Assembly (NCBI GenBank): GCA_003116975.1
Contig: BGKB01000136.1
Coordinates: forward strand, 62,001-126,000
From: Aurantiochytrium sp. KH105
Lineage: Eukaryota > Sar > Bigyra > Thraustochytrida > Thraustochytriidae
DNA length: 64,000 nt
Direction: 5' to 3'
A program made the position numbers and the translations under genes. The notes below the pieces were generated by a model that searched no databases, had not been told where the DNA came from, and saw only the letters and a list, made by a program, of their open reading frames with translations. Shown one piece after another: positions 1 to 64,000 of the stretch. Every line of letters starts with the position of its first letter. The stretch's first letter is position 1.

Positions 1-1894
1 TTTGGGCATATTCGACCATGCGCCGCATCCAGCATCGCTGCGTCGCTTCGGGAGAACCTCCCCATGTTTGATGGTCAAAGAGAACGTAAAGAAGACCCTC
101 GCAGCGTAGAGAGATATCGACAGAGCCAACACGCAGTACAAAGTCCCAGAGAGCCTCGGCGAGATCCTCGGAGATGTACGAGCGAGGGAGATGATGCAGA
201 ACCCAACCCAGAAGTGCAAAGCCGTGCAAGTGCGAAAAGTCCTCGCGATAGAACTCTCGCGCAAAAAGAGCCTCGTTGAGTACGCGAACAAGGTGCACAA
301 GCACATGTGAGTCGCTTGACGTAGCTGGTGCTGTGCCGTCGGTGGCGAGAAGTTGTGCATGTACCTTGACTTCCAGAGGGACGAGGTTTACGAGTGCAAT
401 AAGCAGAGGAAAAACACCCCCTGCGCATTCGAGCGAGCAGCTAATGTCAAGATCGAAAACGACGGAAGCACTGCCCAAGCAGCGAGCATAGACTTGCATG
501 CTTCGACTTGGCATGCCATACGAGACGCCATCGAGACTCTTTGCAAAGGACAGGCTTTGCGGCTCCACGAAAACCTCTCGGTCATGGGTCAAGGTACGAC
601 GACCGTTGACGTGCACCGTCTCGAGTACACCGCCGACGCGCACAGCCTTCCAGCGATTTGGGGTCATTTCTTCGTCTTCGAGCGCGCCTCCAATGCACGT
701 TCGTGCATCGTAGTGGAAAACGACAATGAGATCTTCGTACTGATGCTGCTTATGAAGTTTGAGGCGTTGTTGGAATTCGTGTCGTGACACAGGGTCGTCA
801 GCATTCTCGTCTCCGAGTGAGCGCCAGCGATTTGCACCCGAAGACGTGGACGAGGCGTCGTGCAGCGCACGAGGTGCTAGCTTGACGAGATTGAGCAAGT
901 TTGCACGGATCTCCGCAACGGCTTCAGTGGTGAGATGACCAGCTCGCGCGAGGGAGAATTGTCTGCGAATGTAGATTTCATTGTTGTTGACTTCCATGTT
1001 TTCTGGCCCACTTGGGGATCGTGGCGACCTGTCCAGCGTTCGCTCCGAAGCGCGAGGCAGGGGAACGGCGACGCGCATCCGGGACGCTCCGACGAAGAGT
1101 TCGAGAGCCTGCTGAGACGAGGCAGCTCCCTCAAAAAGAGTCGGACGCGCGAAGCGTCCACCAAGACCTTGGCCGATGAAATTCTCGGTTGCGTGCTCTT
1201 CGAGCTTGGGATAGGCGAGCTGACCTTCATGCCGAAGAACTCCGTCAATGTAGACACTGAGGATGGGCCCCACAAGGTAGGGTTGTGAGTGCGCGACCGA
1301 GATGTGGATCCATTGGCGAGGCTGCAGGACGCCAGGCTTGACAGTGAAGGAAGCGCGCTGCCATCCGAGTTCACCGTGCGACCGTGTCCGCACCTCAATG
1401 GTGGATGCCTCGAGATCCACCATGCACCACGAGCCGTAACCGTGTGTGGTGAGGAATCGGTAGAGAACGCGCTGGTGATTCATGTGCTCTTTTGAGGTGG
1501 CTTCTTCGAACCAAAACCAGCCGGAAAAGGTGTAACCTCGAAGAGCGCTTAGCTTGAGCGGGGGCACCGAGAGCGCGTCTTGCGAGTCCATGGAGCAGCA
1601 CAGGTAGGCGTCGGGGAAAACAAAGCTTGTCTCTCCAGCACTGAATTGACCACGACTGCTCGCAGCAAGCATCTGGGCGAGGCCATCGAGCGCTGCGCAG
1701 CGGGCTTTTTCATTCGGTTCCTGTACAACAAATTCCATTAGAGCACCGATGCCTTGGGGCGAGGCCTTGGCGCTCGAGATGCGCAGCGCTGCATCTTCGC
1801 TGGGAATACGGCCGTCTCGCACCTGCTCGAGGACGTTCGCCAGCTCGCACTCGCTCTCTTGCGCGTCCTGTTCTTGTGCAGTGGAGGATGCCAT
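1..1894 (-). CDS. BEACH-family protein (neurobeachin/LvsA/WDFY type), N-terminal part, runs off the window
   Basis: An open frame of 631 codons reads from ATG 1894 to the window edge without a stop; the start context AAAAGG-ATG-G is good. Around residues 85-290 is a concanavalin-A-like lectin fold of the kind found in BEACH proteins: 'GYTFSGWFWFEE', 'GYGSWCMVDLEAS', 'QWIHISVAHSQPYLVGPILS' and 'VYIDGVLRHEGQLAYP'. The last is close to the 'W.HlaisHsqp.l....l.vyvDG.lr.eg.l.YP' pattern of neurobeachin and LvsA. Residues 1-80 are mostly helical with acidic stretches. The rest is helical, armadillo-like sequence. The diagnostic BEACH and WD40 domains would lie beyond base 1. Family members are large scaffolds in membrane trafficking, lysosome size control or autophagy; which subfamily this is cannot be told from the N-terminus. 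Confidence 0.85.
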   Translation of the reverse strand, partial: MASSTAQEQDAQESECELANVLEQVRDGRIPSEDAALRISSAKASPQGIGALMEFVVQEPNEKARCAALDGLAQMLAASSRGQFSAGETSFVFPDAYLCCSMDSQDALSVPPLKLSALRGYTFSGWFWFEEATSKEHMNHQRVLYRFLTTHGYGSWCMVDLEASTIEVRTRSHGELGWQRASFTVKPGVLQPRQWIHISVAHSQPYLVGPILSVYIDGVLRHEGQLAYPKLEEHATENFIGQGLGGRFARPTLFEGAASSQQALELFVGASRMRVAVPLPRASERTLDRSPRSPSGPENMEVNNNEIYIRRQFSLARAGHLTTEAVAEIRANLLNLVKLAPRALHDASSTSSGANRWRSLGDENADDPVSRHEFQQRLKLHKQHQYEDLIVVFHYDARTCIGGALEDEEMTPNRWKAVRVGGVLETVHVNGRRTLTHDREVFVEPQSLSFAKSLDGVSYGMPSRSMQVYARCLGSASVVFDLDISCSLECAGGVFPLLIALVNLVPLEVKVHAQLLATDGTAPATSSDSHVLVHLVRVLNEALFAREFYREDFSHLHGFALLGWVLHHLPRSYISEDLAEALWDFVLRVGSVDISLRCEGLLYVLFDHQTWGGSPEATQRCWMRRMVEYAQ

Positions 1895-2660
1895 CCTTTT
1901 CCGAGGGCTTGGTCTTTGTATGGGCAGATCGGGTCGGCTTGGTCGCCAGGAACCTTGCGTTCGTTCCGGGCGGAGCGAAGGGAAGTGGCGGTGGCGGCCG
2001 CGACGGGAGAGCCGCAGGCCGGCCCGCGCCCTTCCTCGCCAGCGCTGGGTCTTTCTTTGCGAGCTTTCGCACGCACGCGCAGCGCGCGAAGTGGCGTTGA
2101 ACTGATTTTGGATTCTTTTTCCTTTTTCCTCCTCCTTGCGCCTCGATTTATTCGGGGGCCAAACCAAAGCAGAGAGCCTGACTGTCAGCGGAGACGCAGA
2201 GACGCACACAAGCACAGGTTGGACATGCAATGCGACTCGGACGGAAGGTGAGTCGCAAGCACAGTCGGGTCGTTATGATGCAATTGGCTTGGACTTGGAG
2301 GATCTAGCTTCCCTTGTTAGGTGGCGGCCTTTTCCTTTGCTAGGAATAGTAAAGATCTGGGGTCATTGGCGGAGAACTTTTGGGTCGGGATAGCTGGTCG
2401 CGCCCACCACCACCAACACCCACACCCACACCATCAGCATTTCTTTTGGCTAAAGAAGAAAGGAGGGGGCTTGTTTGTCCAAGAGAGTCTCATCGCACCG
2501 TAGACCGCATCACGAAAGTCGGAGATTTCCTAAAAGGTTACAGAAAAAAAAATCAAGACACCTTGGGGGGAAGAAGACGAAAGAATGGAAAAGAGCCTGT
2601 TCGCAGTAGCAGAAGGCTTACGCATGGTAGGTTCTTCTTCGGCAGCAGACTATACAAGAC
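1895..2660. other. Intergenic: promoter side of the BEACH gene and 3' side of the coiled-coil gene
   Basis: No gene is supported here. The part next to the BEACH start (about 1950-2100) is very GC-rich; the distal part is A/T-richer and carries a short CACC/CACA run at about 2401-2432. Open frames on both strands are short, overlapping and without recognisable motifs. Confidence 0.6.
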
Positions 2661-3458
2661 TTAGTCCAACAGATTGATGCCAGCGAAAGGCGCAAGAAGA
2701 GCGTCGTAGGCTTTGGCTTGAGGGTCCTCGGATTTCTCACCATCGTCGTTTTCTTCTTCATCATCGAGACCGTGCAAGGGTCTTCTAGGGCGATGACGAC
2801 CTCGTCGATGCCGACTTGACATCTCTTTCTCCCTTTCTCCTTTTTCATTGTCGCGAGAGCGAGACAGTTCGAGCTGCAATGCGGCAATATTGGAGCGCAA
2901 GCGACGTTTTTCGTCGTCGAGTCTCTCTTGCCGAGCGCGCTCACGACGCTCGCGGGCCTCAGCTTTTGCAAGTGCCTTGTCTTCCTTTGTGCGACGATGC
3001 ACCTCACGGAGATGAGCTATTCTAGCATCATTGGCATTCACAACCTCGCGCAGTTTGTGGAGATCTTCGTCTGTCTCGGCAAGCTTGCGCTGGGTCTCAT
3101 GCGTTTGCGAGAACGCATTTTCCTTTTCGGCGAGACGAGTCTCGTCATCACGGACGTTTTCTAGCTCAGCGACGAGGTCCACAAAGTCTTTGAGATGAAT
3201 GCGGGCGGCTTGGTCGGGGTCCAGCTGCTTCCATGTTTCCTGCAAGGCGGAGAGATCGCGCTCTTTCGACACGAGGGTTTCCTCCGCCTTGGCATTGAGC
3301 TTTTGAAGCGCAGAGACCTTTTCTTCGTACTCGCGCACGAGCGCCTGGAGCTCCTCATCGTCAAGTAGCAGCGCGCGGTCCGCCTGCGCTCCCGCCGGCG
3401 TCCGCGCCAAGAGGTGGCTCGTCGCGCGCTCGCGCTCGCCCTCGTTGGTCGCCATGCT
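2661..3458 (-). CDS. Coiled-coil protein of unknown function (265 aa)
   Basis: The frame stays open for 78 codons upstream, but that extension is Arg/Pro/Ser low-complexity sequence made by a CGGCT repeat, so I start at ATG 3458 (A at -3). From about residue 30 to 210 the protein is almost all charged heptads ('LVREYEEKVSALQKLNAKAE', 'LRSNIAALQLELSRSRDNEK'), predicting one long coiled coil. A basic patch 'SSRHRRGRHRPRRPL' follows, then an acidic tail ending 'YDALLAPFAGINLLD'. I do not recognise the family; a cytoskeletal or scaffold role would be a guess. It is divergent from the TBCC/EF-hand gene, with 406 bp between the two ATGs. Confidence 0.7.
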   Translation of the reverse strand, partial: SMATNEGERERATSHLLARTPAGAQADRALLLDDEELQALVREYEEKVSALQKLNAKAEETLVSKERDLSALQETWKQLDPDQAARIHLKDFVDLVAELENVRDDETRLAEKENAFSQTHETQRKLAETDEDLHKLREVVNANDARIAHLREVHRRTKEDKALAKAEARERRERARQERLDDEKRRLRSNIAALQLELSRSRDNEKGEREKEMSSRHRRGRHRPRRPLHGLDDEEENDDGEKSEDPQAKAYDALLAPFAGINLLD

Positions 3459-3864
3459 CGCCTCCTCGGGGCAGGCTGGCCGGCTGCGGCTGGTCCTCGC
3501 CTCAGCGTCGGCGGCGCGGAGATTCTGCGCGAGCGGCCGTGGCCATCGCGCGCCCGCGCCGGGCTTGGCTCGGCTCGGCTCGGCTCGGCTCGGCTTTGCT
3601 CGGCTGGGCTGGGAGCGCTCGCGCGATGGGTCTCTCTCTCTGTGTCTATCGGTGTCTATCTGCGCGGCGGTTTTTTCCCGCGGCGGCGCCATTCTTCACT
3701 TGCGGCGCGATTCCCGACTTGCAGGGCCGCCGGCGCAAGTGGGGCAAAGGCGGCCGCAAGTGCGCGGCGGCGCGTGCGGGATAGTGCGGCAAGCCAACCC
3801 GGGCGAGGTGTACAACTAGCCAGTGACTAACGTCGAGCAGAGCGGCAACGCGAGGGCGAGCGCG
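3459..3864. promoter_or_regulatory. Shared 5' region of two divergent genes, with a GGCTC tandem repeat
   Basis: These 406 bp separate the ATGs of the coiled-coil gene (-) and the TBCC/EF-hand gene (+), so both promoters must lie here or overlap the genes. At about 3564-3605 is a run of pentamer GGCTC/CGGCT repeats. A pyrimidine-rich stretch with TCTCT and TCTATC repeats follows (about 3630-3660). No TATA box is evident. Confidence 0.5.
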
Positions 3865-6800
3865 ATGGGGAGCGAGGGCGCGCGCGTGAGCGGGCTCGCG
3901 GGCAAGAGCGTGGTGCTGGGCGTCGGGGAGGTCAGCGGCGGGGCGCTGACGCTCTGCGAGCTGTCGAACTGCGAGATCGTGGTGCTCGACTATGCGGGCC
4001 AGGTGACCGCGGAGCGCCTGGTGAACTGTCGGGTCTTGGTCGCGGCGTGCGCGGGGAGCTGCATGCTACGAGGATGCCGTGGAAGCGTGTTCACGATGGC
4101 GACCAAGCAGTGCCGCGTGCTGGACTCGCACGACTGCACGCTCTTTCTTGACATCCAGGGAGATCCGGTCATTGAGAAAAGCTCGGCCATGTACTTTGGC
4201 GCCCACAATGCCTCGCACCCGGTGCTCGCGTCCTTGTACAAGCGCGGGGGAATCCATATCGACGGGGAAGGAAGCTGGTCGTCTGTTTTCGACTTCTCAG
4301 CCGATGAGGCCAAGGGGGGCCAAAGGAACTGGAGTACAATCGAGGCCGGGCAGCCTCTCATCGACGTTCGCACGGGAGGATTGTCGCCGTTGGGCGTGTA
4401 CAAGTTAAGGCTAGTATTTTGGCGTTTTGACACGGACCGCGACGGCGGCTTGTCGTTCTCGGAGGTGAACTCGTTTCAAAATGCAATTGGATCCGACGAG
4501 GTCCTCCAGGATGCGGCGTCGATGCGGGACAATTTTGCAAAGGTTGGCCTCGGACTCGATCACCGTGGTCACCTTCCGTTTGCGAGTTTTCTGGAGCTTT
4601 ACCAGCTTCAAGGCGAGGACGACCTCTTGACGGATCTTGCAAAACTTGGCATGGAGCGTCTCGACGTGACACCATTTGACCTTGAACCCTATGCGCTCGA
4701 CTTTTTCGATGGCGATGACGAAGAGGAAGAGGAGGAGGAAGAAGAGGACTACGATGACGATGCCTTTGACGTCGACAATGGGACGATGGAGGACAGTCTG
4801 CGACATTTTGGAAACCTTTTGGCTGCTAAACCTGGTGGTGCTGACGCTGAGTTTGACCTCGACCTGGCATTTGAGGGGGATGCAAACGATCTCGAGGCAG
4901 GGGCAAAGCTTGGCGAACAAGGGACGGGCGCCGTTCCTACGCGAAGGCCACCTCCGCTGCCCCGATCCTTTGTGAGCTCTCAGGAAGAGGAATCTGAGGA
5001 ACGAGCATTGGGTGATGAAAAGATCGCCGAGAAGAAACAAAAAAAGGCAAAGAAGAAAAAGAAGGGCGAAAGAAAGAGCAAGTCCTCCTTTTCGGTCTCG
5101 GAGGCGATGCGTGGTCCGTCACATGTACAAGTTGTCGAATTTGACACAAATGAAACGTACGGAGACGATCGCTTTGAGGAAGAGCGGGATGAAGAAGAAG
5201 AAGAAGGGGAGCACGGCCAAGTGTACGTGGAGCATGAAGAGGAACTGGAGGACTGGGACGTTCTCCGATGTGCCTCGAACTTGTGCATCGAGGCTCACCA
5301 TCGTGGCGTCGATCTGCAGAAATGGTTTGCCAACTACGACGTGGAAAAGCGGACGAGCCTGCACCATTCCGTGTTCGAGACGGCGTTTTCAGCCTTGCTC
5401 CTTGGGCTTTGTGCTGGCTCCTCAGAGGCCTTTGTGAGTGATGTCGAGCGTCTCCTGGACCCGCACAATTTGCACGAACTGTGTGCTCTTCTCGTTGACC
5501 ACCGAGACGCAGCCTTTGTGCGGTACATGCCGTTGGTGCTAAAGTCAAAGGCACGGAGCCCGCGACGCGGTGGGGACGCCGCAGAAGCATCGTTTCTTTC
5601 ACATCCGCTTTTCGCAGAGGTTGGCGGATCGGTAGAGTCCTTTTTGCGCGAGCGCTTCCGCGCGGAAGGTGAGCGGGTCCAGCATGGATCGCAAACAGTA
5701 TTCGAGCGCATTCGCGACGCGATCCAGGCGTGGAAATGGAGTGTTGGAGGTCGACTGCCCACGCAGCAGGGTATCTCGGTATGGAGCGCGCAGCGCGAGT
5801 GCATTTCCGAACGCAACTTGCGCAATGCCTTCCGCGCAAGTCTCCAAGTCGACTTTCGTCCGGCGCAGCTGCGGGTGTTTGGCGAGATGATTCGCACGAG
5901 CGTCGAGTCAGATGTCGAGGCGCACGCTCGCGCTGCGCAGGAGGCAGAGCAAGAGGAAGCATCTGTTGCAGGACAGCAAGTGACGATCGCAGCACTGCTG
6001 CGATGGCTGGGCACCTTGCGATTGTCGCGCGCGATCGGACGAGAGGCATGGCTGCACTCGAAGCGCGCTGGGGCGCGTCAGGCGGATCAGGGCAATATGG
6101 AGCTCTTGGAGAGAGCCCTCGCGGGCGAATCAGACGCCATGCAGACGCTGGAGCGCGCTCCGGAGCTCTTGGAACGTCTATTGAGCCAGCGACAAATTGT
6201 TCCGCATGAAGCTATTCCTGGCGAGGCCCGTGGACGCGCGCAGGACTGGGTGCAAAGTCCCGAGGGCCAAGCAGCTGTTCGAAAGCGCGCGCTGCGAGTG
6301 AAAATGGCCGAAGCACAGGCCGCCGTGCTTGAGGAGGCGACCGCGCGGGAGACGCAAGCTTTGGAGTCCGAGGTAGGCCCGCGCGTGGCGCTCTTTCTCG
6401 AGTACTGCCGCGCCTGCTTTCAAGGAACTGCAAGTGGAAGTTTCGATGGATGGATTGCTCAGCGCGAAGAATCCCGCGCGAAGAAGCGGCGCGCCCTGCA
6501 CCGATGGGAGCGCGCCAAGAAACAGGAGCAGCAATTCGTTCAGGCGGACGGTGACTACGTTATTGTCGCTTCTGCACTTTTCGACAAGGTGCGGGGTCTC
6601 GTGGGCCGTACCTTTGACCATCAGCGTGATGCTACGAGGGGCTACAGCGTGTGTCGTAGCTCGCGGTATGCCGGTCTCGATGCAGACAAGACCATCGCGG
6701 CCTTTGTTAAGCGTAAAACGGAGGCGCTTGTGGCTGAGGCAGGGGCGCGGGGTGTGGAAGCGCTTTCGCGGGCAACGGCGACAGCAAGCGCGGGGGATGT

Positions 6801-7614
6801 GCTTGTTTCTTATGACGAGTTTCGCGAGGCGTTCGGACCTCTGTTGAATTCGCTGACGGCAGATCCACGGACGCGGGACGAGGCGCTTTTACTGCTGTCT
6901 CCCTCTGCTGCGGCCCAGGATCGCGCAGAAGAGTATTTGCTCTCGAAACGCGGCAAGGAAGACATGGAAGGGGCCAAGGACAAGTCACAAGTGCGGCAGG
7001 CGCTGAAACGCAAGTACGAGGAGGAGATTTTGCGTGCATCGGGGTTCCAGCCCCGCAGCGAGGCCAAGAGTCAACTGGAGGCGGCACGTGACGAGCGACG
7101 TGCGCGTGCTGATGCAAACTTTCGTCAATGGGCGCGCAACAAGGCCAAGGCAAAACGGCGCGCCGCAAAAGAGGCCAAGGCCAAGGTTGCGGAAGAGGAG
7201 GCTCTTCAGAAGGAGCGCAGAGCGAAGAGCCGCCGTGCATATCGACAATGGAAGACCGCTGCAAGCCAAGGCAAGTATCCTGCATACGCTCCAGCGGCCA
7301 GTCTCGGTGGTGCTGGTGCGGTATCTTCGGCATCGTCTCCTTCTCGAAGAAAGGTGGCCAACACGGCGACAGATAGCAAGGTGAAGAGAAATAAGAAGCC
7401 CGCGACGAAGAAGGCAACGACGAAGTCTATGAGAGCGGGGCCAGCCTCGTCTGGCGTGGCGCCGAAAGCCGCACTGAAGCCTCGTCCACGGACTCGTGTG
7501 GAGGAGCGTCCACCTTGGGTTTCGTCATCAGGTGGGCCTGGCGATGACGAGGTGCAGGAAGATGTCGCCATGACTGTACCCACGGCACGTACGGGGCCTG
7601 GTCTGATGATGTGA
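3865..7614 (+). CDS. TBCC/C-CAP domain protein with EF-hand and long acidic/coiled-coil tail (1,249 aa)
   Basis: Start at ATG 3865; the frame is open 14 codons further up, but only from GTG. Residues about 12-140 read as the right-handed beta-helix of tubulin-cofactor-C/RP2 proteins: short strands with regular Cys/Val/Leu ('GSCMLRGCRGSVFTMATKQC') and then 'PVIEKSSAMYFGAHN', which corresponds to the 'PiIEsss.i.Fg' motif. Arg84 in 'KQCRVLDSHDC' sits where RP2 and TBCC carry the arginine finger that stimulates GTP hydrolysis by tubulin or Arl3. Residues 189-200 are a canonical EF-hand loop (Asp189, Asp191, Asp193, Glu200). Acidic and lysine-rich low-complexity segments (about 280-480) follow, then helical sequence with IQ-like basic repeats near the C-terminus ('ANFRQWARNKAKAKRRA' and 'SRRAYRQWKTAAS'). 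A role at the basal body or flagellum is plausible from RP2/TBCCD1 relatives and from the neighbouring flagellar genes, but this is inference. Confidence 0.8.
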   Translation: MGSEGARVSGLAGKSVVLGVGEVSGGALTLCELSNCEIVVLDYAGQVTAERLVNCRVLVAACAGSCMLRGCRGSVFTMATKQCRVLDSHDCTLFLDIQGDPVIEKSSAMYFGAHNASHPVLASLYKRGGIHIDGEGSWSSVFDFSADEAKGGQRNWSTIEAGQPLIDVRTGGLSPLGVYKLRLVFWRFDTDRDGGLSFSEVNSFQNAIGSDEVLQDAASMRDNFAKVGLGLDHRGHLPFASFLELYQLQGEDDLLTDLAKLGMERLDVTPFDLEPYALDFFDGDDEEEEEEEEEDYDDDAFDVDNGTMEDSLRHFGNLLAAKPGGADAEFDLDLAFEGDANDLEAGAKLGEQGTGAVPTRRPPPLPRSFVSSQEEESEERALGDEKIAEKKQKKAKKKKKGERKSKSSFSVSEAMRGPSHVQVVEFDTNETYGDDRFEEERDEEEEEGEHGQVYVEHEEELEDWDVLRCASNLCIEAHHRGVDLQKWFANYDVEKRTSLHHSVFETAFSALLLGLCAGSSEAFVSDVERLLDPHNLHELCALLVDHRDAAFVRYMPLVLKSKARSPRRGGDAAEASFLSHPLFAEVGGSVESFLRERFRAEGERVQHGSQTVFERIRDAIQAWKWSVGGRLPTQQGISVWSAQRECISERNLRNAFRASLQVDFRPAQLRVFGEMIRTSVESDVEAHARAAQEAEQEEASVAGQQVTIAALLRWLGTLRLSRAIGREAWLHSKRAGARQADQGNMELLERALAGESDAMQTLERAPELLERLLSQRQIVPHEAIPGEARGRAQDWVQSPEGQAAVRKRALRVKMAEAQAAVLEEATARETQALESEVGPRVALFLEYCRACFQGTASGSFDGWIAQREESRAKKRRALHRWERAKKQEQQFVQADGDYVIVASALFDKVRGLVGRTFDHQRDATRGYSVCRSSRYAGLDADKTIAAFVKRKTEALVAEAGARGVEALSRATATASAGDVLVSYDEFREAFGPLLNSLTADPRTRDEALLLLSPSAAAQDRAEEYLLSKRGKEDMEGAKDKSQVRQALKRKYEEEILRASGFQPRSEAKSQLEAARDERRARADANFRQWARNKAKAKRRAAKEAKAKVAEEEALQKERRAKSRRAYRQWKTAASQGKYPAYAPAASLGGAGAVSSASSPSRRKVANTATDSKVKRNKKPATKKATTKSMRAGPASSGVAPKAALKPRPRTRVEERPPWVSSSGGPGDDEVQEDVAMTVPTARTGPGLMM

Positions 7615-7713
7615 GCAGAGATTTGATTGATTTAGAGGCTATGACGCAAGGTTTGGCTTGAAAATTTGTTTTTCTTGGTTTTCTGACCCACCCACCGCCA
7701 GCCGGTTGAGGGT

Positions 7714-7783
7714 CGATCCTCACTTGGGGCAAAGACCAAAATGAAGATCGATCCTCACTTGGGGCAAAGCCCAAAATAAAGAT
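7714..7783 (+). repeat. Two tandem 35-bp copies
   Basis: Copies at 7714-7748 and 7749-7783 begin CGATCCTCACTTGGGGCAAA and differ at only a few positions (GACC/GCCC and ATGAAG/ATAAAG). One of those differences creates AATAAA in the second copy. Confidence 0.9.
7775..7780 (+). promoter_or_regulatory. Putative poly(A) signal AATAAA
   Basis: AATAAA lies 161 bp after the stop of the TBCC/EF-hand gene, inside the second copy of the 35-bp repeat, with a GT-rich stretch (TGTGTGCATGTGTGCATG) just downstream, as expected for a cleavage/polyadenylation site. Confidence 0.45.
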
Positions 7784-7991
7784 GTGTGCATGTGTGCATG
7801 CATTGTTTGCATCTTCTCATCGGAGGAATGAACGTGTGTCGTCAACAAGGATGTAAAGGGAAGCAAAGAAGAGCCACGTAAAAGGTCTACGTTTTACACA
7901 AAAGGATTTTCGTTTTGGTGAAGAAAAGGGTCGATTGCCTGTCGGTGGTCTAGTTGTGTCGCCAGTGGAGTGATGGGCAAAGCTGGCACAA

Positions 7992-8027
7992 TTTTTTTTT
8001 GGGGGGGGGGAGGGGAGGGGGGGTTGG
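7992..8027. repeat. T9-G10 homopolymer junction and G-rich tract
   Basis: Nine T are followed by ten G, then A-GGGG-A-GGGGGGG. Four or more G-runs separated by single A form a potential G-quadruplex on the plus strand; in the methyltransferase transcript (minus) it would be C-rich 3' UTR. Confidence 0.8.
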
Positions 8028-8154
8028 TGGATGTTAAGGGATGGAGAAGAGATTTTATGGTGCGGCACGCGCGCAGAGACGAGGGCCGCAACAGCTGCTG
8101 GAAAAGATTGACAAGGTGCAGGTGCTATAGGAACTGTGGCAAGATGGTACGCGC

Positions 8155-9165
8155 TTAGTTCTTGGCGACCTTGCGGACCTTGTAGTAGTAGATGGGGGTG
8201 TAGATGCCGCGGTCGCCGGCGTCGACGAGGGAGCGGGCAGCAACCTCGAGGACCTGGGAGGCGTTGTAGGTGCCCTTGGGGGCAAGGCCGATGGCCTCGG
8301 TAACGCGGGCGAGGTTCGCGGTGAGCTGACGGCCAGCCCAGGACATGAGGATGCCGTCGATCGAGAAGCCAGGCTTGAGGGGCTCGTGCCACTCCATGTC
8401 GTCGCCGAGCTTGTTGGCGTCGTAGGCCTCGACGAGCTCGAGACCGGGGTTGGCCTTGATGGCGTTGACGTAGTCGTCAAAGCTGTGGAGGACGGCGATG
8501 GCGTTGCCAAAGGCGAGGTCCTCGAGAATCTTGACCTCCTCGGGGTCCTCCGGGTTGTGCTTGGGGAGGGTGACCCAGGCGAAGCCGGCGAAGACACCAC
8601 CGGGGCGGAGGACGCGCTCGACCTCGGCGAAGAAGGTGTTGAGCTTGGTGGAGTGGGCGGTGGCCTCGCAGTCGTAGCCGCAGTCGAAGGAGTTGTCCTC
8701 GAAGGGGAGCTCGTGGAAGTCACCCTCGACGGCCTTGCAGCGGTTGGAGAGGCCGTTCTGGGCGATCCAGGCGTTGCCGCGGGCGATCTGGAAGTCGGAG
8801 ATGGTCACGCCGGTGATGTTGGCGCGGGAGAACTTGGCGATGTTGACGAGGGGGCCGCAGACACCGCAGCCGAGATCACAGACATCCTGGCCGGGGCGGA
8901 TGCCGAGCTGGGCGGCGAGCCAGTGCTCCTGGCGGAGGAGGGACTCCTTGAAGCCCTCGCCCTTGTTGCGCGGGGCGAAGTGGAAGGACTTGCCCCAGCC
9001 GTACTCGTAGAGGCTGGTGGCGACCGAGGCGTAGAAGCTCTTGACCACGGGGGCGTAGTTCTTGTCCTTGTCCTCGTTGTCCACGGTGTTCTTCATGGCA
9101 TGGTTGATGGCGCCAACGAACTGGTCCGACGAGTGGTTCTCGCCCTTCTCCCAGAGAACGACCAT
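8155..9165 (-). CDS. ERG6: Sterol 24-C-methyltransferase (336 aa)
   Basis: Transfers a methyl group from S-adenosylmethionine to C-24 of a delta-24 sterol (cycloartenol, lanosterol or zymosterol, depending on lineage) in sterol side-chain synthesis at ER or lipid-droplet membranes. Family signatures are clear: 'YEYGWGKSFHF' at residues 53-63 (sterol-binding aromatic region), SAM motif I 'CDLGCGVCGP' at 96-105, 'ITGVTISDFQI' after it, 'HSTKLNTFFAEVERVLRPGG' in the middle, and a conserved C-terminal domain. In motif I the usual second GG is Cys-Gly. It is slightly shorter than yeast Erg6 (383 aa), lacking part of the N-terminal extension. The start ATG directly follows a CAAG repeat leader. Third codon positions are almost all G or C, more extreme than in neighbours, suggesting a highly expressed gene. 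Confidence 0.96.
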   Translation of the reverse strand: MVVLWEKGENHSSDQFVGAINHAMKNTVDNEDKDKNYAPVVKSFYASVATSLYEYGWGKSFHFAPRNKGEGFKESLLRQEHWLAAQLGIRPGQDVCDLGCGVCGPLVNIAKFSRANITGVTISDFQIARGNAWIAQNGLSNRCKAVEGDFHELPFEDNSFDCGYDCEATAHSTKLNTFFAEVERVLRPGGVFAGFAWVTLPKHNPEDPEEVKILEDLAFGNAIAVLHSFDDYVNAIKANPGLELVEAYDANKLGDDMEWHEPLKPGFSIDGILMSWAGRQLTANLARVTEAIGLAPKGTYNASQVLEVAARSLVDAGDRGIYTPIYYYKVRKVAKN

Positions 9166-9236
9166 CTTGCTTGCTTGCTTGCTTGCTTGTTTGCTTGCTT
9201 GCTTGCTGCTTGCTGCTTGCTGGCTTGTGCTTGCGA
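9166..9236. repeat. (CTTG)n microsatellite in the 5' leader of the sterol methyltransferase gene
   Basis: Eight or more CTTG units, interrupted by TGC-rich variants, lie immediately upstream of the ATG; on the transcript they would read as CAAG repeats directly before the start codon. Confidence 0.9.
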
Positions 9237-9756
9237 GGCGGGCAGGGTTGCTTGTTGTTTCGGGTCTGCTGCCGCTCGCCGCGAATTTGCCCGCGCGGGA
9301 GCTCGGGCCGCTGCTTCCTTCCTCCTATTCCCCCCCCTCCAGCGCGACGCGGCGTCGTTGAGTGAGTTGACTCGGCCAGCGAGAGAGAAATGAGGAAGCA
9401 AGCGAGCAAGCAAGGAAGGAAGGACGCACGCGCCGCAGGAAGAATGAAGAACAAGGATTCGACGCCCCGCGCGTCCTTTCTTCGCGCCGCCTCGGCGCTG
9501 TCACGGCCCGGCGTCTGCACCGCTCCGCTCCGCTCCGCACCGCTCGTCTCTCGCTCAGTCTGCCGGCCTGCCGGCCTGCCAACCTCGCCGCGCCGCCGCA
9601 GCGCGAACGAGGCCAGGCGAGCCCGGGGCGGCGCGTTCAGACGCGGCGCAGGTCAGCGCAGCTCGGCGCGGCTCAGCCCGTGCCGGCGGCGGCGGCTCAG
9701 CGCGCGCGGTGGAAGCGGCGCGGCGGCCAGCCCTCGCGCGCGGGGAGGCGCGGAGA

Positions 9757-9787
9757 GCGAGGCGAGGCGAGGCGAGGCGAGGCGGCG
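9757..9787. repeat. (GGCGA)n tandem repeat
   Basis: Five GGCGA pentamers in a row. A second array of the same pentamer lies at about 10278-10304. Confidence 0.85.
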
Positions 9788-10277
9788 AGGGGGCCGGGTG
9801 TGCGTGCGTGTGCGTCTATCTATCTGGCGGGCGGTCGGCCGGCCGGCAGCGGCCGGTCTCTGCGCGGCGGCGACCAACTGGTCGAGCGATCGAGCGATTA
9901 TCTTTTCTTTTGCTTTTCTTTCTCAGGATCCTTCGGGCGCTCGGGGCTCGAGGGTCTTCGGGCCTCGAGCCTCGAGGCGCGCGCGGCCCGGCGCTCGCGA
10001 GCATCGAGCGGGCGACAGCAGGGCGAGGCGGCTGTCGAGCGGGCGAGAGCGAGCGGCGGGAGCGGCGGCGGCCGGTGTCGTGTGTCGGCGAGGTCGCGAT
10101 CGGGGGGGCGAGGGGAAGAGAAAACGAAAGGAAGACGGGACTCGCGTTCCAGCGCAGCAGACAGCCTGCCCCCGCGACCTGTGACCGACGTGCGACGCAG
10201 CGCGAGAGGAGAGGGGCGAGGCCAGGGGAATCGAAGCGGGGCGAGGAGAAGCGAGGCGGGGCGCGGCCGGGAGGAGT

Positions 10278-10304
10278 GAGGCGAGGCGAGGCGAGGCGAG
10301 GCGG
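10278..10304. repeat. (GGCGA)n tandem repeat, second array
   Basis: Five GAGGC/GGCGA pentamers, the same unit as at 9757, about 500 bp away. Confidence 0.85.
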
Positions 10305-10999
10305 GGTTTTGCGGCTCGAGTCAGTCAGCTGGCAGGCAGGAACTTGTTTTCAAATCCGCGGGAAGCACACAGCTGCGCTGGCCACGGCGGCCCGCAGCGC
10401 GGCTGTTGCATGTACGCGAATATGTGCGCCACTGGGGAACGCAGGGGCCAGTGGAGGAAAGAGGGGTGTGGGAGTTCCTGGCGGAGGATCGCGGCGTGAG
10501 GAGCCCAATCTCGAACTTGTATCTATCCACATGGGAATGGCGAAGGCAACAGGCAGCAAAAATGAAGAACCTTTATACGGTTAGAAGAAGTTGTCAGGCT
10601 GGCCACGCAAGAGGTAAGTATGGATAATAAACGGCTGGCTGCTGCTGCAGCGGCTGCGATAACTTGCAGCCTGCTGCAGCTGGCAGGGGCTGAGTGGCTG
10701 GCCGGAGGAGACCCAACTGATGCCATGCCATCCGTGCCTCGATCGTTGGCGAAAACCCGAATGCCTACCTGCCGCTCGAGGCTTGTTTGTATTGTTTCAG
10801 ACCAGCCAGCGCGAGATTTTGGGTGATGACAGGCTCAGTTCGTCGCTGCATTTGGCGCGCGCAGGATGTTGATATCTATCTATCCCTCCTTGGAGTTGTT
10901 GCTTCGTGTCGAACGCCGGTGGACACGAGGGTCCACCCAGGAGCCATGACAATGCGAAGGCAAAGGCAGCGACAAAGGCGCGCGTATCGTTCGTCCTCG

Positions 11000-11006
11000 T
11001 TGGCTA

Positions 11007-11042
<36 letters not shown>

Positions 11043-11048
11043 GCTGGC
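11000..11048. repeat. (GGCT)n microsatellite
   Basis: About ten GGCT/GCTG units, ending in GGCCGGCTGGCC. Confidence 0.9.
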
Positions 11049-11328
11049 CGAAACTTTTTCGAGCAAGCGAGCGAGGGCGGGTGAGGCAGCTGCACTGCCA
11101 ACGGTGGCGGCGCCCCAGCCCGCAGTCTCCCACAGCGTCCTCGTGGCGGCAACAGTGGGGGCTCGTGCGCAGCGTCCCGGAAGGGGCCCGAAGCAGGGGT
11201 CTGTTCAGCGCGCTGCGGGTTTGCGTCATGCGCGTGGTATTGCGCATCGATCGACGCCAGCGCCGCGGCGCGTCATGGCACGGGCCCGCGCGCTCGGCCC
11301 CCGCGCTCGCTGTCCCCGCCCCGACGCA

Positions 11329-11397
11329 GGCACAGGCAGGCAGGCAGGCAGGCAGGCACAGGCAGGCAGGCAGGCACAGGCAGGCAGGCACAGAGAG
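11329..11397. repeat. (GGCA)n microsatellite with CACA interruptions
   Basis: Three blocks of GGCA units separated by CACA, giving a higher-order pattern of roughly 20 bp. Confidence 0.9.
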
Positions 11398-11564
11398 GCG
11401 GAGAAGCCGAGCGCCGGCACGCGGCGCGGGAGCGACAGACTGCAGGTCCGAGGCAGGATAGGATACCTTCCGTGGCCGCTGCGCTTCTTTCCTTCTATCT
11501 TTCCTTCTTTCTTTCTTTTTTCTTTTCTGGGGAAAAAAGAGAAAAGTTTGAAATCCGCAGCCGG

Positions 11565-11637
11565 CCGCACCGCACCGCACCGCACCGCACCGACAACGAG
11601 CAAAGCCAACAGACAGACAGTCAGACTGACTGACTGT
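11565..11637. repeat. (CCGCA)n array followed by (ACAG)/(ACTG) repeats
   Basis: Five or six CCGCA pentamers (11565-11592) and then ACAGACAGACAG and GACTGACTGACTG (about 11609-11637). The last two are near reverse complements and could pair as a hairpin. Confidence 0.8.
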
Positions 11638-12023
11638 AAGAACAAACGAATAAACTGCCTGCACTGGCGGCAGAATTCGAAACTTGAAGCGAGCCGGAGA
11701 GCAACTGCAAGTTGCCACTCCAGCGACAGCGAAGAAAGCGAGAAAACTTTGAGCATGGCATGGCAAGACAATAGAATACAAAGAAATGAAGAACGCGTCC
11801 TGCCGGCGGGACGGAAATCGAATGCAGGCTTGCTTTCTCCTCCCGGCCGACGCTACGGCAACCTTGGAATGGCGACTGCGAGCCGCAGCCGCTGTTGGCC
11901 CTTGCTGGACTCGTGACGAGCGGTGATCCTGGGCCTCAATCAAGCCACTGGTTGCCGTCCTCGTCACGACCAGGAGCCGAGAGAGACGCGGCCTGGCGCA
12001 CCGATCGATCGATCGTTGCTCAC

Positions 12024-12050
12024 TGCACGCACGCACGCACGCACGCACGA
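12024..12050. repeat. (CGCA)n microsatellite
   Basis: Six CGCA units, preceded by ATCGATCGATCG at about 12003-12015. Confidence 0.9.
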
Positions 12051-12387
12051 CAGAAGCCTGAAGGTGGTTGGTTGTTAGTCTTGATGGAAAAAACTCGCAA
12101 CTCATCGGCGTCTTACTTACTGTTACTGCCCGGCAGCCGCGCGATTCGAGGGCCGCTCCGAAGCAAGCCTCGCGCCGCTGCAGCTCCGTCGTGATCGCGA
12201 CGCGAGCGCGAGCAGCTGAAGAGCGCGAGGGACTCGGAGAAGCTTGGCTGCCGCCTGCAGCAAGAAGGGTTCGGAGGAGCGCCTGACCCGCCACCGCTCG
12301 CTGCTGCTGGGGCAGGGAGGGACTCCGTGCAGCGGCGGTGATCGCGCAAGTCTTCAAAACGTGTTGGCGCCATCGTGTGCCTGCACA

Positions 12388-12412
12388 AGCAGCAGCAGCA
12401 GCAGCAGCAGCC
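12388..12412. repeat. (CAG)n microsatellite
   Basis: About eight CAG triplets, not in any frame I can support as coding. Confidence 0.9.
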
Positions 12413-12897
12413 CATGCACGGCAGGTGCCGGCAGCGCAGGGGCAATAAAGGCACCTTGAAGAGCGCCTCGGAGAGCGCCTCGGAGAGGCCCGGCGAAACG
12501 GAGCAGCTCGCGCGAGACGTTGACGAGCTTGGCGCAGCAGCTGCAGATGCCAGCTGCTGCCAGCAGCGTCGGGGGCTGGTCGCCATGGAAGATCACAGGC
12601 TGGGGCGCGACGCTGAGCCCGGGCGCTGAAAGCGGCTTGCGACGGGGTCGCGAACAAGGCCGGCGAGGAGAGAGCAGCAGCTGGCAGCTGAAGCTGCAGA
12701 GGCGAGAGCTCTCACATGAGTCAGAGGTGGTCCATCTCGCGGGGCGTGGCTGACTCGTACGGCGATGGGCTGTGAGAAGAAGAAGAAGTAGCAGCGGCAG
12801 AGGCAAGGTGAGGGAGAAGGGAGAACGAGACGAAGGGGGAGCCGACATGGTGAGAGCTTTGCCTCGTGGGGAGGTCTTGTCCCCCTTGTCGTGAGAA

Positions 12898-12951
12898 TGC
12901 TTGCTTTCTTGCTTTCTTGCTTCATTTCTTGCTTACTTGCATGCATGCATG
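12898..12951. repeat. CTTG/CTTT-rich array ending in (GCAT)n
   Basis: Degenerate CTTGCTTT units followed by GCATGCATGCATGC. It is the same CTTG family as at 9166. Confidence 0.8.
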
Positions 12952-13379
12952 CTGAGGAAATGGTGATGAACACGTGACACAGAGGTCTTGTGAATGAATG
13001 TTTCGTCAAGAAAGAAAATAAAAAGAAAAAAAGTTCTGCTGACGCAGGCTTGAGAAGATACTGCTCGAAAGTCGGCGCATCATTTTGATGATTTCTCCAT
13101 TTTTTAGTGAATCATGCTATTCGTCTCCTCAGCTTTGCTTTCTGTTTCTTCTGTCTTTTTTTTTCTCACATTCTCGCTCGGAAACAAGGCTGTGAACTTT
13201 TTCCCGAGTCAGAGGATCGTCTGCTGAGCATGTTATTGCGTGACAACGTCTCTCCTTCTCTTTTCCGGACTTTATCCCAAGCTCCATCTATTTCATACCA
13301 GCGAAATGGAAGAAGATCGGTTGGCAGCGCTCTCGACCCTGACATGTATGCAAGTATGCAAGCAAACAGAGCAACCTAG

Positions 13380-13430
13380 TCAAGCAAACAGAGCAAGCAA
13401 GCAAGCAAGCAAGCAAGAAAGCAAGCAAGA
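13380..13430. repeat. (CAAG)n microsatellite
   Basis: Six or more CAAG units with AAAG variants: the CTTG repeat in the opposite orientation to 9166 and 12898. Confidence 0.9.
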
Positions 13431-13554
13431 GTACTTTAGGCGGTCTAGATTTGATGAAAATCTAAGCTGCTTCCTTGCTCTATACCACAATGTAATGTCG
13501 CTGGGTACGAATCAGAAAGAGAATCGAATGAAAAGGGTCTCGAGTATGATGGGC

Positions 13555-13581
13555 CACTGCCACTGCCACTGCCACTGCCCT
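13555..13581. repeat. (CCACTG)n hexamer repeat
   Basis: Four CCACTG hexamers in a row. Confidence 0.85.
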
Positions 13582-14424
13582 ACATTTACATGCATGCAGT
13601 CATGACCAGCCAGCTGCCACAAAGATACCAGAACGACCACCTTCTACTGTCCAAGCAGATCCACATCTCCCCTCGAGCTTTCTTTCAAGATCGTAGGCTA
13701 GACCCGCCGCAACCGTGCCGCTGTCCCTTTCTTCTGGGCTATCTTTCGTCCTTTTCTCTCTCTCGTTCAGCCACACCTAGCTAAAGTAGCAGGGAACAAA
13801 GGGAAAAAGGAGAACCTCGTGACCGTTGGCCCGTCGTTTACAAAATGCGTTGCGCAGGTCCCAGCCCCGAGCCTTGCGCCTGCCAAGGTTGCTTGTGGCA
13901 AAATCAGGGCGCGGAGAGAGAGGCGAGGCGTGCGTGCGGGCGAGCGTGCGAGCGTGCGGACGCGGCAGCTCGCGCGCGAAGGGCTTAGCTCGCGCCGCTC
14001 GCCGACGGCCGCTCGCCGACGTTGGGAACAGCCTCGCCAACGCATCTTTAGGAAAGACGACGGCACGTGGGACTCCTTTTTAACGAGGCCGCCACTCGAG
14101 CGAGCCCGAGTTCCGGCTGCCTGCACAAAGCGAACCAAAGGGTGAGTCGAGCGCACGCGAGCTTCATCGCCCGCCAGCTCACTCGCATAATCGTTCACGC
14201 GCTCTCGAGCCCGTTCGCTCGCTCACGAGCTCAGCTCAGCAAGGGGACGAGACGAGAGACAAAGTTGGAAACGACGTGCGACGCGCCGGTCCTCGACGCA
14301 AACGAACAAAGGGCGCAAATTCCCGACGCGGGTGTCGGGTGGGGGTGGAGCTCGCGCGGAAACTCGCCCGCCCGCCCAGAACGTGCTGGCAAGTCTTGCT
14401 TGACAGGCGCGCTTCTTTCTCACA

Positions 14425-17400
14425 ATGTCAAACGTAAAATCCCATTCACAACCCAGCCCCAGGAAGCTTTGTAATCAGAGCCAAAGCCCAGTGCCTCGAG
14501 CACGACCCGTCGTCGTCGCAAGATGGACAACATTGCTCTTGGTGATTGCTCTCATCCTTGCGCATCTAAACGCCGCAAGTGCTAGTTGTCCAAACGACTG
14601 TAGTAAACGAGGCTCGTGCGGGGCCGGCGACAAATGTACCTGCTTCACTGGCTGGAAAGGCTCAGCAGATTGCTCGCTGCGCTCATGTCCCACGGGCCCA
14701 CGATGGAGTGGTAAGCCTTTTGACGTGTCCACGGCCCACACTGGCGCCGTAGAGTGCTCCAACGCAGGGACATGTGACCGCGAAAGAGGCGAGTGCGATT
14801 GCTTCCCTGGCTTTACCGGCGACGCCTGCCAGCGAGTTCGCTGTGCCAAAGACTGCAGCGACCACGGGCGCTGCCTCAAGGTCTCCGAGCTTGCCCTTAC
14901 CTATGGATCCGATAGCGACCAGGATGGTATCGGAACAGCGTACACAAATTGGGAGACAAACGTCAACTTTGCGTGCTTGTGCGATCGAGGTTTCCACGGA
15001 CCCAACTGCGAGTACGGTGTCTGTCCCTTTGGCGACGACCCAGACACTATTCCCGGCTTTGATGCTGTCCTCGGCGCCGTCACAATCACGGGAGATGCGG
15101 TCACAGCCATTGCCGTCACCACGGGAGGCGAGGGCTACAACAACCCGGTCATTACCATCTCTGGTGACGGTAGCGGCGCAGTGGCCACTGCCGTTGCAGA
15201 CTCTGACGGGGCCATCGTTTCCGTGACAATTAGCAGCGGCGGATCCGGGTACACCGCGGCAACGGCCACCATCGTAGATGAATACCAACGGGAGTACGAG
15301 TTCTCCATTACAACCGGCGCTGCCAGTGGCTCCCTTGGCGGGACGTATGCGCTGCGATTCATGGGCGAATCCGTCAGCTTTGATGCCGACGCAAGCGCCC
15401 TCGATGACGCTTCTATGAAAGCCGCGCTTGAGTCACACGGGTCTTTCAAGACCGTCACTGTAAGCCGCGGCTCCGTCGATGCCAATCTGGGCGCGACCTA
15501 CACAGTAACTGTCAACGAATGGGAGTCGGGCAACTTTAACAATCTCTTTTCGCACGACGGTAATCCCGACGTTTCTTTATTTTCCTGCATTACCAGCAGC
15601 GTCACGGGGGCCACCACGCCTTCGTGCACCATCGCCACTGTCACAAACACGAACATTAAGGAATTTCGCCAATGCGCGGGCCGTGGCGCATGCGTCCCGG
15701 AGACTGGCGTCTGCAACTGCTTTGTAGGCTACGGTGACTCAAATTGTGCAACCAAGACAAACGAGATCGTCCTCTACGACTCACGACCGACCTTTCTCAT
15801 TGAGAATACGGGTCTTGCCTTTGTCGGATCCGTTCTCAAGCTCACTTCGGCCAAGGCAGCTGCCACCGACTTCAAGTTCATTGAGGCCCTTGCCAACGAT
15901 GTCGCCATCTTTGATGTTCGAGGCGATGGTCAAGTCTATGTTCACTCGGGCGGCATTGTCGTTGAAGTCGGCGGAATCCATGTCATGGATGGCGGCTTGT
16001 TGGTCGACGAAGGTGGCGCTGACATCTCGTCAAGTGTCCTCACCGCGCCAGCACTAACAGCGACGGCATTTGGGACGCCGTACACGGGCTCCGTCATTCT
16101 CGGCACTGCGCAAGAGACAGCCGCGACGACTTTTAACCTGCTCGATCTTCAGGCCTCAGGATCCACCTCTGTCTTTACCGTTCTTGGCAATGGAGAAACT
16201 GTTGTCAAGGCCACCACTGCTGCGACGAGCTCGACGATCGGGTCTCTCAAGACAGCAGGCGGCATGGCCGTCGCCAAGCAGCTCTACGTCGGGGGAATTG
16301 TCGTCACCGAGGACACCACCGAAGCCACCGACTCCACGACTGCTTCGGTCATGAACGCTGGCGGTCTTGCAGTTGCCAAGTCTATTTTTGCAGGCATTGA
16401 CATTGTTGCGGAAGGCACCACTACATCTTCGAGCGTTGGTACTGGATCGCTTCGCACTCTCGGAGGTCTCAGCGTTGCTCTTGACTCTTACCTAGGTGGC
16501 ACGATTACCGCGACCGATCTCACTGACGCCACCTCGTCAACTGCGGCGGCGGTGATGATTCAAGGAGGACTTGCAGTCGCGCAAAAGTCCTTCTTTGGTG
16601 ACCTTCTCACCGTCGAAAACAATGGAATCTACGTTGACGCAGGCGGCATCCTGGTCAACGCCGGCGGCGTCGAAGTCACCGCCGGTGGGCTCACTGTCGT
16701 CGCCGGAGGCGCAGACATCACAGGCGGCGCCAATGTCAAGGACGGTCTAATCGTCGAGACTGGCGGTGGCGTCATCAAGCAGGACGGTGCAAGCTCGACC
16801 GCCATCTCCGCGCTCGCTGAAAGTACGTCGTTCGCCGACACCGTCTTGGACGTCAAGGCCGCACGGGCCTCCAATGCCGCCTTTAATCTCATCACAGCTG
16901 GTGTCGGAGAAACTCATGTACCTGGCAAGACAATCACTTCGAGCGGAACCTACTCTGGAGTTGCTGACGCAACGTTCACGGTCGAGGTCACGGCAGCGAA
17001 CACCTACCAGTGGTACAAAGATGCAGACCCCGCCACGACGGGTGTCGCGCTGCACGACTCGCCAGCTTTGCTTGCCGAGGGGGTCTACATTACCTTTTCT
17101 GCTACTTCGGGATTTGTCACGGGCGCGACATGGACCATTGCAGTCGTTGCCGCTACTGATGTTGTTAACTCAGCTGTGCCGTCAGCGTCATCCACGGTGT
17201 TTCTTCAGCTTGACGGCACAGGTGACCTCACCTTGAGTACTGGTGACCTCTTGCTCACGCGAAGCGGCGTACAAATAATCGACCATGCAGACGCGAGCGA
17301 GTTGCAAATTTCTTCAGGGGGCGGTGTAGTCGTCGATGCCGTCACCATCAATAATCAAGCAGTCTCCGCGGTGACGACGCTTGATATGAGTGATGACCTG

Positions 17401-20400
17401 ACCAATTCTGGCGGAGACATTATACTTTCCGATACTGCCGTCCAGCAAATCACTCACGCGGACACGAGTGAGCTGCAGATATCGTCAGGGGGCGGCGTCG
17501 TCGTCGATGACGTCACGATCAGCGATCAAGCAGTGTCTGCAGTGACAACACTGGACATGAGCGGACATTTGACCAACTCTGGGGGCAACATTGTCCTTTC
17601 CGATACTGCCGCCCAGCAAATCACTCACGCGGACACGAGTGAGCTGCAGATCTCGTCAGGAGGCGGCGTCGTCGTCGATGATGTCACGATCAGCGATCAA
17701 GCAGTGTCTGCAGTGACGACGCTGGACATGAGCGGACATTTGACCAACTCTGGGGGCAACATTGTCCTTTCCAATACTGCCGCTCAGCAAATCACTCACG
17801 CGGACACGAGTGAGCTGCAAATCTCGTCAGGAGGTGGAGTCGTCGTGGATGCTGTTACCATTAACGACCAAGCAGTCTCCGCAGTGACGACCCTTGACAT
17901 GAGTGATGACCTGACCAATTCTGGCGGAGACATTATTCTTTCCGATACTGCCGTCCAGCAAATCACTCACGCGCACACGAGTGAGCTGCAAATCTCGTCA
18001 GGAGGGGGCGTCGTCGTCGATGATGTCACGATCAGCGATCAAGCCGTGTCTGCAGTGACTTCTTTGGGAATGTCGGGTGATCTTACTAATACGGCCGGTA
18101 ATATTCTTTTGCAGTCTTCGAGCACTCAGTCAATTACGCATTCAGGAAGTGGGGGGCAAGATTTATTTATCAGCTCGGGAGGCAACGTAGATGTGGAAAG
18201 CGTCCGCTTCAATACCAACGCAGTGAGCGAAGTGTCGACGCTTGCCATGACCAACGATTTGACAATGAGTGCTGACACTGCATCAATTATTCACTCCGGA
18301 GCAACTTCGCTCACCATCACATCACAAACCGGAGAAGTCATTATTGAGGGTGTAACCATGACCTCTCAGGCTCTGGATTCCGTTGCTGATCTCACCATGT
18401 CGGGCACATTCACAAATACCGGAGGGAATCTTCTCCTATCATCATCAAGTGCACAGGCAATTACTCACTCTGGTGGCGCTGGTCAGGATCTCAGTATTAG
18501 CTCGGCCGGAAATGTCAATGTGGAGGGCGTACTTTTCAATACGAACGCGGTGACTATGTCAGGCGCGCTCACGAACTCCGCAGGCAACATTCTGCTTTCA
18601 TCGACTAGCGCGCAAGCCATTACGCATACTGGCGGCGCCGGCCAAGACCTTAGCATCGGCTCGAACGGCAATGTCAACGTTGAGGGCGTACTCTTTCATA
18701 CGAACGCCATGTCGGAAGTGTCGACCCTGGCCATGACTGGTGACTTGACCTTGAGTGCCGCTGCAGCGACAATTACCCACTCTGGAGCCACATCGCTCAC
18801 GATTATCTCGTCAAGTGGTCCCGTTGTCGTCGAGGGCGTGACAATGAGCTCGCAGGCACTCTCAGACGTCACCGATATAACCATGACTGGCGATCTGACG
18901 AACTCCGTTGGTGATATCTTGCTGACATCGGGATCGGCCCAATCGATATCCCACACAGGTGCAGGGGGTGCGGACCTGAGTATCAGCTCGGGTGGCAACG
19001 TGGATATTGAGGGTGTGCTTTTCAATACGGATGCGGTGACCATGTCAGGTGACCTCACGAACTCTGCTGGCGATATTCTGCTTACATCGAGTGCTGCGCA
19101 AGCAATCACGCATACTGGCGCTGCAGCTGCAGATCTGAGCATCAGCTCAGGTGGCAACGTCAATGTCGAGGGTGTGCTCTTCAACACTAATGCAGTGACC
19201 ATGTCAGGTGCGCTCACGAACTCTGCTGGCGATATTCTGCTTACATCGAGTGCTGCACAGGCAATCACGCATACTGGCGCTGCAGCTGCAGATCTGAGCA
19301 TCAGCTCCGGCGGCAACGTTGACATCCAGGGTGTTCTCTTCAACGGAAATGCCATGTCGGCAGTGTCGACCCTGGCCATGACTGGTGACTTGACGTTGAG
19401 CGCCGCTGCAGCGACGATTACCCATTCTGGAGCCACCTCGCTCACGATTATCTCAACAAGTGGTCCTGTCATCGTCGAGGGCGTAACAATGAGCTCCCAG
19501 GCGCTCTCTGCCGTCACCGATGTGACGATGACTGGGGACCTGACGAACTCCGTAGGGGATATTCTGCTCACATCGAGTGCTGCACAGGCAATCACGCATA
19601 CTGGCGCCGCAGCTGCAGATCTGAGCATCAGCTCGGGCGGCAATGTGGATATCGAGGGCGTACTTTTCAATACGGATGCGGTAACCATGTCAGGTGACCT
19701 CACGAACTCTGCTGGCGATATTCTGCTTACATCGAGTGCTGCGCAAGCAATCACGCATACTGGCGCTGCAGCTGCAGATCTGAGCATCAGCTCAGGTGGC
19801 AACGTCAACGTCGAGGGTGTGCTTTTCAACACTAATGCAGTGACCATGTCAGGCGCCCTCACGAACTCTGCTGGCGATATTCTGCTTACATCGAGTGCTG
19901 CACAGGCAATCACGCATACTGGCGCTGCAGCTGCAGATTTGAGCATCAGCTCCGGCGGCAACGTTGACATCCAGGGTGTTCTCTTCAACGGAAATGCCAT
20001 GTCAGAAGTGTCGACCCTGGCCATGACTGGTGACTTGACGTTGAGCGCCGCTGCAGCGACGATTACCCATTCTGGAGCCACCTCGCTCACGATTATCTCA
20101 ACAAGTGGTCCTGTCATCGTCGAGGGCGTAACAATGAGCTCCCAGGCGCTCTCTGCCGTCACCGATGTGACGATGACTGGGGACCTGACGAACTCCGTAG
20201 GGGATATTCTGCTCACATCGAGTGCTGCACAGGCAATCACGCATACTGGCGCCGCAGCTGCAGATCTGAGCATCAGCTCGGGCGGCAACGTCAATGTTGA
20301 GGGCGTGCTTTTTAACGCGAACGCGGTGACCATGTCTGGTGCGCTCACGAATTCTGCTGGCGACATCCTGCTTACATCGAGTGCTGCGCAAGCAATCACG

Positions 20401-23400
20401 CATACTGGCGCTGCAGCTGCAGATCTGAGCATCAGCTCAGGTGGCAACGTCAATGTCGAGGGTGTGTTTTTCAACACTAATGCAGTGACCATGTCAGGTG
20501 CGCTCACGAACTCCGCAGGCGACATCCTGCTCACATCGAGTGCTGCACAGGCAATCACGCATACTGGCGCTGCAGCTGCAGATTTGAGCATCAGCTCCGG
20601 CGGCAACGTTGACATCCAGGGTGTTCTTTTCAACGGAAATGCCATTTCGGCAGTGTCGACCCTGGACATGACTGCTGACTTGACGTTGAGCGCCGCTGCA
20701 GCGACAATTACGCACTCTGGAGCCACCTCACTCACCATTATCTCGTCGAGTGGCCCTGTCATCGTCGAGGGCGTAACAATGAGCTCTCAGGCACTCTCAG
20801 CCGTCACCGATGTAACGATGACTGGGGACCTGACGAACTCCGTAGGGGATATTCTGCTCACATCGAGTGCTGCACAGGCAATCACGCATACTGGCGCCGC
20901 AGCTGCAGATCTGAGCATCAGCTCGGGCGGCAACGTCAATGTTGAGGGCGTGCTTTTTAACGCGAACGCGGTGACCATGTCTGGTGCGCTCACGAATTCT
21001 GCTGGCGACATCCTGCTTACATCGAGTGCTGCGCAAGCAATCACGCATACTGGCGCTGCAGCTGCAGATCTGAGCATCAGCTCAGGTGGCAACGTCAATG
21101 TCGAGGGTGTGTTTTTCAACACTAATGCAGTGACCATGTCAGGTGCGCTCACGAACTCCGCAGGCGACATCCTGCTCACATCGAGTGCTGCACAGGCAAT
21201 CACGCATACTGGCGCTGCAGCTGCAGATCTGAGCATCAGCTCCGGCGGCAACGTTGACATCCAGGGTGTTCTCTTCAACGGAAATGCCATTTCGGCAGTG
21301 TCGACCCTGGCCATGACTGGTGACTTGACGTTGAGCGCCGCTGCAGCGACGATTACCCATTCTGGAGCCACCTCGCTCACGATTATCTCCTCGGGTGGCG
21401 CTGTCATCGTCGAGGGCGTAACAATGAGCTCCCAGGCACTCTCAGCCGTCACCGATGTGACGATGACTGGGGACCTGACGAACTCCGTAGGCGATATTCT
21501 GCTCACTTCGACGAGTGCACAAGCCATCACCCATAGTGGTGGTGCGGCCCAAGATCTCAGCATTAGCTCGAGCGGCAACGTTAACGTGGAGGGCGTGCTC
21601 TTCAATACAAACGCAGTATCCGCGGTATCTACCCTGGCCATGACTGGCGACTTGACCAACTCGGGCGGTGACATTGTGCTGAGTGCCAGCGCTGTCCAAG
21701 CCATCTCTCACGCGCATGCGAGTGAGCTGCAAATCTCCTCGGGCGGTGGTGTTGTGGTTGATTCGGTCACTATCGCAAGTCAGGCTATCTCTGCAGTCAC
21801 AACACTGGGGATGAGTGGCGATATGACCAACTCGGGCGGTGACATTGTGCTGAGTGCGAGTGCGGTCCAATCCATCTCTCACGCGCATGCGAGTGAGCTG
21901 CAAATCTCCTCAGGAGGTGGCGTTGTGGTTGATTCGGTCACTATTGCGAGCCAGGCTGTCTCTGGAGTCACAACGCTGGGGATGAGTGGGGACTTGACTA
22001 ACTCGGGCGGTAATGTTGTGCTGAGTGCGAGTGCGGTCCAATCCATCTCTCACGCACATGCGAGTGAGCTGCAAATCTCTTCAGGAGGTGGCGTTGTGGT
22101 CGACTCGGTCACCATTGCAAGTCAGGCTGTCTCTGCCATCACAACACTGGGGATGAGTGGCGACTTGACCAACTCGGGCGGTGGTATTGTTCTAAGTGCC
22201 AGTGCAGTTCAGGCCATCTCTCACGCGCACGCGAGTGAGTTGCAAATTTCCTCTGGCGGTGGCGTTGTGGTCGATTCGGTCACCATTGCGAGTCAGGCTG
22301 TCTCTGCAGTCACAACGCTGGGAATGAGTGGCGACTTGACCAACTCGGGTGGTGATATTGTGCTGGGTGCCAGCGCGGTTCAAGCTATCTCTCACGCGCA
22401 TGCGAGTGAGCTGCAAATCTCCTCAGGTGGTGGCGTTGTGGTTGATTCGGTCACCATTGCGAGCCAGGCTGTCTCTGCAGTCACGACGCTGGGAATGAGC
22501 GGCGACTTGACCAACTCGGGCGGCAATGTTGTGCTGAGTGCGAGTGCGGTCCAATCCATCTCTCACGCACATGCGAGTGAGCTACAAATCTCCTCGGGTG
22601 GTGGTGTTGTGGTCGACTCGGTCACCATTGCAAGTCAGGCTGTCTCTGCCATCACAACGCTGGGGATGAGTGGCGACTTGACCAACTCGGGCGGTGACAT
22701 TGTGCTGAGTGCCAGCGCGGTCCAAGCCATCTCTCACGCGCATGCGAGTGAGCTGCAAATCTCCTCGGGCGGTGGTGTTGTGGTTGATTCGGTCACTATC
22801 GCAAGTCAGGCTATCTCTGCAGTCACAACGCTGGGAATGAGTGGCGATCTTACAAATAGCGCGGGCAACATTGTCTTGGGATCTTCAAGCGCGCAGAGTA
22901 TTACTCATTCTGGCGGAGCTGGACAGGACTTGTCTATTAGCTCTGGCGGCAACGTAAACGTCCAGGGTGCTCTCTTCAACGGAAATGCTCTTTCAGCTGT
23001 GTCAACCCTCGCGATGACGGATGACCTCACCCTCAGCAAGGCAGCCGCATCAATCACCCACAGCGGTGGCACGTCGCTCACGATTTCGTCCGGATCTGAT
23101 GTCATTGTCAATGGCGTGACGATGAACAGCGGCGCCATCTCTGGCCTGACCACGCTGGCGACGAGTGATGATGTGACACTCAGCAAGGCAGTTGCCGCGA
23201 TCACTCATTCCGGCGCGACTTCTCTAACAATTGCTTCAACTTCTGGCACGGTCGCTGTGGAAGACGTAGTCTTCACGGGCCAGGCCATTTCCAATGTTGC
23301 CACCCTTAGTGTGGGCGGAAACCAAGTGATCGGTTCTCAACAGGCTGCTGTGGCGGATATCTCCACGACCTATGATCCTGGCGCAACAACGATCAGTTCG

Positions 23401-23547
23401 TTGACGTTCTCTGCAACACCGACACAAGCAGAGGTCGAAGCACTTCGCGATGAGTGCCAGAATCTCCGAGACTGGCTCAACGAAGCCATGACGCAAGTGA
23501 ACGACCTCCTCGCAAAGACGCGAACCCACGGTCTCATTGCTACCTAA
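14425..23547 (+). CDS. Giant secreted or surface fibre-like protein with EGF modules and beta-type repeats (3,040 aa)
   Basis: ATG 14425 opens a 3,040-codon frame. Residues 35-48 are hydrophobic, followed by 'ASASCPNDC', so a signal peptide probably ends near residue 53. EGF/tenascin-like Cys modules lie at about 54-84, 111-137, 140-206 (ending 'CPFGDDPDT') and 415-440. Residues about 450-930 hold beta-rich segments, including four units of a 'GGLAVAK..f.G' type and a run of 'GGI.V.AGG' motifs. Residues 934-1218 are five 57-aa units, about 1500-2360 four 215-aa higher-order units, and 2409-2807 seven 57-aa units. The core motifs are 'LTNS.G.I.LS', 'ITH.G' or 'ISHA', and 'ISSGG.V.V..V'. The C-terminus ends in a predicted helix ('LRDWLNEAMTQVNDLL') and 'HGLIAT'. 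There is no C-terminal membrane segment. The likely product is an extracellular filament, wall, scale or flagellar-hair component; the specific role is inference. Confidence 0.9.
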   Translation: MSNVKSHSQPSPRKLCNQSQSPVPRARPVVVARWTTLLLVIALILAHLNAASASCPNDCSKRGSCGAGDKCTCFTGWKGSADCSLRSCPTGPRWSGKPFDVSTAHTGAVECSNAGTCDRERGECDCFPGFTGDACQRVRCAKDCSDHGRCLKVSELALTYGSDSDQDGIGTAYTNWETNVNFACLCDRGFHGPNCEYGVCPFGDDPDTIPGFDAVLGAVTITGDAVTAIAVTTGGEGYNNPVITISGDGSGAVATAVADSDGAIVSVTISSGGSGYTAATATIVDEYQREYEFSITTGAASGSLGGTYALRFMGESVSFDADASALDDASMKAALESHGSFKTVTVSRGSVDANLGATYTVTVNEWESGNFNNLFSHDGNPDVSLFSCITSSVTGATTPSCTIATVTNTNIKEFRQCAGRGACVPETGVCNCFVGYGDSNCATKTNEIVLYDSRPTFLIENTGLAFVGSVLKLTSAKAAATDFKFIEALANDVAIFDVRGDGQVYVHSGGIVVEVGGIHVMDGGLLVDEGGADISSSVLTAPALTATAFGTPYTGSVILGTAQETAATTFNLLDLQASGSTSVFTVLGNGETVVKATTAATSSTIGSLKTAGGMAVAKQLYVGGIVVTEDTTEATDSTTASVMNAGGLAVAKSIFAGIDIVAEGTTTSSSVGTGSLRTLGGLSVALDSYLGGTITATDLTDATSSTAAAVMIQGGLAVAQKSFFGDLLTVENNGIYVDAGGILVNAGGVEVTAGGLTVVAGGADITGGANVKDGLIVETGGGVIKQDGASSTAISALAESTSFADTVLDVKAARASNAAFNLITAGVGETHVPGKTITSSGTYSGVADATFTVEVTAANTYQWYKDADPATTGVALHDSPALLAEGVYITFSATSGFVTGATWTIAVVAATDVVNSAVPSASSTVFLQLDGTGDLTLSTGDLLLTRSGVQIIDHADASELQISSGGGVVVDAVTINNQAVSAVTTLDMSDDLTNSGGDIILSDTAVQQITHADTSELQISSGGGVVVDDVTISDQAVSAVTTLDMSGHLTNSGGNIVLSDTAAQQITHADTSELQISSGGGVVVDDVTISDQAVSAVTTLDMSGHLTNSGGNIVLSNTAAQQITHADTSELQISSGGGVVVDAVTINDQAVSAVTTLDMSDDLTNSGGDIILSDTAVQQITHAHTSELQISSGGGVVVDDVTISDQAVSAVTSLGMSGDLTNTAGNILLQSSSTQSITHSGSGGQDLFISSGGNVDVESVRFNTNAVSEVSTLAMTNDLTMSADTASIIHSGATSLTITSQTGEVIIEGVTMTSQALDSVADLTMSGTFTNTGGNLLLSSSSAQAITHSGGAGQDLSISSAGNVNVEGVLFNTNAVTMSGALTNSAGNILLSSTSAQAITHTGGAGQDLSIGSNGNVNVEGVLFHTNAMSEVSTLAMTGDLTLSAAAATITHSGATSLTIISSSGPVVVEGVTMSSQALSDVTDITMTGDLTNSVGDILLTSGSAQSISHTGAGGADLSISSGGNVDIEGVLFNTDAVTMSGDLTNSAGDILLTSSAAQAITHTGAAAADLSISSGGNVNVEGVLFNTNAVTMSGALTNSAGDILLTSSAAQAITHTGAAAADLSISSGGNVDIQGVLFNGNAMSAVSTLAMTGDLTLSAAAATITHSGATSLTIISTSGPVIVEGVTMSSQALSAVTDVTMTGDLTNSVGDILLTSSAAQAITHTGAAAADLSISSGGNVDIEGVLFNTDAVTMSGDLTNSAGDILLTSSAAQAITHTGAAAADLSISSGGNVNVEGVLFNTNAVTMSGALTNSAGDILLTSSAAQAITHTGAAAADLSISSGGNVDIQGVLFNGNAMSEVSTLAMTGDLTLSAAAATITHSGATSLTIISTSGPVIVEGVTMSSQALSAVTDVTMTGDLTNSVGDILLTSSAAQAITHTGAAAADLSISSGGNVNVEGVLFNANAVTMSGALTNSAGDILLTSSAAQAITHTGAAAADLSISSGGNVNVEGVFFNTNAVTMSGALTNSAGDILLTSSAAQAITHTGAAAADLSISSGGNVDIQGVLFNGNAISAVSTLDMTADLTLSAAAATITHSGATSLTIISSSGPVIVEGVTMSSQALSAVTDVTMTGDLTNSVGDILLTSSAAQAITHTGAAAADLSISSGGNVNVEGVLFNANAVTMSGALTNSAGDILLTSSAAQAITHTGAAAADLSISSGGNVNVEGVFFNTNAVTMSGALTNSAGDILLTSSAAQAITHTGAAAADLSISSGGNVDIQGVLFNGNAISAVSTLAMTGDLTLSAAAATITHSGATSLTIISSGGAVIVEGVTMSSQALSAVTDVTMTGDLTNSVGDILLTSTSAQAITHSGGAAQDLSISSSGNVNVEGVLFNTNAVSAVSTLAMTGDLTNSGGDIVLSASAVQAISHAHASELQISSGGGVVVDSVTIASQAISAVTTLGMSGDMTNSGGDIVLSASAVQSISHAHASELQISSGGGVVVDSVTIASQAVSGVTTLGMSGDLTNSGGNVVLSASAVQSISHAHASELQISSGGGVVVDSVTIASQAVSAITTLGMSGDLTNSGGGIVLSASAVQAISHAHASELQISSGGGVVVDSVTIASQAVSAVTTLGMSGDLTNSGGDIVLGASAVQAISHAHASELQISSGGGVVVDSVTIASQAVSAVTTLGMSGDLTNSGGNVVLSASAVQSISHAHASELQISSGGGVVVDSVTIASQAVSAITTLGMSGDLTNSGGDIVLSASAVQAISHAHASELQISSGGGVVVDSVTIASQAISAVTTLGMSGDLTNSAGNIVLGSSSAQSITHSGGAGQDLSISSGGNVNVQGALFNGNALSAVSTLAMTDDLTLSKAAASITHSGGTSLTISSGSDVIVNGVTMNSGAISGLTTLATSDDVTLSKAVAAITHSGATSLTIASTSGTVAVEDVVFTGQAISNVATLSVGGNQVIGSQQAAVADISTTYDPGATTISSLTFSATPTQAEVEALRDECQNLRDWLNEAMTQVNDLLAKTRTHGLIAT
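17224..18078 (+). repeat. Coding tandem repeat: five 171-bp (57-aa) units
   Basis: Unit starts at 17224, 17395, 17566, 17737 and 17908 are exactly 171 bp apart. Each encodes 'LTNSGG.I.LSDTA.QQITH', then 'SELQISSGGGVVVD', then 'QAVSAVTTLDMS', with a few substitutions. Confidence 0.95.
18921..21500 (+). repeat. Higher-order coding repeat: four 645-bp (215-aa) units
   Basis: The landmark GCTCACATCG, or its close variant, occurs at 18921, 19566, 20211, 20856 and 21501, exactly 645 bp apart. Each copy comprises beta units of 53, 53, 59 and 50 residues ('ITHTGAAAADLSISSGGNV' and 'ITHSGATSLTIIS' types). Long stretches of the middle copies are identical at DNA level, including third codon positions, so they were recently duplicated or homogenised. 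Confidence 0.95.
21649..22845 (+). repeat. Coding tandem repeat: seven 171-bp (57-aa) units
   Basis: Seven units at a 171-bp period encode 'LTNSGG.IVLSASAVQ.ISH', 'AHASELQISSGGGVVVD' and 'SVTIASQA'. They are the same length and layout as the array at 17224 but a distinct sequence subtype. Confidence 0.95.
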
Positions 23548-24412
23548 AACGAACAGAGACGATTCTATGTATCAGTTTTAACGCATTTTTCACTTTCCCT
23601 TTCACTTTCCTGCCATTCCTATGCTTGTCAAAAGGGCTTTTTTAATCCGGTAGCCAGCCAGCCACCAGCCTGAGCCAGTTTGCCTGACTGTGAGTAACCC
23701 GTGTCGCGACCTTCCTCTCTTTGAGGCCACTGAATGGCATCTTCCTCTCTTTTATTTTTTCCTTTCTTATTTTCCCTCTCCCTTGCTTGCCAGTGCTTTT
23801 GCATATCAAATTTTGATCCGTTGCGGCGCCGCACCTCCCCAGCCATGCATGCCATGGGGTGGCGCGTGGCTTGTCAATACACTTCACTTGTACCAGATTA
23901 TCGAATTTGGTAGCTCGCACAGACGCCATCAGTTCGCGCCGAAACGAAGGTGTCGCCAAGCTTACCCGCAAGCGTGTAAGATGAGGCAAGCAGACTAAGA
24001 TCAGGTCTTGTTTTGTAGCTCCGCCGGCGCGGCATTCTGCAAATCTCGTGCGAGGCTGGCTGGTTCGCTTGCCACGCCACGCTCGGTACGAAGTTAGCCA
24101 CGGATTGCCTGGCCTGCTTGCTTGCGCGAGGTCAGAGAGTTCACGAAGTTCGGCCTGGTGGTGATTGCCCTCAATCCGATTGGAGACGAAAATTCCAGAG
24201 TCAGTCCGCGCTGCATGCGTGCGTGCACACGAATCATTGTCCGCAGAGTCGATTGTCTCATTGTCAGCGCGCGGGAAGTTGGCCACGACGCCCTTTACGT
24301 CGACGATCAGACTTTACACCAACGAAAGCTTGCTTAACGATTTCCATCAATTGAAATCGACGTTATTCGACCAGCAGCAACACGCATTTAAGGAGAAGTT
24401 GCGTTTCAGCCA
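23548..24412. other. Intergenic between the giant surface protein and the Gln-rich gene
   Basis: No gene is supported in these 865 bp. Pyrimidine-rich stretches lie at about 23585-23640 and 23730-23790. Short open frames occur on both strands, none with a recognisable motif. Confidence 0.6.
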
Positions 24413-26458
24413 ATGTACTCCAGTCCGAGCTCAAGGTTTTTTTCTCATCCTGCCGAGTATTTGGAGAGACCTCAGGAGACAATACCGAGACAGCAGCAGC
24501 CACTTCCATACTCGACGCAACAATTTTATTCGACTCAACAGCAATCAAGAGGTCGATGGGAACCACGCTTGAGCTATGATACTTATCATCAGGCATGGCA
24601 GCAGCAGCAGCAACAGCAGCCACCGCAGCAACAACAATGGAGCCAGCAGCAGCAGTATCATCGACAGCAGCAGCAGCAGCAGCAGCCACCGCAGCAGCAA
24701 CATTTTCAACAACAGCACCAGTATCAGCACCAGTACCAGCACCAGCACCAGCACCAGCACCAGTACCAGCACCAGCAGTCATGGGATCATCAGCAACAAT
24801 GGCAACAAAGACAAGAAGAGCAAAGGCGTCAGCAACAATGGCAGATGCAGCAGCGGCAGCAGCAGCAGCTGTGGCAGCAGCAGCAGCATCAGCAGCAACA
24901 GCAGCAGCAGAGACAACAGCAACAGCAGCAGCAGAGACAACAGCAACAGCAGCAGAAAGAGCAGCAACGACGACAACAAGAACAAAAAGAACAACAGCAA
25001 CTGCAATACCAAATACAGCAGGAGCGAAAGTCGTTGTCCAAACAACAGCAACCGAGAAAACAGCAACCAACACAGGAGTCAAGAGTCCCGCTGCAAAAAA
25101 AACAGCAGCAAGATAAGATCCTCCTGCAACACCAGCATAGCAAAGAACTTCGGCGTGAGAAGACGCAAAAGTATGAATACTACGAGCGACGCCGCTGGGA
25201 AGAAGAGGCCAAAGCCAGAGCAAACATTGTGGCTACCTCGGCAATTCGTTTAGAGTCCTCTGGCTCGCGCTCCAAGAAGTTGTCTTCAAGCAGCAAGAAC
25301 CAATGCCAGCAGGAGTCATCAGATGAACCAAAGTGGGCCATTCCCACATGTGAATCTCCAGCGTATGCGAGCGACTGTAGCGATGATGACGATGATGACG
25401 ATGACGACGACGAATACGATGCGTATAACGCAAACGATGAAAGAGAAACCAAGTCGCGTCATGAAAACACAGATGATCGTTACCTCCGCGGCATAGTCAC
25501 CAAGCAACCGCGCGCGCCGACACCTCCACGCGCGAGGCCATATGTACGTCCGCCAACGCCACCCCGGGCTTCAACGCCTCCTCGCGGCTACCAGAGACCT
25601 TCTTCTCCGCATAGGCGGCCCAGCAGCGAATCGCTTCCGTCTCCTCAGCTGAGACCTCGAGCGCCAACTCCGCCTCAACTGAGACCTCGAGCGCCAACTC
25701 CACCTCGTCAAAGGCTCGGGTCAAAGGAGTTTCGGTATGAAGAGGATCTTGGCCCGCAACGTCGGCACTCCATGAATGCTTCGTACCTGCGCGAGCAATT
25801 TCAACAAAGTCCCAGACGCGCGAGTGCTGGTAGCTTTAATGACAGTACGAAGGTAAGCAGTAGCGCGTCGACGCGGCGGCTTCGTTGGCGGGATCACATG
25901 CTTGAAGACGTTGCCCTCTTCTCCAAGACCGATCCTCCTAACAAGGTCAAGACCTTGGTCGAGAAGAAAGCCAGGTCTCCTTCTCATAGCGGCAAGGAAG
26001 GACTCGTCGACCGAGATGCGCAGTCTTCAGACCATGTCGGCGACTTGAAAACGAATCGAGGCGTCGGCATCATGTCTGGGGGATCCAGCGAGAAGGCTGG
26101 TGGTGGAGCGGTTGGAGACATCGTTCCATCCCAGCAGTTGAACCTTAGTGCATTGTCTGGCGCCAGCACTGCTCAGCTCGCACAAAACCTCGTTCCGATA
26201 TTGCGCACGGGAAAACTGACCTCGGACGCAAAGAAATTATGGGCGAACGTTTCCGTATCGCGTTTGCTCGGCCTTCGGAAGCGCGGCGACCCCAACCATC
26301 GTGGTCGCTTCAAGGCCAACACCATCGTTGGAAAGAACACCATCAATAACAGCGGCCATTGGCGCACCGTCGAGGTTACGAACATGCTTTGGATGCATCA
26401 CACGGGCTACATGGACTCTCATCGCCCGGCCTCTCTGCCCTCCTGGCCAAAGTACTAG
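24413..26458 (+). CDS. Glutamine-rich low-complexity protein with conserved-looking C-terminus (681 aa)
   Basis: ATG 24413 is the first ATG of the frame. Residues about 30-240 are dominated by Gln (CAG and CAA mixed) with Pro, Tyr and His-Gln-Tyr repeats. Residues about 240-285 form a charged helix ('KYEYYERRRWEEEAKARAN'). An Asp tract lies at about 323-333. Residues about 363-440 carry repeated Thr-Pro-Pro-Arg motifs ('RAPTPPRARPYVRPPTPPRA'), typical proline-directed kinase or SH3/WW-type targets. The C-terminal 60 residues ('VSRLLGLRKRGDPNHRGRF', then 'WRTVEVTNMLWMHHTGYM') look globular and are the best region for a homology search. Mixed CAA/CAG use argues that the Gln tract is maintained as protein rather than as a simple triplet expansion. 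Function unknown; a disordered, condensate-forming or RNA-associated protein is possible. Confidence 0.75.
   Translation: MYSSPSSRFFSHPAEYLERPQETIPRQQQPLPYSTQQFYSTQQQSRGRWEPRLSYDTYHQAWQQQQQQQPPQQQQWSQQQQYHRQQQQQQQPPQQQHFQQQHQYQHQYQHQHQHQHQYQHQQSWDHQQQWQQRQEEQRRQQQWQMQQRQQQQLWQQQQHQQQQQQQRQQQQQQQRQQQQQQKEQQRRQQEQKEQQQLQYQIQQERKSLSKQQQPRKQQPTQESRVPLQKKQQQDKILLQHQHSKELRREKTQKYEYYERRRWEEEAKARANIVATSAIRLESSGSRSKKLSSSSKNQCQQESSDEPKWAIPTCESPAYASDCSDDDDDDDDDDEYDAYNANDERETKSRHENTDDRYLRGIVTKQPRAPTPPRARPYVRPPTPPRASTPPRGYQRPSSPHRRPSSESLPSPQLRPRAPTPPQLRPRAPTPPRQRLGSKEFRYEEDLGPQRRHSMNASYLREQFQQSPRRASAGSFNDSTKVSSSASTRRLRWRDHMLEDVALFSKTDPPNKVKTLVEKKARSPSHSGKEGLVDRDAQSSDHVGDLKTNRGVGIMSGGSSEKAGGGAVGDIVPSQQLNLSALSGASTAQLAQNLVPILRTGKLTSDAKKLWANVSVSRLLGLRKRGDPNHRGRFKANTIVGKNTINNSGHWRTVEVTNMLWMHHTGYMDSHRPASLPSWPKY
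24598..24975 (+). repeat. CAG/CAA-rich tract encoding poly-Gln
   Basis: Nearly continuous CAG/CAA codons with CCG/CCA and CAC/TAC interruptions, in frame with the gene at 24413. The CAC-CAG-TAC-CAG block at about 24715-24776 is a local 12-18-bp tandem repeat. Confidence 0.9.
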
Positions 26459-26758
26459 AACGTAATTCCTTTTGTATAGAACTGAAGCCATTGTTTCGAA
26501 GAACTTTGCAGCTGAGTTGAGTGGATCCACCTGAGCTTTTTCGCGTCTTGTTGTTTTCGTCGTGTGCGTCAATGGCCCTTGTTACAGGCTTCATCAACGT
26601 TATCTCTGATTCAAGTCTGTGAACTCCCTACGACGAATGGAAGAACTTTTTTTTTCATGGCAGAACTTCGTTTTGATCGTCAGCGCCCGCGCGAGACAAA
26701 CCCGCAACATTCATTCAGTACTTTGTGGCTGGGCCGCGTCGCCGCCCGGACACGAAGC

Positions 26759-27343
26759 ATGGGCTCGCAGAAAGGCGGCAGCAGTGGCGCCGGCGCGGGC
26801 GGCGCAAAGGGCCCGTCTGTGCTGGAGTTGGACATCAAGGAGCTGGAAAACGCGATCGAGCACCTCGAAAGATCCAACACCGAGCTCGCAGCCTTTCTCG
26901 AGGAGGAGGGGCCAGACCAAGACCTGAGCCAGGCCGTTGAGGAGAATCTGGCAGCAATCGAGATCAAACGAGGGCGACTTGCCAAGCTCAAGGACCTACT
27001 TGAAGAAGCACAAGGGGTCGGCAGCGATACGAAAGCATCCGTTTTCGACGCGGAAAACCTTCAACCTTCCACTCTCCCTGCCGAGTCAGCCATTGGAGAT
27101 GGTGCTGGCAAAACACCCGTAGAACTCAGGCACGAAGCTCCACAAGCTTCTGCAATACCCAGTGACGCCACGCCACCTCCACCGCATGAGCCAGCCGCGC
27201 CACAAGAAAAAGAAGAAGAGCTCTCGCCGCCAGCGGATCCTGCCAAGACGGCAGAAGAAAAGGCAAAGCCCAACGTTGCACCAAGCGCTGGGGCTGAAGA
27301 GAGAACATCAAAGCCAACAACGCATCCAGGTCTTATCCTTTGA
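26759..27343 (+). CDS. Small coiled-coil protein with acidic/proline-rich tail (194 aa)
   Basis: The frame is open from GTG 26564, and another ATG lies at 26657, but I choose ATG 26759 because the conserved-looking part starts after a Gly/Ser-rich leader there ('MGSQKGGSSGAGAGGAKG'). Residues about 20-85 form a helical hairpin ('ELENAIEHLERSNTELAAFL', then 'AVEENLAAIEIKRGRLAKLK'), a pattern I associate with small eukaryotic coiled-coil proteins without being able to name the family. The remainder is Pro/Glu/Ala-rich and probably disordered. It runs tail-to-tail with the coiled-coil gene on the other strand (103 bp apart). Confidence 0.65.
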   Translation: MGSQKGGSSGAGAGGAKGPSVLELDIKELENAIEHLERSNTELAAFLEEEGPDQDLSQAVEENLAAIEIKRGRLAKLKDLLEEAQGVGSDTKASVFDAENLQPSTLPAESAIGDGAGKTPVELRHEAPQASAIPSDATPPPPHEPAAPQEKEEELSPPADPAKTAEEKAKPNVAPSAGAEERTSKPTTHPGLIL

Positions 27344-27446
27344 AAGTAAGTAAAGTAATGCCAAGAGTGCCGGTGCGCTCGGTGCGTTCGTTGAATTATA
27401 ATACCAGCAATATACAGTTCATCTCGTACTCGGGTGCTCGCGATAC

Positions 27447-28298
27447 CTAGTAGTCTTCGTCCTCGTTCGATGGCTCAGTGGTTGTGACAGGTATTAAAAG
27501 GGCCTCGTCCAGACGCCGTATAAGCCGACGAGCATCCTGAGCTTGATTTTCCTTTTGCTGAATCAGCGCCGTGAGTCGGTCGCTGTCCTCGCCTGTGGCG
27601 CGGAGCTCAAGCACGAGACCGTCCATGCGCTCTGAGGCAGCCGAGAGCGCAGCGCGCGTGCTGTACAGCGCCGTTAGCTCTTTTGCAAGACGTGCGCCGA
27701 CCTCGTCAAAGTCCACGACGCTGCGTTGGCAGACCGTCTTGAGCGCATTTACTTCGTCGATGACACTGGAGTCATCGTCGCTCGCAGCCTTTTGACGCAA
27801 GAGCCGGTTCCACACCCGCTCGAGCTCGACGTTGGCGACAAGTACTTTGCGACACGAGTCGAGCAGCGCATCCACCTTTCCTGCGCGCTTGTCAAGCTTG
27901 GTCCAAAGCTCAAAGTCTGCACCTTTTTGTCGCGGGAATATGCTCAGATCTACACCAAGCTTGTCGCGAAAGCTCTTACGACCTTCGCTTCCATGCTCGT
28001 GCTCGTCACGACTCTGGTCCTGTTCTTGGTCTTGCGTTCGCTGGTCCTGGCCCTGCTGCTGGGGCTGCTGCACGAAATTGTCCTGGCCCTGGTCCTGGTC
28101 CTGGTCTCGACGAAGTTGCGGCCTCGGCTCCGCAGAGCTCTGCGTGGCAGCCGTCGCCGCCGGCGACCCGCACGCCTGCTCGTGCAGCTTGTCCAGCTGC
28201 GAGGCCGGGCTCGCGCCTTCGCAGAGGCCCCCGCTCAGGGCCCCCACGCGCGCGCGCAGCGCCGCGAGCAGCGGCCCGCGCCGCGCGCCCGCCTCCAT
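27447..28298 (-). CDS. Coiled-coil protein with Gln/Asp-rich linker (283 aa)
   Basis: ATG 28298 starts a 283-codon frame. An Ala/Arg-rich N-terminus is followed by a Gln/Asp repeat tract (residues about 64-97, 'RDQDQDQGQDN') and then a helical domain from about residue 110. This contains 'LGVDLSIFPRQKGADFELW' and long amphipathic helices to the end ('LTALIQQKENQAQDARRLI'), closing 'NEDEDY'. The glutamine/aspartate tract is encoded by a CCTGGT-type repeat visible on the plus strand at 28010-28120. I do not recognise the family. It is divergent from PUS3, 292 bp between ATGs. Confidence 0.65.
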   Translation of the reverse strand: MEAGARRGPLLAALRARVGALSGGLCEGASPASQLDKLHEQACGSPAATAATQSSAEPRPQLRRDQDQDQGQDNFVQQPQQQGQDQRTQDQEQDQSRDEHEHGSEGRKSFRDKLGVDLSIFPRQKGADFELWTKLDKRAGKVDALLDSCRKVLVANVELERVWNRLLRQKAASDDDSSVIDEVNALKTVCQRSVVDFDEVGARLAKELTALYSTRAALSAASERMDGLVLELRATGEDSDRLTALIQQKENQAQDARRLIRRLDEALLIPVTTTEPSNEDEDY

Positions 28299-28590
28299 CG
28301 CGCGCGCGAGCGCCCCGGAGTTCGTGCTCTGCCTGCACCGCCAGAAAGATGCTCCTCCTCTTCGAGCAGAGCCGAGCCGCTGACGGTTAAGCGGTTCCGC
28401 GGCGGTTCTACTTCAGTTCCGGGCAGGTGCCGCAGGGGTTCCGCGCCGGGTCCGCCGGGACGTGGCCCAGCCACTCACCGTCGCCGGCAGACTCGACTCG
28501 AGGCCGCCGAGACAGTCGCGACCGTCGGCGACGCGGGCAGCATAGCGAGCGAGCGAGCGAGCGGGCGAGCGAGGAAGGGCTCGGGAGAGG
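28299..28590. promoter_or_regulatory. Shared 5' region of the coiled-coil and PUS3 genes
   Basis: Very GC-rich; a (GCGA)n array lies at about 28539-28575, just before the PUS3 start. Both promoters have to fit in or overlap these 292 bp. Confidence 0.5.
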
Positions 28591-30315
28591 ATGGGCGGGG
28601 GAGACTGGCTGCGGAGGCTGTCGCGGTTCGAGCTCAAGGCCATCGTGCAAAAGCTCGCCGAGGCCCATGGCGAAGACGCCGTGAAAGCCGTGGCCCAGAG
28701 CGTCGCGTCGTCGTCGACGGCCTTTGCAGAAGCGACCGCGGCAGAAACAGCGAAGACCTCGGACTCTCCCGCTGCTTCTGGTGCTGGAGATGATGTTCCT
28801 GGCGATGCTGCTCCTGCTGCTGCTGCTGCTCGTGCCCTTGCGGTAGATCAAGGTGTGCCGAACACTGCGACGCGCAAGCGCCATGTTCGCGATTCTGATG
28901 GCAAGCAGCAGCAAGACAGCGGCGAGAGAGCGAAGCAAGGAAACGATATGTCTGGCAAAGATGCCAAGTTGCCGAGTAGCAAGAAGGTGAAAACGAAAAA
29001 GAACAACAAGGCGTTTGACATGGACTTTTTCGCGCAACGTCACATCGCACTTCATCTTGCCTACTTTGGCGATGGTTACCGCGGCTTTTGTGCGCAGCCA
29101 ACTGTGCCCGAGACGGTCGAAGAGCATCTTTTCCGTGCTTTGAAAAAGGCTTGTCTTATCACGGATCGCGCAAGCTCCCAGTATTCTAGATGTGGACGTA
29201 CGGACGTTGGCGTCAGTGCCTTGGGCCAGGTAGTGACGCTCACTGTCCGTTCTAAGCTTGCCAGTCCACTGCCAGAGGCATCCACAATTCCACGCGCCAA
29301 GTCACCGCCCCCGAAAAAGCGAGCCAAAAACAGTGACGGCGAATCGAATGAATTAATGGAAGCAGCAGATGATGCCGCTGCAAAGGCAGCAGCATCTGAC
29401 GATGCCAACGAGCTTGATTACCCTGTCGTTCTCAACCGTCTGCTCCCGGACGACATCTTCGTTCTCGGCTGGGCGCCTGCACCGAGCCGTGATTTCCAAG
29501 CACGGTTTAATTGTGAGACGCGAACATACAGGTACTATTTCATGGCCCGGGATCTCGACCTGGACGCCATGCAAAAGGCCGCTAATCTCCTCGTGGGCAC
29601 GCACGACTTTCGCCATTTTTGTAAGATGGATGTGACCAACGTCAAGAACTTCGTGCGAAGAATCGAGGCCGCCGAGGTCATCAAGTGCGACGGTGCGCAC
29701 GGTGCAAGACAAATGTGCTATCTCAAAGTCTGCGGTTCCGCCTTTCTCTGGCACCAAATTCGCTGCCTCGTTTCAGTGCTCTTCCTTGTTGGCCAGCGAC
29801 TGGAGTCTCCGGACGTTGTTTCGGCACTCTTGGATATTGAGAAGAACCCGCGAAAACCCGTCTATGATATCGCATCCGAGCTTCCTCTCATTCTCTACGA
29901 GAGCGAGTACGCTGCGTCCGACATCGACTTTCGATACAACGCCGAGGTGCTCTCGGAGCTACGCCAGCGTCTTGAGCTCCGTGAAGCGCGCCACGCCATC
30001 TCCGCGTCCATGGCTCGGGGTGTCATTGAGTTCATCGACGAGCGTGCTCCCGTCAAGGACGCTAGCACTGCGCAGCTCGTTCCTTTTGGAACGACGGATG
30101 CGTGCGTGCCAATTTCCTCAGATTTCCCCAAGACAATCGCGGGCAAACCTGGTCGTGTGCAAAAAAGTTCCTCAAAGCATGTCAAGCTCTTTGATCGGCC
30201 CTTGTGCGATAGCTACGAGGAGCGCGTTGGCCGGATGAGTGAGCGCAAGCTTCAGGATATCAAGGACAAGCATGGCTGGGACTTGGCGAGCGATATTGGT
30301 AGCGACAGAAAGTGA
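28591..30315 (+). CDS. PUS3: tRNA pseudouridine(38/39) synthase, Pus3/Deg1 type (574 aa)
   Basis: Isomerises uridine to pseudouridine at positions 38/39 of the tRNA anticodon arm. The TruA-fold domain begins at 'RHIALHLAYFGDGYRGF' (about residue 150). The catalytic aspartate is Asp205 in 'SRCGRTDVGVSALGQ'. The second half has 'FQARFNCETRTYRYYF', 'GTHDFRHFCKMDVTNVKNF' and 'AFLWHQIRCLVSVLFLVGQ', then 'EKNPRKPVYDIASELPLILY'. The 'FCKMDV' and 'EKNPRKP' blocks are Pus3/Deg1 hallmarks, as opposed to Pus1 or Pus2. A disordered N-terminal extension of about 145 residues and a charged insertion (about residues 231-270, 'KSPPPKKRAKNSDGESN') make it longer than yeast Deg1 (442 aa). The start is ATG 28591 at the end of a GC-rich leader. 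A short basic stretch 'SKKVKTKKNNK' before the domain could be a nuclear signal. Confidence 0.95.
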   Translation: MGGGDWLRRLSRFELKAIVQKLAEAHGEDAVKAVAQSVASSSTAFAEATAAETAKTSDSPAASGAGDDVPGDAAPAAAAARALAVDQGVPNTATRKRHVRDSDGKQQQDSGERAKQGNDMSGKDAKLPSSKKVKTKKNNKAFDMDFFAQRHIALHLAYFGDGYRGFCAQPTVPETVEEHLFRALKKACLITDRASSQYSRCGRTDVGVSALGQVVTLTVRSKLASPLPEASTIPRAKSPPPKKRAKNSDGESNELMEAADDAAAKAAASDDANELDYPVVLNRLLPDDIFVLGWAPAPSRDFQARFNCETRTYRYYFMARDLDLDAMQKAANLLVGTHDFRHFCKMDVTNVKNFVRRIEAAEVIKCDGAHGARQMCYLKVCGSAFLWHQIRCLVSVLFLVGQRLESPDVVSALLDIEKNPRKPVYDIASELPLILYESEYAASDIDFRYNAEVLSELRQRLELREARHAISASMARGVIEFIDERAPVKDASTAQLVPFGTTDACVPISSDFPKTIAGKPGRVQKSSSKHVKLFDRPLCDSYEERVGRMSERKLQDIKDKHGWDLASDIGSDRK

Positions 30316-30774
30316 CTGTCGTTAGCTTAAATTGCCGCTTTTCCGTTGTGCGTATGGCTGAAATGTGGACGAATTGCTTTTGGGCGGCGATAGAAGGATA
30401 CGGCAGCTTTTAGCATGACGCAGAGTTGCTTACTACTGGTCAGATCGTTCCATTTTTGAATTGAAGCAAGCAAGCGGGATGGATTCTGTTATTTTTTTTG
30501 GACAAACATACAAGTGTTGGTTGCGACGCAGGCCAAGATTACATGTTGTCAGTTCTATGGAAGATCACACGTGGTCCGGACATGAAGGTAACCGACCACA
30601 AATTGGTTAGTCTCTCTCGACAAGATTCTCCCGTGCTCCTTCTCACTGCACCGAGCCTTTGGTCTCACTGCATCGAGCCTTTGGTCTCACTGCACCGAGC
30701 CTTTGGTCTCACTGCATCGAGCCTTTGGTCTCACGGCATCGAGCCTTTGGTCTCACGGCATCGAGCCTTTGGTC
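30316..30774. other. Intergenic between convergent PUS3 and kinesin genes
   Basis: Holds the 3' ends of both genes and most of the 22-bp tandem repeat. There is a T-run at about 30491-30498. No gene is supported. Confidence 0.6.
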
Positions 30775-30798
30775 TTACTGCATCGAGCCTTTGGTCTG
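30645..30798. repeat. Seven tandem 22-bp repeats crossing the stop codon of the kinesin gene
   Basis: Unit ACTGCAYCGAGCCTTTGGTC plus two bases starts at 30645, 30667, 30689, 30711, 30733, 30755 and 30777. The last unit encodes the kinesin C-terminus 'QTKGSMQ' and adjoins its TAA; the other six lie in the 3' flank. Confidence 0.95.
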
Positions 30799-33700
30799 CA
30801 TATTGAGTAGCTTTTCCATGCGCTTTTGCCCTTCATCATTGGGCGAATCGCCTCGGAATGTGGAGTAATTGAGCGTCTCTGTTTGTGCCTTGAAAATAGT
30901 GTCGAACGCGATGCGCTCGTTCTCGAGTTGCTGTCTGAGAGCCTCGGTCTCAGACTGCAACTCGCGAAGCGAGCGCTTAAGTGTGCCGATCTCGTGCGAG
31001 GACGACTGCTCGATCGCATGCAGCTGCTGCGAGATTTCCTGCTTTGCCTTGGTCAAGCTTGCGATATGATCTCGGAGTTTTGTCTCTGTTTCTTGGGAAA
31101 AGGCCACTTGATCCTTGACAGAGAGGAGCTCCATCTCCAAGCGAGAGTTGGTCTTGATTGCACTCATTTCAGACGTCCGCCAGCGATCGCACTCGTCTAC
31201 TTTGCCGCGCAGCTCGCCCTCCAAGAGCGCCTTGTCCCGCGATAGCGTCTCAATGCGACTCTCGTATGCGTCGACCTCACGATCGCGAGCGGCATTGGCA
31301 GATCGGTTCGATTTCTCCAGAACCGAAAAGTTGCCCTGCAGCACTGAAAGTTGGCTCAGGGCAGTCGCCACGGAGAGATTGAGCTCCTTGCGCTCGATCT
31401 CAAATGCCTGCTGCTGAGCCCGCAATTGTTCCTCAAGTTCTTCAATCTCCGAGTCCTTCTCGGCGCACCTTGCTTCCCATTCGCGCGAATCAGCGCTCTG
31501 CCCCGACTTAGTGGCCTCGAGCTCGGCTTGCGCCTTGTCAATACGAGTCATTAAAGCACTCTTGTCTGCCTCGAGGGAGCGGACTTGATCTTGAAGATCC
31601 CGAATTTGACCACTATGGGCTTCCTTGATTTGTGCCGTCTCTTCATGAGCCTTTGTTAGCTGAGTAGAAAGTTCGTCGACACTCTTTGTGCGCGCTGCGA
31701 GATCCTCGCGTAGCTGAGCGGCGGTTGCCCGCAGTTCTCCTAGGGCCGCAGCGCTCTCCGAGGCCCTCTCTTCCGCTTCCTGAAGCGATTCGGTGAGTTC
31801 GGTCTCGGCCTGCTCTGCAGCTTCGCGGGCGTCTTGAGCTTCGCGAAGCTGAGTATCGGACGTCGTACATGCGCTGCGCGCCTCGGCAACTTCCTTTTGC
31901 AAGGTCTCGAGCATATCCTTGCTCGTCCGTGCGTCCTCGCGAAATTGCGCGAGCTCCTGCTCGAGTTCTTGCACGGCAGCTTCCTTAAGTTTGAGTGCGT
32001 ATGCAACTTTTTGTGCAGCAGCGGCTTTGCTCTCGACCTCCCTTGAAAGCTCTTCAACGCGGTCCTGTAGCTGTCGGTGCTCGCTGCTTGCTTTTTCAAC
32101 TTGCTCTCGCAATGATGTTGATTCCCTGCGGAGAAGCTCGCTTTCCTGCTCTTTGGCGTGAAGGTGCTGCGTCACAAGAGCAAGTTCCGTCTGAGTCTTT
32201 TCCAATTTGTTTTCGAGCTTGGCCTCAATATCGCCTTGTTCTTGGGCCGGATGGTGCTCTGGTGACTTTAAAGCGACAAAGTCCTCCACGGCCTGCTGGT
32301 TCTTTTGAAGCTTTTCGCCAAGTCTTTCCATTACACTTGCCAATTCGCGCTTTTTGGGGCCGAGCGCCTCTTCCAAGGGCTCGACAATACTCCGATACGA
32401 CTCCAACTGGGTGCAGCGCGCCTCCAGAACACGAGCGTTGACTAATTGTGCTCGGAGCGTTTCCTCCATGTTTGCGACGACATCGTCCTTTTGGTTCTTC
32501 TTGGCTAATTTTCTCGCCGACTTGCTCGCCGAGACACTGTTCTTCTTTTGGTTCTTCTTTGCAGATTTGCTCGCTTTTGACGCCTCTCTCGCCTTGCCTG
32601 CTGCGACTTGAGAACTAGATGACGATAACGAATGAGAAGAAGGAGGGTTTGCGTCGTGATCATCAACGTCGTCTTTCGACTCTTCCTCGCCGTCGTTCTC
32701 GCTATATTGCCCGTTGTCCCCGTTGTTTATGATCACCTCGCTTCCTGAACGATCGCCTGCCTGCGCGCTATACCCAGAGCCAGTTTGAATGGTCTCATCA
32801 AGGAAAGCGTCGGAAAGGCTGCGTTCAAGAAGCTCCGCGCTTTCTGTACCATCAATGATAGTCGGGCTAGTGTTCTTGCTGTCTCCCTCTTTGTAAGGCT
32901 GATCCTCGAGACTGTCCTCCTCCATCACGTCCAATATATGACCTTCGCGAGCCTCGCGTTCGCCATCCGCCAGTTCGTCGCCCTCACCACAAGCAAGCTT
33001 CGTCTCGTCGCTCCGGGGCTGGTTCTCCAGAATGACGCGATAAAGCGACTCGAGGCGCGAGTTCCGCGCTCCCAGCCGCTGTGTTTGTTTGGCCAGCTTC
33101 TTCTCTACGCGCGCAAGGCTGCGTTTAGTACTTGCACATTCCTCAGATGCAGCGTCTCGCTCGCTTTGTGCAGTGGCGAGAGCCTCTTCAAGCATAGTCG
33201 CTCGTGCACGCAGCTCTTCGAGCTCGCGCTGCGCGCTCTGCTGCTTGTTTTGCTCCTGCTTGCGTTTGAGGAGTTGCTGCTCGATTTGCTGCTTTTGCCT
33301 TAGTTGTCGTTCGATCCTCCTTTTTTCCTCTTCGGCGTCGCGGGCAACCTTTTCGGATCGCAAGCGCTGCATTTCGGCCTCCATCTCGGCGCGCTCGCGC
33401 TGGAGCTTTTCGTTTTGACTCTCGAGCTCGGCAAAGTGCTCTTGTGCCAACTCGCGTTTTTGCTCCCAAGAGGTTGACAAGCTTGAGACCAGCTTTTCTT
33501 GGCTCTCGAGACGGACCAATAGTTTGCGTCTGTCCACGTCATTCTGATTTGCGCGCAAGGTTCGTGAGCACGGGCTCAGGACATCGTTGGACTCGCTCTC
33601 GTAGCGTGCCAATTGCTCCCGCAGCTGAAGAATCTCCTGCTGAAGAACCTCGACAAGCGCTGCGCTAGACTCTTTATTGACACGGGCTTTGTTGACGATC

Positions 33701-35163
33701 TTTTTGGCGCGCTCTGCGTATTTGAGCGTGCTTAGCGTCTCGTGGTAGTTCACCGCATCTGGAGATACTGTTGCGAGCATGACTGTCTTGGCGTTGCCTC
33801 CGAGAGACTCTTTGAGAAGCCAAGTTAGCGCGCTGTTGCGGTATGGCACGAATTGCTTGCCAGTCGTGTCTGCTGCGCGTGGGGTTGTCAGCGCTTTAAT
33901 TACGTCTGAAAGCGCGGACAATGACCGGTTAATATTTGCGGCCTCCTTGAGTCGCGCTCCGGTTGCGCCCGACGCGCTGACTCGCTCCGATCCGGCCAGA
34001 TCAACAAGGTAGAGTTTCGAGCTTTGCTCCTCGATGCGTTTTGCATCGCTTCCGTCACGTTGCTTGCGGAGCACTAGCTGGAAGACGGCATGCGAACGGG
34101 AGCTTTCCTTGTTCATGCGGGTTTCCGCGACGCGTCGCGCCATTGAGCCTTGTTTCAGCAGCTCTTCGATCTCATGATATGAGCTGACAGCAATTGTCAA
34201 AAGGTCTTCCACGTAGGCTCCAGTTTTTGGATGTTCGCGAACTCGAAGACTCGCTGCCGCATCCATTTTGTTGTTTGGATTGAGTAGGTCAAAGACGCGC
34301 TCATTGTATATCTCAAAATAGGAAGCCTCAACGTGAAAGGAGCTGTGACCTTTGCGTCCGCCCTGCGCGTTAGGCGACCCTCCGGAGTCTAAGCTTGTGC
34401 CTGCATGGTGTCCATGCGTTGTGTTACCAAGTCCGCTGAGCTCGCCAAAGCCCGGGTAGCTGCTGTTTCGGCTGCGGGTGTGGCGCGTCCTCGGAGGAAA
34501 TTTGCCACCTGATGAGATGTCTACATCGTCCGGGTTCGGACTTGCTCCGGGTGACGCTGACGCTGCTGACCCTGCTGCCGCTGCTGCCGAAGATCTTGCA
34601 TGAATTTCTTTGAAGATTCCGCTGCACAGTCGTGGGATAAAACCGGCATCACCATTTGCGCTAATATCGACGTCGTTGCCCATCATGGTGTGTGTTTTGC
34701 CAGATCCCGTTTGTCCGTAGGCGAAAAGCGAGCAGTTAAAACCGTGCGCTGCATTTTCGATAATCCAAGGGCCATACGTGTCAAAGACCTCGCGCTGCGT
34801 GGCGTATTTTGAACTGGGGTTCTCACGGTCAAAGGACCAGAAACATCTGTCAAAGGTGAACTGTGTGCGCCAGACATCGTCATTGTCGAGCATTTCGGCA
34901 TCAACGCCGACGCCGCCATTTTCTTCGAGGTGTAAGAACATGGTTGGGTCTGTGAGCACAGTCGAGTTCCCGTGCATCTCGACAATCCTGCGCGCGCCGG
35001 CGGCCTTTTCCTTTTTGGAAAAGGGCCTTACTCGCACAGCCACGCGAATAGAGCTCATTTCCTCCTCGAGCGCCGAGCTTTTGCGTCTTCGCATCAGCCG
35101 CGGCGACATCGGAGGTGTCGCTGGAGATCCAGCGCTTCCGAGCAGCGAGTTCATACCGTCCAT
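30775..35163 (-). CDS. Kinesin-3-like motor protein with long coiled-coil tail (1,462 aa)
   Basis: Plus-end-directed microtubule motor by family. The frame is open up to GTG 35232, but the first ATG is at 35163. The motor begins 'SIRVAVRVRPFSKKE' (about residue 38); the P-loop GQTGSGKT is at residues 150-157. Switch I 'SSRSHAVFQL', switch II 'LVDLAGSERVSASGATG', 'LKEAANINRSLSALSDVIKA' and 'VPYRNSALTWLLKESLGG' are intact. The neck 'AKKIVNKARVNKESSAALVE' and a following 'LSTSWEQKRELAQEH' segment resemble kinesin-3 (KIF1/UNC-104). I see no FHA or PH domain, which classical kinesin-3 cargo motors have. A Gly/Ser/Ala/Pro-rich insertion sits inside the motor (about residues 190-260). The rest is almost continuous coiled coil with a Ser/Asp-rich break (about 750-890) and a Lys/Ser block ('SKASKSAKKNQKKNS'). 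Cargo unknown. Confidence 0.9.
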   Translation of the reverse strand: MDGMNSLLGSAGSPATPPMSPRLMRRRKSSALEEEMSSIRVAVRVRPFSKKEKAAGARRIVEMHGNSTVLTDPTMFLHLEENGGVGVDAEMLDNDDVWRTQFTFDRCFWSFDRENPSSKYATQREVFDTYGPWIIENAAHGFNCSLFAYGQTGSGKTHTMMGNDVDISANGDAGFIPRLCSGIFKEIHARSSAAAAAGSAASASPGASPNPDDVDISSGGKFPPRTRHTRSRNSSYPGFGELSGLGNTTHGHHAGTSLDSGGSPNAQGGRKGHSSFHVEASYFEIYNERVFDLLNPNNKMDAAASLRVREHPKTGAYVEDLLTIAVSSYHEIEELLKQGSMARRVAETRMNKESSRSHAVFQLVLRKQRDGSDAKRIEEQSSKLYLVDLAGSERVSASGATGARLKEAANINRSLSALSDVIKALTTPRAADTTGKQFVPYRNSALTWLLKESLGGNAKTVMLATVSPDAVNYHETLSTLKYAERAKKIVNKARVNKESSAALVEVLQQEILQLREQLARYESESNDVLSPCSRTLRANQNDVDRRKLLVRLESQEKLVSSLSTSWEQKRELAQEHFAELESQNEKLQRERAEMEAEMQRLRSEKVARDAEEEKRRIERQLRQKQQIEQQLLKRKQEQNKQQSAQRELEELRARATMLEEALATAQSERDAASEECASTKRSLARVEKKLAKQTQRLGARNSRLESLYRVILENQPRSDETKLACGEGDELADGEREAREGHILDVMEEDSLEDQPYKEGDSKNTSPTIIDGTESAELLERSLSDAFLDETIQTGSGYSAQAGDRSGSEVIINNGDNGQYSENDGEEESKDDVDDHDANPPSSHSLSSSSSQVAAGKAREASKASKSAKKNQKKNSVSASKSARKLAKKNQKDDVVANMEETLRAQLVNARVLEARCTQLESYRSIVEPLEEALGPKKRELASVMERLGEKLQKNQQAVEDFVALKSPEHHPAQEQGDIEAKLENKLEKTQTELALVTQHLHAKEQESELLRRESTSLREQVEKASSEHRQLQDRVEELSREVESKAAAAQKVAYALKLKEAAVQELEQELAQFREDARTSKDMLETLQKEVAEARSACTTSDTQLREAQDAREAAEQAETELTESLQEAEERASESAAALGELRATAAQLREDLAARTKSVDELSTQLTKAHEETAQIKEAHSGQIRDLQDQVRSLEADKSALMTRIDKAQAELEATKSGQSADSREWEARCAEKDSEIEELEEQLRAQQQAFEIERKELNLSVATALSQLSVLQGNFSVLEKSNRSANAARDREVDAYESRIETLSRDKALLEGELRGKVDECDRWRTSEMSAIKTNSRLEMELLSVKDQVAFSQETETKLRDHIASLTKAKQEISQQLHAIEQSSSHEIGTLKRSLRELQSETEALRQQLENERIAFDTIFKAQTETLNYSTFRGDSPNDEGQKRMEKLLNMQTKGSMQ

Positions 35164-35788
35164 CGCGCGCGAGCTTTCGCCCCGCCCTCCCTCCGCCCCC
35201 CAACCCCAATAAAGACCACGGACAAAGGGCACTCAGCGCTCTGGCTTCTGCTCGTCTCGTCGGACGTCGCTCTCGCACCGCTCCGCGGAGTGAAGCACGC
35301 CGTGCGTTGCCCGGAGCCGCGCACGCGAACGATTTGCTTGCCGCGCCTCGAGCCTTCGGGCGCCCGCCCAAGCAAAGGAAACCGGTGAAGACCGTCCAAG
35401 CAAGCCTCCAAGGTATCACGGTGAAAGAAACAGTGGCGAGCTAAAACGGTGTGTACCACAACGGCTAGCGAAAGAGTGCGCACGCGCGTGCTTCGCTCGC
35501 TGGGATCATCCGTGGCTCTGCTGCACCTTGGCAGCGGCTGACTGCTTGCGACAGTAGCAGCGCGAGGAGCAGGCTGGCGGTGTCGAGGGGAAGGCCACGT
35601 AGCAAGCAAGTGGGGTAAGTAAAGCTTTCGCCTGCCTATGGAGTAGAAAGGAGGAAAGAGACAAGGCGAGGGTGGGGGTGGGGCGAAAAGGACGAAAACG
35701 TGGGGAGAGCTGCCCGCCCTCGTCAAGCAAGTATTCATATATCGAAACGCTGGCCGTGGCCAGCCACGTTCGGCTCTTCTCCTTCGCC
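35164..35788. promoter_or_regulatory. Shared 5' region of the kinesin-3-like and coiled-coil/SPRY-like genes
   Basis: These 625 bp lie between divergent ATGs. The sequence is mixed, with no strong TATA box and a GGGTGGGGGTGGGG stretch at about 35668-35684. No gene supported. Confidence 0.5.
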
Positions 35789-37246
35789 ATGTCGGCGCCA
35801 TATCGAGCCGCAGGCGAAGACGTATGGGAGCGACAAGCAGGAGTGCGCGAAGTACGACGAGAAGCTGATAACCTGGCGGCGGCGCAAGCCATCCAATATG
35901 CTAAACTTCTAGAGGAGACCGAAGCGGACCGGCGGCTCTGCAATGCAGCTTTTGAAGCAGGTTTCATCGAGCATAAGATCGAAGCAACACTCATCCAAAA
36001 GGAAGTTGCCGACGACATCCGTCTACAGAGCGAGCGAATCGGCGTTCCTTGGCGCGGGCTTTCTGTTGAAGAGCTCATTGAGGTGCTGCGCGAGACTGCG
36101 GACGAAAGGCGAGATGATCTTCGCAAACTTTTGGCCTATACAGAGGATATGCAGCGTCGTGGCAAGCTTTTAGCTGACACTGCACAACGACGTGTCGAAG
36201 TCCTCGATGACGCAAGGGACGAAGCAATCGCAGAGGTCCAAAACGTGATGGAAGGCCTTGTTGCATCCTTGCGCGCGCGCGAGGCCGAATTGGTTGAAAT
36301 TGCGCGAGAGATTGCGCGACAGCGAAGTGCCATGCTTACCAAAGGCTTGGGCGCTCTAGCGCGCGTTCAAGAAGTCTCTGAAAACCTTCTTGAAGAGGGT
36401 CATCTCATTTCGGCTAAAGACGATCTCCATTTACTCGCCGAACTCTTCGAGCGACGAGAGGACCTTGACGGGAGCGCAGAGGAGATTGACGCAGCATTAA
36501 TGCGTGTGAAACGCGAGCAGGAAGAAGACGAAGCCCTGGGTGCAGCAGCAGATGCACCAAAAGACGAGGACGGCAGTGAAAGCAAGAACGAGACCAAAAA
36601 GGTGGAAGCGAAAATAGAATCAGACGACGCGCCATCCTTCAAAGCGCCCAAGATCGAGTTCAGGTTTGATCGTTGGATGCTGCAGCGGGTCGCCATGTTT
36701 GGAACCGTGGGGAGTCTTGAAAAGCTACGTCCTCTCGACCTTTCGAGACGTCCACTGCGATGGGATGCGAATCGCTCCGACATGCATGTTCTCACACTTT
36801 CCGATGAAGATGTTTGTGCAACACATACTGGCGACCAGGACGCGAAAGCAAGCATGTTTGGCAGTGATGGTTTCTCGGAGGGAACGATTGTGATGCGAAT
36901 CGTCTTTGAGGGTTTATTACCTGGCCAGTGGGTATCCGCGGGCGTGGCCACGGCGGCGCAGCTTAACGGGACAGCGTTTGTGCGCGACGCGGTGATCTTT
37001 GAGGTTGCAAGGTCGTCATCGCCACAATCGGCGACTGCGGGGTATCTTTCTCAGCAAAGCATTGAGAACGAGAGCGTTGTCACCATTGTGCTCGACTCTC
37101 AGCTCCGCACCATTGAGTATTACAAAAGTGGGGTCCGCCTCAAGGTCGTCGTCCTCGAACGGCTCCCTGGCGCGCGAGAGAACATCTACTTTTTCCCCTT
37201 TTGCACTCTCTTTCATCCCGGGCAGATGGCGCGACTTACTCCATGA
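35789..37246 (+). CDS. Coiled-coil protein with SPRY-like C-terminal domain (485 aa)
   Basis: Start at ATG 35789; the frame is open from GTG 35672, but those codons give low-complexity sequence. Residues about 20-250 are long charged helices ('RRVEVLDDARDEAIAEVQNV', 'AELVEIAREIARQRSAMLTK'), predicting a coiled coil. A Lys/Glu/Asp linker follows (about 250-285). The C-terminal 200 residues are beta-rich: 'FRFDRWMLQRVAMFGTVGSL', 'MRIVFEGLLPGQWVSAGVAT', 'VTIVLDSQLRTIEYYKSGVR' and 'IYFFPFCTLFHPGQMARLTP'. This order recalls the B30.2/SPRY core (a hydrophobic strand, 'vDl..rtlsFykNG', then a proline before the final strands). The coiled-coil plus SPRY layout is that of TRIM C-termini without RING and B-box. 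The SPRY call is tentative and would be settled by a structure prediction. Confidence 0.7.
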   Translation: MSAPYRAAGEDVWERQAGVREVRREADNLAAAQAIQYAKLLEETEADRRLCNAAFEAGFIEHKIEATLIQKEVADDIRLQSERIGVPWRGLSVEELIEVLRETADERRDDLRKLLAYTEDMQRRGKLLADTAQRRVEVLDDARDEAIAEVQNVMEGLVASLRAREAELVEIAREIARQRSAMLTKGLGALARVQEVSENLLEEGHLISAKDDLHLLAELFERREDLDGSAEEIDAALMRVKREQEEDEALGAAADAPKDEDGSESKNETKKVEAKIESDDAPSFKAPKIEFRFDRWMLQRVAMFGTVGSLEKLRPLDLSRRPLRWDANRSDMHVLTLSDEDVCATHTGDQDAKASMFGSDGFSEGTIVMRIVFEGLLPGQWVSAGVATAAQLNGTAFVRDAVIFEVARSSSPQSATAGYLSQQSIENESVVTIVLDSQLRTIEYYKSGVRLKVVVLERLPGARENIYFFPFCTLFHPGQMARLTP

Positions 37247-37371
37247 GGACATGGCTGGATAGAGGAATTAAGGGAGGCACTGCACAATATCGAATTCGTC
37301 TTTCTATCATGATGAGAGAGGGAGGGAGGGAGGGAGGGAGGGAGGGAGGGAGGAAGGGCATCATTCTTCGG
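37247..37371. other. Intergenic between convergent genes, containing a (GGGA)n array
   Basis: A run of nine or so GGGA units at about 37315-37352 sits between the stop codons of the SPRY-like and thioesterase genes. Confidence 0.8.
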
Positions 37372-37956
37372 CTAGAGGAGGCTGCCTTTGATTTTGGACA
37401 TGATGGCGTCCGGGATGGGCACAGGCTTGCGGGTGTTGCGATCGACAAAGACATGGACAAAGTGGCCATGCGCAGCCTGCTCGTTGCTGTTGTGCTTAAA
37501 GATCCCCACCTCGTACTTGACGGACGACCGGCCGACGTGCGAGACAAAGAGTCCTGCCTCGACAACTTCCGGGTACTCGAGCGGGGCATAGTAGTTGCAG
37601 TAGCTCTCGATGCACAGTCCGATCGCATCCGACTCCATGGGCTTGAGGCCGGCCTCTTTGATGAGAAAGTGGTTCACGACCGAGTCAAAGTACGCGTAGT
37701 ACACGACATTGTTCACGTGGCCGTACATGTCATTGTCACCCCACCGCGTTTGGATCGGGAGCCAGTACCTGTAGTCCTCGCGCTGGTTCCTCTCCGGCTT
37801 GGCCGACGTCGACGCCGCCCGTACGCCCCTCGTCGTCTTCGCTGTCGCGGTCACGGTCCCGCACGAGTTGCCGGACATGATACCGCCTGCACGCGCGACG
37901 TGCTGGCCGCCCGCTGCTGTTGCGCTCTTCGTCAGCCGCCCGAGCGCGTGGAGCAT
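37372..37956 (-). CDS. Hotdog-fold acyl-CoA thioesterase (4-HBT/YbgC family), probably mitochondrial (194 aa)
   Basis: Hydrolyses acyl-CoA thioesters by family; chain-length preference cannot be read. The 4-HBT signature 'TRWGDNDMYGHVNNVVYYAY' is clear, with the catalytic Asp preceding 'GHVNN'; 'IESYCNYYAPLEYPEVVEAG' and 'GHFVHVFVDRNTRKPVPIPD' complete the domain. I place the start at ATG 37956 because the first 60 residues ('MLHALGRLTKSATAAGGQHV' onward) are rich in Arg, Ser, Ala and Thr and free of acidic residues, as in a mitochondrial presequence. An in-frame ATG at 38049 would add an acidic leader; the frame is also open to TTG 38520. In an oil-forming thraustochytrid a thioesterase could bear on acyl-CoA turnover, but that is context only. 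Confidence 0.85.
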   Translation of the reverse strand: MLHALGRLTKSATAAGGQHVARAGGIMSGNSCGTVTATAKTTRGVRAASTSAKPERNQREDYRYWLPIQTRWGDNDMYGHVNNVVYYAYFDSVVNHFLIKEAGLKPMESDAIGLCIESYCNYYAPLEYPEVVEAGLFVSHVGRSSVKYEVGIFKHNSNEQAAHGHFVHVFVDRNTRKPVPIPDAIMSKIKGSLL

Positions 37957-38992
37957 CTCTGTTGGGGCTCTGCCGGTCGCGCTCGCAGTCGCCGTGCCGG
38001 CCGGTCTCTCGAGGCGACTCTCCGTCAGGCAGTCGGGGTCTGCGTCCATGCGGCGACGATCGGACTTGTGTCGCGTTAGCAGCAGCTGCAGATAGGACTT
38101 CTCTAGTTCCCACCCACAGTGGCGGCGAAGGCCTTTGGGGATGGGGCGCTCTGGCCGCGGCTTCGTCCGCGCACGAGACCTTTGTGGGAGGGAGCCAGGT
38201 ATCGCGGGGAAACGCGGTGGCGGGCAATGGGGTATCTTCGGTTTGTCCAGCGGAGGAAGAAGGCAAGAAGGGCTCGCTTTGTAGAAGTCGTCTGAGGAGA
38301 AAGATGGAGAGATCATGCACGTCAGGCAAGCTGGTTTTGGCACGTACGAGAAGAGATCTTTGAAATGCGCCTGTTGCGTTTGGTCTCCTTCCTTGTTTTG
38401 GTCTTGTAAAAATAAGAACGATGGTATACTTGCTACCTCTTGGTTTCTTTCTTTGAGATAACATCTTGGCGAGAAATCCAAAGAAATTTTCCAGGCTGAT
38501 CCTGCAATCGTAGTTGACAATATTCAACAACAGAATCGATTCAGCCACGCAGGAGAGAGAAGTAAAGAACTAGTAGTGGATCTTCTGCGCACGAACACCC
38601 TAATCTTCTGTCCTTTTTATCGGATTCGCAGCAAGAATAGAATTTGCGCAACGCTTTTTTTGCGCAACGCTTTTTCTTTCAACGGATCAATGCTTCGCAA
38701 CAAGGGTGATTCATCATCATCTCTCGGAGCAACTAACGCAAGGAAATCAATCGCTAGCCCGCCATTAATTGAAAGGCTCGTTTTTTGCAGCACTGAGAGT
38801 CCGACGCCCTTCGCTCTAGACCCGCCCACTTTCCGCCAAGAGAGGCAGGGAGGTTGGCAGGGAGGCTGGCAGGGCCTTTGTCGCGTTGCACGGGCATCTA
38901 CGCCTCGAAGGGACTGTGAGCTGGTGCGACGAACAATTCCGGGGCGAGCGAAAGGGAGGTGGGGTCAACGCAGAGCACAAACGAGCCCCCAG
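37957..38992. promoter_or_regulatory. Shared 5' region of the thioesterase and kinesin-9-like genes
   Basis: About 1 kb between divergent ATGs. Open frames continue from both genes into this region, but only with low-complexity products. A GCAGGGAGG-type tandem (GGCAGGGAGGTTGGCAGGGAGG) is at about 38845-38872, and an 18-bp direct repeat with TTTTTTGCGCAACGC at about 38646-38673. Confidence 0.5.
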
Positions 38993-41020
38993 ATGCGTGT
39001 CAGAACTTATGCTCGTGTCCGCGGCTCGACCGGAAGTGGCGAGCGCAGCGCAATCGATGTCGACGAAGAACTGAAAACCATCATTGTGTCAGACTCAAAC
39101 GTCGAGGAGAACACCGAGGACGACGGCGGCGGCGATGGTGAAGACTACGGGAGCAACAGCGGAGCGAGCGGTAGCGATGCATTTAGTCACCTTACGACAT
39201 CATCAAGGGCCGCAAGAAGATGGCGAGCGAGTCGTATTCCTTTTGATGGCGTGTTTGGCCCCAATGCAGACCAGGGATGCGTTTTCGATCAGGCCGTTCG
39301 CCCCTTGCTCGAAGGTGTTCTCTCGGGAGTGAACTGCACTCTTTTTGCTTACGGGCAAACAGGGTCAGGAAAGACGTACACGATTACGGGGCGTGAGACG
39401 TATGAGTCTCGCGGAGTGGTGCCACGAGCACTCTCGGTGCTGTTCGAGGACAAGAGACTCAAGCGCTGCTCCGTGTCGTTTATCGAGGTATACAACGAAG
39501 CAATCTACGATCTCTTGCACGAGCGAGCAAAGGTCACAATGCGTTTGCAGGCAGCGGCGCCCCGTCGACGCACACTCACCTCCGTCACGCTTCGGAACAT
39601 GGAAGTGAGGGAAGTCGCATGCGAAGAAGATGCTCTCGATGCATTCTTTGCAGGAAATATGGAGCGGAGCACGGGAAGTACCGCTTTGAACATGTCGAGC
39701 TCACGGTCGCATTGCGTCTTTTCCATGGAGGTTGAAACGGCAACACATGTGGGGCGTATCAACTTTGTGGACCTCGCAGGATCTGAGCGCACGCAAGACC
39801 AAACATCAAAGCACATCAACTTGTCCTTGCACTTTTTGGAACAGGTCGTCCTTGACTTGCAATCAAAAAAGAGTCACATTGGCTTTCGCAACTCGACTCT
39901 GACCGCACTCTTGCGTGACAGTTTGACAGGCAACTGCCAGACTGCCTTCCTGGTCACGCTTAATCCAGAGGTAAGCCACGTCACCGAAAGTTTGGCAACT
40001 TGTAAGTTTGCGCAGCGCTGCAGCTGCCTCACGACGCAAGTCACCTCGAATGAGACACTTTCCCAAAAGATTCAACGCTTGCAGGCCGAGAACGTCAGCT
40101 TGCGCGAGGATCTCGCGAGGGCACTGGGGGCGCTTCGCGAACATGATGAAATTGGCACAATGTTGCGTGACCTTCTCAGGCACATCGATGACAATGTAAA
40201 CACACTTGTTTCTTCAGAGGTCGGATTTCTTAATCGCGTTAGGGCCCAAGTTGACCTTGACGCGCAGGCGATTTTCATCACGGGCGAAAGGGGGCCTATC
40301 ATGACGATCGAGCGAGACACCATCGCATCATTTGCCAGAGCCAAAATAAGCGAGACGAAATCTGTGCTCGAGGTTTATGGGGCTCCAATACAAGGAGGCC
40401 AGCCGGGTCCGCCTATCTTCTTCCTGGAGTATGCTACGGACGGGACAACGGTGGAACAAGTTGCCTGGCTACAGGCGTTCGAGCATTGGCTTGGTCCCGA
40501 TGTTGAGGAGTCCCGCGCTGCTGCGGCGGAGATCGAAAAACGACTCATTGCCGCTCAATCAGCTGAAATCATGGTTCCGTCAAGAGCGCCACCGGCTATC
40601 GGCGCAACTTTTGTACAGGAGCCACAATGTTTGCCGGCAGAACCGCCGCTAACTCCGCAATCTGTGACGCCCCCACTCCCCGGGGAGGACAGTCTTGGCG
40701 CTGACCGAGTCCAAGGTCACAAGTATGATGGACCATCTGCTCGTAATGCAACTTCCTCCCCTAAGGGCGTCAGTTTTGAGAAGAAACGCGAGGATGGTGT
40801 GATTCAACTTCGGGCCAATGTTGAAAGCAGAGGTCGAAAAGCGGCTCGAACTCTCCGGGAAGAAGAACAAGAACGCAAACTTGACGAAGACCACGAAAAC
40901 GATGAAGACAGCGGTGGCGGCGTCTTTGACGCGGACTCTACTGGATCTCGCGCAAGGTCGTCAAGCCTTGTACGCCGCGCCGTCGCCATAGTCAAGCAAA
41001 AAATGCATCCACATCATTGA
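38993..41020 (+). CDS. KIF9: Kinesin-9-like (KIF9/KIF6) motor protein, probable flagellar (675 aa)
   Basis: Start at ATG 38993 ('MRVRTYARVRGS'), the usual kinesin N-terminal strand; the upstream open frame (GTG 38576, ATG 38690) is unrelated to kinesins. P-loop GQTGSGKT at residues 121-128, switch I 'SSSRSHCVFSMEV', switch II 'FVDLAGSER'. The segment 'NLSLHFLEQVVLDLQSKKSH', then 'IGFRNSTLTALLRDSLTGNC', is the kinesin-9 form (KIF9/KIF6 'INKSLSFLEQ...HIPFRQSKLT..LKDSLGGNC'). Residues between switch II and this segment are shorter than usual. An acidic, Gly/Ser-rich insertion occupies about residues 30-60. A short coiled coil ('KIQRLQAENVSLREDLARAL') and a charged tail follow the motor. Kinesin-9 proteins act at the central pair of motile flagella and in intraflagellar movement. 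The convergent neighbour is CFAP70-like (258 bp apart), which supports a flagellar role. Confidence 0.85.
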   Translation: MRVRTYARVRGSTGSGERSAIDVDEELKTIIVSDSNVEENTEDDGGGDGEDYGSNSGASGSDAFSHLTTSSRAARRWRASRIPFDGVFGPNADQGCVFDQAVRPLLEGVLSGVNCTLFAYGQTGSGKTYTITGRETYESRGVVPRALSVLFEDKRLKRCSVSFIEVYNEAIYDLLHERAKVTMRLQAAAPRRRTLTSVTLRNMEVREVACEEDALDAFFAGNMERSTGSTALNMSSSRSHCVFSMEVETATHVGRINFVDLAGSERTQDQTSKHINLSLHFLEQVVLDLQSKKSHIGFRNSTLTALLRDSLTGNCQTAFLVTLNPEVSHVTESLATCKFAQRCSCLTTQVTSNETLSQKIQRLQAENVSLREDLARALGALREHDEIGTMLRDLLRHIDDNVNTLVSSEVGFLNRVRAQVDLDAQAIFITGERGPIMTIERDTIASFARAKISETKSVLEVYGAPIQGGQPGPPIFFLEYATDGTTVEQVAWLQAFEHWLGPDVEESRAAAAEIEKRLIAAQSAEIMVPSRAPPAIGATFVQEPQCLPAEPPLTPQSVTPPLPGEDSLGADRVQGHKYDGPSARNATSSPKGVSFEKKREDGVIQLRANVESRGRKAARTLREEEQERKLDEDHENDEDSGGGVFDADSTGSRARSSSLVRRAVAIVKQKMHPHH

Positions 41021-41278
41021 TATAGACACGAACACGGTGGAGACTTTCAGAAAAGGGGACGACTGCGTCGAGACATGTGGGCCATGTCAGGCGGAAAAAG
41101 GTCTCCTTGGAAGTGGAAGCCACTTCCAAAAGATGAAGGGAACAAGGAAAGAAGAAAAGAAAAGAAAAGAAGAACTGTTTGTATAGAGTTTTGCACCTTG
41201 ATTATGGGCAGTGTTCAGCGCCGGCGCTGGTGAAGTCAGGCGTCCTCAAGGACGAAGTCGAAGATGGCTCTCTCGCAC

Positions 41279-44179
41279 TCACGCTCTTGCATGCGGGATC
41301 ACCGTATGCAATCGATCTGCGATCCTTGCATCAGAGTTCAACTGCTGCAGCAACTCCTCCTCGCAAAGTCCGCGACGCAGCGCAATGGTGATGGTATGTT
41401 GAATTTCACAGTCAACCGCCGCAGGACCCGCGCTCGTGTGTTTGGCCGCAAAGAATCCCCAGGTCTTTGGATTCCCAGGATCGGCAATGAGCGCCTTGCG
41501 AAGTGCCAAGTCGGCCTCGCGCATATCGCCAAGCTGCGTGCAAGCGCGGCCAAGCCCTTGCCACGCCCATCCAAGTGTTCCTAGCGCTGCAGGAGCGCGG
41601 ACTGCATTCCGATATACCACGCGCGCTTTCCGCCAATCTCCAATCGCAGACGTGAGGGTTCCAAGGCAGAACGAAATGTGGAGACGGAGACTCGAAAGCT
41701 CTGGAGCCCAACGCTTATCGATCGGCTTCAGGCCGCGCTCCTCTAGCTCGTTCAAAATTGACATGGCAGAGCTGTGGGCGCTTCGTGACTTCGTCGCCTC
41801 TTGGACCTTTGCGAGAGCCAAGCCGAGCAAGTGATGTGCTTTTGCGCGGACGATCTCGCTCACTTCTTGATCTCCTGCATCAATACGTCTGCATGCGCGC
41901 TGAAGAATTTCAGCCCCAATGAGTGCAGCTCCCGTCATCATTTTGTGCTTTGCGCGGACCATTTCGCTTCGCACGAGGAATTCGCCCTCAAAGGGTTTTT
42001 GGGCACGGAGATGCGCGCACATGAGGACCTTTTGCGTGGAAAGGGCCAAGTCGAGATCAGCGAGACTTTCTGCGAGTCTGAGATAGATTTCTGGGCTCGC
42101 ACTTTGTTCGGACTGCGCGGCTTGAGACGCCGTATCAGCTTGCGTTGCTTCGGGCAAAGGCGATGCGGGAAAGAAGAGTGCATCCTTGTCCCCGAGCTCA
42201 AAACGGAGGAAGGCAAGCAATAGAGGCGCGGAAAGAAGTCTGTACTTGGAACTCTTCTTCTCTTGCGCTTGGCACAGGAGCGACTCAACATCAAGCGGCT
42301 CCCCCGACTCTAGCTCCTGCGGCAGGCGAAGTAAGAGCTCAATCGCTTGACCAAGCTTACCTTGACGTGCCATGCAAAGAGCAAAGTCATAGTTGGCGCT
42401 CGCATCACGTTGTGTGGCAAGCTCGCACCACATCTCGCAGGCCCGCGCGAGCTGGCCCACAAGCTCTGCTTCTTGCGCTATACAACGAAGTCGTTCGGCC
42501 GACATCCTCTCTCCGTTTCCACTAGTTTGCAGCTGCGTGACAAGGTCCATCGTTTGGCGAAGTGTTTCCTCATCGGCACGGGTTCGAAGTCCTGCAGCTT
42601 CTTGTATGGAGCTGAGGAGACGCATGCGAAGAACGTCTGTTGCGTCTGCCTCTTTGCGGATAGTGCTCGTTGCGTTTGTCTTGCTCAAATTTTGCGGGTT
42701 TGCCAAGTAAAGGTTCACGCTTTTGACGGCCTCGCAAGCTCGAAGTGACACTCCGGAGCGAGCCACCCGATCCGAGGAGGCCGTTGGCGCAAGCGACGAA
42801 ATAGATACAACATCTCGGCACACCCCTGGTGCTCGGATCAAAGGTCTGGAGGTGCTGATGCGGACGAGTACCGCGCCATCATCGGTGCTAGTGGCAAGCG
42901 CGGGTACACCGGGCTCTAAGAGAGCCTGAAGGTTGACGACGAATGCTTCGGAGGTCTGTTGCTTGCTATCTTCGTCAGTATCAGCAGCTTCCGCAGCTGC
43001 AGCTGCATTATCGGGGGACTCCACCTTTGCAGTTACCGCGCAGGCCTTCCAGATGGCATCAAGTACCCCAAGTTGGGCGATTGTACCCAGTGTAATGAAA
43101 AGTCGCGGAGCTTGGATTGGCGTTTCTTCTGTTTGCGCAAGTTGCCATGAAAGACTTTCCTTGTCAAAAATGATCTGACGTGGGGAAAGAACAAATTTCC
43201 AAGGCTCTCTCCTGGTATCTACTTCAGTTGCTTCATCCGTCTCCTCAGACTCGCTCTGTGCCTTATTGTCCTCGTTGTCGTTGACTTCCGTTGGCGTCTC
43301 TTGCGCGGCTGGATCTGTAGTTTCCTCAGACGCGGACTCAGCCTCTGACTTGACGGCCTCGATCGCATCGTTCTCATCGTCTACTTTGTCCACGGACGCA
43401 TCAGCAAGACAAATTTCAATTACAACCTTGCGGCTCTCTTCGTTCGCGAGAGAAGCCAAGGCTTCGGCTTGTTCCTCTGTGAACTGTGGCTGACTGTTTC
43501 CTGGAGATGTACTTTGCCCATCATGCTCCTCGGGACTGCTTTCATCACGAATGCAATTCTCCTCACTTTGTTCCACATCTGGAGACTCTGACGGAGGGCA
43601 AACGTTGTCAATCCAGTCTTGGACAAATTGTTGAGGCATGCAAGCTAGTGTGCAATCTTCAAGAGTGAGAACACGACCGCATACTGCATAGTTGATGAAC
43701 TCAGCGTCGGGTACGATGCTCAATTGAGCGCAAATTCGAATTTCATCCGCAATGCAGAGCTCAATTGTACGATCGAGACGCCGACCTTGAAGCAGGTCAA
43801 GGATCGAAACTCGCGTTGTTGCAAGCGCTTCAGCCTCATCTTCCACTTTGCGCCCGGCGAAAGCCTCGATGCAAAGTCCTTCGATGTTCGCGAGCGCCGT
43901 TAAGGACTCTTCATCAATCTGTTGCAAACGAGCTACCTCCGAAAACCAGAACCGCTTGGAGGTAAACGCCTCATTTTCCGGAGTCCACGCGAATACATTT
44001 CGCCACGACCTTGAGACTCCGTTCCATGAAGCGAGCTTGCTCGCAAATTTGTCAGGAAACCTGCATCTGACAGCAAATTCAAGTTTCTCCTCGTGGTTGC
44101 GGTTCTCGTCTTCAACTTGGTGGTCTTGTTGTTGTGTTTTGGTTGCTGCAACAGCATCGAGACGCACCGTGAACGACAT
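41279..44179 (-). CDS. CFAP70: CFAP70-like TPR protein of the flagellar axoneme (966 aa)
   Basis: First ATG of the frame is 44179; the frame is open to GTG 44386. The N-terminal 200 residues ('MSFTVRLDAVAATKTQ', 'KLEFAVRCRFPDKFASK', 'KRFWFSEVARLQQIDEESLT') look like a C2-type beta domain. The middle is acidic and disordered (Glu/Asp/Thr-rich, about 210-330). From about residue 560 the sequence is helical TPR: 'RLRCIAQEAELVGQLARACE', 'YDFALCMARQGKLGQAIEL', 'GWAWQGLGRACTQLGDMREA' and 'DLALRKALIADPGNPKTWGF', then 'TITIALRRGLCEEELLQQL'. This order and the last motifs match CFAP70, a central-apparatus/outer-dynein-associated protein of motile cilia. The identification is by pattern only; a generic TPR scaffold is the alternative. 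Confidence 0.7.
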   Translation of the reverse strand: MSFTVRLDAVAATKTQQQDHQVEDENRNHEEKLEFAVRCRFPDKFASKLASWNGVSRSWRNVFAWTPENEAFTSKRFWFSEVARLQQIDEESLTALANIEGLCIEAFAGRKVEDEAEALATTRVSILDLLQGRRLDRTIELCIADEIRICAQLSIVPDAEFINYAVCGRVLTLEDCTLACMPQQFVQDWIDNVCPPSESPDVEQSEENCIRDESSPEEHDGQSTSPGNSQPQFTEEQAEALASLANEESRKVVIEICLADASVDKVDDENDAIEAVKSEAESASEETTDPAAQETPTEVNDNEDNKAQSESEETDEATEVDTRREPWKFVLSPRQIIFDKESLSWQLAQTEETPIQAPRLFITLGTIAQLGVLDAIWKACAVTAKVESPDNAAAAAEAADTDEDSKQQTSEAFVVNLQALLEPGVPALATSTDDGAVLVRISTSRPLIRAPGVCRDVVSISSLAPTASSDRVARSGVSLRACEAVKSVNLYLANPQNLSKTNATSTIRKEADATDVLRMRLLSSIQEAAGLRTRADEETLRQTMDLVTQLQTSGNGERMSAERLRCIAQEAELVGQLARACEMWCELATQRDASANYDFALCMARQGKLGQAIELLLRLPQELESGEPLDVESLLCQAQEKKSSKYRLLSAPLLLAFLRFELGDKDALFFPASPLPEATQADTASQAAQSEQSASPEIYLRLAESLADLDLALSTQKVLMCAHLRAQKPFEGEFLVRSEMVRAKHKMMTGAALIGAEILQRACRRIDAGDQEVSEIVRAKAHHLLGLALAKVQEATKSRSAHSSAMSILNELEERGLKPIDKRWAPELSSLRLHISFCLGTLTSAIGDWRKARVVYRNAVRAPAALGTLGWAWQGLGRACTQLGDMREADLALRKALIADPGNPKTWGFFAAKHTSAGPAAVDCEIQHTITIALRRGLCEEELLQQLNSDARIADRLHTVIPHARA

Positions 44180-44828
44180 GGCCACGTAAGTGCTGAGGTC
44201 GACGCGTGTGGTCGTCGTTTGGGTCTGGTCGTCGCTCTGGCCTGGTGCGCAGACAGGTCTGACAAATTCAGGCACCGACCCCGCTCGGCCGCACGAGTCT
44301 GCGTCAGTGCTGCTGCACTCGTCCTTACGCAGGTTTCTTTCCGGTGAGCTAAAAAGGAGCTGGCGAGCTTGGTGCTCTCGCAGCACGTGCCCTTAGTATT
44401 GAGGGTCAAAACACGCAGAGTGAGAGAGAGAGCCGTGTTGACCGACCAATAAGCATGGCAGTCTCTCTCTCTCTCTATCCCTCTCTCCCTGCCTTATTCT
44501 TCTCCCACTCCTTCTCCCTGTGTGCGCGGCGCAGCTTCAGACTCCGGCATCGTACGCGCTGCCAAAATGCAGTGCCGCGGTGCGGATTCTGACAACGGCT
44601 ATATTCCATCTATCCTGTATTATCCTCGATCTTACTCTCTTTGAAGGATATTATCCTCGGTAGTCGAGATCAGCGATTTATTATCCTAAAAGATGAAGGA
44701 AGGAGACGAAGGGCCCGGCACTCTCTCTCGAGCACTCTCGCGTGCAGAGCCACTACAACTCGGTCTCGGGGTTCGTGGCGCAGCTTGGAAGCGAGGCGAG
44801 GCGAGGCGAGCGCTGCGCTGCGCGCACG
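44180..44828. promoter_or_regulatory. Shared 5' region of CFAP70-like and nuclease-helicase genes
   Basis: Contains a (TC)n tract at about 44461-44490, four copies of TATCCT in the 120-220 bp before the nuclease-helicase ATG (44611, 44621, 44652, 44682), and a short (GAGGC)n run at about 44793-44812. No gene is supported. Confidence 0.5.
44611..44687 (+). promoter_or_regulatory. Four TATCCT motifs upstream of the nuclease-helicase gene
   Basis: TATCCT at 44611, 44621, 44652 and 44682; three are within the longer TATTATCCT. The last three are spaced 31 and 30 bp, about three helical turns. A binding-site role is inference. Confidence 0.35.
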
Positions 44829-47800
44829 ATGGGCGTGCCCGGTTTCACCTCGTACCTGGACAGAGAGTTGGCGGGTCGAAAGCCCGCTCTGCGAAAGCTG
44901 CCTCGGGATGGGCCATGTCTCGTGGATGGGAGTGGGCTGGCCTTCCACTTGCTCAAGATCCTTGGCAAGAACGCCCACCGCGAGCTTGCCGGCGCGTACG
45001 AACATCTCGAGTCCATCACGACTGTCTACATGCAGGCGCTGGCCCAAAGCACAGCAAGTACGTGGATTCTTGCCGATGGGAACAAGACGCATGCGAGCAA
45101 GGAGGCGGAGAAACGCAAGCGCAAGGCCGATCGCGACGACACCTTTCACGTTCTCTACCGCAACCTCGAGTTTGGTGAAGCGCCAGCGTCGCAAACCCAG
45201 CTACCAGTCCCTCCGCTTTGGCTGGATACCTTTTACACGTTCTTGACAGAGCTCTGTGGAGAGCGAGCCGACGCGTTGCCCGCAAACTATCCGCTGCATC
45301 TTTTGCGCGTCAAGGAGGAGGCAGACCAGGCTCTTTGCACAATGTGCAGGACATTTGTTCGAGCCGAGGCTGAGGCCTCGATGGCGAGCGGAACCAGAGC
45401 TGGACTCGGAGCCATCGATGAGGCCGAGCAGGATGGCGCCTTCGTCTTGGCGCAGGACTCGGATTTCTTTTTCGTGGCTGACATGCGCTATGTGCCGCTT
45501 GACTCCGTGGAGAATGGCCTTTGTCGAGTCTACACGCGAGCGTGGTTGGCTAATGCGCTTCGCGTGCAAGAGGATCTCATGACGGAACTTGCGTTGGCCA
45601 TCGGCAACGACTACTTCGAGGGCTGGAAGGTTCCGGACTTGCCCTCGCGTATTTCGGCGACCGATCGAGTCGCCGTGATCGTAAACCACTTCCGAAAGGG
45701 AAGACCTCAACTCAGTATCCCCGAAATGATTTCTGAGACAGCTGGTTCTGCTTTTTCACGCACATTTTACGAGAATTTGCAGGATCCTCATTTCCGCTTG
45801 TGCGATCTGCCAGTCCCGGCTCAGGAGAAACCACAATTTCGAAAGGCTTTAATGAATCCACGCGTTGATGTAAAGATGCATTGGGACGTGGAGCTTGCGA
45901 ATTCCGTAGGCTATACCAAGTCTCAGATTCGGGCCCAAATTGCTGCTATTCGCTACGTCTTCTCGCGCATTGGGTGCTACCAAGGTCGGTTGGCAAGAGA
46001 GCAAGGGGAAGACATTACTGATGCAAACAAATTTTCTATGGTGGCTCTTTCTAACGCGATCATGGGATTTGAAACCGTCACGAAAATGGGTCTTCTTGAT
46101 CCACGTGTGCCGATGGATGCGCCGTCTTGGACTCGGTTCTGCCTTATCTATGGGTATCAGATTCTTTTCCAATCCATGATGCGCGCGTGGATCCCTGTGC
46201 AACCATCTGCCGTGAGTGCGCAGCCCAATTTGAGTTTCCACGTATTCACCTGTTGTTCCCAAACCTTTCCACTTCTTTGCGAGTACGGGGCGGACTCTGA
46301 CGCGAAGGTGCGTCCCCTTATTCGCTCTCAACTGCCTGGTCCTCTTCAAGAACTCGGAAACGCGAAGACAGACGCTTCAAACTTGGGCCTTTCTATGGCC
46401 ACAATGCAATCGACCACAGGCGAATTCGAACATGGAAAGTCAAAGGACAACTTGAAGAGCAAGAAGAAGAACAAACCCAAGAGTAAAAACAAGAAGAAAA
46501 ACAAAGACAAGAACAAGAAGAAAAACAAAAACAAAAACAAGGACAAGGTCGAAAACGCGGTCGGCACGGAGGACATGACGAGAAATTTTTCAGGAGACGC
46601 GAACTCGAGCCCGCGCATGAACACACATCATCAGGACCAAAGCAATTATCTGAGCATTCAGAGAGACTTGCACGTTTCGGACTGGACAGCAACCGCCGAG
46701 TCACCTCTCTCTTCGAACGCAGAGGAGGAGGAGGAGGACGATATCGTGTCCGACTTTCGTCTTGCAGAGGACTTTGCGAAACTCGTACTTCCAAGCGCAG
46801 TCGCGCCACCTACGCCGATTCGCGACGACAGGTCAAGTTGTTCGGTCTCTAACATTGCGCAAAATTACAACACTCCACCAAAGACAAGCCGCGCTGCAAC
46901 ACCTTCTGGCCAGAGCATCCAATCCGCTCAATCCGCTACCCCTCACTCTAAATCCTCCTTTAGTGCCGGGAGTGCAAGGAAGCGTATGGCCAAAAAGAAG
47001 AGCAAAAGGCCAGCAGGAACGGCTCCCACACAGTCGCAGCGATCAAAGGAAGCTGCCGCCACGGTGAATCGCTCGCCGGGCTTGGCTGGTCCAGAGAAAC
47101 TTCCCATCGAAGCGCATCGGGAAGAAATCCTACATCGCGTCGCGCAGTCCCGCGTGACGATCATTCATGGAGAAACAGGGTCGGGGAAATCGAGCTGTCT
47201 GCCACGTTTTCTTTGGGAGGCCGATAAAAAGGGATTTCGTGCCATGATCTCGCAACCTCGCCGTATCGCGGCGCGGAGTCTGTCCCTTCGCGTGGCGTCT
47301 CAAATTCCAAACGGCGACAAGGTTGTCGGACTCCGTCTCGGAGGTGGAGTGCGCGAAGGAGGGCATCGAGCCCCCATCACATTTTGCACAACGGGCTATC
47401 TTGTGCGACTTTTGGCAGGCTCTCCATCCTATTTTGACAACCTCTCGCATTTAATTTTGGATGAAATCCATGAACGCAGTGCGGATCAGGATATCCTCGT
47501 GCTCTTGGCCAAAAGACTTCTCAAGACCAATCAGCACATCAAGCTGGTGCTCATGAGCGCAACCTTGCAAGCAAAGCTTTTTCAAGAGTACTTTTCATGC
47601 TCGCCTCCCGTTTTTGTCGGAGCGAAACGGTACCCTCTCACGGAACGATTCCTTGGTGACCCGCAATTTCAGCAAAAGGCTGGACCCGAATTGGAGGGTA
47701 GTGTTAAGACGCTCGTAAAGATGCAGAAAAAGTCGTTGCAAATGTACTCGGGTCCTCCAGAGACTCTCGAAGGCACTGAGCTGCGTCAATTCCTCGCCGA

Positions 47801-50800
47801 GCACCCGGAGGTATCCATCGAAGTCAAGCCAGACATGGTCAAGCAACAACTCAGTCTCGCTGTTCAGCTCGCGATTTCGGTTGGCAAAGAGGCTCGTTCG
47901 TCGATTTTGATCTTCGTCTCGGGCATGGCCGAGATCGTAGAAATCACGGCACAGTTCGAGGGCATCAACGAGCTCATATTGTACGACCAGAGTCTCATTA
48001 CTTCCACGTATGGCGGCATCCGGGAGTTCCGTGTTGTCGCCATTCACAGCACCATTCCATACGAAGAGCAGCTCGATGCATGGGAAGATGTGGGCACAGA
48101 CGTGCTCAAGGTGATTGTAGCCACAAACTCTGCGGAGTCGTCGATCACCCTGCCAGATGTCGACAACGTGATTTGTCTGGGCACTCGCCGACAGCTCGAG
48201 TACAACTCAAAGAAAGCAACGTCCTCTCTTAACACGCGGTGGGTATCAAAGGCGTCGGCAACGCAACGGGCAGGTCGCACAGCCCGCACGCGCCCGGGCA
48301 CAGTTTGGCACTTGTACACCCGGGATGTGTACGGCAAGATGTTGGACTTTGACTTGCCCGAGATCCACACTTGTCCCTTGGATAAGGTTCTGTTGGACCT
48401 GAAAACCCTGGTGGTGGGGCCGGTGATCCCTTTGCTTCTCAAGGTGATTGACCCTCCGTCATTGGAGAGGTCGCAAGATGCGATACGCCAGCTCTATCTG
48501 CAAGGATTCATCGACTCGGACGACGATGATCTCGCAATGCACACACCCCTGGGACGCTTTACATCTCAACTTGGTCTCGATCTTTCTTTGTCTGCTTTGA
48601 TTGCGCGTTCGATTCTTCTCGGCTGCGCGCCGGAAGGCATCGCCTTAGCTGCGGTGCTAAGTGCAGAAAAGAGTCCTTTTCGGGTGGCGACGCCTCTCAT
48701 CCACTCGGACCCGATCGAGTACCACGGCATCCTCCAGGGTGTCATCACGACCAAGATCGCATTGGACGGCGGCTTGTATTCGGAGACGCTAGCCTTGGTG
48801 CGCCTCATCTCCATCTGGACTCACGCCACCAATGATCGTTTCCGTCGCGAGTTTTGTCAGGCAGGCGGGCTCGCGTGGGCTCGCGTTGCGCGACTAGCAG
48901 TTCTGCACAAGCATCTCGCACATGCTGTGGCTCAAACGACTGGGCAAGATGCGTCCGAATACGCTCTGCCGCCTCCGCGGGAAATTTTTTGCGACGCATC
49001 CCGATTGAATCGTGTTCGGTTTGTGCTCTACTCTGCGCACCCGGGAAACCTGTTGCGCTACACGCCCAAAAAGGTGGACATGCTCGAAACGGGCTTGGCA
49101 GCGAATATCAAGGACCCAAAGGGACTCTATTCGAGAATGATGATCCCTGAATCGATCAAGACGAGTATGCTGGAGACTGCATTTCCTCGTGAAGTCGTTT
49201 GGTCGCTTTGCAAAAACACGCATCAGCAAGCAACAATTTCGTATGCGGCAGAGGACGCCCCGTCAGCGTTCAATACTCTGATACATTTGAGTGAATTTGC
49301 GCAGAATCTCATGTCGGCGCCCTCCTCACCGCCGCCACAGCAGCAGCAGAAGCAAAAGCAAAATGGGCAGTCGCCATCCGGCAAGACCATTGGTGATGAC
49401 GTTCAAATGGCATGGAGTGTCTTGATGTACGGCCGCGTCACAACGGCGGTAAAGGCACACGCCACGGGATACTTCCACGACGATGATTACCTGGACGACG
49501 ATGATTCATTTTACAGCGACGATGAGTACTTTACAGGGGACTCACTGAGGCAGTTCGGATACACATCTCGGAGAACGTACGATGAGGAGGAGGACGGTTT
49601 TTCGGAAGTCACTGTCGATGACCACAGTCTGTCGAAACCCCTCCTTTTTCTCATGAGGGATGCAGATTTGCTGGCATCTCTCGGTGCTGCCGTTGCGCTG
49701 GAAGACTTGAAGGTCTTTCATGGGTTCAACGAGCCCAAGCAACGCTCGGACGTAGTCGTCATGGAGGTCGCCTCTCCAGCCCTGGACAGCGTCATTACGT
49801 GGCAACAGAACACGAATCGACGCTATGCGACGCTCTTTTCAGAAATGAAAACCGGGTCCAACTTCAGTGACGGCTTCGATCGCCTGTTCGAAATCGACGT
49901 GAATTTGTACAATTTCCCTCTGTCCCGCAAAGTCAAGGGTGGTGGTGTCCTGGATGCCGCCGTCTTACGCGAGCAATTTGGTCGCGCAGGTCCTGTGCCA
50001 TCCGTTGTCGTGTACAAGGGCACAACGTCGAAATCATCACTTTATATGCGGGAAAGAGAACGCGATGTCTCCACCTCGGACGTTGAAGATGTTCCGCTTG
50101 GTGTTCGTCTTCTGATCTCCTATGCGTCCGGAAACCGTCCTCGCACTGTCGTCCGGCTGCCTTTACCTGACAGGGGAGGAGACACAAGTTCGCAAGCCAC
50201 GGCGTCGTCGAACAAGAGCAAAAAAGGAAAGAAACAAGAAAGACAAGAGCAGGATGGCGTCGCAATCTTGCCGCTATCCGATGCCCTCGCGCCCAAGTTT
50301 GAGCCGCTTCGATACTCTGTTCCCCGTAGACCAGATGCTGAAGGAGCCGATGAAGCCAACACCTTTGTGAAGAATCCACGCGTCTCCAGAATTTTTGCCC
50401 CACAACACTCGATCGCAAATTGCATGCTGCCGAAGAAGTCAATACCCGGCTTTGCAATAGGAGTTACTCTTCTTGGAAGTAATGGTGGTCGCATGGCCTC
50501 TACATCGCACCTGGAGCTTGTTCCGGAAGGCATCGATTGGCTGCACTACGCCATGGTGTGTTCTGGTTCGGAGCCTTCCGCTCTGGGCCGCATGAATGCC
50601 ATTTCTTCCATCGACGCTATCTTGTGCGGCCAAATTCATAGTATACTTTGGGCTTACTTTACGGAGATTGACAGCGTCATGCAGGAAGATATGGAGCTTA
50701 CTGCTCTCTTTGACCGAGTCTTTGCGAGATTTACGCAGACGATCCGCGAAATGCCGCCGGACTACTACCCAGATTTGATTGCGTCTCAGCAGCGCGAGGC

Positions 50801-51231
50801 CCAGATTGACAAGCAGCTAGCTGACATGACCAACGTGTCTGTGGAGCAAATTGCTTCCAAGGCGGTGAATCCGTACGCGACCCCGGCGAAAGCCAAGGTC
50901 GCCACGCCTGCAATGACTGCAACGACAAAAGATGCTCAAGACGCAACTGGTGCCTCAAACTTCAAGGGACCCAACACGCCGTCCATGCCTGTGCTGTCGG
51001 TTGTGTCAAGAACCCCTTCGTCAAGATCGACGCTTACAACGTCCGTAGTTTCAACCCATAAGACAGTGACGCCACGTGGGGAAAAGGTCGTAGTATCGAC
51101 GTCAGGCAATAAAGAAGGCGCAGCTTCGCAGGTGGACTCGAAAAAGGTGGTAGTTTCGACGCCCGCGCCAATGTCGGCCTCGCGACTTGCGTCACTAAAG
51201 CGCAGCAAGAAAAAGAAGAAGGGGCAGCAGA

Positions 51232-51254
<23 letters not shown>
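44829..51254 (+). CDS. Asteroid-type FEN/XPG nuclease fused to DEAH-box RNA helicase (2,141 aa)
   Basis: Start at ATG 44829 ('MGVPGFTSYL'), the typical beginning of XPG/Asteroid nucleases; the upstream extension starts only at GTG. The two-metal active-site acids of the FEN fold are all present: Asp33 ('LVDGSG'), Asp83 ('ILADGN'), Glu163/Glu164 and Asp166 ('VKEEADQALC'), Asp210 and Asp212 ('AQDSDFFF') and Asp261 ('GNDYFEG'). A Lys/Asn-rich linker lies at about 535-580. From about residue 755 comes a complete DEAH/RHA helicase: motif I GETGSGKS 781-788, motif II DEIH 878-881, motif III SAT 910-912, motif VI QRAGRTAR 1146-1153, then winged-helix/ratchet and C-terminal regions. The tail is basic and ends in poly-Gln. 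Expected activity is 3'-5' NTP-driven RNA (or RNA:DNA) unwinding coupled to structure-specific nuclease cleavage. The frame is continuous through the linker, with no stop or frame change between the halves. Confidence 0.92.
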
Positions 51255-51262
<8 letters not shown>

Positions 51263-51285
51263 ACAATTACAACAACAACAATAAA
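51229..51285 (+). repeat. CAG/CAA repeat running through the stop codon into the 3' UTR
   Basis: CAG codons for the terminal Gln run, then TAG, then CAACAACAACAATTACAACAACAACAA, directly followed by the AATAAA. Confidence 0.9.
51280..51285 (+). promoter_or_regulatory. Putative poly(A) signal AATAAA
   Basis: AATAAA lies 26 bp after the stop codon of the nuclease-helicase gene, at the end of the CAA repeat. Confidence 0.5.
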
Positions 51286-52305
51286 GTGAGCGAGGGAGTT
51301 CCCCCAAATCATCAAAATTAAGCTAAAAAAAGATACAAGCAAATTCTACACATGCAGTCGCGCATCTTGGAAGCCTCGAGAGTGGATCACGTTGCGAACA
51401 AACAGAGAAAATTATAACATTTTCTCCTCGTCTTTGCGCAAGAATATGCCTCTCCTCTAAGGGGCTTTCTTTCTTTCTTTCTTTCTTTCATCCCAACGAT
51501 TCATTTCACTTCTCTCTCTCTCTTTTCCTCTCTCTGTGCCAGCGCATTAAAGGTCTGCCATGTTTTGGTTTTTTTGCCTTCTCATTTTCACAAACAGAGA
51601 AACAAAGCGACATCGATGTCCAAGCCTCGCTGTCGTCAGGCAAAGAAAGCTCTCTGGAATCTCGGATGTTGTCTCTGCAAAAACATCGGAATTTCACTCA
51701 TCTTCCACGTCTCGCAGACAGCTCGACGAAGGATCAGCCTCGCCCGTACGCGCTCGTGCTTCCCCTGCTCGAGCCAAAGATGGCGTCAGATCTTCCGCAA
51801 GTTTGCGGGTCAGCCAGATGAGAACGAACGATCCCGAGGCTCAGCACAAGCAAGCCCCGGCTCAGCCACCGTTGCCAGCAGCATCGGCGCCTGCCGTTGC
51901 CAGTAGATTACTCCTAGCATAGCTTATGACCCGGACTCGGACCGGGACTCCAAAATACGTAACGTAAAAATGGCGAGAGTCGTCCCATCGTGCCATGATC
52001 CAGACGAGTCCCACCGGCCAGACAGACAGACAGACAGACAAAGAGGCAGTCAGCCAGCCAGACCCGCAAAGCTGCGCACGGGGAAGACGCGCTCGCTCCG
52101 GAGGACCGCGGCTGCGCGTTGCTCGCCTCGTGGCGTGCGCACGCGGGTCAAGAGGAGAGCGGCCAGAGAATCAGGCGGGAGCACCGCGAGAACAAGGCAG
52201 AGCAGCGTCTCCTGTTGCCCTTTTCTCTCGCTCGCGCGCTCGCGCTCGCGTGCTTCATTAGGTGGCAAGACACCCTCGCCGAGCTCGGTAACGTAACGCG
52301 AGATA
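51286..52305. other. Intergenic between the nuclease-helicase and DNAAF4 genes
   Basis: Contains a (TTTC)n run at about 51467-51488, TC-rich sequence at 51511-51536 and (ACAG)n at about 52021-52040. The last 300 bp before DNAAF4 are GC-rich with (GCTC) motifs at 52227-52250. One short possible frame (51560-51922) is listed separately. Confidence 0.55.
51560..51922 (+). CDS. Possible small secreted protein, weakly supported (120 aa)
   Basis: ATG 51560 starts a frame with a hydrophobic N-terminus ('MFWFFCLLIFTN') like a short signal peptide, followed by Ser/Arg/Ala/Pro-rich sequence without motifs. A competing frame overlaps it on the same strand. I list it because the region is otherwise empty; it may be chance. 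Confidence 0.15.
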   Translation: MFWFFCLLIFTNRETKRHRCPSLAVVRQRKLSGISDVVSAKTSEFHSSSTSRRQLDEGSASPVRARASPARAKDGVRSSASLRVSQMRTNDPEAQHKQAPAQPPLPAASAPAVASRLLLA

Positions 52306-54279
52306 ATGGTGTTGACGGGCGTGTACACGTGGTCGCAAACGGCGGAAAGTCTGACTGTAACGGTGCCGCTCAAAGGGGCGTCAGTGCGGTCCGTGGACGT
52401 CTATTCCAGCAGGTGCTATGTCAAGGTGAACTACCGGCCGTACCTGGTGAACCTTGACCTTTATGCAGACATCGACGACGCCTCAGAGGTTGTCACCGTC
52501 CGGGATGGGACGCTCGTGCTCAACTATCAAAAGGCCCACGCGGGAGAATGGCCTTCGCTCGTGTGTGAGGGACACAAAGACAAGGCGCTGATGCGTGAGC
52601 GCCGGTACAAGGCCATGGAGGAGAAGACGAGTCGAACGCAAGAAATGAGCAAGAAGCTGCGAGATCGCAGAATTGAAGATGCGAGGATGACGACACGAAT
52701 GCAAATGCGCGTTGACGAGGCAGAGCGTCAACGGCTTGACGACCTCAAGGCCGAGGAAAAGGAGGAGGCTGAACGCAAAGTGTACGAAACGTTGCGCAGC
52801 CTCGAGGCCAAACGTGGGAGTATCGAAGTGCCCGCGACTACGAAGGAAGCGCCCACGCCCCGCGTTGTTGTCAACAGCAGCAAGAGCCCGAATGAAGATG
52901 CAGAGGTGCCACCACCCATTTTGAAGGACGAAAATAGCTCTGAGAATGCGGGATCGGAGCAGACAAGACCACGGAAAGTGTCCTTTTGTGAAGACGGGCC
53001 TGTCCGGGTCGAACCGTCTGCAAGCGCAAGCACTGTAGCGTGCGAGGCTCCCGAAGACCATCAGGAGGAGGAAGACGTCACGCCAATGAAGCACGAAGAC
53101 ACGATCTTTCTAGATGCTGATACTGATGCTGACGTAGAGCTCGTGTCAGCAAAGGCCGAGCTAGCGAAGGGCGAGGTCGTTGTTGTCTCGAGTCAAGCTG
53201 AGCAAGCTGCAGCTGGCGATGACGAACTGGAGACGGTGGTGCCGCCACCGAGACAGGGTGTGCGCATGAAGATGGCCTTCACTGCGCGCGTATTTCCTAC
53301 TCCAATGCGCGAGTCCCGAAAGGAAGAGGAAGAGGACTGGCTTTTACGGAATCGACGACATATGAAGGGTAGGGCACGCGAGCGACTTGATGCTGTCGAT
53401 ATCAGTGAACGAGATCCTTTTTGGCTCAAGGGCAAGGGCGATGACTTTTTCCGTGCTGGAAACTATGAGGGTGCGCTAAATGCGTATGCGTGCGCCCTGG
53501 AGATCGACGAGACGATGACGGCATGTCTCTCTAACCGTGCTGCGTGTTTTTTGAAGCTGGGACACTTTGCACGCTGTATCGAGGACTGCAATCGGGCGCT
53601 GAAAGTTCTTCACGACGAGCGCGAAGAGGAGCTTGCCTTGGCGCAGCGTGAGGGTTTCACCGAGGAGCCCAAGGAATTTCGACGAACGAAAGAAATGCGA
53701 AAGAAGCTTCACGTGCGCAAAGGCACAGCTCTCCGATTTGACCAGCAATTCGCTGCAGCTCTGGCCGAATACCAGCTTGCGCAGGAGCTGTCGCCCATGG
53801 ACGAGGACCTTCGCGCTGACTGTGCTCGGCTCTTGTGCCTTGTGCAGTGCGCAGCACAGAAAGATCTTGGGGACACGGCCTTTCGGCGCAAAGGTTTCGA
53901 GGAAGCATTGGGCTGCTACAATAAGGCTCTCGAGTATGACCCAGAGTCGGCCTCTGTGCTTTCGAACCGGTCGGCGTGCTTCATGTGCCTCAAGCGTCTC
54001 GAAGAGGCTCGAGCTGACTGCAGCGCTGCGCTCGCGATTGTTGAGACTCGAATCGTCCCCGAAGCGGCGACTGGCGCGCCCCCTCGAAATACGAAACAGA
54101 TGGAGGAGGACAAGGCGCTGCAGCTCAAGTTGTCGAAGCGTCTCGGCATGCTTGCTCAATCAGCCGGTGATTGGACTGCGGCGGCTTCTGCTTTCCGCAA
54201 GGCTTTGGATTTGGACGAGACGAATCTCGAGCTTGCAAAGAAGATCAAGCTTGCGGAGGCCAAAATCAATCAAGAATAA
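52306..54279 (+). CDS. DNAAF4: Dynein axonemal assembly factor 4 (DYX1C1): CS domain plus TPRs (657 aa)
   Basis: Cytoplasmic co-chaperone that works with HSP90/HSP70 to pre-assemble axonemal dynein arms. ATG 52306 begins the p23/CS domain at once ('MVLTGVYTWSQTAESLTVTV', 'PLKGASVRSVDVYSSRCYVK'), as in animal DYX1C1. A charged coiled coil follows (about residues 95-165), then a disordered acidic stretch. The DYX1C1 signature 'FTARVFPTPMRESRKEEEED' precedes the TPRs and corresponds to 'FTPRVFPTALRES..AEEEE'. TPR units begin at 'FWLKGKGDDFFRAGNYEGAL' (about residue 369), with 'LSNRAACFLKLGHFARCIED', 'HVRKGTALRFDQQFAAALAE', and a second set 'DLGDTAFRRKGFEEALGCYN' to the end. Human DNAAF4 has 420 aa and one TPR set; the extra C-terminal TPR set here lengthens the protein. 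Confidence 0.93.
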   Translation: MVLTGVYTWSQTAESLTVTVPLKGASVRSVDVYSSRCYVKVNYRPYLVNLDLYADIDDASEVVTVRDGTLVLNYQKAHAGEWPSLVCEGHKDKALMRERRYKAMEEKTSRTQEMSKKLRDRRIEDARMTTRMQMRVDEAERQRLDDLKAEEKEEAERKVYETLRSLEAKRGSIEVPATTKEAPTPRVVVNSSKSPNEDAEVPPPILKDENSSENAGSEQTRPRKVSFCEDGPVRVEPSASASTVACEAPEDHQEEEDVTPMKHEDTIFLDADTDADVELVSAKAELAKGEVVVVSSQAEQAAAGDDELETVVPPPRQGVRMKMAFTARVFPTPMRESRKEEEEDWLLRNRRHMKGRARERLDAVDISERDPFWLKGKGDDFFRAGNYEGALNAYACALEIDETMTACLSNRAACFLKLGHFARCIEDCNRALKVLHDEREEELALAQREGFTEEPKEFRRTKEMRKKLHVRKGTALRFDQQFAAALAEYQLAQELSPMDEDLRADCARLLCLVQCAAQKDLGDTAFRRKGFEEALGCYNKALEYDPESASVLSNRSACFMCLKRLEEARADCSAALAIVETRIVPEAATGAPPRNTKQMEEDKALQLKLSKRLGMLAQSAGDWTAAASAFRKALDLDETNLELAKKIKLAEAKINQE

Positions 54280-54846
54280 TCATGTTGTACCATCTGTGGC
54301 GGCAGGCCAGCTGGAAAAGACGCAAGGTGCGGAGAGGACTGACTGAATGGGAAGATGCACCAACGTAGAATTAATTGGCTCTTGATTTGGCTTGACTTGG
54401 CTTTTCACACGAAATGTTCTGGCGAGGGAGGAGAACAACCAACGCATCAATTTCCATCCCATCCCATCGAATCTCATCCCATCACGTCTCATCCCATCTC
54501 TGGACAGACAGACACGCACGAAGAGGAAGAAGAAGAAAGGAAAAGAGAGAGCGAATAGCAAACAATAGAGAAAGGTGCTTTGGCTCTTCCTATGCGAGCG
54601 ACGAGGTTAATTGGTAATGGAGAAAGTGAGAATGGAAAGAGGAAAAGGGAAGAAGGAGAGAGGAAAACGATGAATGAGTTTCAGGCTCTGGAGCCTGCCT
54701 TTGGCAAATAGAGAGACAAGTTCATTGATGATGTTTTTTGTTGAAGATAATGATGCCCGTATGCTACAGTTCACAAGGTCTGTTGTTGATGATGTTGTTG
54801 ATTTCCAGACAAACAGAGACGACACAGTCCGCACGACGAATGTTTT
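54280..54846. other. Intergenic between convergent genes
   Basis: Holds an (ATCCC)-type array with ATCGA/ATCAC variants at about 54446-54502 and a TGTTGATGATGTTGTTGAT stretch at 54780-54800. No gene is supported. Confidence 0.6.
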
Positions 54847-55485
54847 TCAGATCGTAGACGTGGGAGCAGCGCTGTGATCGTTGCCTGAACGCTGACGCCC
54901 GAGCTTAGGCGGGGCGCCCAGCGCGGAACCGGTTCCTGCTCGCGAGAGCTTGCGCAACTTGTTGTTTCGCGCATTGGCGCCGCTGGCCAGCATGTGAAAG
55001 CTGCGCTGCAAGTCGAAGCCGCGCGTCTGCTGCTTGGGAAGCATGAATGGTGGCGGCGCATCGTTCTCTGCATCGGCATGAACAGGCCGAGCACCGCGCG
55101 AGCGTACTCCTCGGGTGGCTGGGCTCACCATGGCATCTGTTGGGCTCCTGTACGGCAAGAATGATCTCCTTGCAGCGAGCGAGGAGGACTTGACGGGAGT
55201 TGCACGCGAGGTCTTGACAGCAGGGTTCGCGCTCGCCTCCTTGTCGGCCGCGGCGGCTTGCCGTCTGACGCCGTTGGTGAAGAGCACGCGGGCGATCTCC
55301 TTGTGCCCGGCCTTGCGGTCCGCGACGCCGAGGAGGAGCTTGGAGAAAGGGCTCGATACTTCATCGGACGGGCTCCGCGTGGCGCCCTTCGTCTTGCGCG
55401 ACGCCTCGCGCGGCGAGAGCTGCTTGACCGGCGTCTTCGCCGGCATCGTCGTCCTCGACGAATCGTGCATGCCCATAGAAGTCAT
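54847..55485 (-). CDS. Basic, Ser/Pro/Ala-rich protein of unknown function (212 aa)
   Basis: ATG 55485 (a second ATG three codons on) opens a frame with many Ser-Pro/Thr-Pro sites ('AKTPVKQLSPREASRK', 'YRSPTDAMVSPATRG'), a possible helix 'SPFSKLLLGVADRKAGHKE' to 'IARVLFTNG', and a basic C-terminal half ('ARNNKLRKLSRAGTG'). The composition suggests a disordered, phosphorylated, perhaps nuclear or cytoskeleton-binding protein. I recognise no family. Support is the frame length and conserved-looking helix only. Confidence 0.5.
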   Translation of the reverse strand: MTSMGMHDSSRTTMPAKTPVKQLSPREASRKTKGATRSPSDEVSSPFSKLLLGVADRKAGHKEIARVLFTNGVRRQAAAADKEASANPAVKTSRATPVKSSSLAARRSFLPYRSPTDAMVSPATRGVRSRGARPVHADAENDAPPPFMLPKQQTRGFDLQRSFHMLASGANARNNKLRKLSRAGTGSALGAPPKLGRQRSGNDHSAAPTSTI

Positions 55486-56387
55486 CGCTTCTGCTGCGGG
55501 TCGGGCTTGCTGTGCCTTGGCGCTGATGCTGCGCAGAGAACACAGCTGGCGACGAACGAGAGAGTGCGCCAGATATAGATCGGGGGAACTTCTCCTGGGG
55601 ACCGCTCCTGTCCGCGTGCGCGAGACGACCCAATTCGAGTTTGGCGCGCTCGATTGAATTCTGCCTCGCAGCTGGCCGCGCGGTCCGTGCCTCGAACCCG
55701 AATTTCAAATTCAAATTTGGGGTTGCGCTCCCTCTGCAACCGGCCCCCCTCTGAAGCCAGTGACGCGCTCTCTCCTCTCCGTTCGTCGAGCCGGCTTTCC
55801 CTCCGCCTCCACTACATCTTGATGGGTGCTGCATTTTCAGTGTTTTACTCACAATAATTTTCAAGAATTATTTTTTTTTCGTGTGCTGTAGAGGAAGCAC
55901 CACTGGAAACATGACTGTGAGGAGCTTGGCCGCCGTTGTAAAGAAGAAGATGGGAATGAAAGGGTGTCACTGGGTCAGAGGAGCGAGCAAAGTTCGGGTG
56001 CGGGCAAGGGAAAAATTTGAAATTGCCCCACTCCCGGCCGCGTCGCGGCGCGCGGGTCTCTCAACGGATGAAACATCGTGAAGTGGGTCACGTTTAACCA
56101 AGCGGCTACGTTCAAGGCATGGCAGCTGGAGCTGGCCATGGTGGCTGGTTGTGGTCGCGTGCAGGCCGATAAAAAGGAGGAAGGGCAGAGTTTTGGACGT
56201 TGAGACGAACAAATGTGTGGAATGCGATGGTAAACGCATCTGGATGGCACCTTCTCATCTTTCTTGGGCGAAAGGGCGAAAGAAGGAGAGTTACTCTGAG
56301 GACGGCCTAGGTCAAGGCCAAGACCTACTTCGATTGATGGGAAGGTTGTTGATGGATTTTTCTTATAAAGAAGAACCTTTCGGCTGC

Positions 56388-56440
56388 CAGTTGGCCAGCC
56401 AGTTGGCCAGCCCATAGGCCAGCCCGTAGGCCAGCCAGCG
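56388..56440. repeat. Tandem GGCCAGCC-type repeat
   Basis: Five copies of a 10-12-bp unit (TTGGCCAGCC, ATAGGCCAGCC, GTAGGCCAGCC variants). Confidence 0.85.
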
Positions 56441-56566
56441 GGAACCGCAAAACCGTCGCGCGTTTGCGGGGGAGGGAGGGGCGACTGGTTGAATGATTGG
56501 TGGCAGACGAGCGGGCACCGGAGCGTGTGGCATACAGACGGCGTTGTCGGATATTCTGAGATTTCT

Positions 56567-56572
56567 TTTATT
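56567..56572 (-). promoter_or_regulatory. Putative poly(A) signal of the nuclease-kinase gene
   Basis: TTTATT on the plus strand reads AATAAA on the minus strand, 12 bp after the stop codon, inside an AAT repeat. Confidence 0.35.
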
Positions 56573-56584
56573 ATTATTATTTGT

Positions 56585-58720
56585 TTACGATTGGTCGGAA
56601 CCATTGTTAAAGTTGCGCAAGGACTTGAGAAATTGTGTTGGAGAGAAGCGCCTCATCATGGACTTCCTGATGACGATGCGGCCGAATACTCGAGTCCACT
56701 CGGCATCAAAAGACTCGTGATCTTGGCGGCAGTGACGCAAATCAAGACTCGCCATTCCAAGATCAACAAGTCTGACCGTTCCGTTTCCTTGGATAGTGAC
56801 ATTGCGCAGTCCCATGTCGCCATGAGTGATACCAGCTCCATGCAGCTTCTCCAGAAGTGCATGGACTCGCGAGTGCACGGTGTTGAGCCCGACTGACCTC
56901 GCCGTTTGCTGCCCGACTTTCGATCCGAGAGAGTGCCCAGTATTGGACATCACAATCATGAAGTAAAAGCCCCCGTCAATGGGAAACTCTCCACTGTAAT
57001 GGACTACAGGGAGCACGCTGCCTTGCAGTGCGCGAGCTGCACCATCGTAGAGACGGGCTTCCTCCACTAACATGCCCATAAACTCGGTGGCCTGTTCATT
57101 GTTGAGATTGTAGCCGGTGTCGTACGAAGTCTCGTCGTCTAGATAGAGTGACGCCTTGGCGAAGCAGTCGTGGAAAGTTATACCTGCGATTTCGAGGGTG
57201 CTGTCCGAAAAGCCAACGCCGTATGCACCATGAAGTGGGACTACACTTCCTATGGATGTACAGACGGTCAACACAGCCAGCAAATCGTCCCTTTCGGAAT
57301 TGTCACCGCCGCTGCCTGCCTGTCGGAATGTCGTTTGCGCCTGACTAGAGGATGCGATGCTGGATTCAAACCTGCTCGTGTCGGGTCTTATGTCCGGTAA
57401 TTGATCGGTGTTTTTATCGATCCTGTTTTGAATCGCCTTGTTGTAGGAATCCGAGTCAAGTCCGGACGGAATCAAGGTCTCGTCCTTCATCACAAGATGA
57501 ACGAATACGGTCATCGCCTGCAGGAGCGAAACCGGCTGTTCTGCAAAGATATTGCCCATGGTAATATTGCCAGGTCCCGCGTCCGATGCGTTCGCGTCTT
57601 GCGCCATGGTAGATGTCCATGGCTCAAATCTCTCGGAATGGTGCAGCGTCGTCTGGCCGTTTTCGTCGATATCGAGCTTCAAAAAGTAGGTGGACTCCCA
57701 ATTCGATAAGATGCCATAGCGACATCCAGTCAGCATCATGTAGCTACACACTTGGGTCACTGGATTTCTCACGGATGCATACGTTTTTCTTCGAGAGCTA
57801 CCGCTTCCCTCGTAAAATGGTTCCAGCTCACTCCTTTTGTATTCTTCGAACGTGGTTTTGCTTAAGGTCTTGTCCGTTTTGTATTCGATCATGCAAACCG
57901 GGAACGACTCCAAGTAAATTATGCCGTCCGGTTGGCGTGGTGTTTTTGAGACGAAGTCGAAGACCTTATAGTTACCACCGCTCTGATAACTGAGTTGGAC
58001 GCTGTTCGGTTCGTTGGTTGTCCTCAAGATATGCTCCGCAGCTTCGTACAGTTTCTTCATGATGTCCACGACGCACTGCTCGGAAGTACCTGGCTTGTAA
58101 TCGCGGAGGTACACAATTGACTCGGGGAAAGAACTACGTTTTTCTTGAAAGGCGACAAGCCTGCCGACAAATTCTTGCAGATCGCTGTGAGAATATGCAC
58201 ATTCATCGAAACTGGCAAACCCCCATGGAACAGCGATGTCGGGGCTGTAGAAATGTGGAATGCTCGTAGTACCCGTACTGCTCGCATTTATAAAAAACGG
58301 AGGGTCGTGTGCCATAAGGTTGCTCCATACAGATACCACCGCCTCCTGTCTCGCTCGAAGTTCCGCGATTTCTTGAGCAAGCGCCTGTCTTCCAGCAAGG
58401 GCATCATCCAATTCCCTCTTGAAGTCCATCTCGCGCGTCTCGGATTTGCGCTTCAAGCCGCGCACTTCTTCGCGGAGTCTAGCTTCAGAAGCTTCCCGTT
58501 CTTCGCGCTCCTTTATTTTTTCCGCCGCAGTTTCCAACATATCGGCTAAATTATCTGGGATCCATGATGCGTCCCCATCACTCCTCCTAACAAGCGACTC
58601 CAGTTCCTCGTACGCTTCTGTGATGAGATGATGTTCCGAGGGATTCTTTCTCCATTTCTTGATTTGTGCAAAAGTGACATTTTGCACGAAGGCATCTTGC
58701 TCATCCTCCAAATCGAGCAT
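56585..58720 (-). CDS. Coiled coil + PD-(D/E)xK nuclease + protein-kinase-like protein (Crinkler-type architecture, 711 aa)
   Basis: Start at ATG 58720; upstream codons are open only from TTG. Residues 1-130 are helical/coiled coil ('AAEKIKEREEREASEARLRE'). Residues about 210-350 form a restriction-endonuclease-like domain: Pro264-Asp265-Gly266, Glu279-x-Lys281 in 'VCMIEYKTDK', and Gln323-x3-Tyr327 ('QVCSYMM') as in RecB-type nucleases, then 'YGILSNWESTYFLKLD'. Residues about 505-670 are kinase-like: a Glu-bearing helix 'EEARLYDGAARALQGSVLPV', catalytic loop 'HGDMGLRN' (His633, Asp635, Asn640) and 'VDLG' (Asp653) for DFG; a glycine loop and VAIK lysine are not obvious. REase-kinase combinations are known among Crinkler/CRN effectors and transposon-linked fungal proteins. 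The usual N-terminal LFLAK-type signal is not visible. Codon and base use are less GC-rich than in neighbours. Function could be an effector, a self/non-self conflict protein or a mobile-element relic; all catalytic residues of the nuclease seem intact. Confidence 0.85.
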   Translation of the reverse strand: MLDLEDEQDAFVQNVTFAQIKKWRKNPSEHHLITEAYEELESLVRRSDGDASWIPDNLADMLETAAEKIKEREEREASEARLREEVRGLKRKSETREMDFKRELDDALAGRQALAQEIAELRARQEAVVSVWSNLMAHDPPFFINASSTGTTSIPHFYSPDIAVPWGFASFDECAYSHSDLQEFVGRLVAFQEKRSSFPESIVYLRDYKPGTSEQCVVDIMKKLYEAAEHILRTTNEPNSVQLSYQSGGNYKVFDFVSKTPRQPDGIIYLESFPVCMIEYKTDKTLSKTTFEEYKRSELEPFYEGSGSSRRKTYASVRNPVTQVCSYMMLTGCRYGILSNWESTYFLKLDIDENGQTTLHHSERFEPWTSTMAQDANASDAGPGNITMGNIFAEQPVSLLQAMTVFVHLVMKDETLIPSGLDSDSYNKAIQNRIDKNTDQLPDIRPDTSRFESSIASSSQAQTTFRQAGSGGDNSERDDLLAVLTVCTSIGSVVPLHGAYGVGFSDSTLEIAGITFHDCFAKASLYLDDETSYDTGYNLNNEQATEFMGMLVEEARLYDGAARALQGSVLPVVHYSGEFPIDGGFYFMIVMSNTGHSLGSKVGQQTARSVGLNTVHSRVHALLEKLHGAGITHGDMGLRNVTIQGNGTVRLVDLGMASLDLRHCRQDHESFDAEWTRVFGRIVIRKSMMRRFSPTQFLKSLRNFNNGSDQS

Positions 58721-59066
58721 GGTTTCACGTCGTGGTAGTGCGGCTGCAGCCGCGCGCCCGTCCCCGCACAACGCTTGGTTCGCTGTAGCACCACTCCTCC
58801 CGCCCGGTGCGTTGTCACTTGCGCACCAACACGCTTTCCCTCGCTCGATCGGGTTCTGCTGACCTGCCCTGTTTTACTCGATGCTGGGCTTGAAAGCAGC
58901 CTCTACGGGGTTAGGTTTGGTTCTTCCCACAAGGTTAGGTTTAGGACACACCGTGTGCGCGCTACTCATTCCGGCCGGCATCACGGTGACACGATTTTTT
59001 CTGCGGCTTCACGAGATCATAGTCCGCAGTCTAATGTGTTTGTAATAACGGACTTTGGCATTCGCT

Positions 59067-59161
59067 GCTTATCCCGGCACCATACGCACAGAATGCATGC
59101 AAAGTCGCTTATCCCGGCACCATTACCCTACTAATCCTAGGTTAAGTTGTCCCGACACCAT
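59067..59161. repeat. Three imperfect ~40-bp repeats with core TATCCCGGCACCAT
   Basis: GCTTATCCCGGCACCAT at 59067 and 59107 and GTTGTCCCGACACCAT at 59146; copies 2 and 3 continue with TACCCTAC or TATCCTAC. Confidence 0.8.
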
Positions 59162-59188
59162 TATCCTACACTTTTTTACACCTTGTCA

Positions 59189-59234
59189 AGCGCCAGAGCT
59201 ACGCACCTAGAGCTACGCATGCGGAGCTACGCAT
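59189..59234. repeat. Three AGCTACGCA motifs
   Basis: CAGAGCTACGCACCT, TAGAGCTACGCATGC and CGGAGCTACGCATTT follow each other at about 15-bp spacing. Confidence 0.8.
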
Positions 59235-59410
59235 TTTGAACAACGCGCGGGCGCTGTGTAGTCATTGTGAGCACACACGTCTGGGGCAAATCTCCGTAAT
59301 ATTTTGCTCCTGCTCTTATAAAAAGACGGTCTTAAAAAAAAAATTAAAATTAAAGTCTGGTGTGGTGAGGACCTGCTTTGGCCTACTCGTTGCGAATCAT
59401 ATGAAAAAAA

Positions 59411-60376
59411 TTATGGGCCGATCTTAACAATAAGGGAGTTCATTGTCCAAACGCAGCCTCGCCAAGGAGAGCTATCGCGATGGTCAGTGGGCATTCTTGG
59501 GGAGTAAAAGGGCGTGTCCTTGGCAACGTAGCGGTGAAAAAGTGAACCTCCAATGCAGCCGAGAATCCATACCACTACGACCGCGAGGACGAGACGACGC
59601 ATGGCTTCGAAGAATTGCTGATCTCCGAACTCGTTCGCCGCGGTCTCACACACGTCGTAGGCAAAGGTGAGAACTATGCTAAAGACGAGAAAGAAGAGAA
59701 CGAAAATGTTACAGATGCGGACCAGAAAGGGCGCATTTTTGCTCACGAAGCCCATGCAGGTCTCTGCACGCGTGAGCCTGCCAAAATCATCATCCCACTT
59801 GTCTGCGAAACAATAAAATCCAATGGCAATAAAGATGCTGGAAACGCCCATGAACAAGTAGAATACCGCAAAGGCGTAGAGGACAGACACGTAGGTCCCG
59901 CGAAGTCTGACGGTGGGACTTGTCAGAATGGCGCACTCGCCAGATGGGGATGACGCTGGCCTAAATCCACGCACGCCTTCTTGTGAGCATTCGCCAAAGC
60001 TATCGCACGGTGTGTAGACGGTCGATGACCCTGGGTCGTCACTGTTGCAAATGTAGCACTCTTTTCGCGTGTCTTCAATTTGCTGCGAAATGTTTTGAAA
60101 GCGTGACACTTCGTCGAATGTCTCGAAGGCTTCCTGGGAGGGAAAGCCCCACGCTGCAAACTCTTGAAGGCCACCCGCCACAGCACTGTTGGCGATCGTG
60201 TAGCAGGCGCACGCGCTGTAATTTTTGCCAGGTGCTGAGGCGATGAGAAGCGGACACTGCACGTTGCATGTGTCGGCGTTACTGCTCACGCGCACAAAGG
60301 AAGCGATTGAAATTGCCAAGTATACGATGGCCGTGAGGATATAATAGTACATGAAGTTGCGAGAACCGGAGCCCAT
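59411..60376 (-). CDS. Four-pass membrane protein with Cys-rich extracellular loop (321 aa)
   Basis: The frame is open above, but the codons upstream of ATG 60376 encode no structured sequence; 'MGSGSRNFMYYYILTAIVYL' starts directly with the first membrane span. Four hydrophobic segments are visible: about residues 10-28, 'YAFAVFYLFMGVSSIFIAIG' (about 170-195), 'ICNIFVLFFLVFSIVLTFAY' (about 225-245) and 'LVLAVVVVWILGCIGGSLF' (about 265-285). Between spans 1 and 2 is a loop of about 135 residues with many Cys ('CNVQC', 'CACYT', 'CYICNS', 'CDSFGEC') and N-glycosylation sites ('NYS', 'NIS'), so it is probably outside the cell. The layout resembles tetraspanin-like or claudin-like proteins, but the large loop is between spans 1 and 2 and no CCG motif is seen. 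I do not recognise the family. Confidence 0.75.
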   Translation of the reverse strand: MGSGSRNFMYYYILTAIVYLAISIASFVRVSSNADTCNVQCPLLIASAPGKNYSACACYTIANSAVAGGLQEFAAWGFPSQEAFETFDEVSRFQNISQQIEDTRKECYICNSDDPGSSTVYTPCDSFGECSQEGVRGFRPASSPSGECAILTSPTVRLRGTYVSVLYAFAVFYLFMGVSSIFIAIGFYCFADKWDDDFGRLTRAETCMGFVSKNAPFLVRICNIFVLFFLVFSIVLTFAYDVCETAANEFGDQQFFEAMRRLVLAVVVVWILGCIGGSLFHRYVAKDTPFYSPRMPTDHRDSSPWRGCVWTMNSLIVKIGP

Positions 60377-60962
60377 CTTGCTCTTGTTCGTGTGGCGCGA
60401 ACGCGGGGTATCCAGCGCGCCGCTCAAGGTCGCCGCCTTAAACCAAGTGCGCCGCACAAGGCGAGAGGAATCTCTCTTTCTCGCAGGCCAGAGGATCAGA
60501 CCAGGCCCTCTGCAGCGGTAGCAATCGTCCGGTCGCACAGGGGAAATGGGCCGCGTCTACCTAGCCTGCCCACTCCAGCGAAAGCTCGCCTCGCTCAAGT
60601 CGTGCGACCTCGACGCAGTCGATGACGGTGAGAATGAGGATGCAGTAACTAAGACAAGGCCGACGGCACGGCAAGTGCGCCACGAGGAGGAGGGAGGAAG
60701 AACGGCAAGGCGCGTTCGTCTGCGCGCCCCGCTCGCTTCCTGCCCGCGTGCGTGCGCACGTGCGTCTTCGGCACGTTACCGCGCACGCGAGGCGCCTCGT
60801 TCGTTGTATGCACTCTCAGACTTCGATTATGAAGAGATCCCCAAACTAGTGTAATCTTAAAGAAGCATAGAATTTTTAGAAGATGGCCTGGATCAAGGCT
60901 GCCGAGGTTCAAAGACGGCATGCATGACGTTGCCGCTGTCTTGCGTGCCTTGGCGAGCGTGA
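60377..60962. other. Intergenic between the membrane protein and CWF19L1 genes
   Basis: 586 bp, GC-rich in the middle (about 60690-60800). A 102-codon plus-strand frame (60546-60854) has Arg/Ala-rich low-complexity content and is not accepted. No other feature seen. Confidence 0.55.
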
Positions 60963-62981
60963 CTATTCCTGTTTTCCCTCGTCGTGCTCTTGGAAGGGAT
61001 CAAACGCCTTGAAGCCGTCCGTAAAGGCGGTGGCCATTCGCGTCTCGAGATCCTGGGGCACGAGACAATCTTGCCATGAAACACGATGCATACAGCCCAT
61101 GATGGAGCAAGCGAGGTGTCGACCAAATTGAAGGGGCAAATTCTTGCGTGCAGGCGAGACATTACGCTTGCTCGCGCCATCCCCGCCATCGTTGTCATCA
61201 TCGTCGTCAACGTGGTCTGGGTCTTCTGGGACCACATAAATGCGCGGACTGACAATCCCCGGGACCTCGATGTACATGTACTCCTCGTCCGATTCGGCCA
61301 TGCGCGCCTTGAGTTTGAGTAGACCGTCCGCACGGAGCGTTGGCGCAAGGTCTGGAAAGTCTTTGGGCCCCAAGTCAGGCAACTCTTCGTCGAATGAAAT
61401 CTTGCAGCGGTCCCCCTCGCGCTTGAGAGCGTCGAGTAGGGTCGGTGTGCATGCAAGCGGCAAGGGTATAGCCTCTAGGAAGGCATGACGCTGCATGGCC
61501 TTGGTGAGAATGACATTGCGCTCAAAAAACAATGGAACGCAATCAAAGGAGGCATAAAAGGAGGCCACAGCGTGCTTGAACTTGAGTGCTTCCTCCAAAG
61601 TGGTGCTCTCGACGGCTGCGAAGCTCTCCTCGTGGCCAATGGGTACGATTTGAACGTGCTGGGCTGAAAGACCTCCCTTGGGAAGCGACAAGTAGACCTC
61701 ATCAGCCACGCTAACAATAAGGTGGCTTTCACACGACGGACTTGCGAGACAGTACCAGCAGTCGGCGCGCGGAGCTACATTGTGACGGCGGCGGCGCTGA
61801 CGTTTCTTGCGATTGGATTTCGGGTCACCGCGTTTTCGTTTGCTGCCAAAAAAGTATTGCGAGCTCTGAGCAGCGTCTTGGGCGTGGAGCCGATCTATCT
61901 GCGCTTGAGTCAGCCGGCCCTGAGGACCTTCGCGCGCGTCGATGGGCTCTGCGTTCGTGGCGCCCGAGGATTGCTGTTGTCGCACCGAGGCCGACTTTGC
62001 CACCGCATCTTTGGCAAAGGGGCACGGCGCAAGGTCTGGAGAGGCTTCTGGCTCTGTTCGTTGCTTTTGTTTCCACTGTGGTTCCAAGGAGAGTGCATGA
62101 AGCCATTTTCGCGTCTTGTCCTTGTTTGCTGGGTCGACGCGTCCTAGGGCAATGAAGCGCGTGTACACTGCATCGCTTTCAGACATAACAGTCTCGACAG
62201 CGGCAAGGCCGTTTCGGAAGGGCGCACGAGCAAAGAAGATGCCTTCTGCGCCCGCAAAGTGGTAGCGCGGAGCAATGGCGATTGACAACGTGCGCACATG
62301 CTCGGAGCCCGGATGCGAAAGAGCGAGCGAGGGCTGCTGCGTCTCTCCGAGATTAAGAAGAAGGTCTTTGGGCCAATCGAGGCTCAACAAAATATCGGGT
62401 TGCGCCCATGCTTGCGGTGAAGCGCCTGCTTCCTTTGCGTTCGTATCGGGCTGATCCGCTTTGCACAGTGATGCTAGCGCCTCGACATCGTCCGGCGTGT
62501 ATTGCCAGGGTGGTACTGACCCCGACGATGCGTGAGCCGATCCACTCACGAAAGCGATTTTCAAGTCATCCAGCGCCGAGATGGTCTTGATACCGCAGCG
62601 GCCGAGAAAGTGCAGGTTCGTGGCCAGGGTTACGCCATCAGGGTTGAGGTTTGCGTGTCCGTGGCGGCCTGCCACAAAGTAGGCCGGGACGGGAAAATGC
62701 TTGGTGCCCTCGATGAAGCTTTCAATGTCTACTGTGCTCTCGGCGTTGGCGTTATCGGCCGCTGTGGCGGCGGCAGCGGCGGTGGTGCTGCCGGGAGCAT
62801 CGTCTTGGAGCGCAGGCTCCGTTGGTCCTTGTGCTCCGGCTTGGGCGGGGTCGGCAAAGAACTCGCCCGCGCAAAAGACCGCGTCAAAGGGGCCATGCTT
62901 GGAGGCGTTGAGGGCCTCAACCTTTTCAGCAAGCGCGCCGAGGCGCCCGCGCACGTCGCCCGCGAAGAGGACCTTGACCAT
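60963..62981 (-). CDS. CWF19L1: CWF19-like protein 1 (Drn1/CwfJ family, 672 aa)
   Basis: Family members associate with the spliceosome and lariat-debranching enzyme Dbr1 and help intron turnover. Start at ATG 62981 ('MVKVLFAGDVRGRLGALAEK') with AAG-ATG-G context; the frame is open from TTG 63014. Residues 1-about 290 form the metallophosphatase-like N-domain ('FDAVFCAGEFF', 'FPVPAYFVAGRHGHANLNPD'), in which the metal ligands of true Dbr1 are not all present, as is usual in Drn1. A disordered basic linker ('SKRKRGDPKSNRKKRQRRRR', likely a nuclear signal) separates it from CwfJ_C_1: 'CWYCLASPSCESHLIVSVAD', 'HVQIVPIGHEESFAAVESTT' (HIT-like His-x-Gln-x-Val-Pro) and 'PLFFERNVILTKAMQRHAFL'. CwfJ_C_2 ends 'WQDCLVPQDLETRMATAFTD'. 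An Asp-rich insertion sits at about residues 590-605. Its presence fits a genome that still splices introns, although the genes here appear intronless. Confidence 0.93.
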   Translation of the reverse strand: MVKVLFAGDVRGRLGALAEKVEALNASKHGPFDAVFCAGEFFADPAQAGAQGPTEPALQDDAPGSTTAAAAATAADNANAESTVDIESFIEGTKHFPVPAYFVAGRHGHANLNPDGVTLATNLHFLGRCGIKTISALDDLKIAFVSGSAHASSGSVPPWQYTPDDVEALASLCKADQPDTNAKEAGASPQAWAQPDILLSLDWPKDLLLNLGETQQPSLALSHPGSEHVRTLSIAIAPRYHFAGAEGIFFARAPFRNGLAAVETVMSESDAVYTRFIALGRVDPANKDKTRKWLHALSLEPQWKQKQRTEPEASPDLAPCPFAKDAVAKSASVRQQQSSGATNAEPIDAREGPQGRLTQAQIDRLHAQDAAQSSQYFFGSKRKRGDPKSNRKKRQRRRRHNVAPRADCWYCLASPSCESHLIVSVADEVYLSLPKGGLSAQHVQIVPIGHEESFAAVESTTLEEALKFKHAVASFYASFDCVPLFFERNVILTKAMQRHAFLEAIPLPLACTPTLLDALKREGDRCKISFDEELPDLGPKDFPDLAPTLRADGLLKLKARMAESDEEYMYIEVPGIVSPRIYVVPEDPDHVDDDDDNDGGDGASKRNVSPARKNLPLQFGRHLACSIMGCMHRVSWQDCLVPQDLETRMATAFTDGFKAFDPFQEHDEGKQE

Positions 62982-63733
62982 CTTCTGGGTCGCCTTGCGC
63001 TTCTGTCGAATCAACTTGACTTGTCACCATCTGCCACTAAAAATTAAGCTTGACTGTGTAGATGTTGCCCCCCCTTCCCCCTACCTCGTTTCTCTATGAA
63101 GAACGTGTTTGCACATTGCAAGGCTAGGCAAGGCTAGGCCGAAAACTTATTGTTTACTTGGTGGGCTTGAGACCTTTTATGGTCTTTTCTCGCGACCTGG
63201 AGAAAATCACTTTTCGTTCAGTCGTCGACGAGAGAAAAATATGGCGAAAGCCTCGAACGAAGGCAAGGGATTTTCGGTCACATGGTCCGCAAACTCAATG
63301 CTCTGACATGCGAGATAGGCCTATGTGCTCGTTCAATCATTCGTTCATTCAATCCATCGCGAACAAACATTTTCTTATAGGCCTACTCCTCTGAATAAAA
63401 GGCCAATCTATGAAAAGGCGCAGAAGGTTGCCTTTTGTCCCAGCATTTTCACGACAAAGACAAAACAACCAACCAAGCAATCGGTTCTGATTGCCCCAAT
63501 CACCTGACTTTTGAGAGCTCATCATAATATCAGGACACGAATGAACAGCTGCGTCCAAAGAGAGAGAAAAAAATGAATATTTGGGGGGAAAAGGAATGAG
63601 GAATAGCGATGAAGGGTTGAGGGTTATCAGACGCTCCGAATCACGGTACGAATCGACCCAGAATGTCACTAGCAGCCTTGCGCGATAGACCCACGGTAGC
63701 TCGCACAAAGCCCGAGTGACTCAGGGGCGAGAC
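62982..63733. other. Intergenic between CWF19L1 and the Gln-rich gene
   Basis: 752 bp with a C-run (CCCCCCCTTCCCCC) at about 63067-63081 and two AGGCTAGGC copies at about 63120-63138. No gene is supported; open frames are short and unstructured. Confidence 0.6.
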
Positions 63734-64000
63734 TTACTGCTGGAAGCCAGAGTAGCCCTGCTGCTGCTGGGGAGCCTGGCTAGGGTCCCACTGCTGCTGC
63801 TGCTGAGGGGCGACAGGGGGCTGAGCCTGCATGCCCTCGAAGCCAGAGGCAACACCCGACTGGGCATCAAAGCCCGCCTGCGGTGGGAGAACACCCTGCT
63901 GCTGCTGGCCGTCAAAGGGCTGCTGCTGGAGGCCGTCGAAGCCGGCGTCAACGCCGCCCATGTCGGCGGTGGCGTCAAACTCGCCCATACCCTGGGCGGG
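63734..64000 (-). CDS. C-terminal end of a Gln/Gly/Phe-rich protein, runs off the window
   Basis: An open frame enters from beyond base 64000 and ends at TAA 63734, giving 88 residues. They are repeats of the form 'GFDGLQQQPFDGQQQQG', 'GVASGFEGMQAQPP' and 'QQQQQWDPSQAPQQQQG', a low-complexity tail rich in Gln, Gly, Phe and Pro. An internal ATG at 63988 is probably not the start. The C-terminus alone does not identify the protein; codons are strongly G/C-ending, as in the sterol methyltransferase gene, suggesting good expression. Confidence 0.6.
   Translation of the reverse strand, partial: PAQGMGEFDATADMGGVDAGFDGLQQQPFDGQQQQGVLPPQAGFDAQSGVASGFEGMQAQPPVAPQQQQQWDPSQAPQQQQGYSGFQQ

What the first reader, a model, noticed from the sequence alone, without database searches (positions are those of the whole stretch)
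44829..51254. Asteroid-type FEN/XPG nuclease and DEAH-box RNA helicase fused in one protein
Seen: one uninterrupted 2,141-codon frame with all FEN-fold metal-binding acids (Asp33, Asp83, Glu163/Glu164, Asp166, Asp210, Asp212, Asp261) and helicase motifs I, II (DEIH), III and VI. Known: Asteroid (ASTE1) is a structure-specific nuclease of the XPG superfamily, and DEAH/RHA helicases unwind RNA or RNA:DNA hybrids. I know of no described family combining them. Inference: a self-contained unwind-and-cut machine, for example for R-loops, viral or transposon RNA, or RNA decay, by analogy with exonuclease-helicase pairs.
Basis: partly seen in the sequence, partly recalled or inferred. Interest (0 to 1): 0.85.

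Follow-up and report, generated by a model that had tools for sequence, protein, structure and literature searches.

The report
Conserved nuclease–helicase fusion protein in protists
One very long gene of a marine protist encodes a DNA/RNA-cutting enzyme and an RNA-unwinding motor in a single protein, and the same undescribed fusion, with its cutting site intact, turns up in diatoms, other algae, a dinoflagellate and a chytrid fungus, so it looks like an old enzyme that has been overlooked rather than a local oddity.

The parts
44829..51254 (+). whole gene: FEN-like nuclease fused to DEAH/RHA helicase, 2,141 aa, single uninterrupted frame in the genomic DNA
44829..45788 (+). FEN/XPG-type nuclease core, residues 1-320; acids D33, D83, E164, D166, D210, D212, D261; basic K91 and R98; GND signature 259-261
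   Evidence: family profile against PDB sequences; predicted fold and FEN1 match; conservation; positions
45789..46427 (+). mostly helical extension after the nuclease core, residues ~321-533; W434, Q444 and F480 conserved in the family; low-confidence model
   Evidence: alignments, model
46428..47060 (+). low-complexity linker, residues ~534-744, Lys/Asn-rich at its start; differs from Hondaea by indels that keep the frame
47061..48308 (+). helicase RecA1 and RecA2, residues 745-1160; motifs I, II (DEIH), III, V and VI
   Evidence: Pfam DEAD and Helicase_C; PDB matches
48309..49058 (+). winged-helix and HA2-type region of DEAH/RHA helicases, residues ~1161-1410
   Evidence: model and fold search; weak Pfam HA2_C below its cut-off
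49059..50216 (+). mixed-confidence region, residues ~1411-1796, with a long stretch below pLDDT 50; holds the family motif D-x-P-x-G-x-R-L at about 1753
50217..50831 (+). OB-fold-type region and C-terminal helices, residues ~1797-2001 (assignment inferred from the DHX9/DHX36 fold match); family motif P-x-G-x-x-W-x-x-x-A-x-x-C-x-G
50832..51251 (+). low-complexity tail ending in poly-Gln; 48% identical to the Hondaea entry, whose gene model differs here

Best explanation
This is a member of an old, undescribed eukaryotic enzyme family in which a FEN-like nuclease with an intact active site is fused in front of a DEAH/RHA helicase. Shown: one frame, two recognisable enzymes, both active sites conserved, and the two halves inherited together. 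Inferred: the helicase loads on a single-stranded 3' tail and moves 3' to 5', as its family does; this peels the complementary strand away from its 5' end, and the nuclease, whose family threads and cuts 5' single-stranded ends and flaps, trims the exposed 5' end. The canonical H2TH duplex-binding signature is missing from the nuclease, so the helicase may supply the grip on the duplex. The likeliest substrates are structured RNA or RNA:DNA hybrids. Likelihoods: architecture and conservation about 0.97; nuclease active about 0.85; coupled unwinding and cutting about 0.6; RNA or hybrid rather than plain DNA about 0.55.
Against: No assay, expression or localisation data for this gene. The nuclease model has mean pLDDT 64.8 and is unreliable after about residue 320. 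Some members of the helicase family lack the nuclease: of the 19 negative rows among 89, several (P0006-P0009, P0075, P0081, P0085) belong to the wider family by score, so the helicase can exist alone. P0073 has Ser for D261, and P0005, a partial row, has Pro, Glu and Ser at its three covered positions. A FEN-fold relative, Mkt1, keeps only two of six active-site residues and still functions (PMC7026591, passages), so fold alone does not prove cutting. Spatial coupling across the roughly 210-residue linker is not shown.
Confidence: 0.5

Rival explanations
1. A DNA-repair enzyme: nuclease and helicase act on R-loops, G-quadruplexes or broken DNA ends, as ASTE1 and DHX9/DHX36 are reported to do in animals.
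For: Closest solved nucleases are the DNA enzymes FEN1, EXO1 and Rad2. ASTE1 is reported to have nuclease activity and a part in DNA repair (PMC12345631, passages). DHX36 acts on DNA and RNA G-quadruplexes and DHX9 in genome stability (PMC5832417, passages). The Lys-rich linker could carry a nuclear signal (inference).
Against: The H2TH signature by which FEN1/EXO1 hold duplex DNA (recalled) is missing. The helicase half scores best with DHX29 and Spindle-E, RNA helicases.
Confidence: 0.3
2. A 5'-to-3' RNA decay enzyme of XRN type in which the helicase clears structure or proteins; a fused version of the YTHDC2-XRN1 partnership.
For: XRN1 and XRN2 are among the fold matches, and XRN shares the GND signature (recalled). 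YTHDC2, a DEAH/RHA helicase, binds XRN1 (PMC6356822, passages).
Against: No XRN sequence appears in the profile search at E up to 1. Helicase and exonuclease would travel towards each other on one strand.
Confidence: 0.15
3. The nuclease domain is a binding module without catalysis, like Mkt1, and the protein is in effect a helicase.
For: Mkt1 keeps only two of six conserved active-site residues yet is required for RNAi-mediated silencing (PMC7026591, passages).
Against: All seven positions acidic in 57 of 58 covered rows across very diverged proteins.
Confidence: 0.07
4. Two neighbouring genes joined by an assembly error or by a lost stop codon.
For: The linker is low-complexity; the Hondaea gene model is itself wrong at its 3' end, where it runs into the next gene.
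Against: The same join occurs in 69 of the 120 listed protein clusters, some with transcriptome-type names, with congruent trees.
Confidence: 0.01

Closest known systems
FEN1/EXO1/Rad2(XPG)/GEN1 structure-specific nucleases
   Same: Fold, N-terminal Met-Gly, seven metal-binding acids, gateway Lys/Arg spacing
   Different: GND instead of the GCD signature and no H2TH-like GxG in 62 of 65 rows; fused to a helicase; the window itself matches no Pfam XPG model
Asteroid (ASTE1)/FAM120/Mkt1 group
   Same: FEN-like core with a long C-terminal half (group described in PMC12345631, passages); two asteroid-named giant-virus proteins are 2nd and 5th in the viral structure search
   Different: PF12813 hits 2 of 12 members at E up to 10 and never the window; FEN-, XPG- and XRN-named viral proteins match as well; known members have no helicase (recalled)
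DHX29, Spindle-E/TDRD9, DHX36, DHX9 (DEAH/RHA helicases)
   Same: RecA1/2 motifs, WH, HA2 and OB regions; best profile scores
   Different: Own clade of 42 rows (support 100) with a long stem, apart from the ucp12-type clade, though no animal DHX29, Spindle-E or DHX36 row was available for the tree; N-terminal nuclease
YTHDC2 with XRN1
   Same: A DEAH/RHA helicase working with a FEN-fold 5' nuclease (PMC6356822, passages; XRN fold match)
   Different: Two separate proteins there; one polypeptide here
Other helicase-nuclease fusions (Cas3, RecB, Dna2, WRN, Hef; recalled)
   Same: Motor and nuclease in one chain
   Different: Different nuclease folds or helicase families

Membership tests
FEN/XPG (Rad2) nuclease superfamily | Seven conserved metal-binding acids | tested here: met
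   All present in the window; all acidic in 57 of 58 covered rows
FEN/XPG (Rad2) nuclease superfamily | FEN fold | tested here: met
FEN1, EXO1, GEN1, XPG subfamilies | GCD plus H2TH GxG signature (motif recalled) | tested here: not met
   GND in 60 of 65 rows, GxG within 45 residues in 3 of 65; so a FEN-like nuclease outside these four subfamilies
Asteroid/ASTE1 family | Match to PF12813 | tested here: inconclusive
   None for the window; 2 of 12 members at E up to 10, best 1.6e-5; 3 of 120 listed proteins by precomputed domains
DEAH/RHA helicases | Motifs I, II (DEAH-type), III, V, VI | tested here: met
DEAH/RHA helicases | C-terminal winged helix, HA2 and OB fold | tested here: met
DEAH/RHA helicases | ATP-driven 3'-to-5' unwinding | not testable with these tools
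   needs protein
DHX29 (name of the Hondaea entry) | Groups with DHX29-type helicases and has their extra domains | tested here: inconclusive
   For: DHX29 is the best-scoring solved helicase (477 bits). Against: ucp12-type rows, four of six with PF05773, form a separate clade (support 97) and Pfam finds no PF05773 in the window. No animal DHX29 row was in the tree
Spindle-E/TDRD9 | Tudor domain after the helicase (recalled) | tested here: inconclusive
   No Pfam hit in residues 1325-2141, but Spindle-E aligns over 412 residues against 259-351 in the other 49 rows

The most novel reading that the evidence does not exclude
An ancient, previously undescribed one-protein unwind-and-cut enzyme of eukaryotes: a 3'-to-5' DEAH/RHA motor that peels 5' ends and hands them to a fused, H2TH-less FEN-like nuclease, used against structured, double-stranded or hybrid RNA (transposon, viral or aberrant transcripts), present before stramenopiles, dinoflagellates and fungi parted (or spread among them) and missing from the usual model organisms (the last point not tested here).
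Probability: 0.25. Interest if true: 0.85.

Novelty: new variant of a known kind. Interest (0 to 1): 0.64.

Why it matters
Helicases and FEN-type nucleases are usually studied as separate partners. A widely conserved protein that carries both, with both active sites kept over great evolutionary distance, is a ready-made test of how a motor and a structure-specific nuclease are coupled. It is also easy to overlook: the names shown for carriers are 'hypothetical protein', 'RNA helicase', 'HrpA' or 'DHX29', and only 7 of the 69 listed carriers have an XPG-type domain in their precomputed annotation. If it cuts RNA it would add a nucleic-acid surveillance enzyme to ecologically important algae; if it cuts hybrids or DNA it would be a new repair enzyme.

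Tried and rejected
Assembly or annotation artefact: rejected on conservation. Viral origin: the nuclease alignment gave 25 pattern matches in viral contigs, none confirmed; the full alignment gave one locus with a helicase match only (L009, residues 758-1191, 29% identity). A structural search of viral proteins gave FEN-, asteroid-, XPG-, XRN- and host-shutoff-named nucleases; their other domains were not examined. Rfam found nothing in the window at gathering scores.

The full-length alignment as a query returned 6 proteins: the known fusions P0001 and P0002 and four HrpA/HrpB-type helicases; it added nothing. The single-sequence search with the nuclease half found only Hondaea (1 of 7,992 candidates). 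A prokaryote-genome scan could not run because the alignment had no conserved stretch and was not repeated. Alignment A2 misplaced the tail of the nuclease half and was not used further. Whether plants, most animals or most fungi have the fusion was not tested. The hemichordate entry Glandiceps (P0088) has the helicase, no nuclease match and an N-terminus of under 150 residues without one by eye; it is one predicted isoform. Residues 1325-2011 alone found nothing credible in the PDB (best E 0.004, a designed repeat protein).

Literature: ten searches of one open-access library; listings only, except passages of PMC3493329, PMC5832417, PMC11574390, PMC7026591, PMC12345631 and PMC6356822. The main survey of the PIN-like superfamily (10.1093/nar/gkx494) is not held, so an earlier mention there cannot be excluded.

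Full report
What is there. The frame 44829-51254 on the + strand is open for 2,141 codons; an in-frame stop sits upstream at 44694 and the ATG is at 44829. The start fits the family: Gly2 in 55 of 55 rows with that column. Its nearest entry is Hondaea fermentalgiana, a thraustochytrid, 96% identical over residues 1-560.

The fusion is widespread. A search with residues 745-1620 gave 271 proteins at E up to 1e-10 out of 7,986 scored candidates; 120 were listed. Of these 120 plus the window, 89 have more than 150 residues before the helicase and 32 were not testable. An iterated profile of the nuclease finds it in 70 of the 89, window and Hondaea included. No reversed or off-domain decoy scored under E 1 from the third round on; in rounds one and two the reversed Hondaea and window rows scored 0.016-0.32 and were not included at 1e-3. 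Carriers with a name: Hondaea, Cyclotella, Thalassiosira, Nitzschia, Epithemia (diatoms), Aureoumbra, Aureococcus (pelagophytes), a name cut off at 'Paraphys' and a row labelled Chrysophyte H1, the chytrid Spizellomyces, and the dinoflagellate Effrenium; the group names are recalled except Hondaea's. Seven of the 69 listed carriers have precomputed XPG-type domains (P0017, P0045, P0049, P0054, P0055, P0064, P0065). The 19 negatives include ordinary DEAH helicases, but also family members with a low-complexity-looking N-terminus instead (P0006-P0009).

Both active sites are kept. In 34 fusions chosen from the 70, D33, D83, E164, D166 and D261 are invariant and D210, D212 at 90% or more, along with residues of the helicase motifs. 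On the wider alignment of 70 rows, 58 have all seven columns filled and 57 of these are acidic at all seven; the exception, P0073, has Ser for D261, and a partial row, P0005, has Pro, Glu and Ser at its three covered positions. K91 and R98, spaced like the FEN1 gateway pair (recalled), are kept in 59 and 60 of 61 rows. A GxG of the FEN1-type H2TH is found in 3 of 65 rows, and GND stands in 60 of 65 where FEN1-type enzymes have GCD (recalled), which sets the domain apart from FEN1, EXO1, GEN1 and XPG.

One history. In a helicase tree of 71 rows the window lies in a clade of 42 (SH-aLRT 100), of which 39 carry the nuclease; of the other three, P0051 and P0061 have too short an N-terminus to test and P0009 is negative. 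The next clade of 13 (support 91), with Durusdinium, Effrenium and Glandiceps rows, has it in 3. Rows with incomplete helicase coverage and a list of 35 ids, mostly close relatives of kept rows, were left out before this tree; the list includes P0006-P0008 and P0085, which lack the nuclease, and P0079, P0080, P0083 and P0084, too short to test. A nuclease tree of 36 rows shares 16 of 33 splits with the helicase tree; shuffled labels share 0.22 on average and at most 3 in 2,000 trials. Three of the 16 have support under 50 in at least one tree. The window with P0002-P0004, the diatoms, the pelagophytes and the group around Chrysophyte H1 each come together in both. These are quick trees with one support measure, and the outgroup of the helicase tree was not one side of a branch. 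The place of the chytrid among stramenopile-like rows is unresolved, so transfer between lineages is not excluded.

Mechanism. Shown: architecture, conservation, co-inheritance. From general knowledge of the families: DEAH/RHA helicases move 3' to 5' on single strands, and FEN-type enzymes act on 5' ends and 5' flaps. Put together, a helicase that has loaded on a 3' tail peels the other strand from its 5' end, which is just the end that a FEN-type nuclease threads. On one and the same strand the two would run towards each other, so the opposite-strand model is preferred (inference). Loss of the H2TH signature suggests that the grip on the duplex comes from the helicase (inference). Relatives of the nuclease are reported in DNA repair (ASTE1, FAM120B) or RNA control (Mkt1, FAM120A) (PMC12345631 and PMC7026591, passages), and YTHDC2 binds XRN1 (PMC6356822, passages). 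The substrate cannot be decided here.

Names. 'Asteroid-type' is plausible but was not tested against ASTE1 itself. 'DHX29', the Hondaea name, is not established: DHX29 is the best-scoring solved helicase, but a ucp12-type clade lies apart in the tree and no DHX29 row was available. The Hondaea entry also skips the stretch equal to window 49989-50246, which holds a motif conserved in the family (D-x-P-x-G-x-R-L), and runs into the downstream CS/TPR gene; both look like annotation errors.

Novelty. Ten searches of an open-access library showed no account of the fusion (listed under Tried and rejected). Helicase-nuclease fusions are a known kind; this pairing of families appears to be a new variant.

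Noticed in passing
window 49989-50246: The stretch that the Hondaea entry omits (86 codons, flanked by GT and AG here) is open in the window and encodes a motif conserved across the family, so an intron call there looks wrong.
   Followed up: partly
window 52306-54279: Downstream gene with CS and TPR domains; the Hondaea entry merges it with the fusion gene.
   Followed up: partly
window 41279-44386 (-): Divergently oriented neighbour, 1,035-codon frame with TPR matches below the curated cut-offs.
   Followed up: no
window 30775-35232 (-) and 38576-41020 (+): Two kinesin motor proteins close together on opposite strands.
   Followed up: no
window 60963-63014 (-): CwfJ-type protein, related to lariat-debranching cofactors (recalled).
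   Followed up: no
window 56585-58771 (-): Frame with a weak match to the type I restriction model HSDR_N_2 (5.7e-5, 23.6 bits, below its cut-off of 25), unexpected in a eukaryote.
   Followed up: no
G000 contigs C16/C41, C19/C185, C134/C128: XPG_I matches come in pairs with the same score on different contigs, as if both haplotypes were assembled.
   Followed up: no
P0042, P0053, P0054, P0059: Fusion proteins with added C2H2-type zinc-finger domains; in the chytrid protein P0059 they lie in the C-terminal region.
   Followed up: no
P0006-P0009: Helicase relatives, one of them (P0009) grouping with the pelagophyte rows, that have a low-complexity-looking N-terminus in place of the nuclease: apparent loss of the nuclease.
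   Followed up: partly
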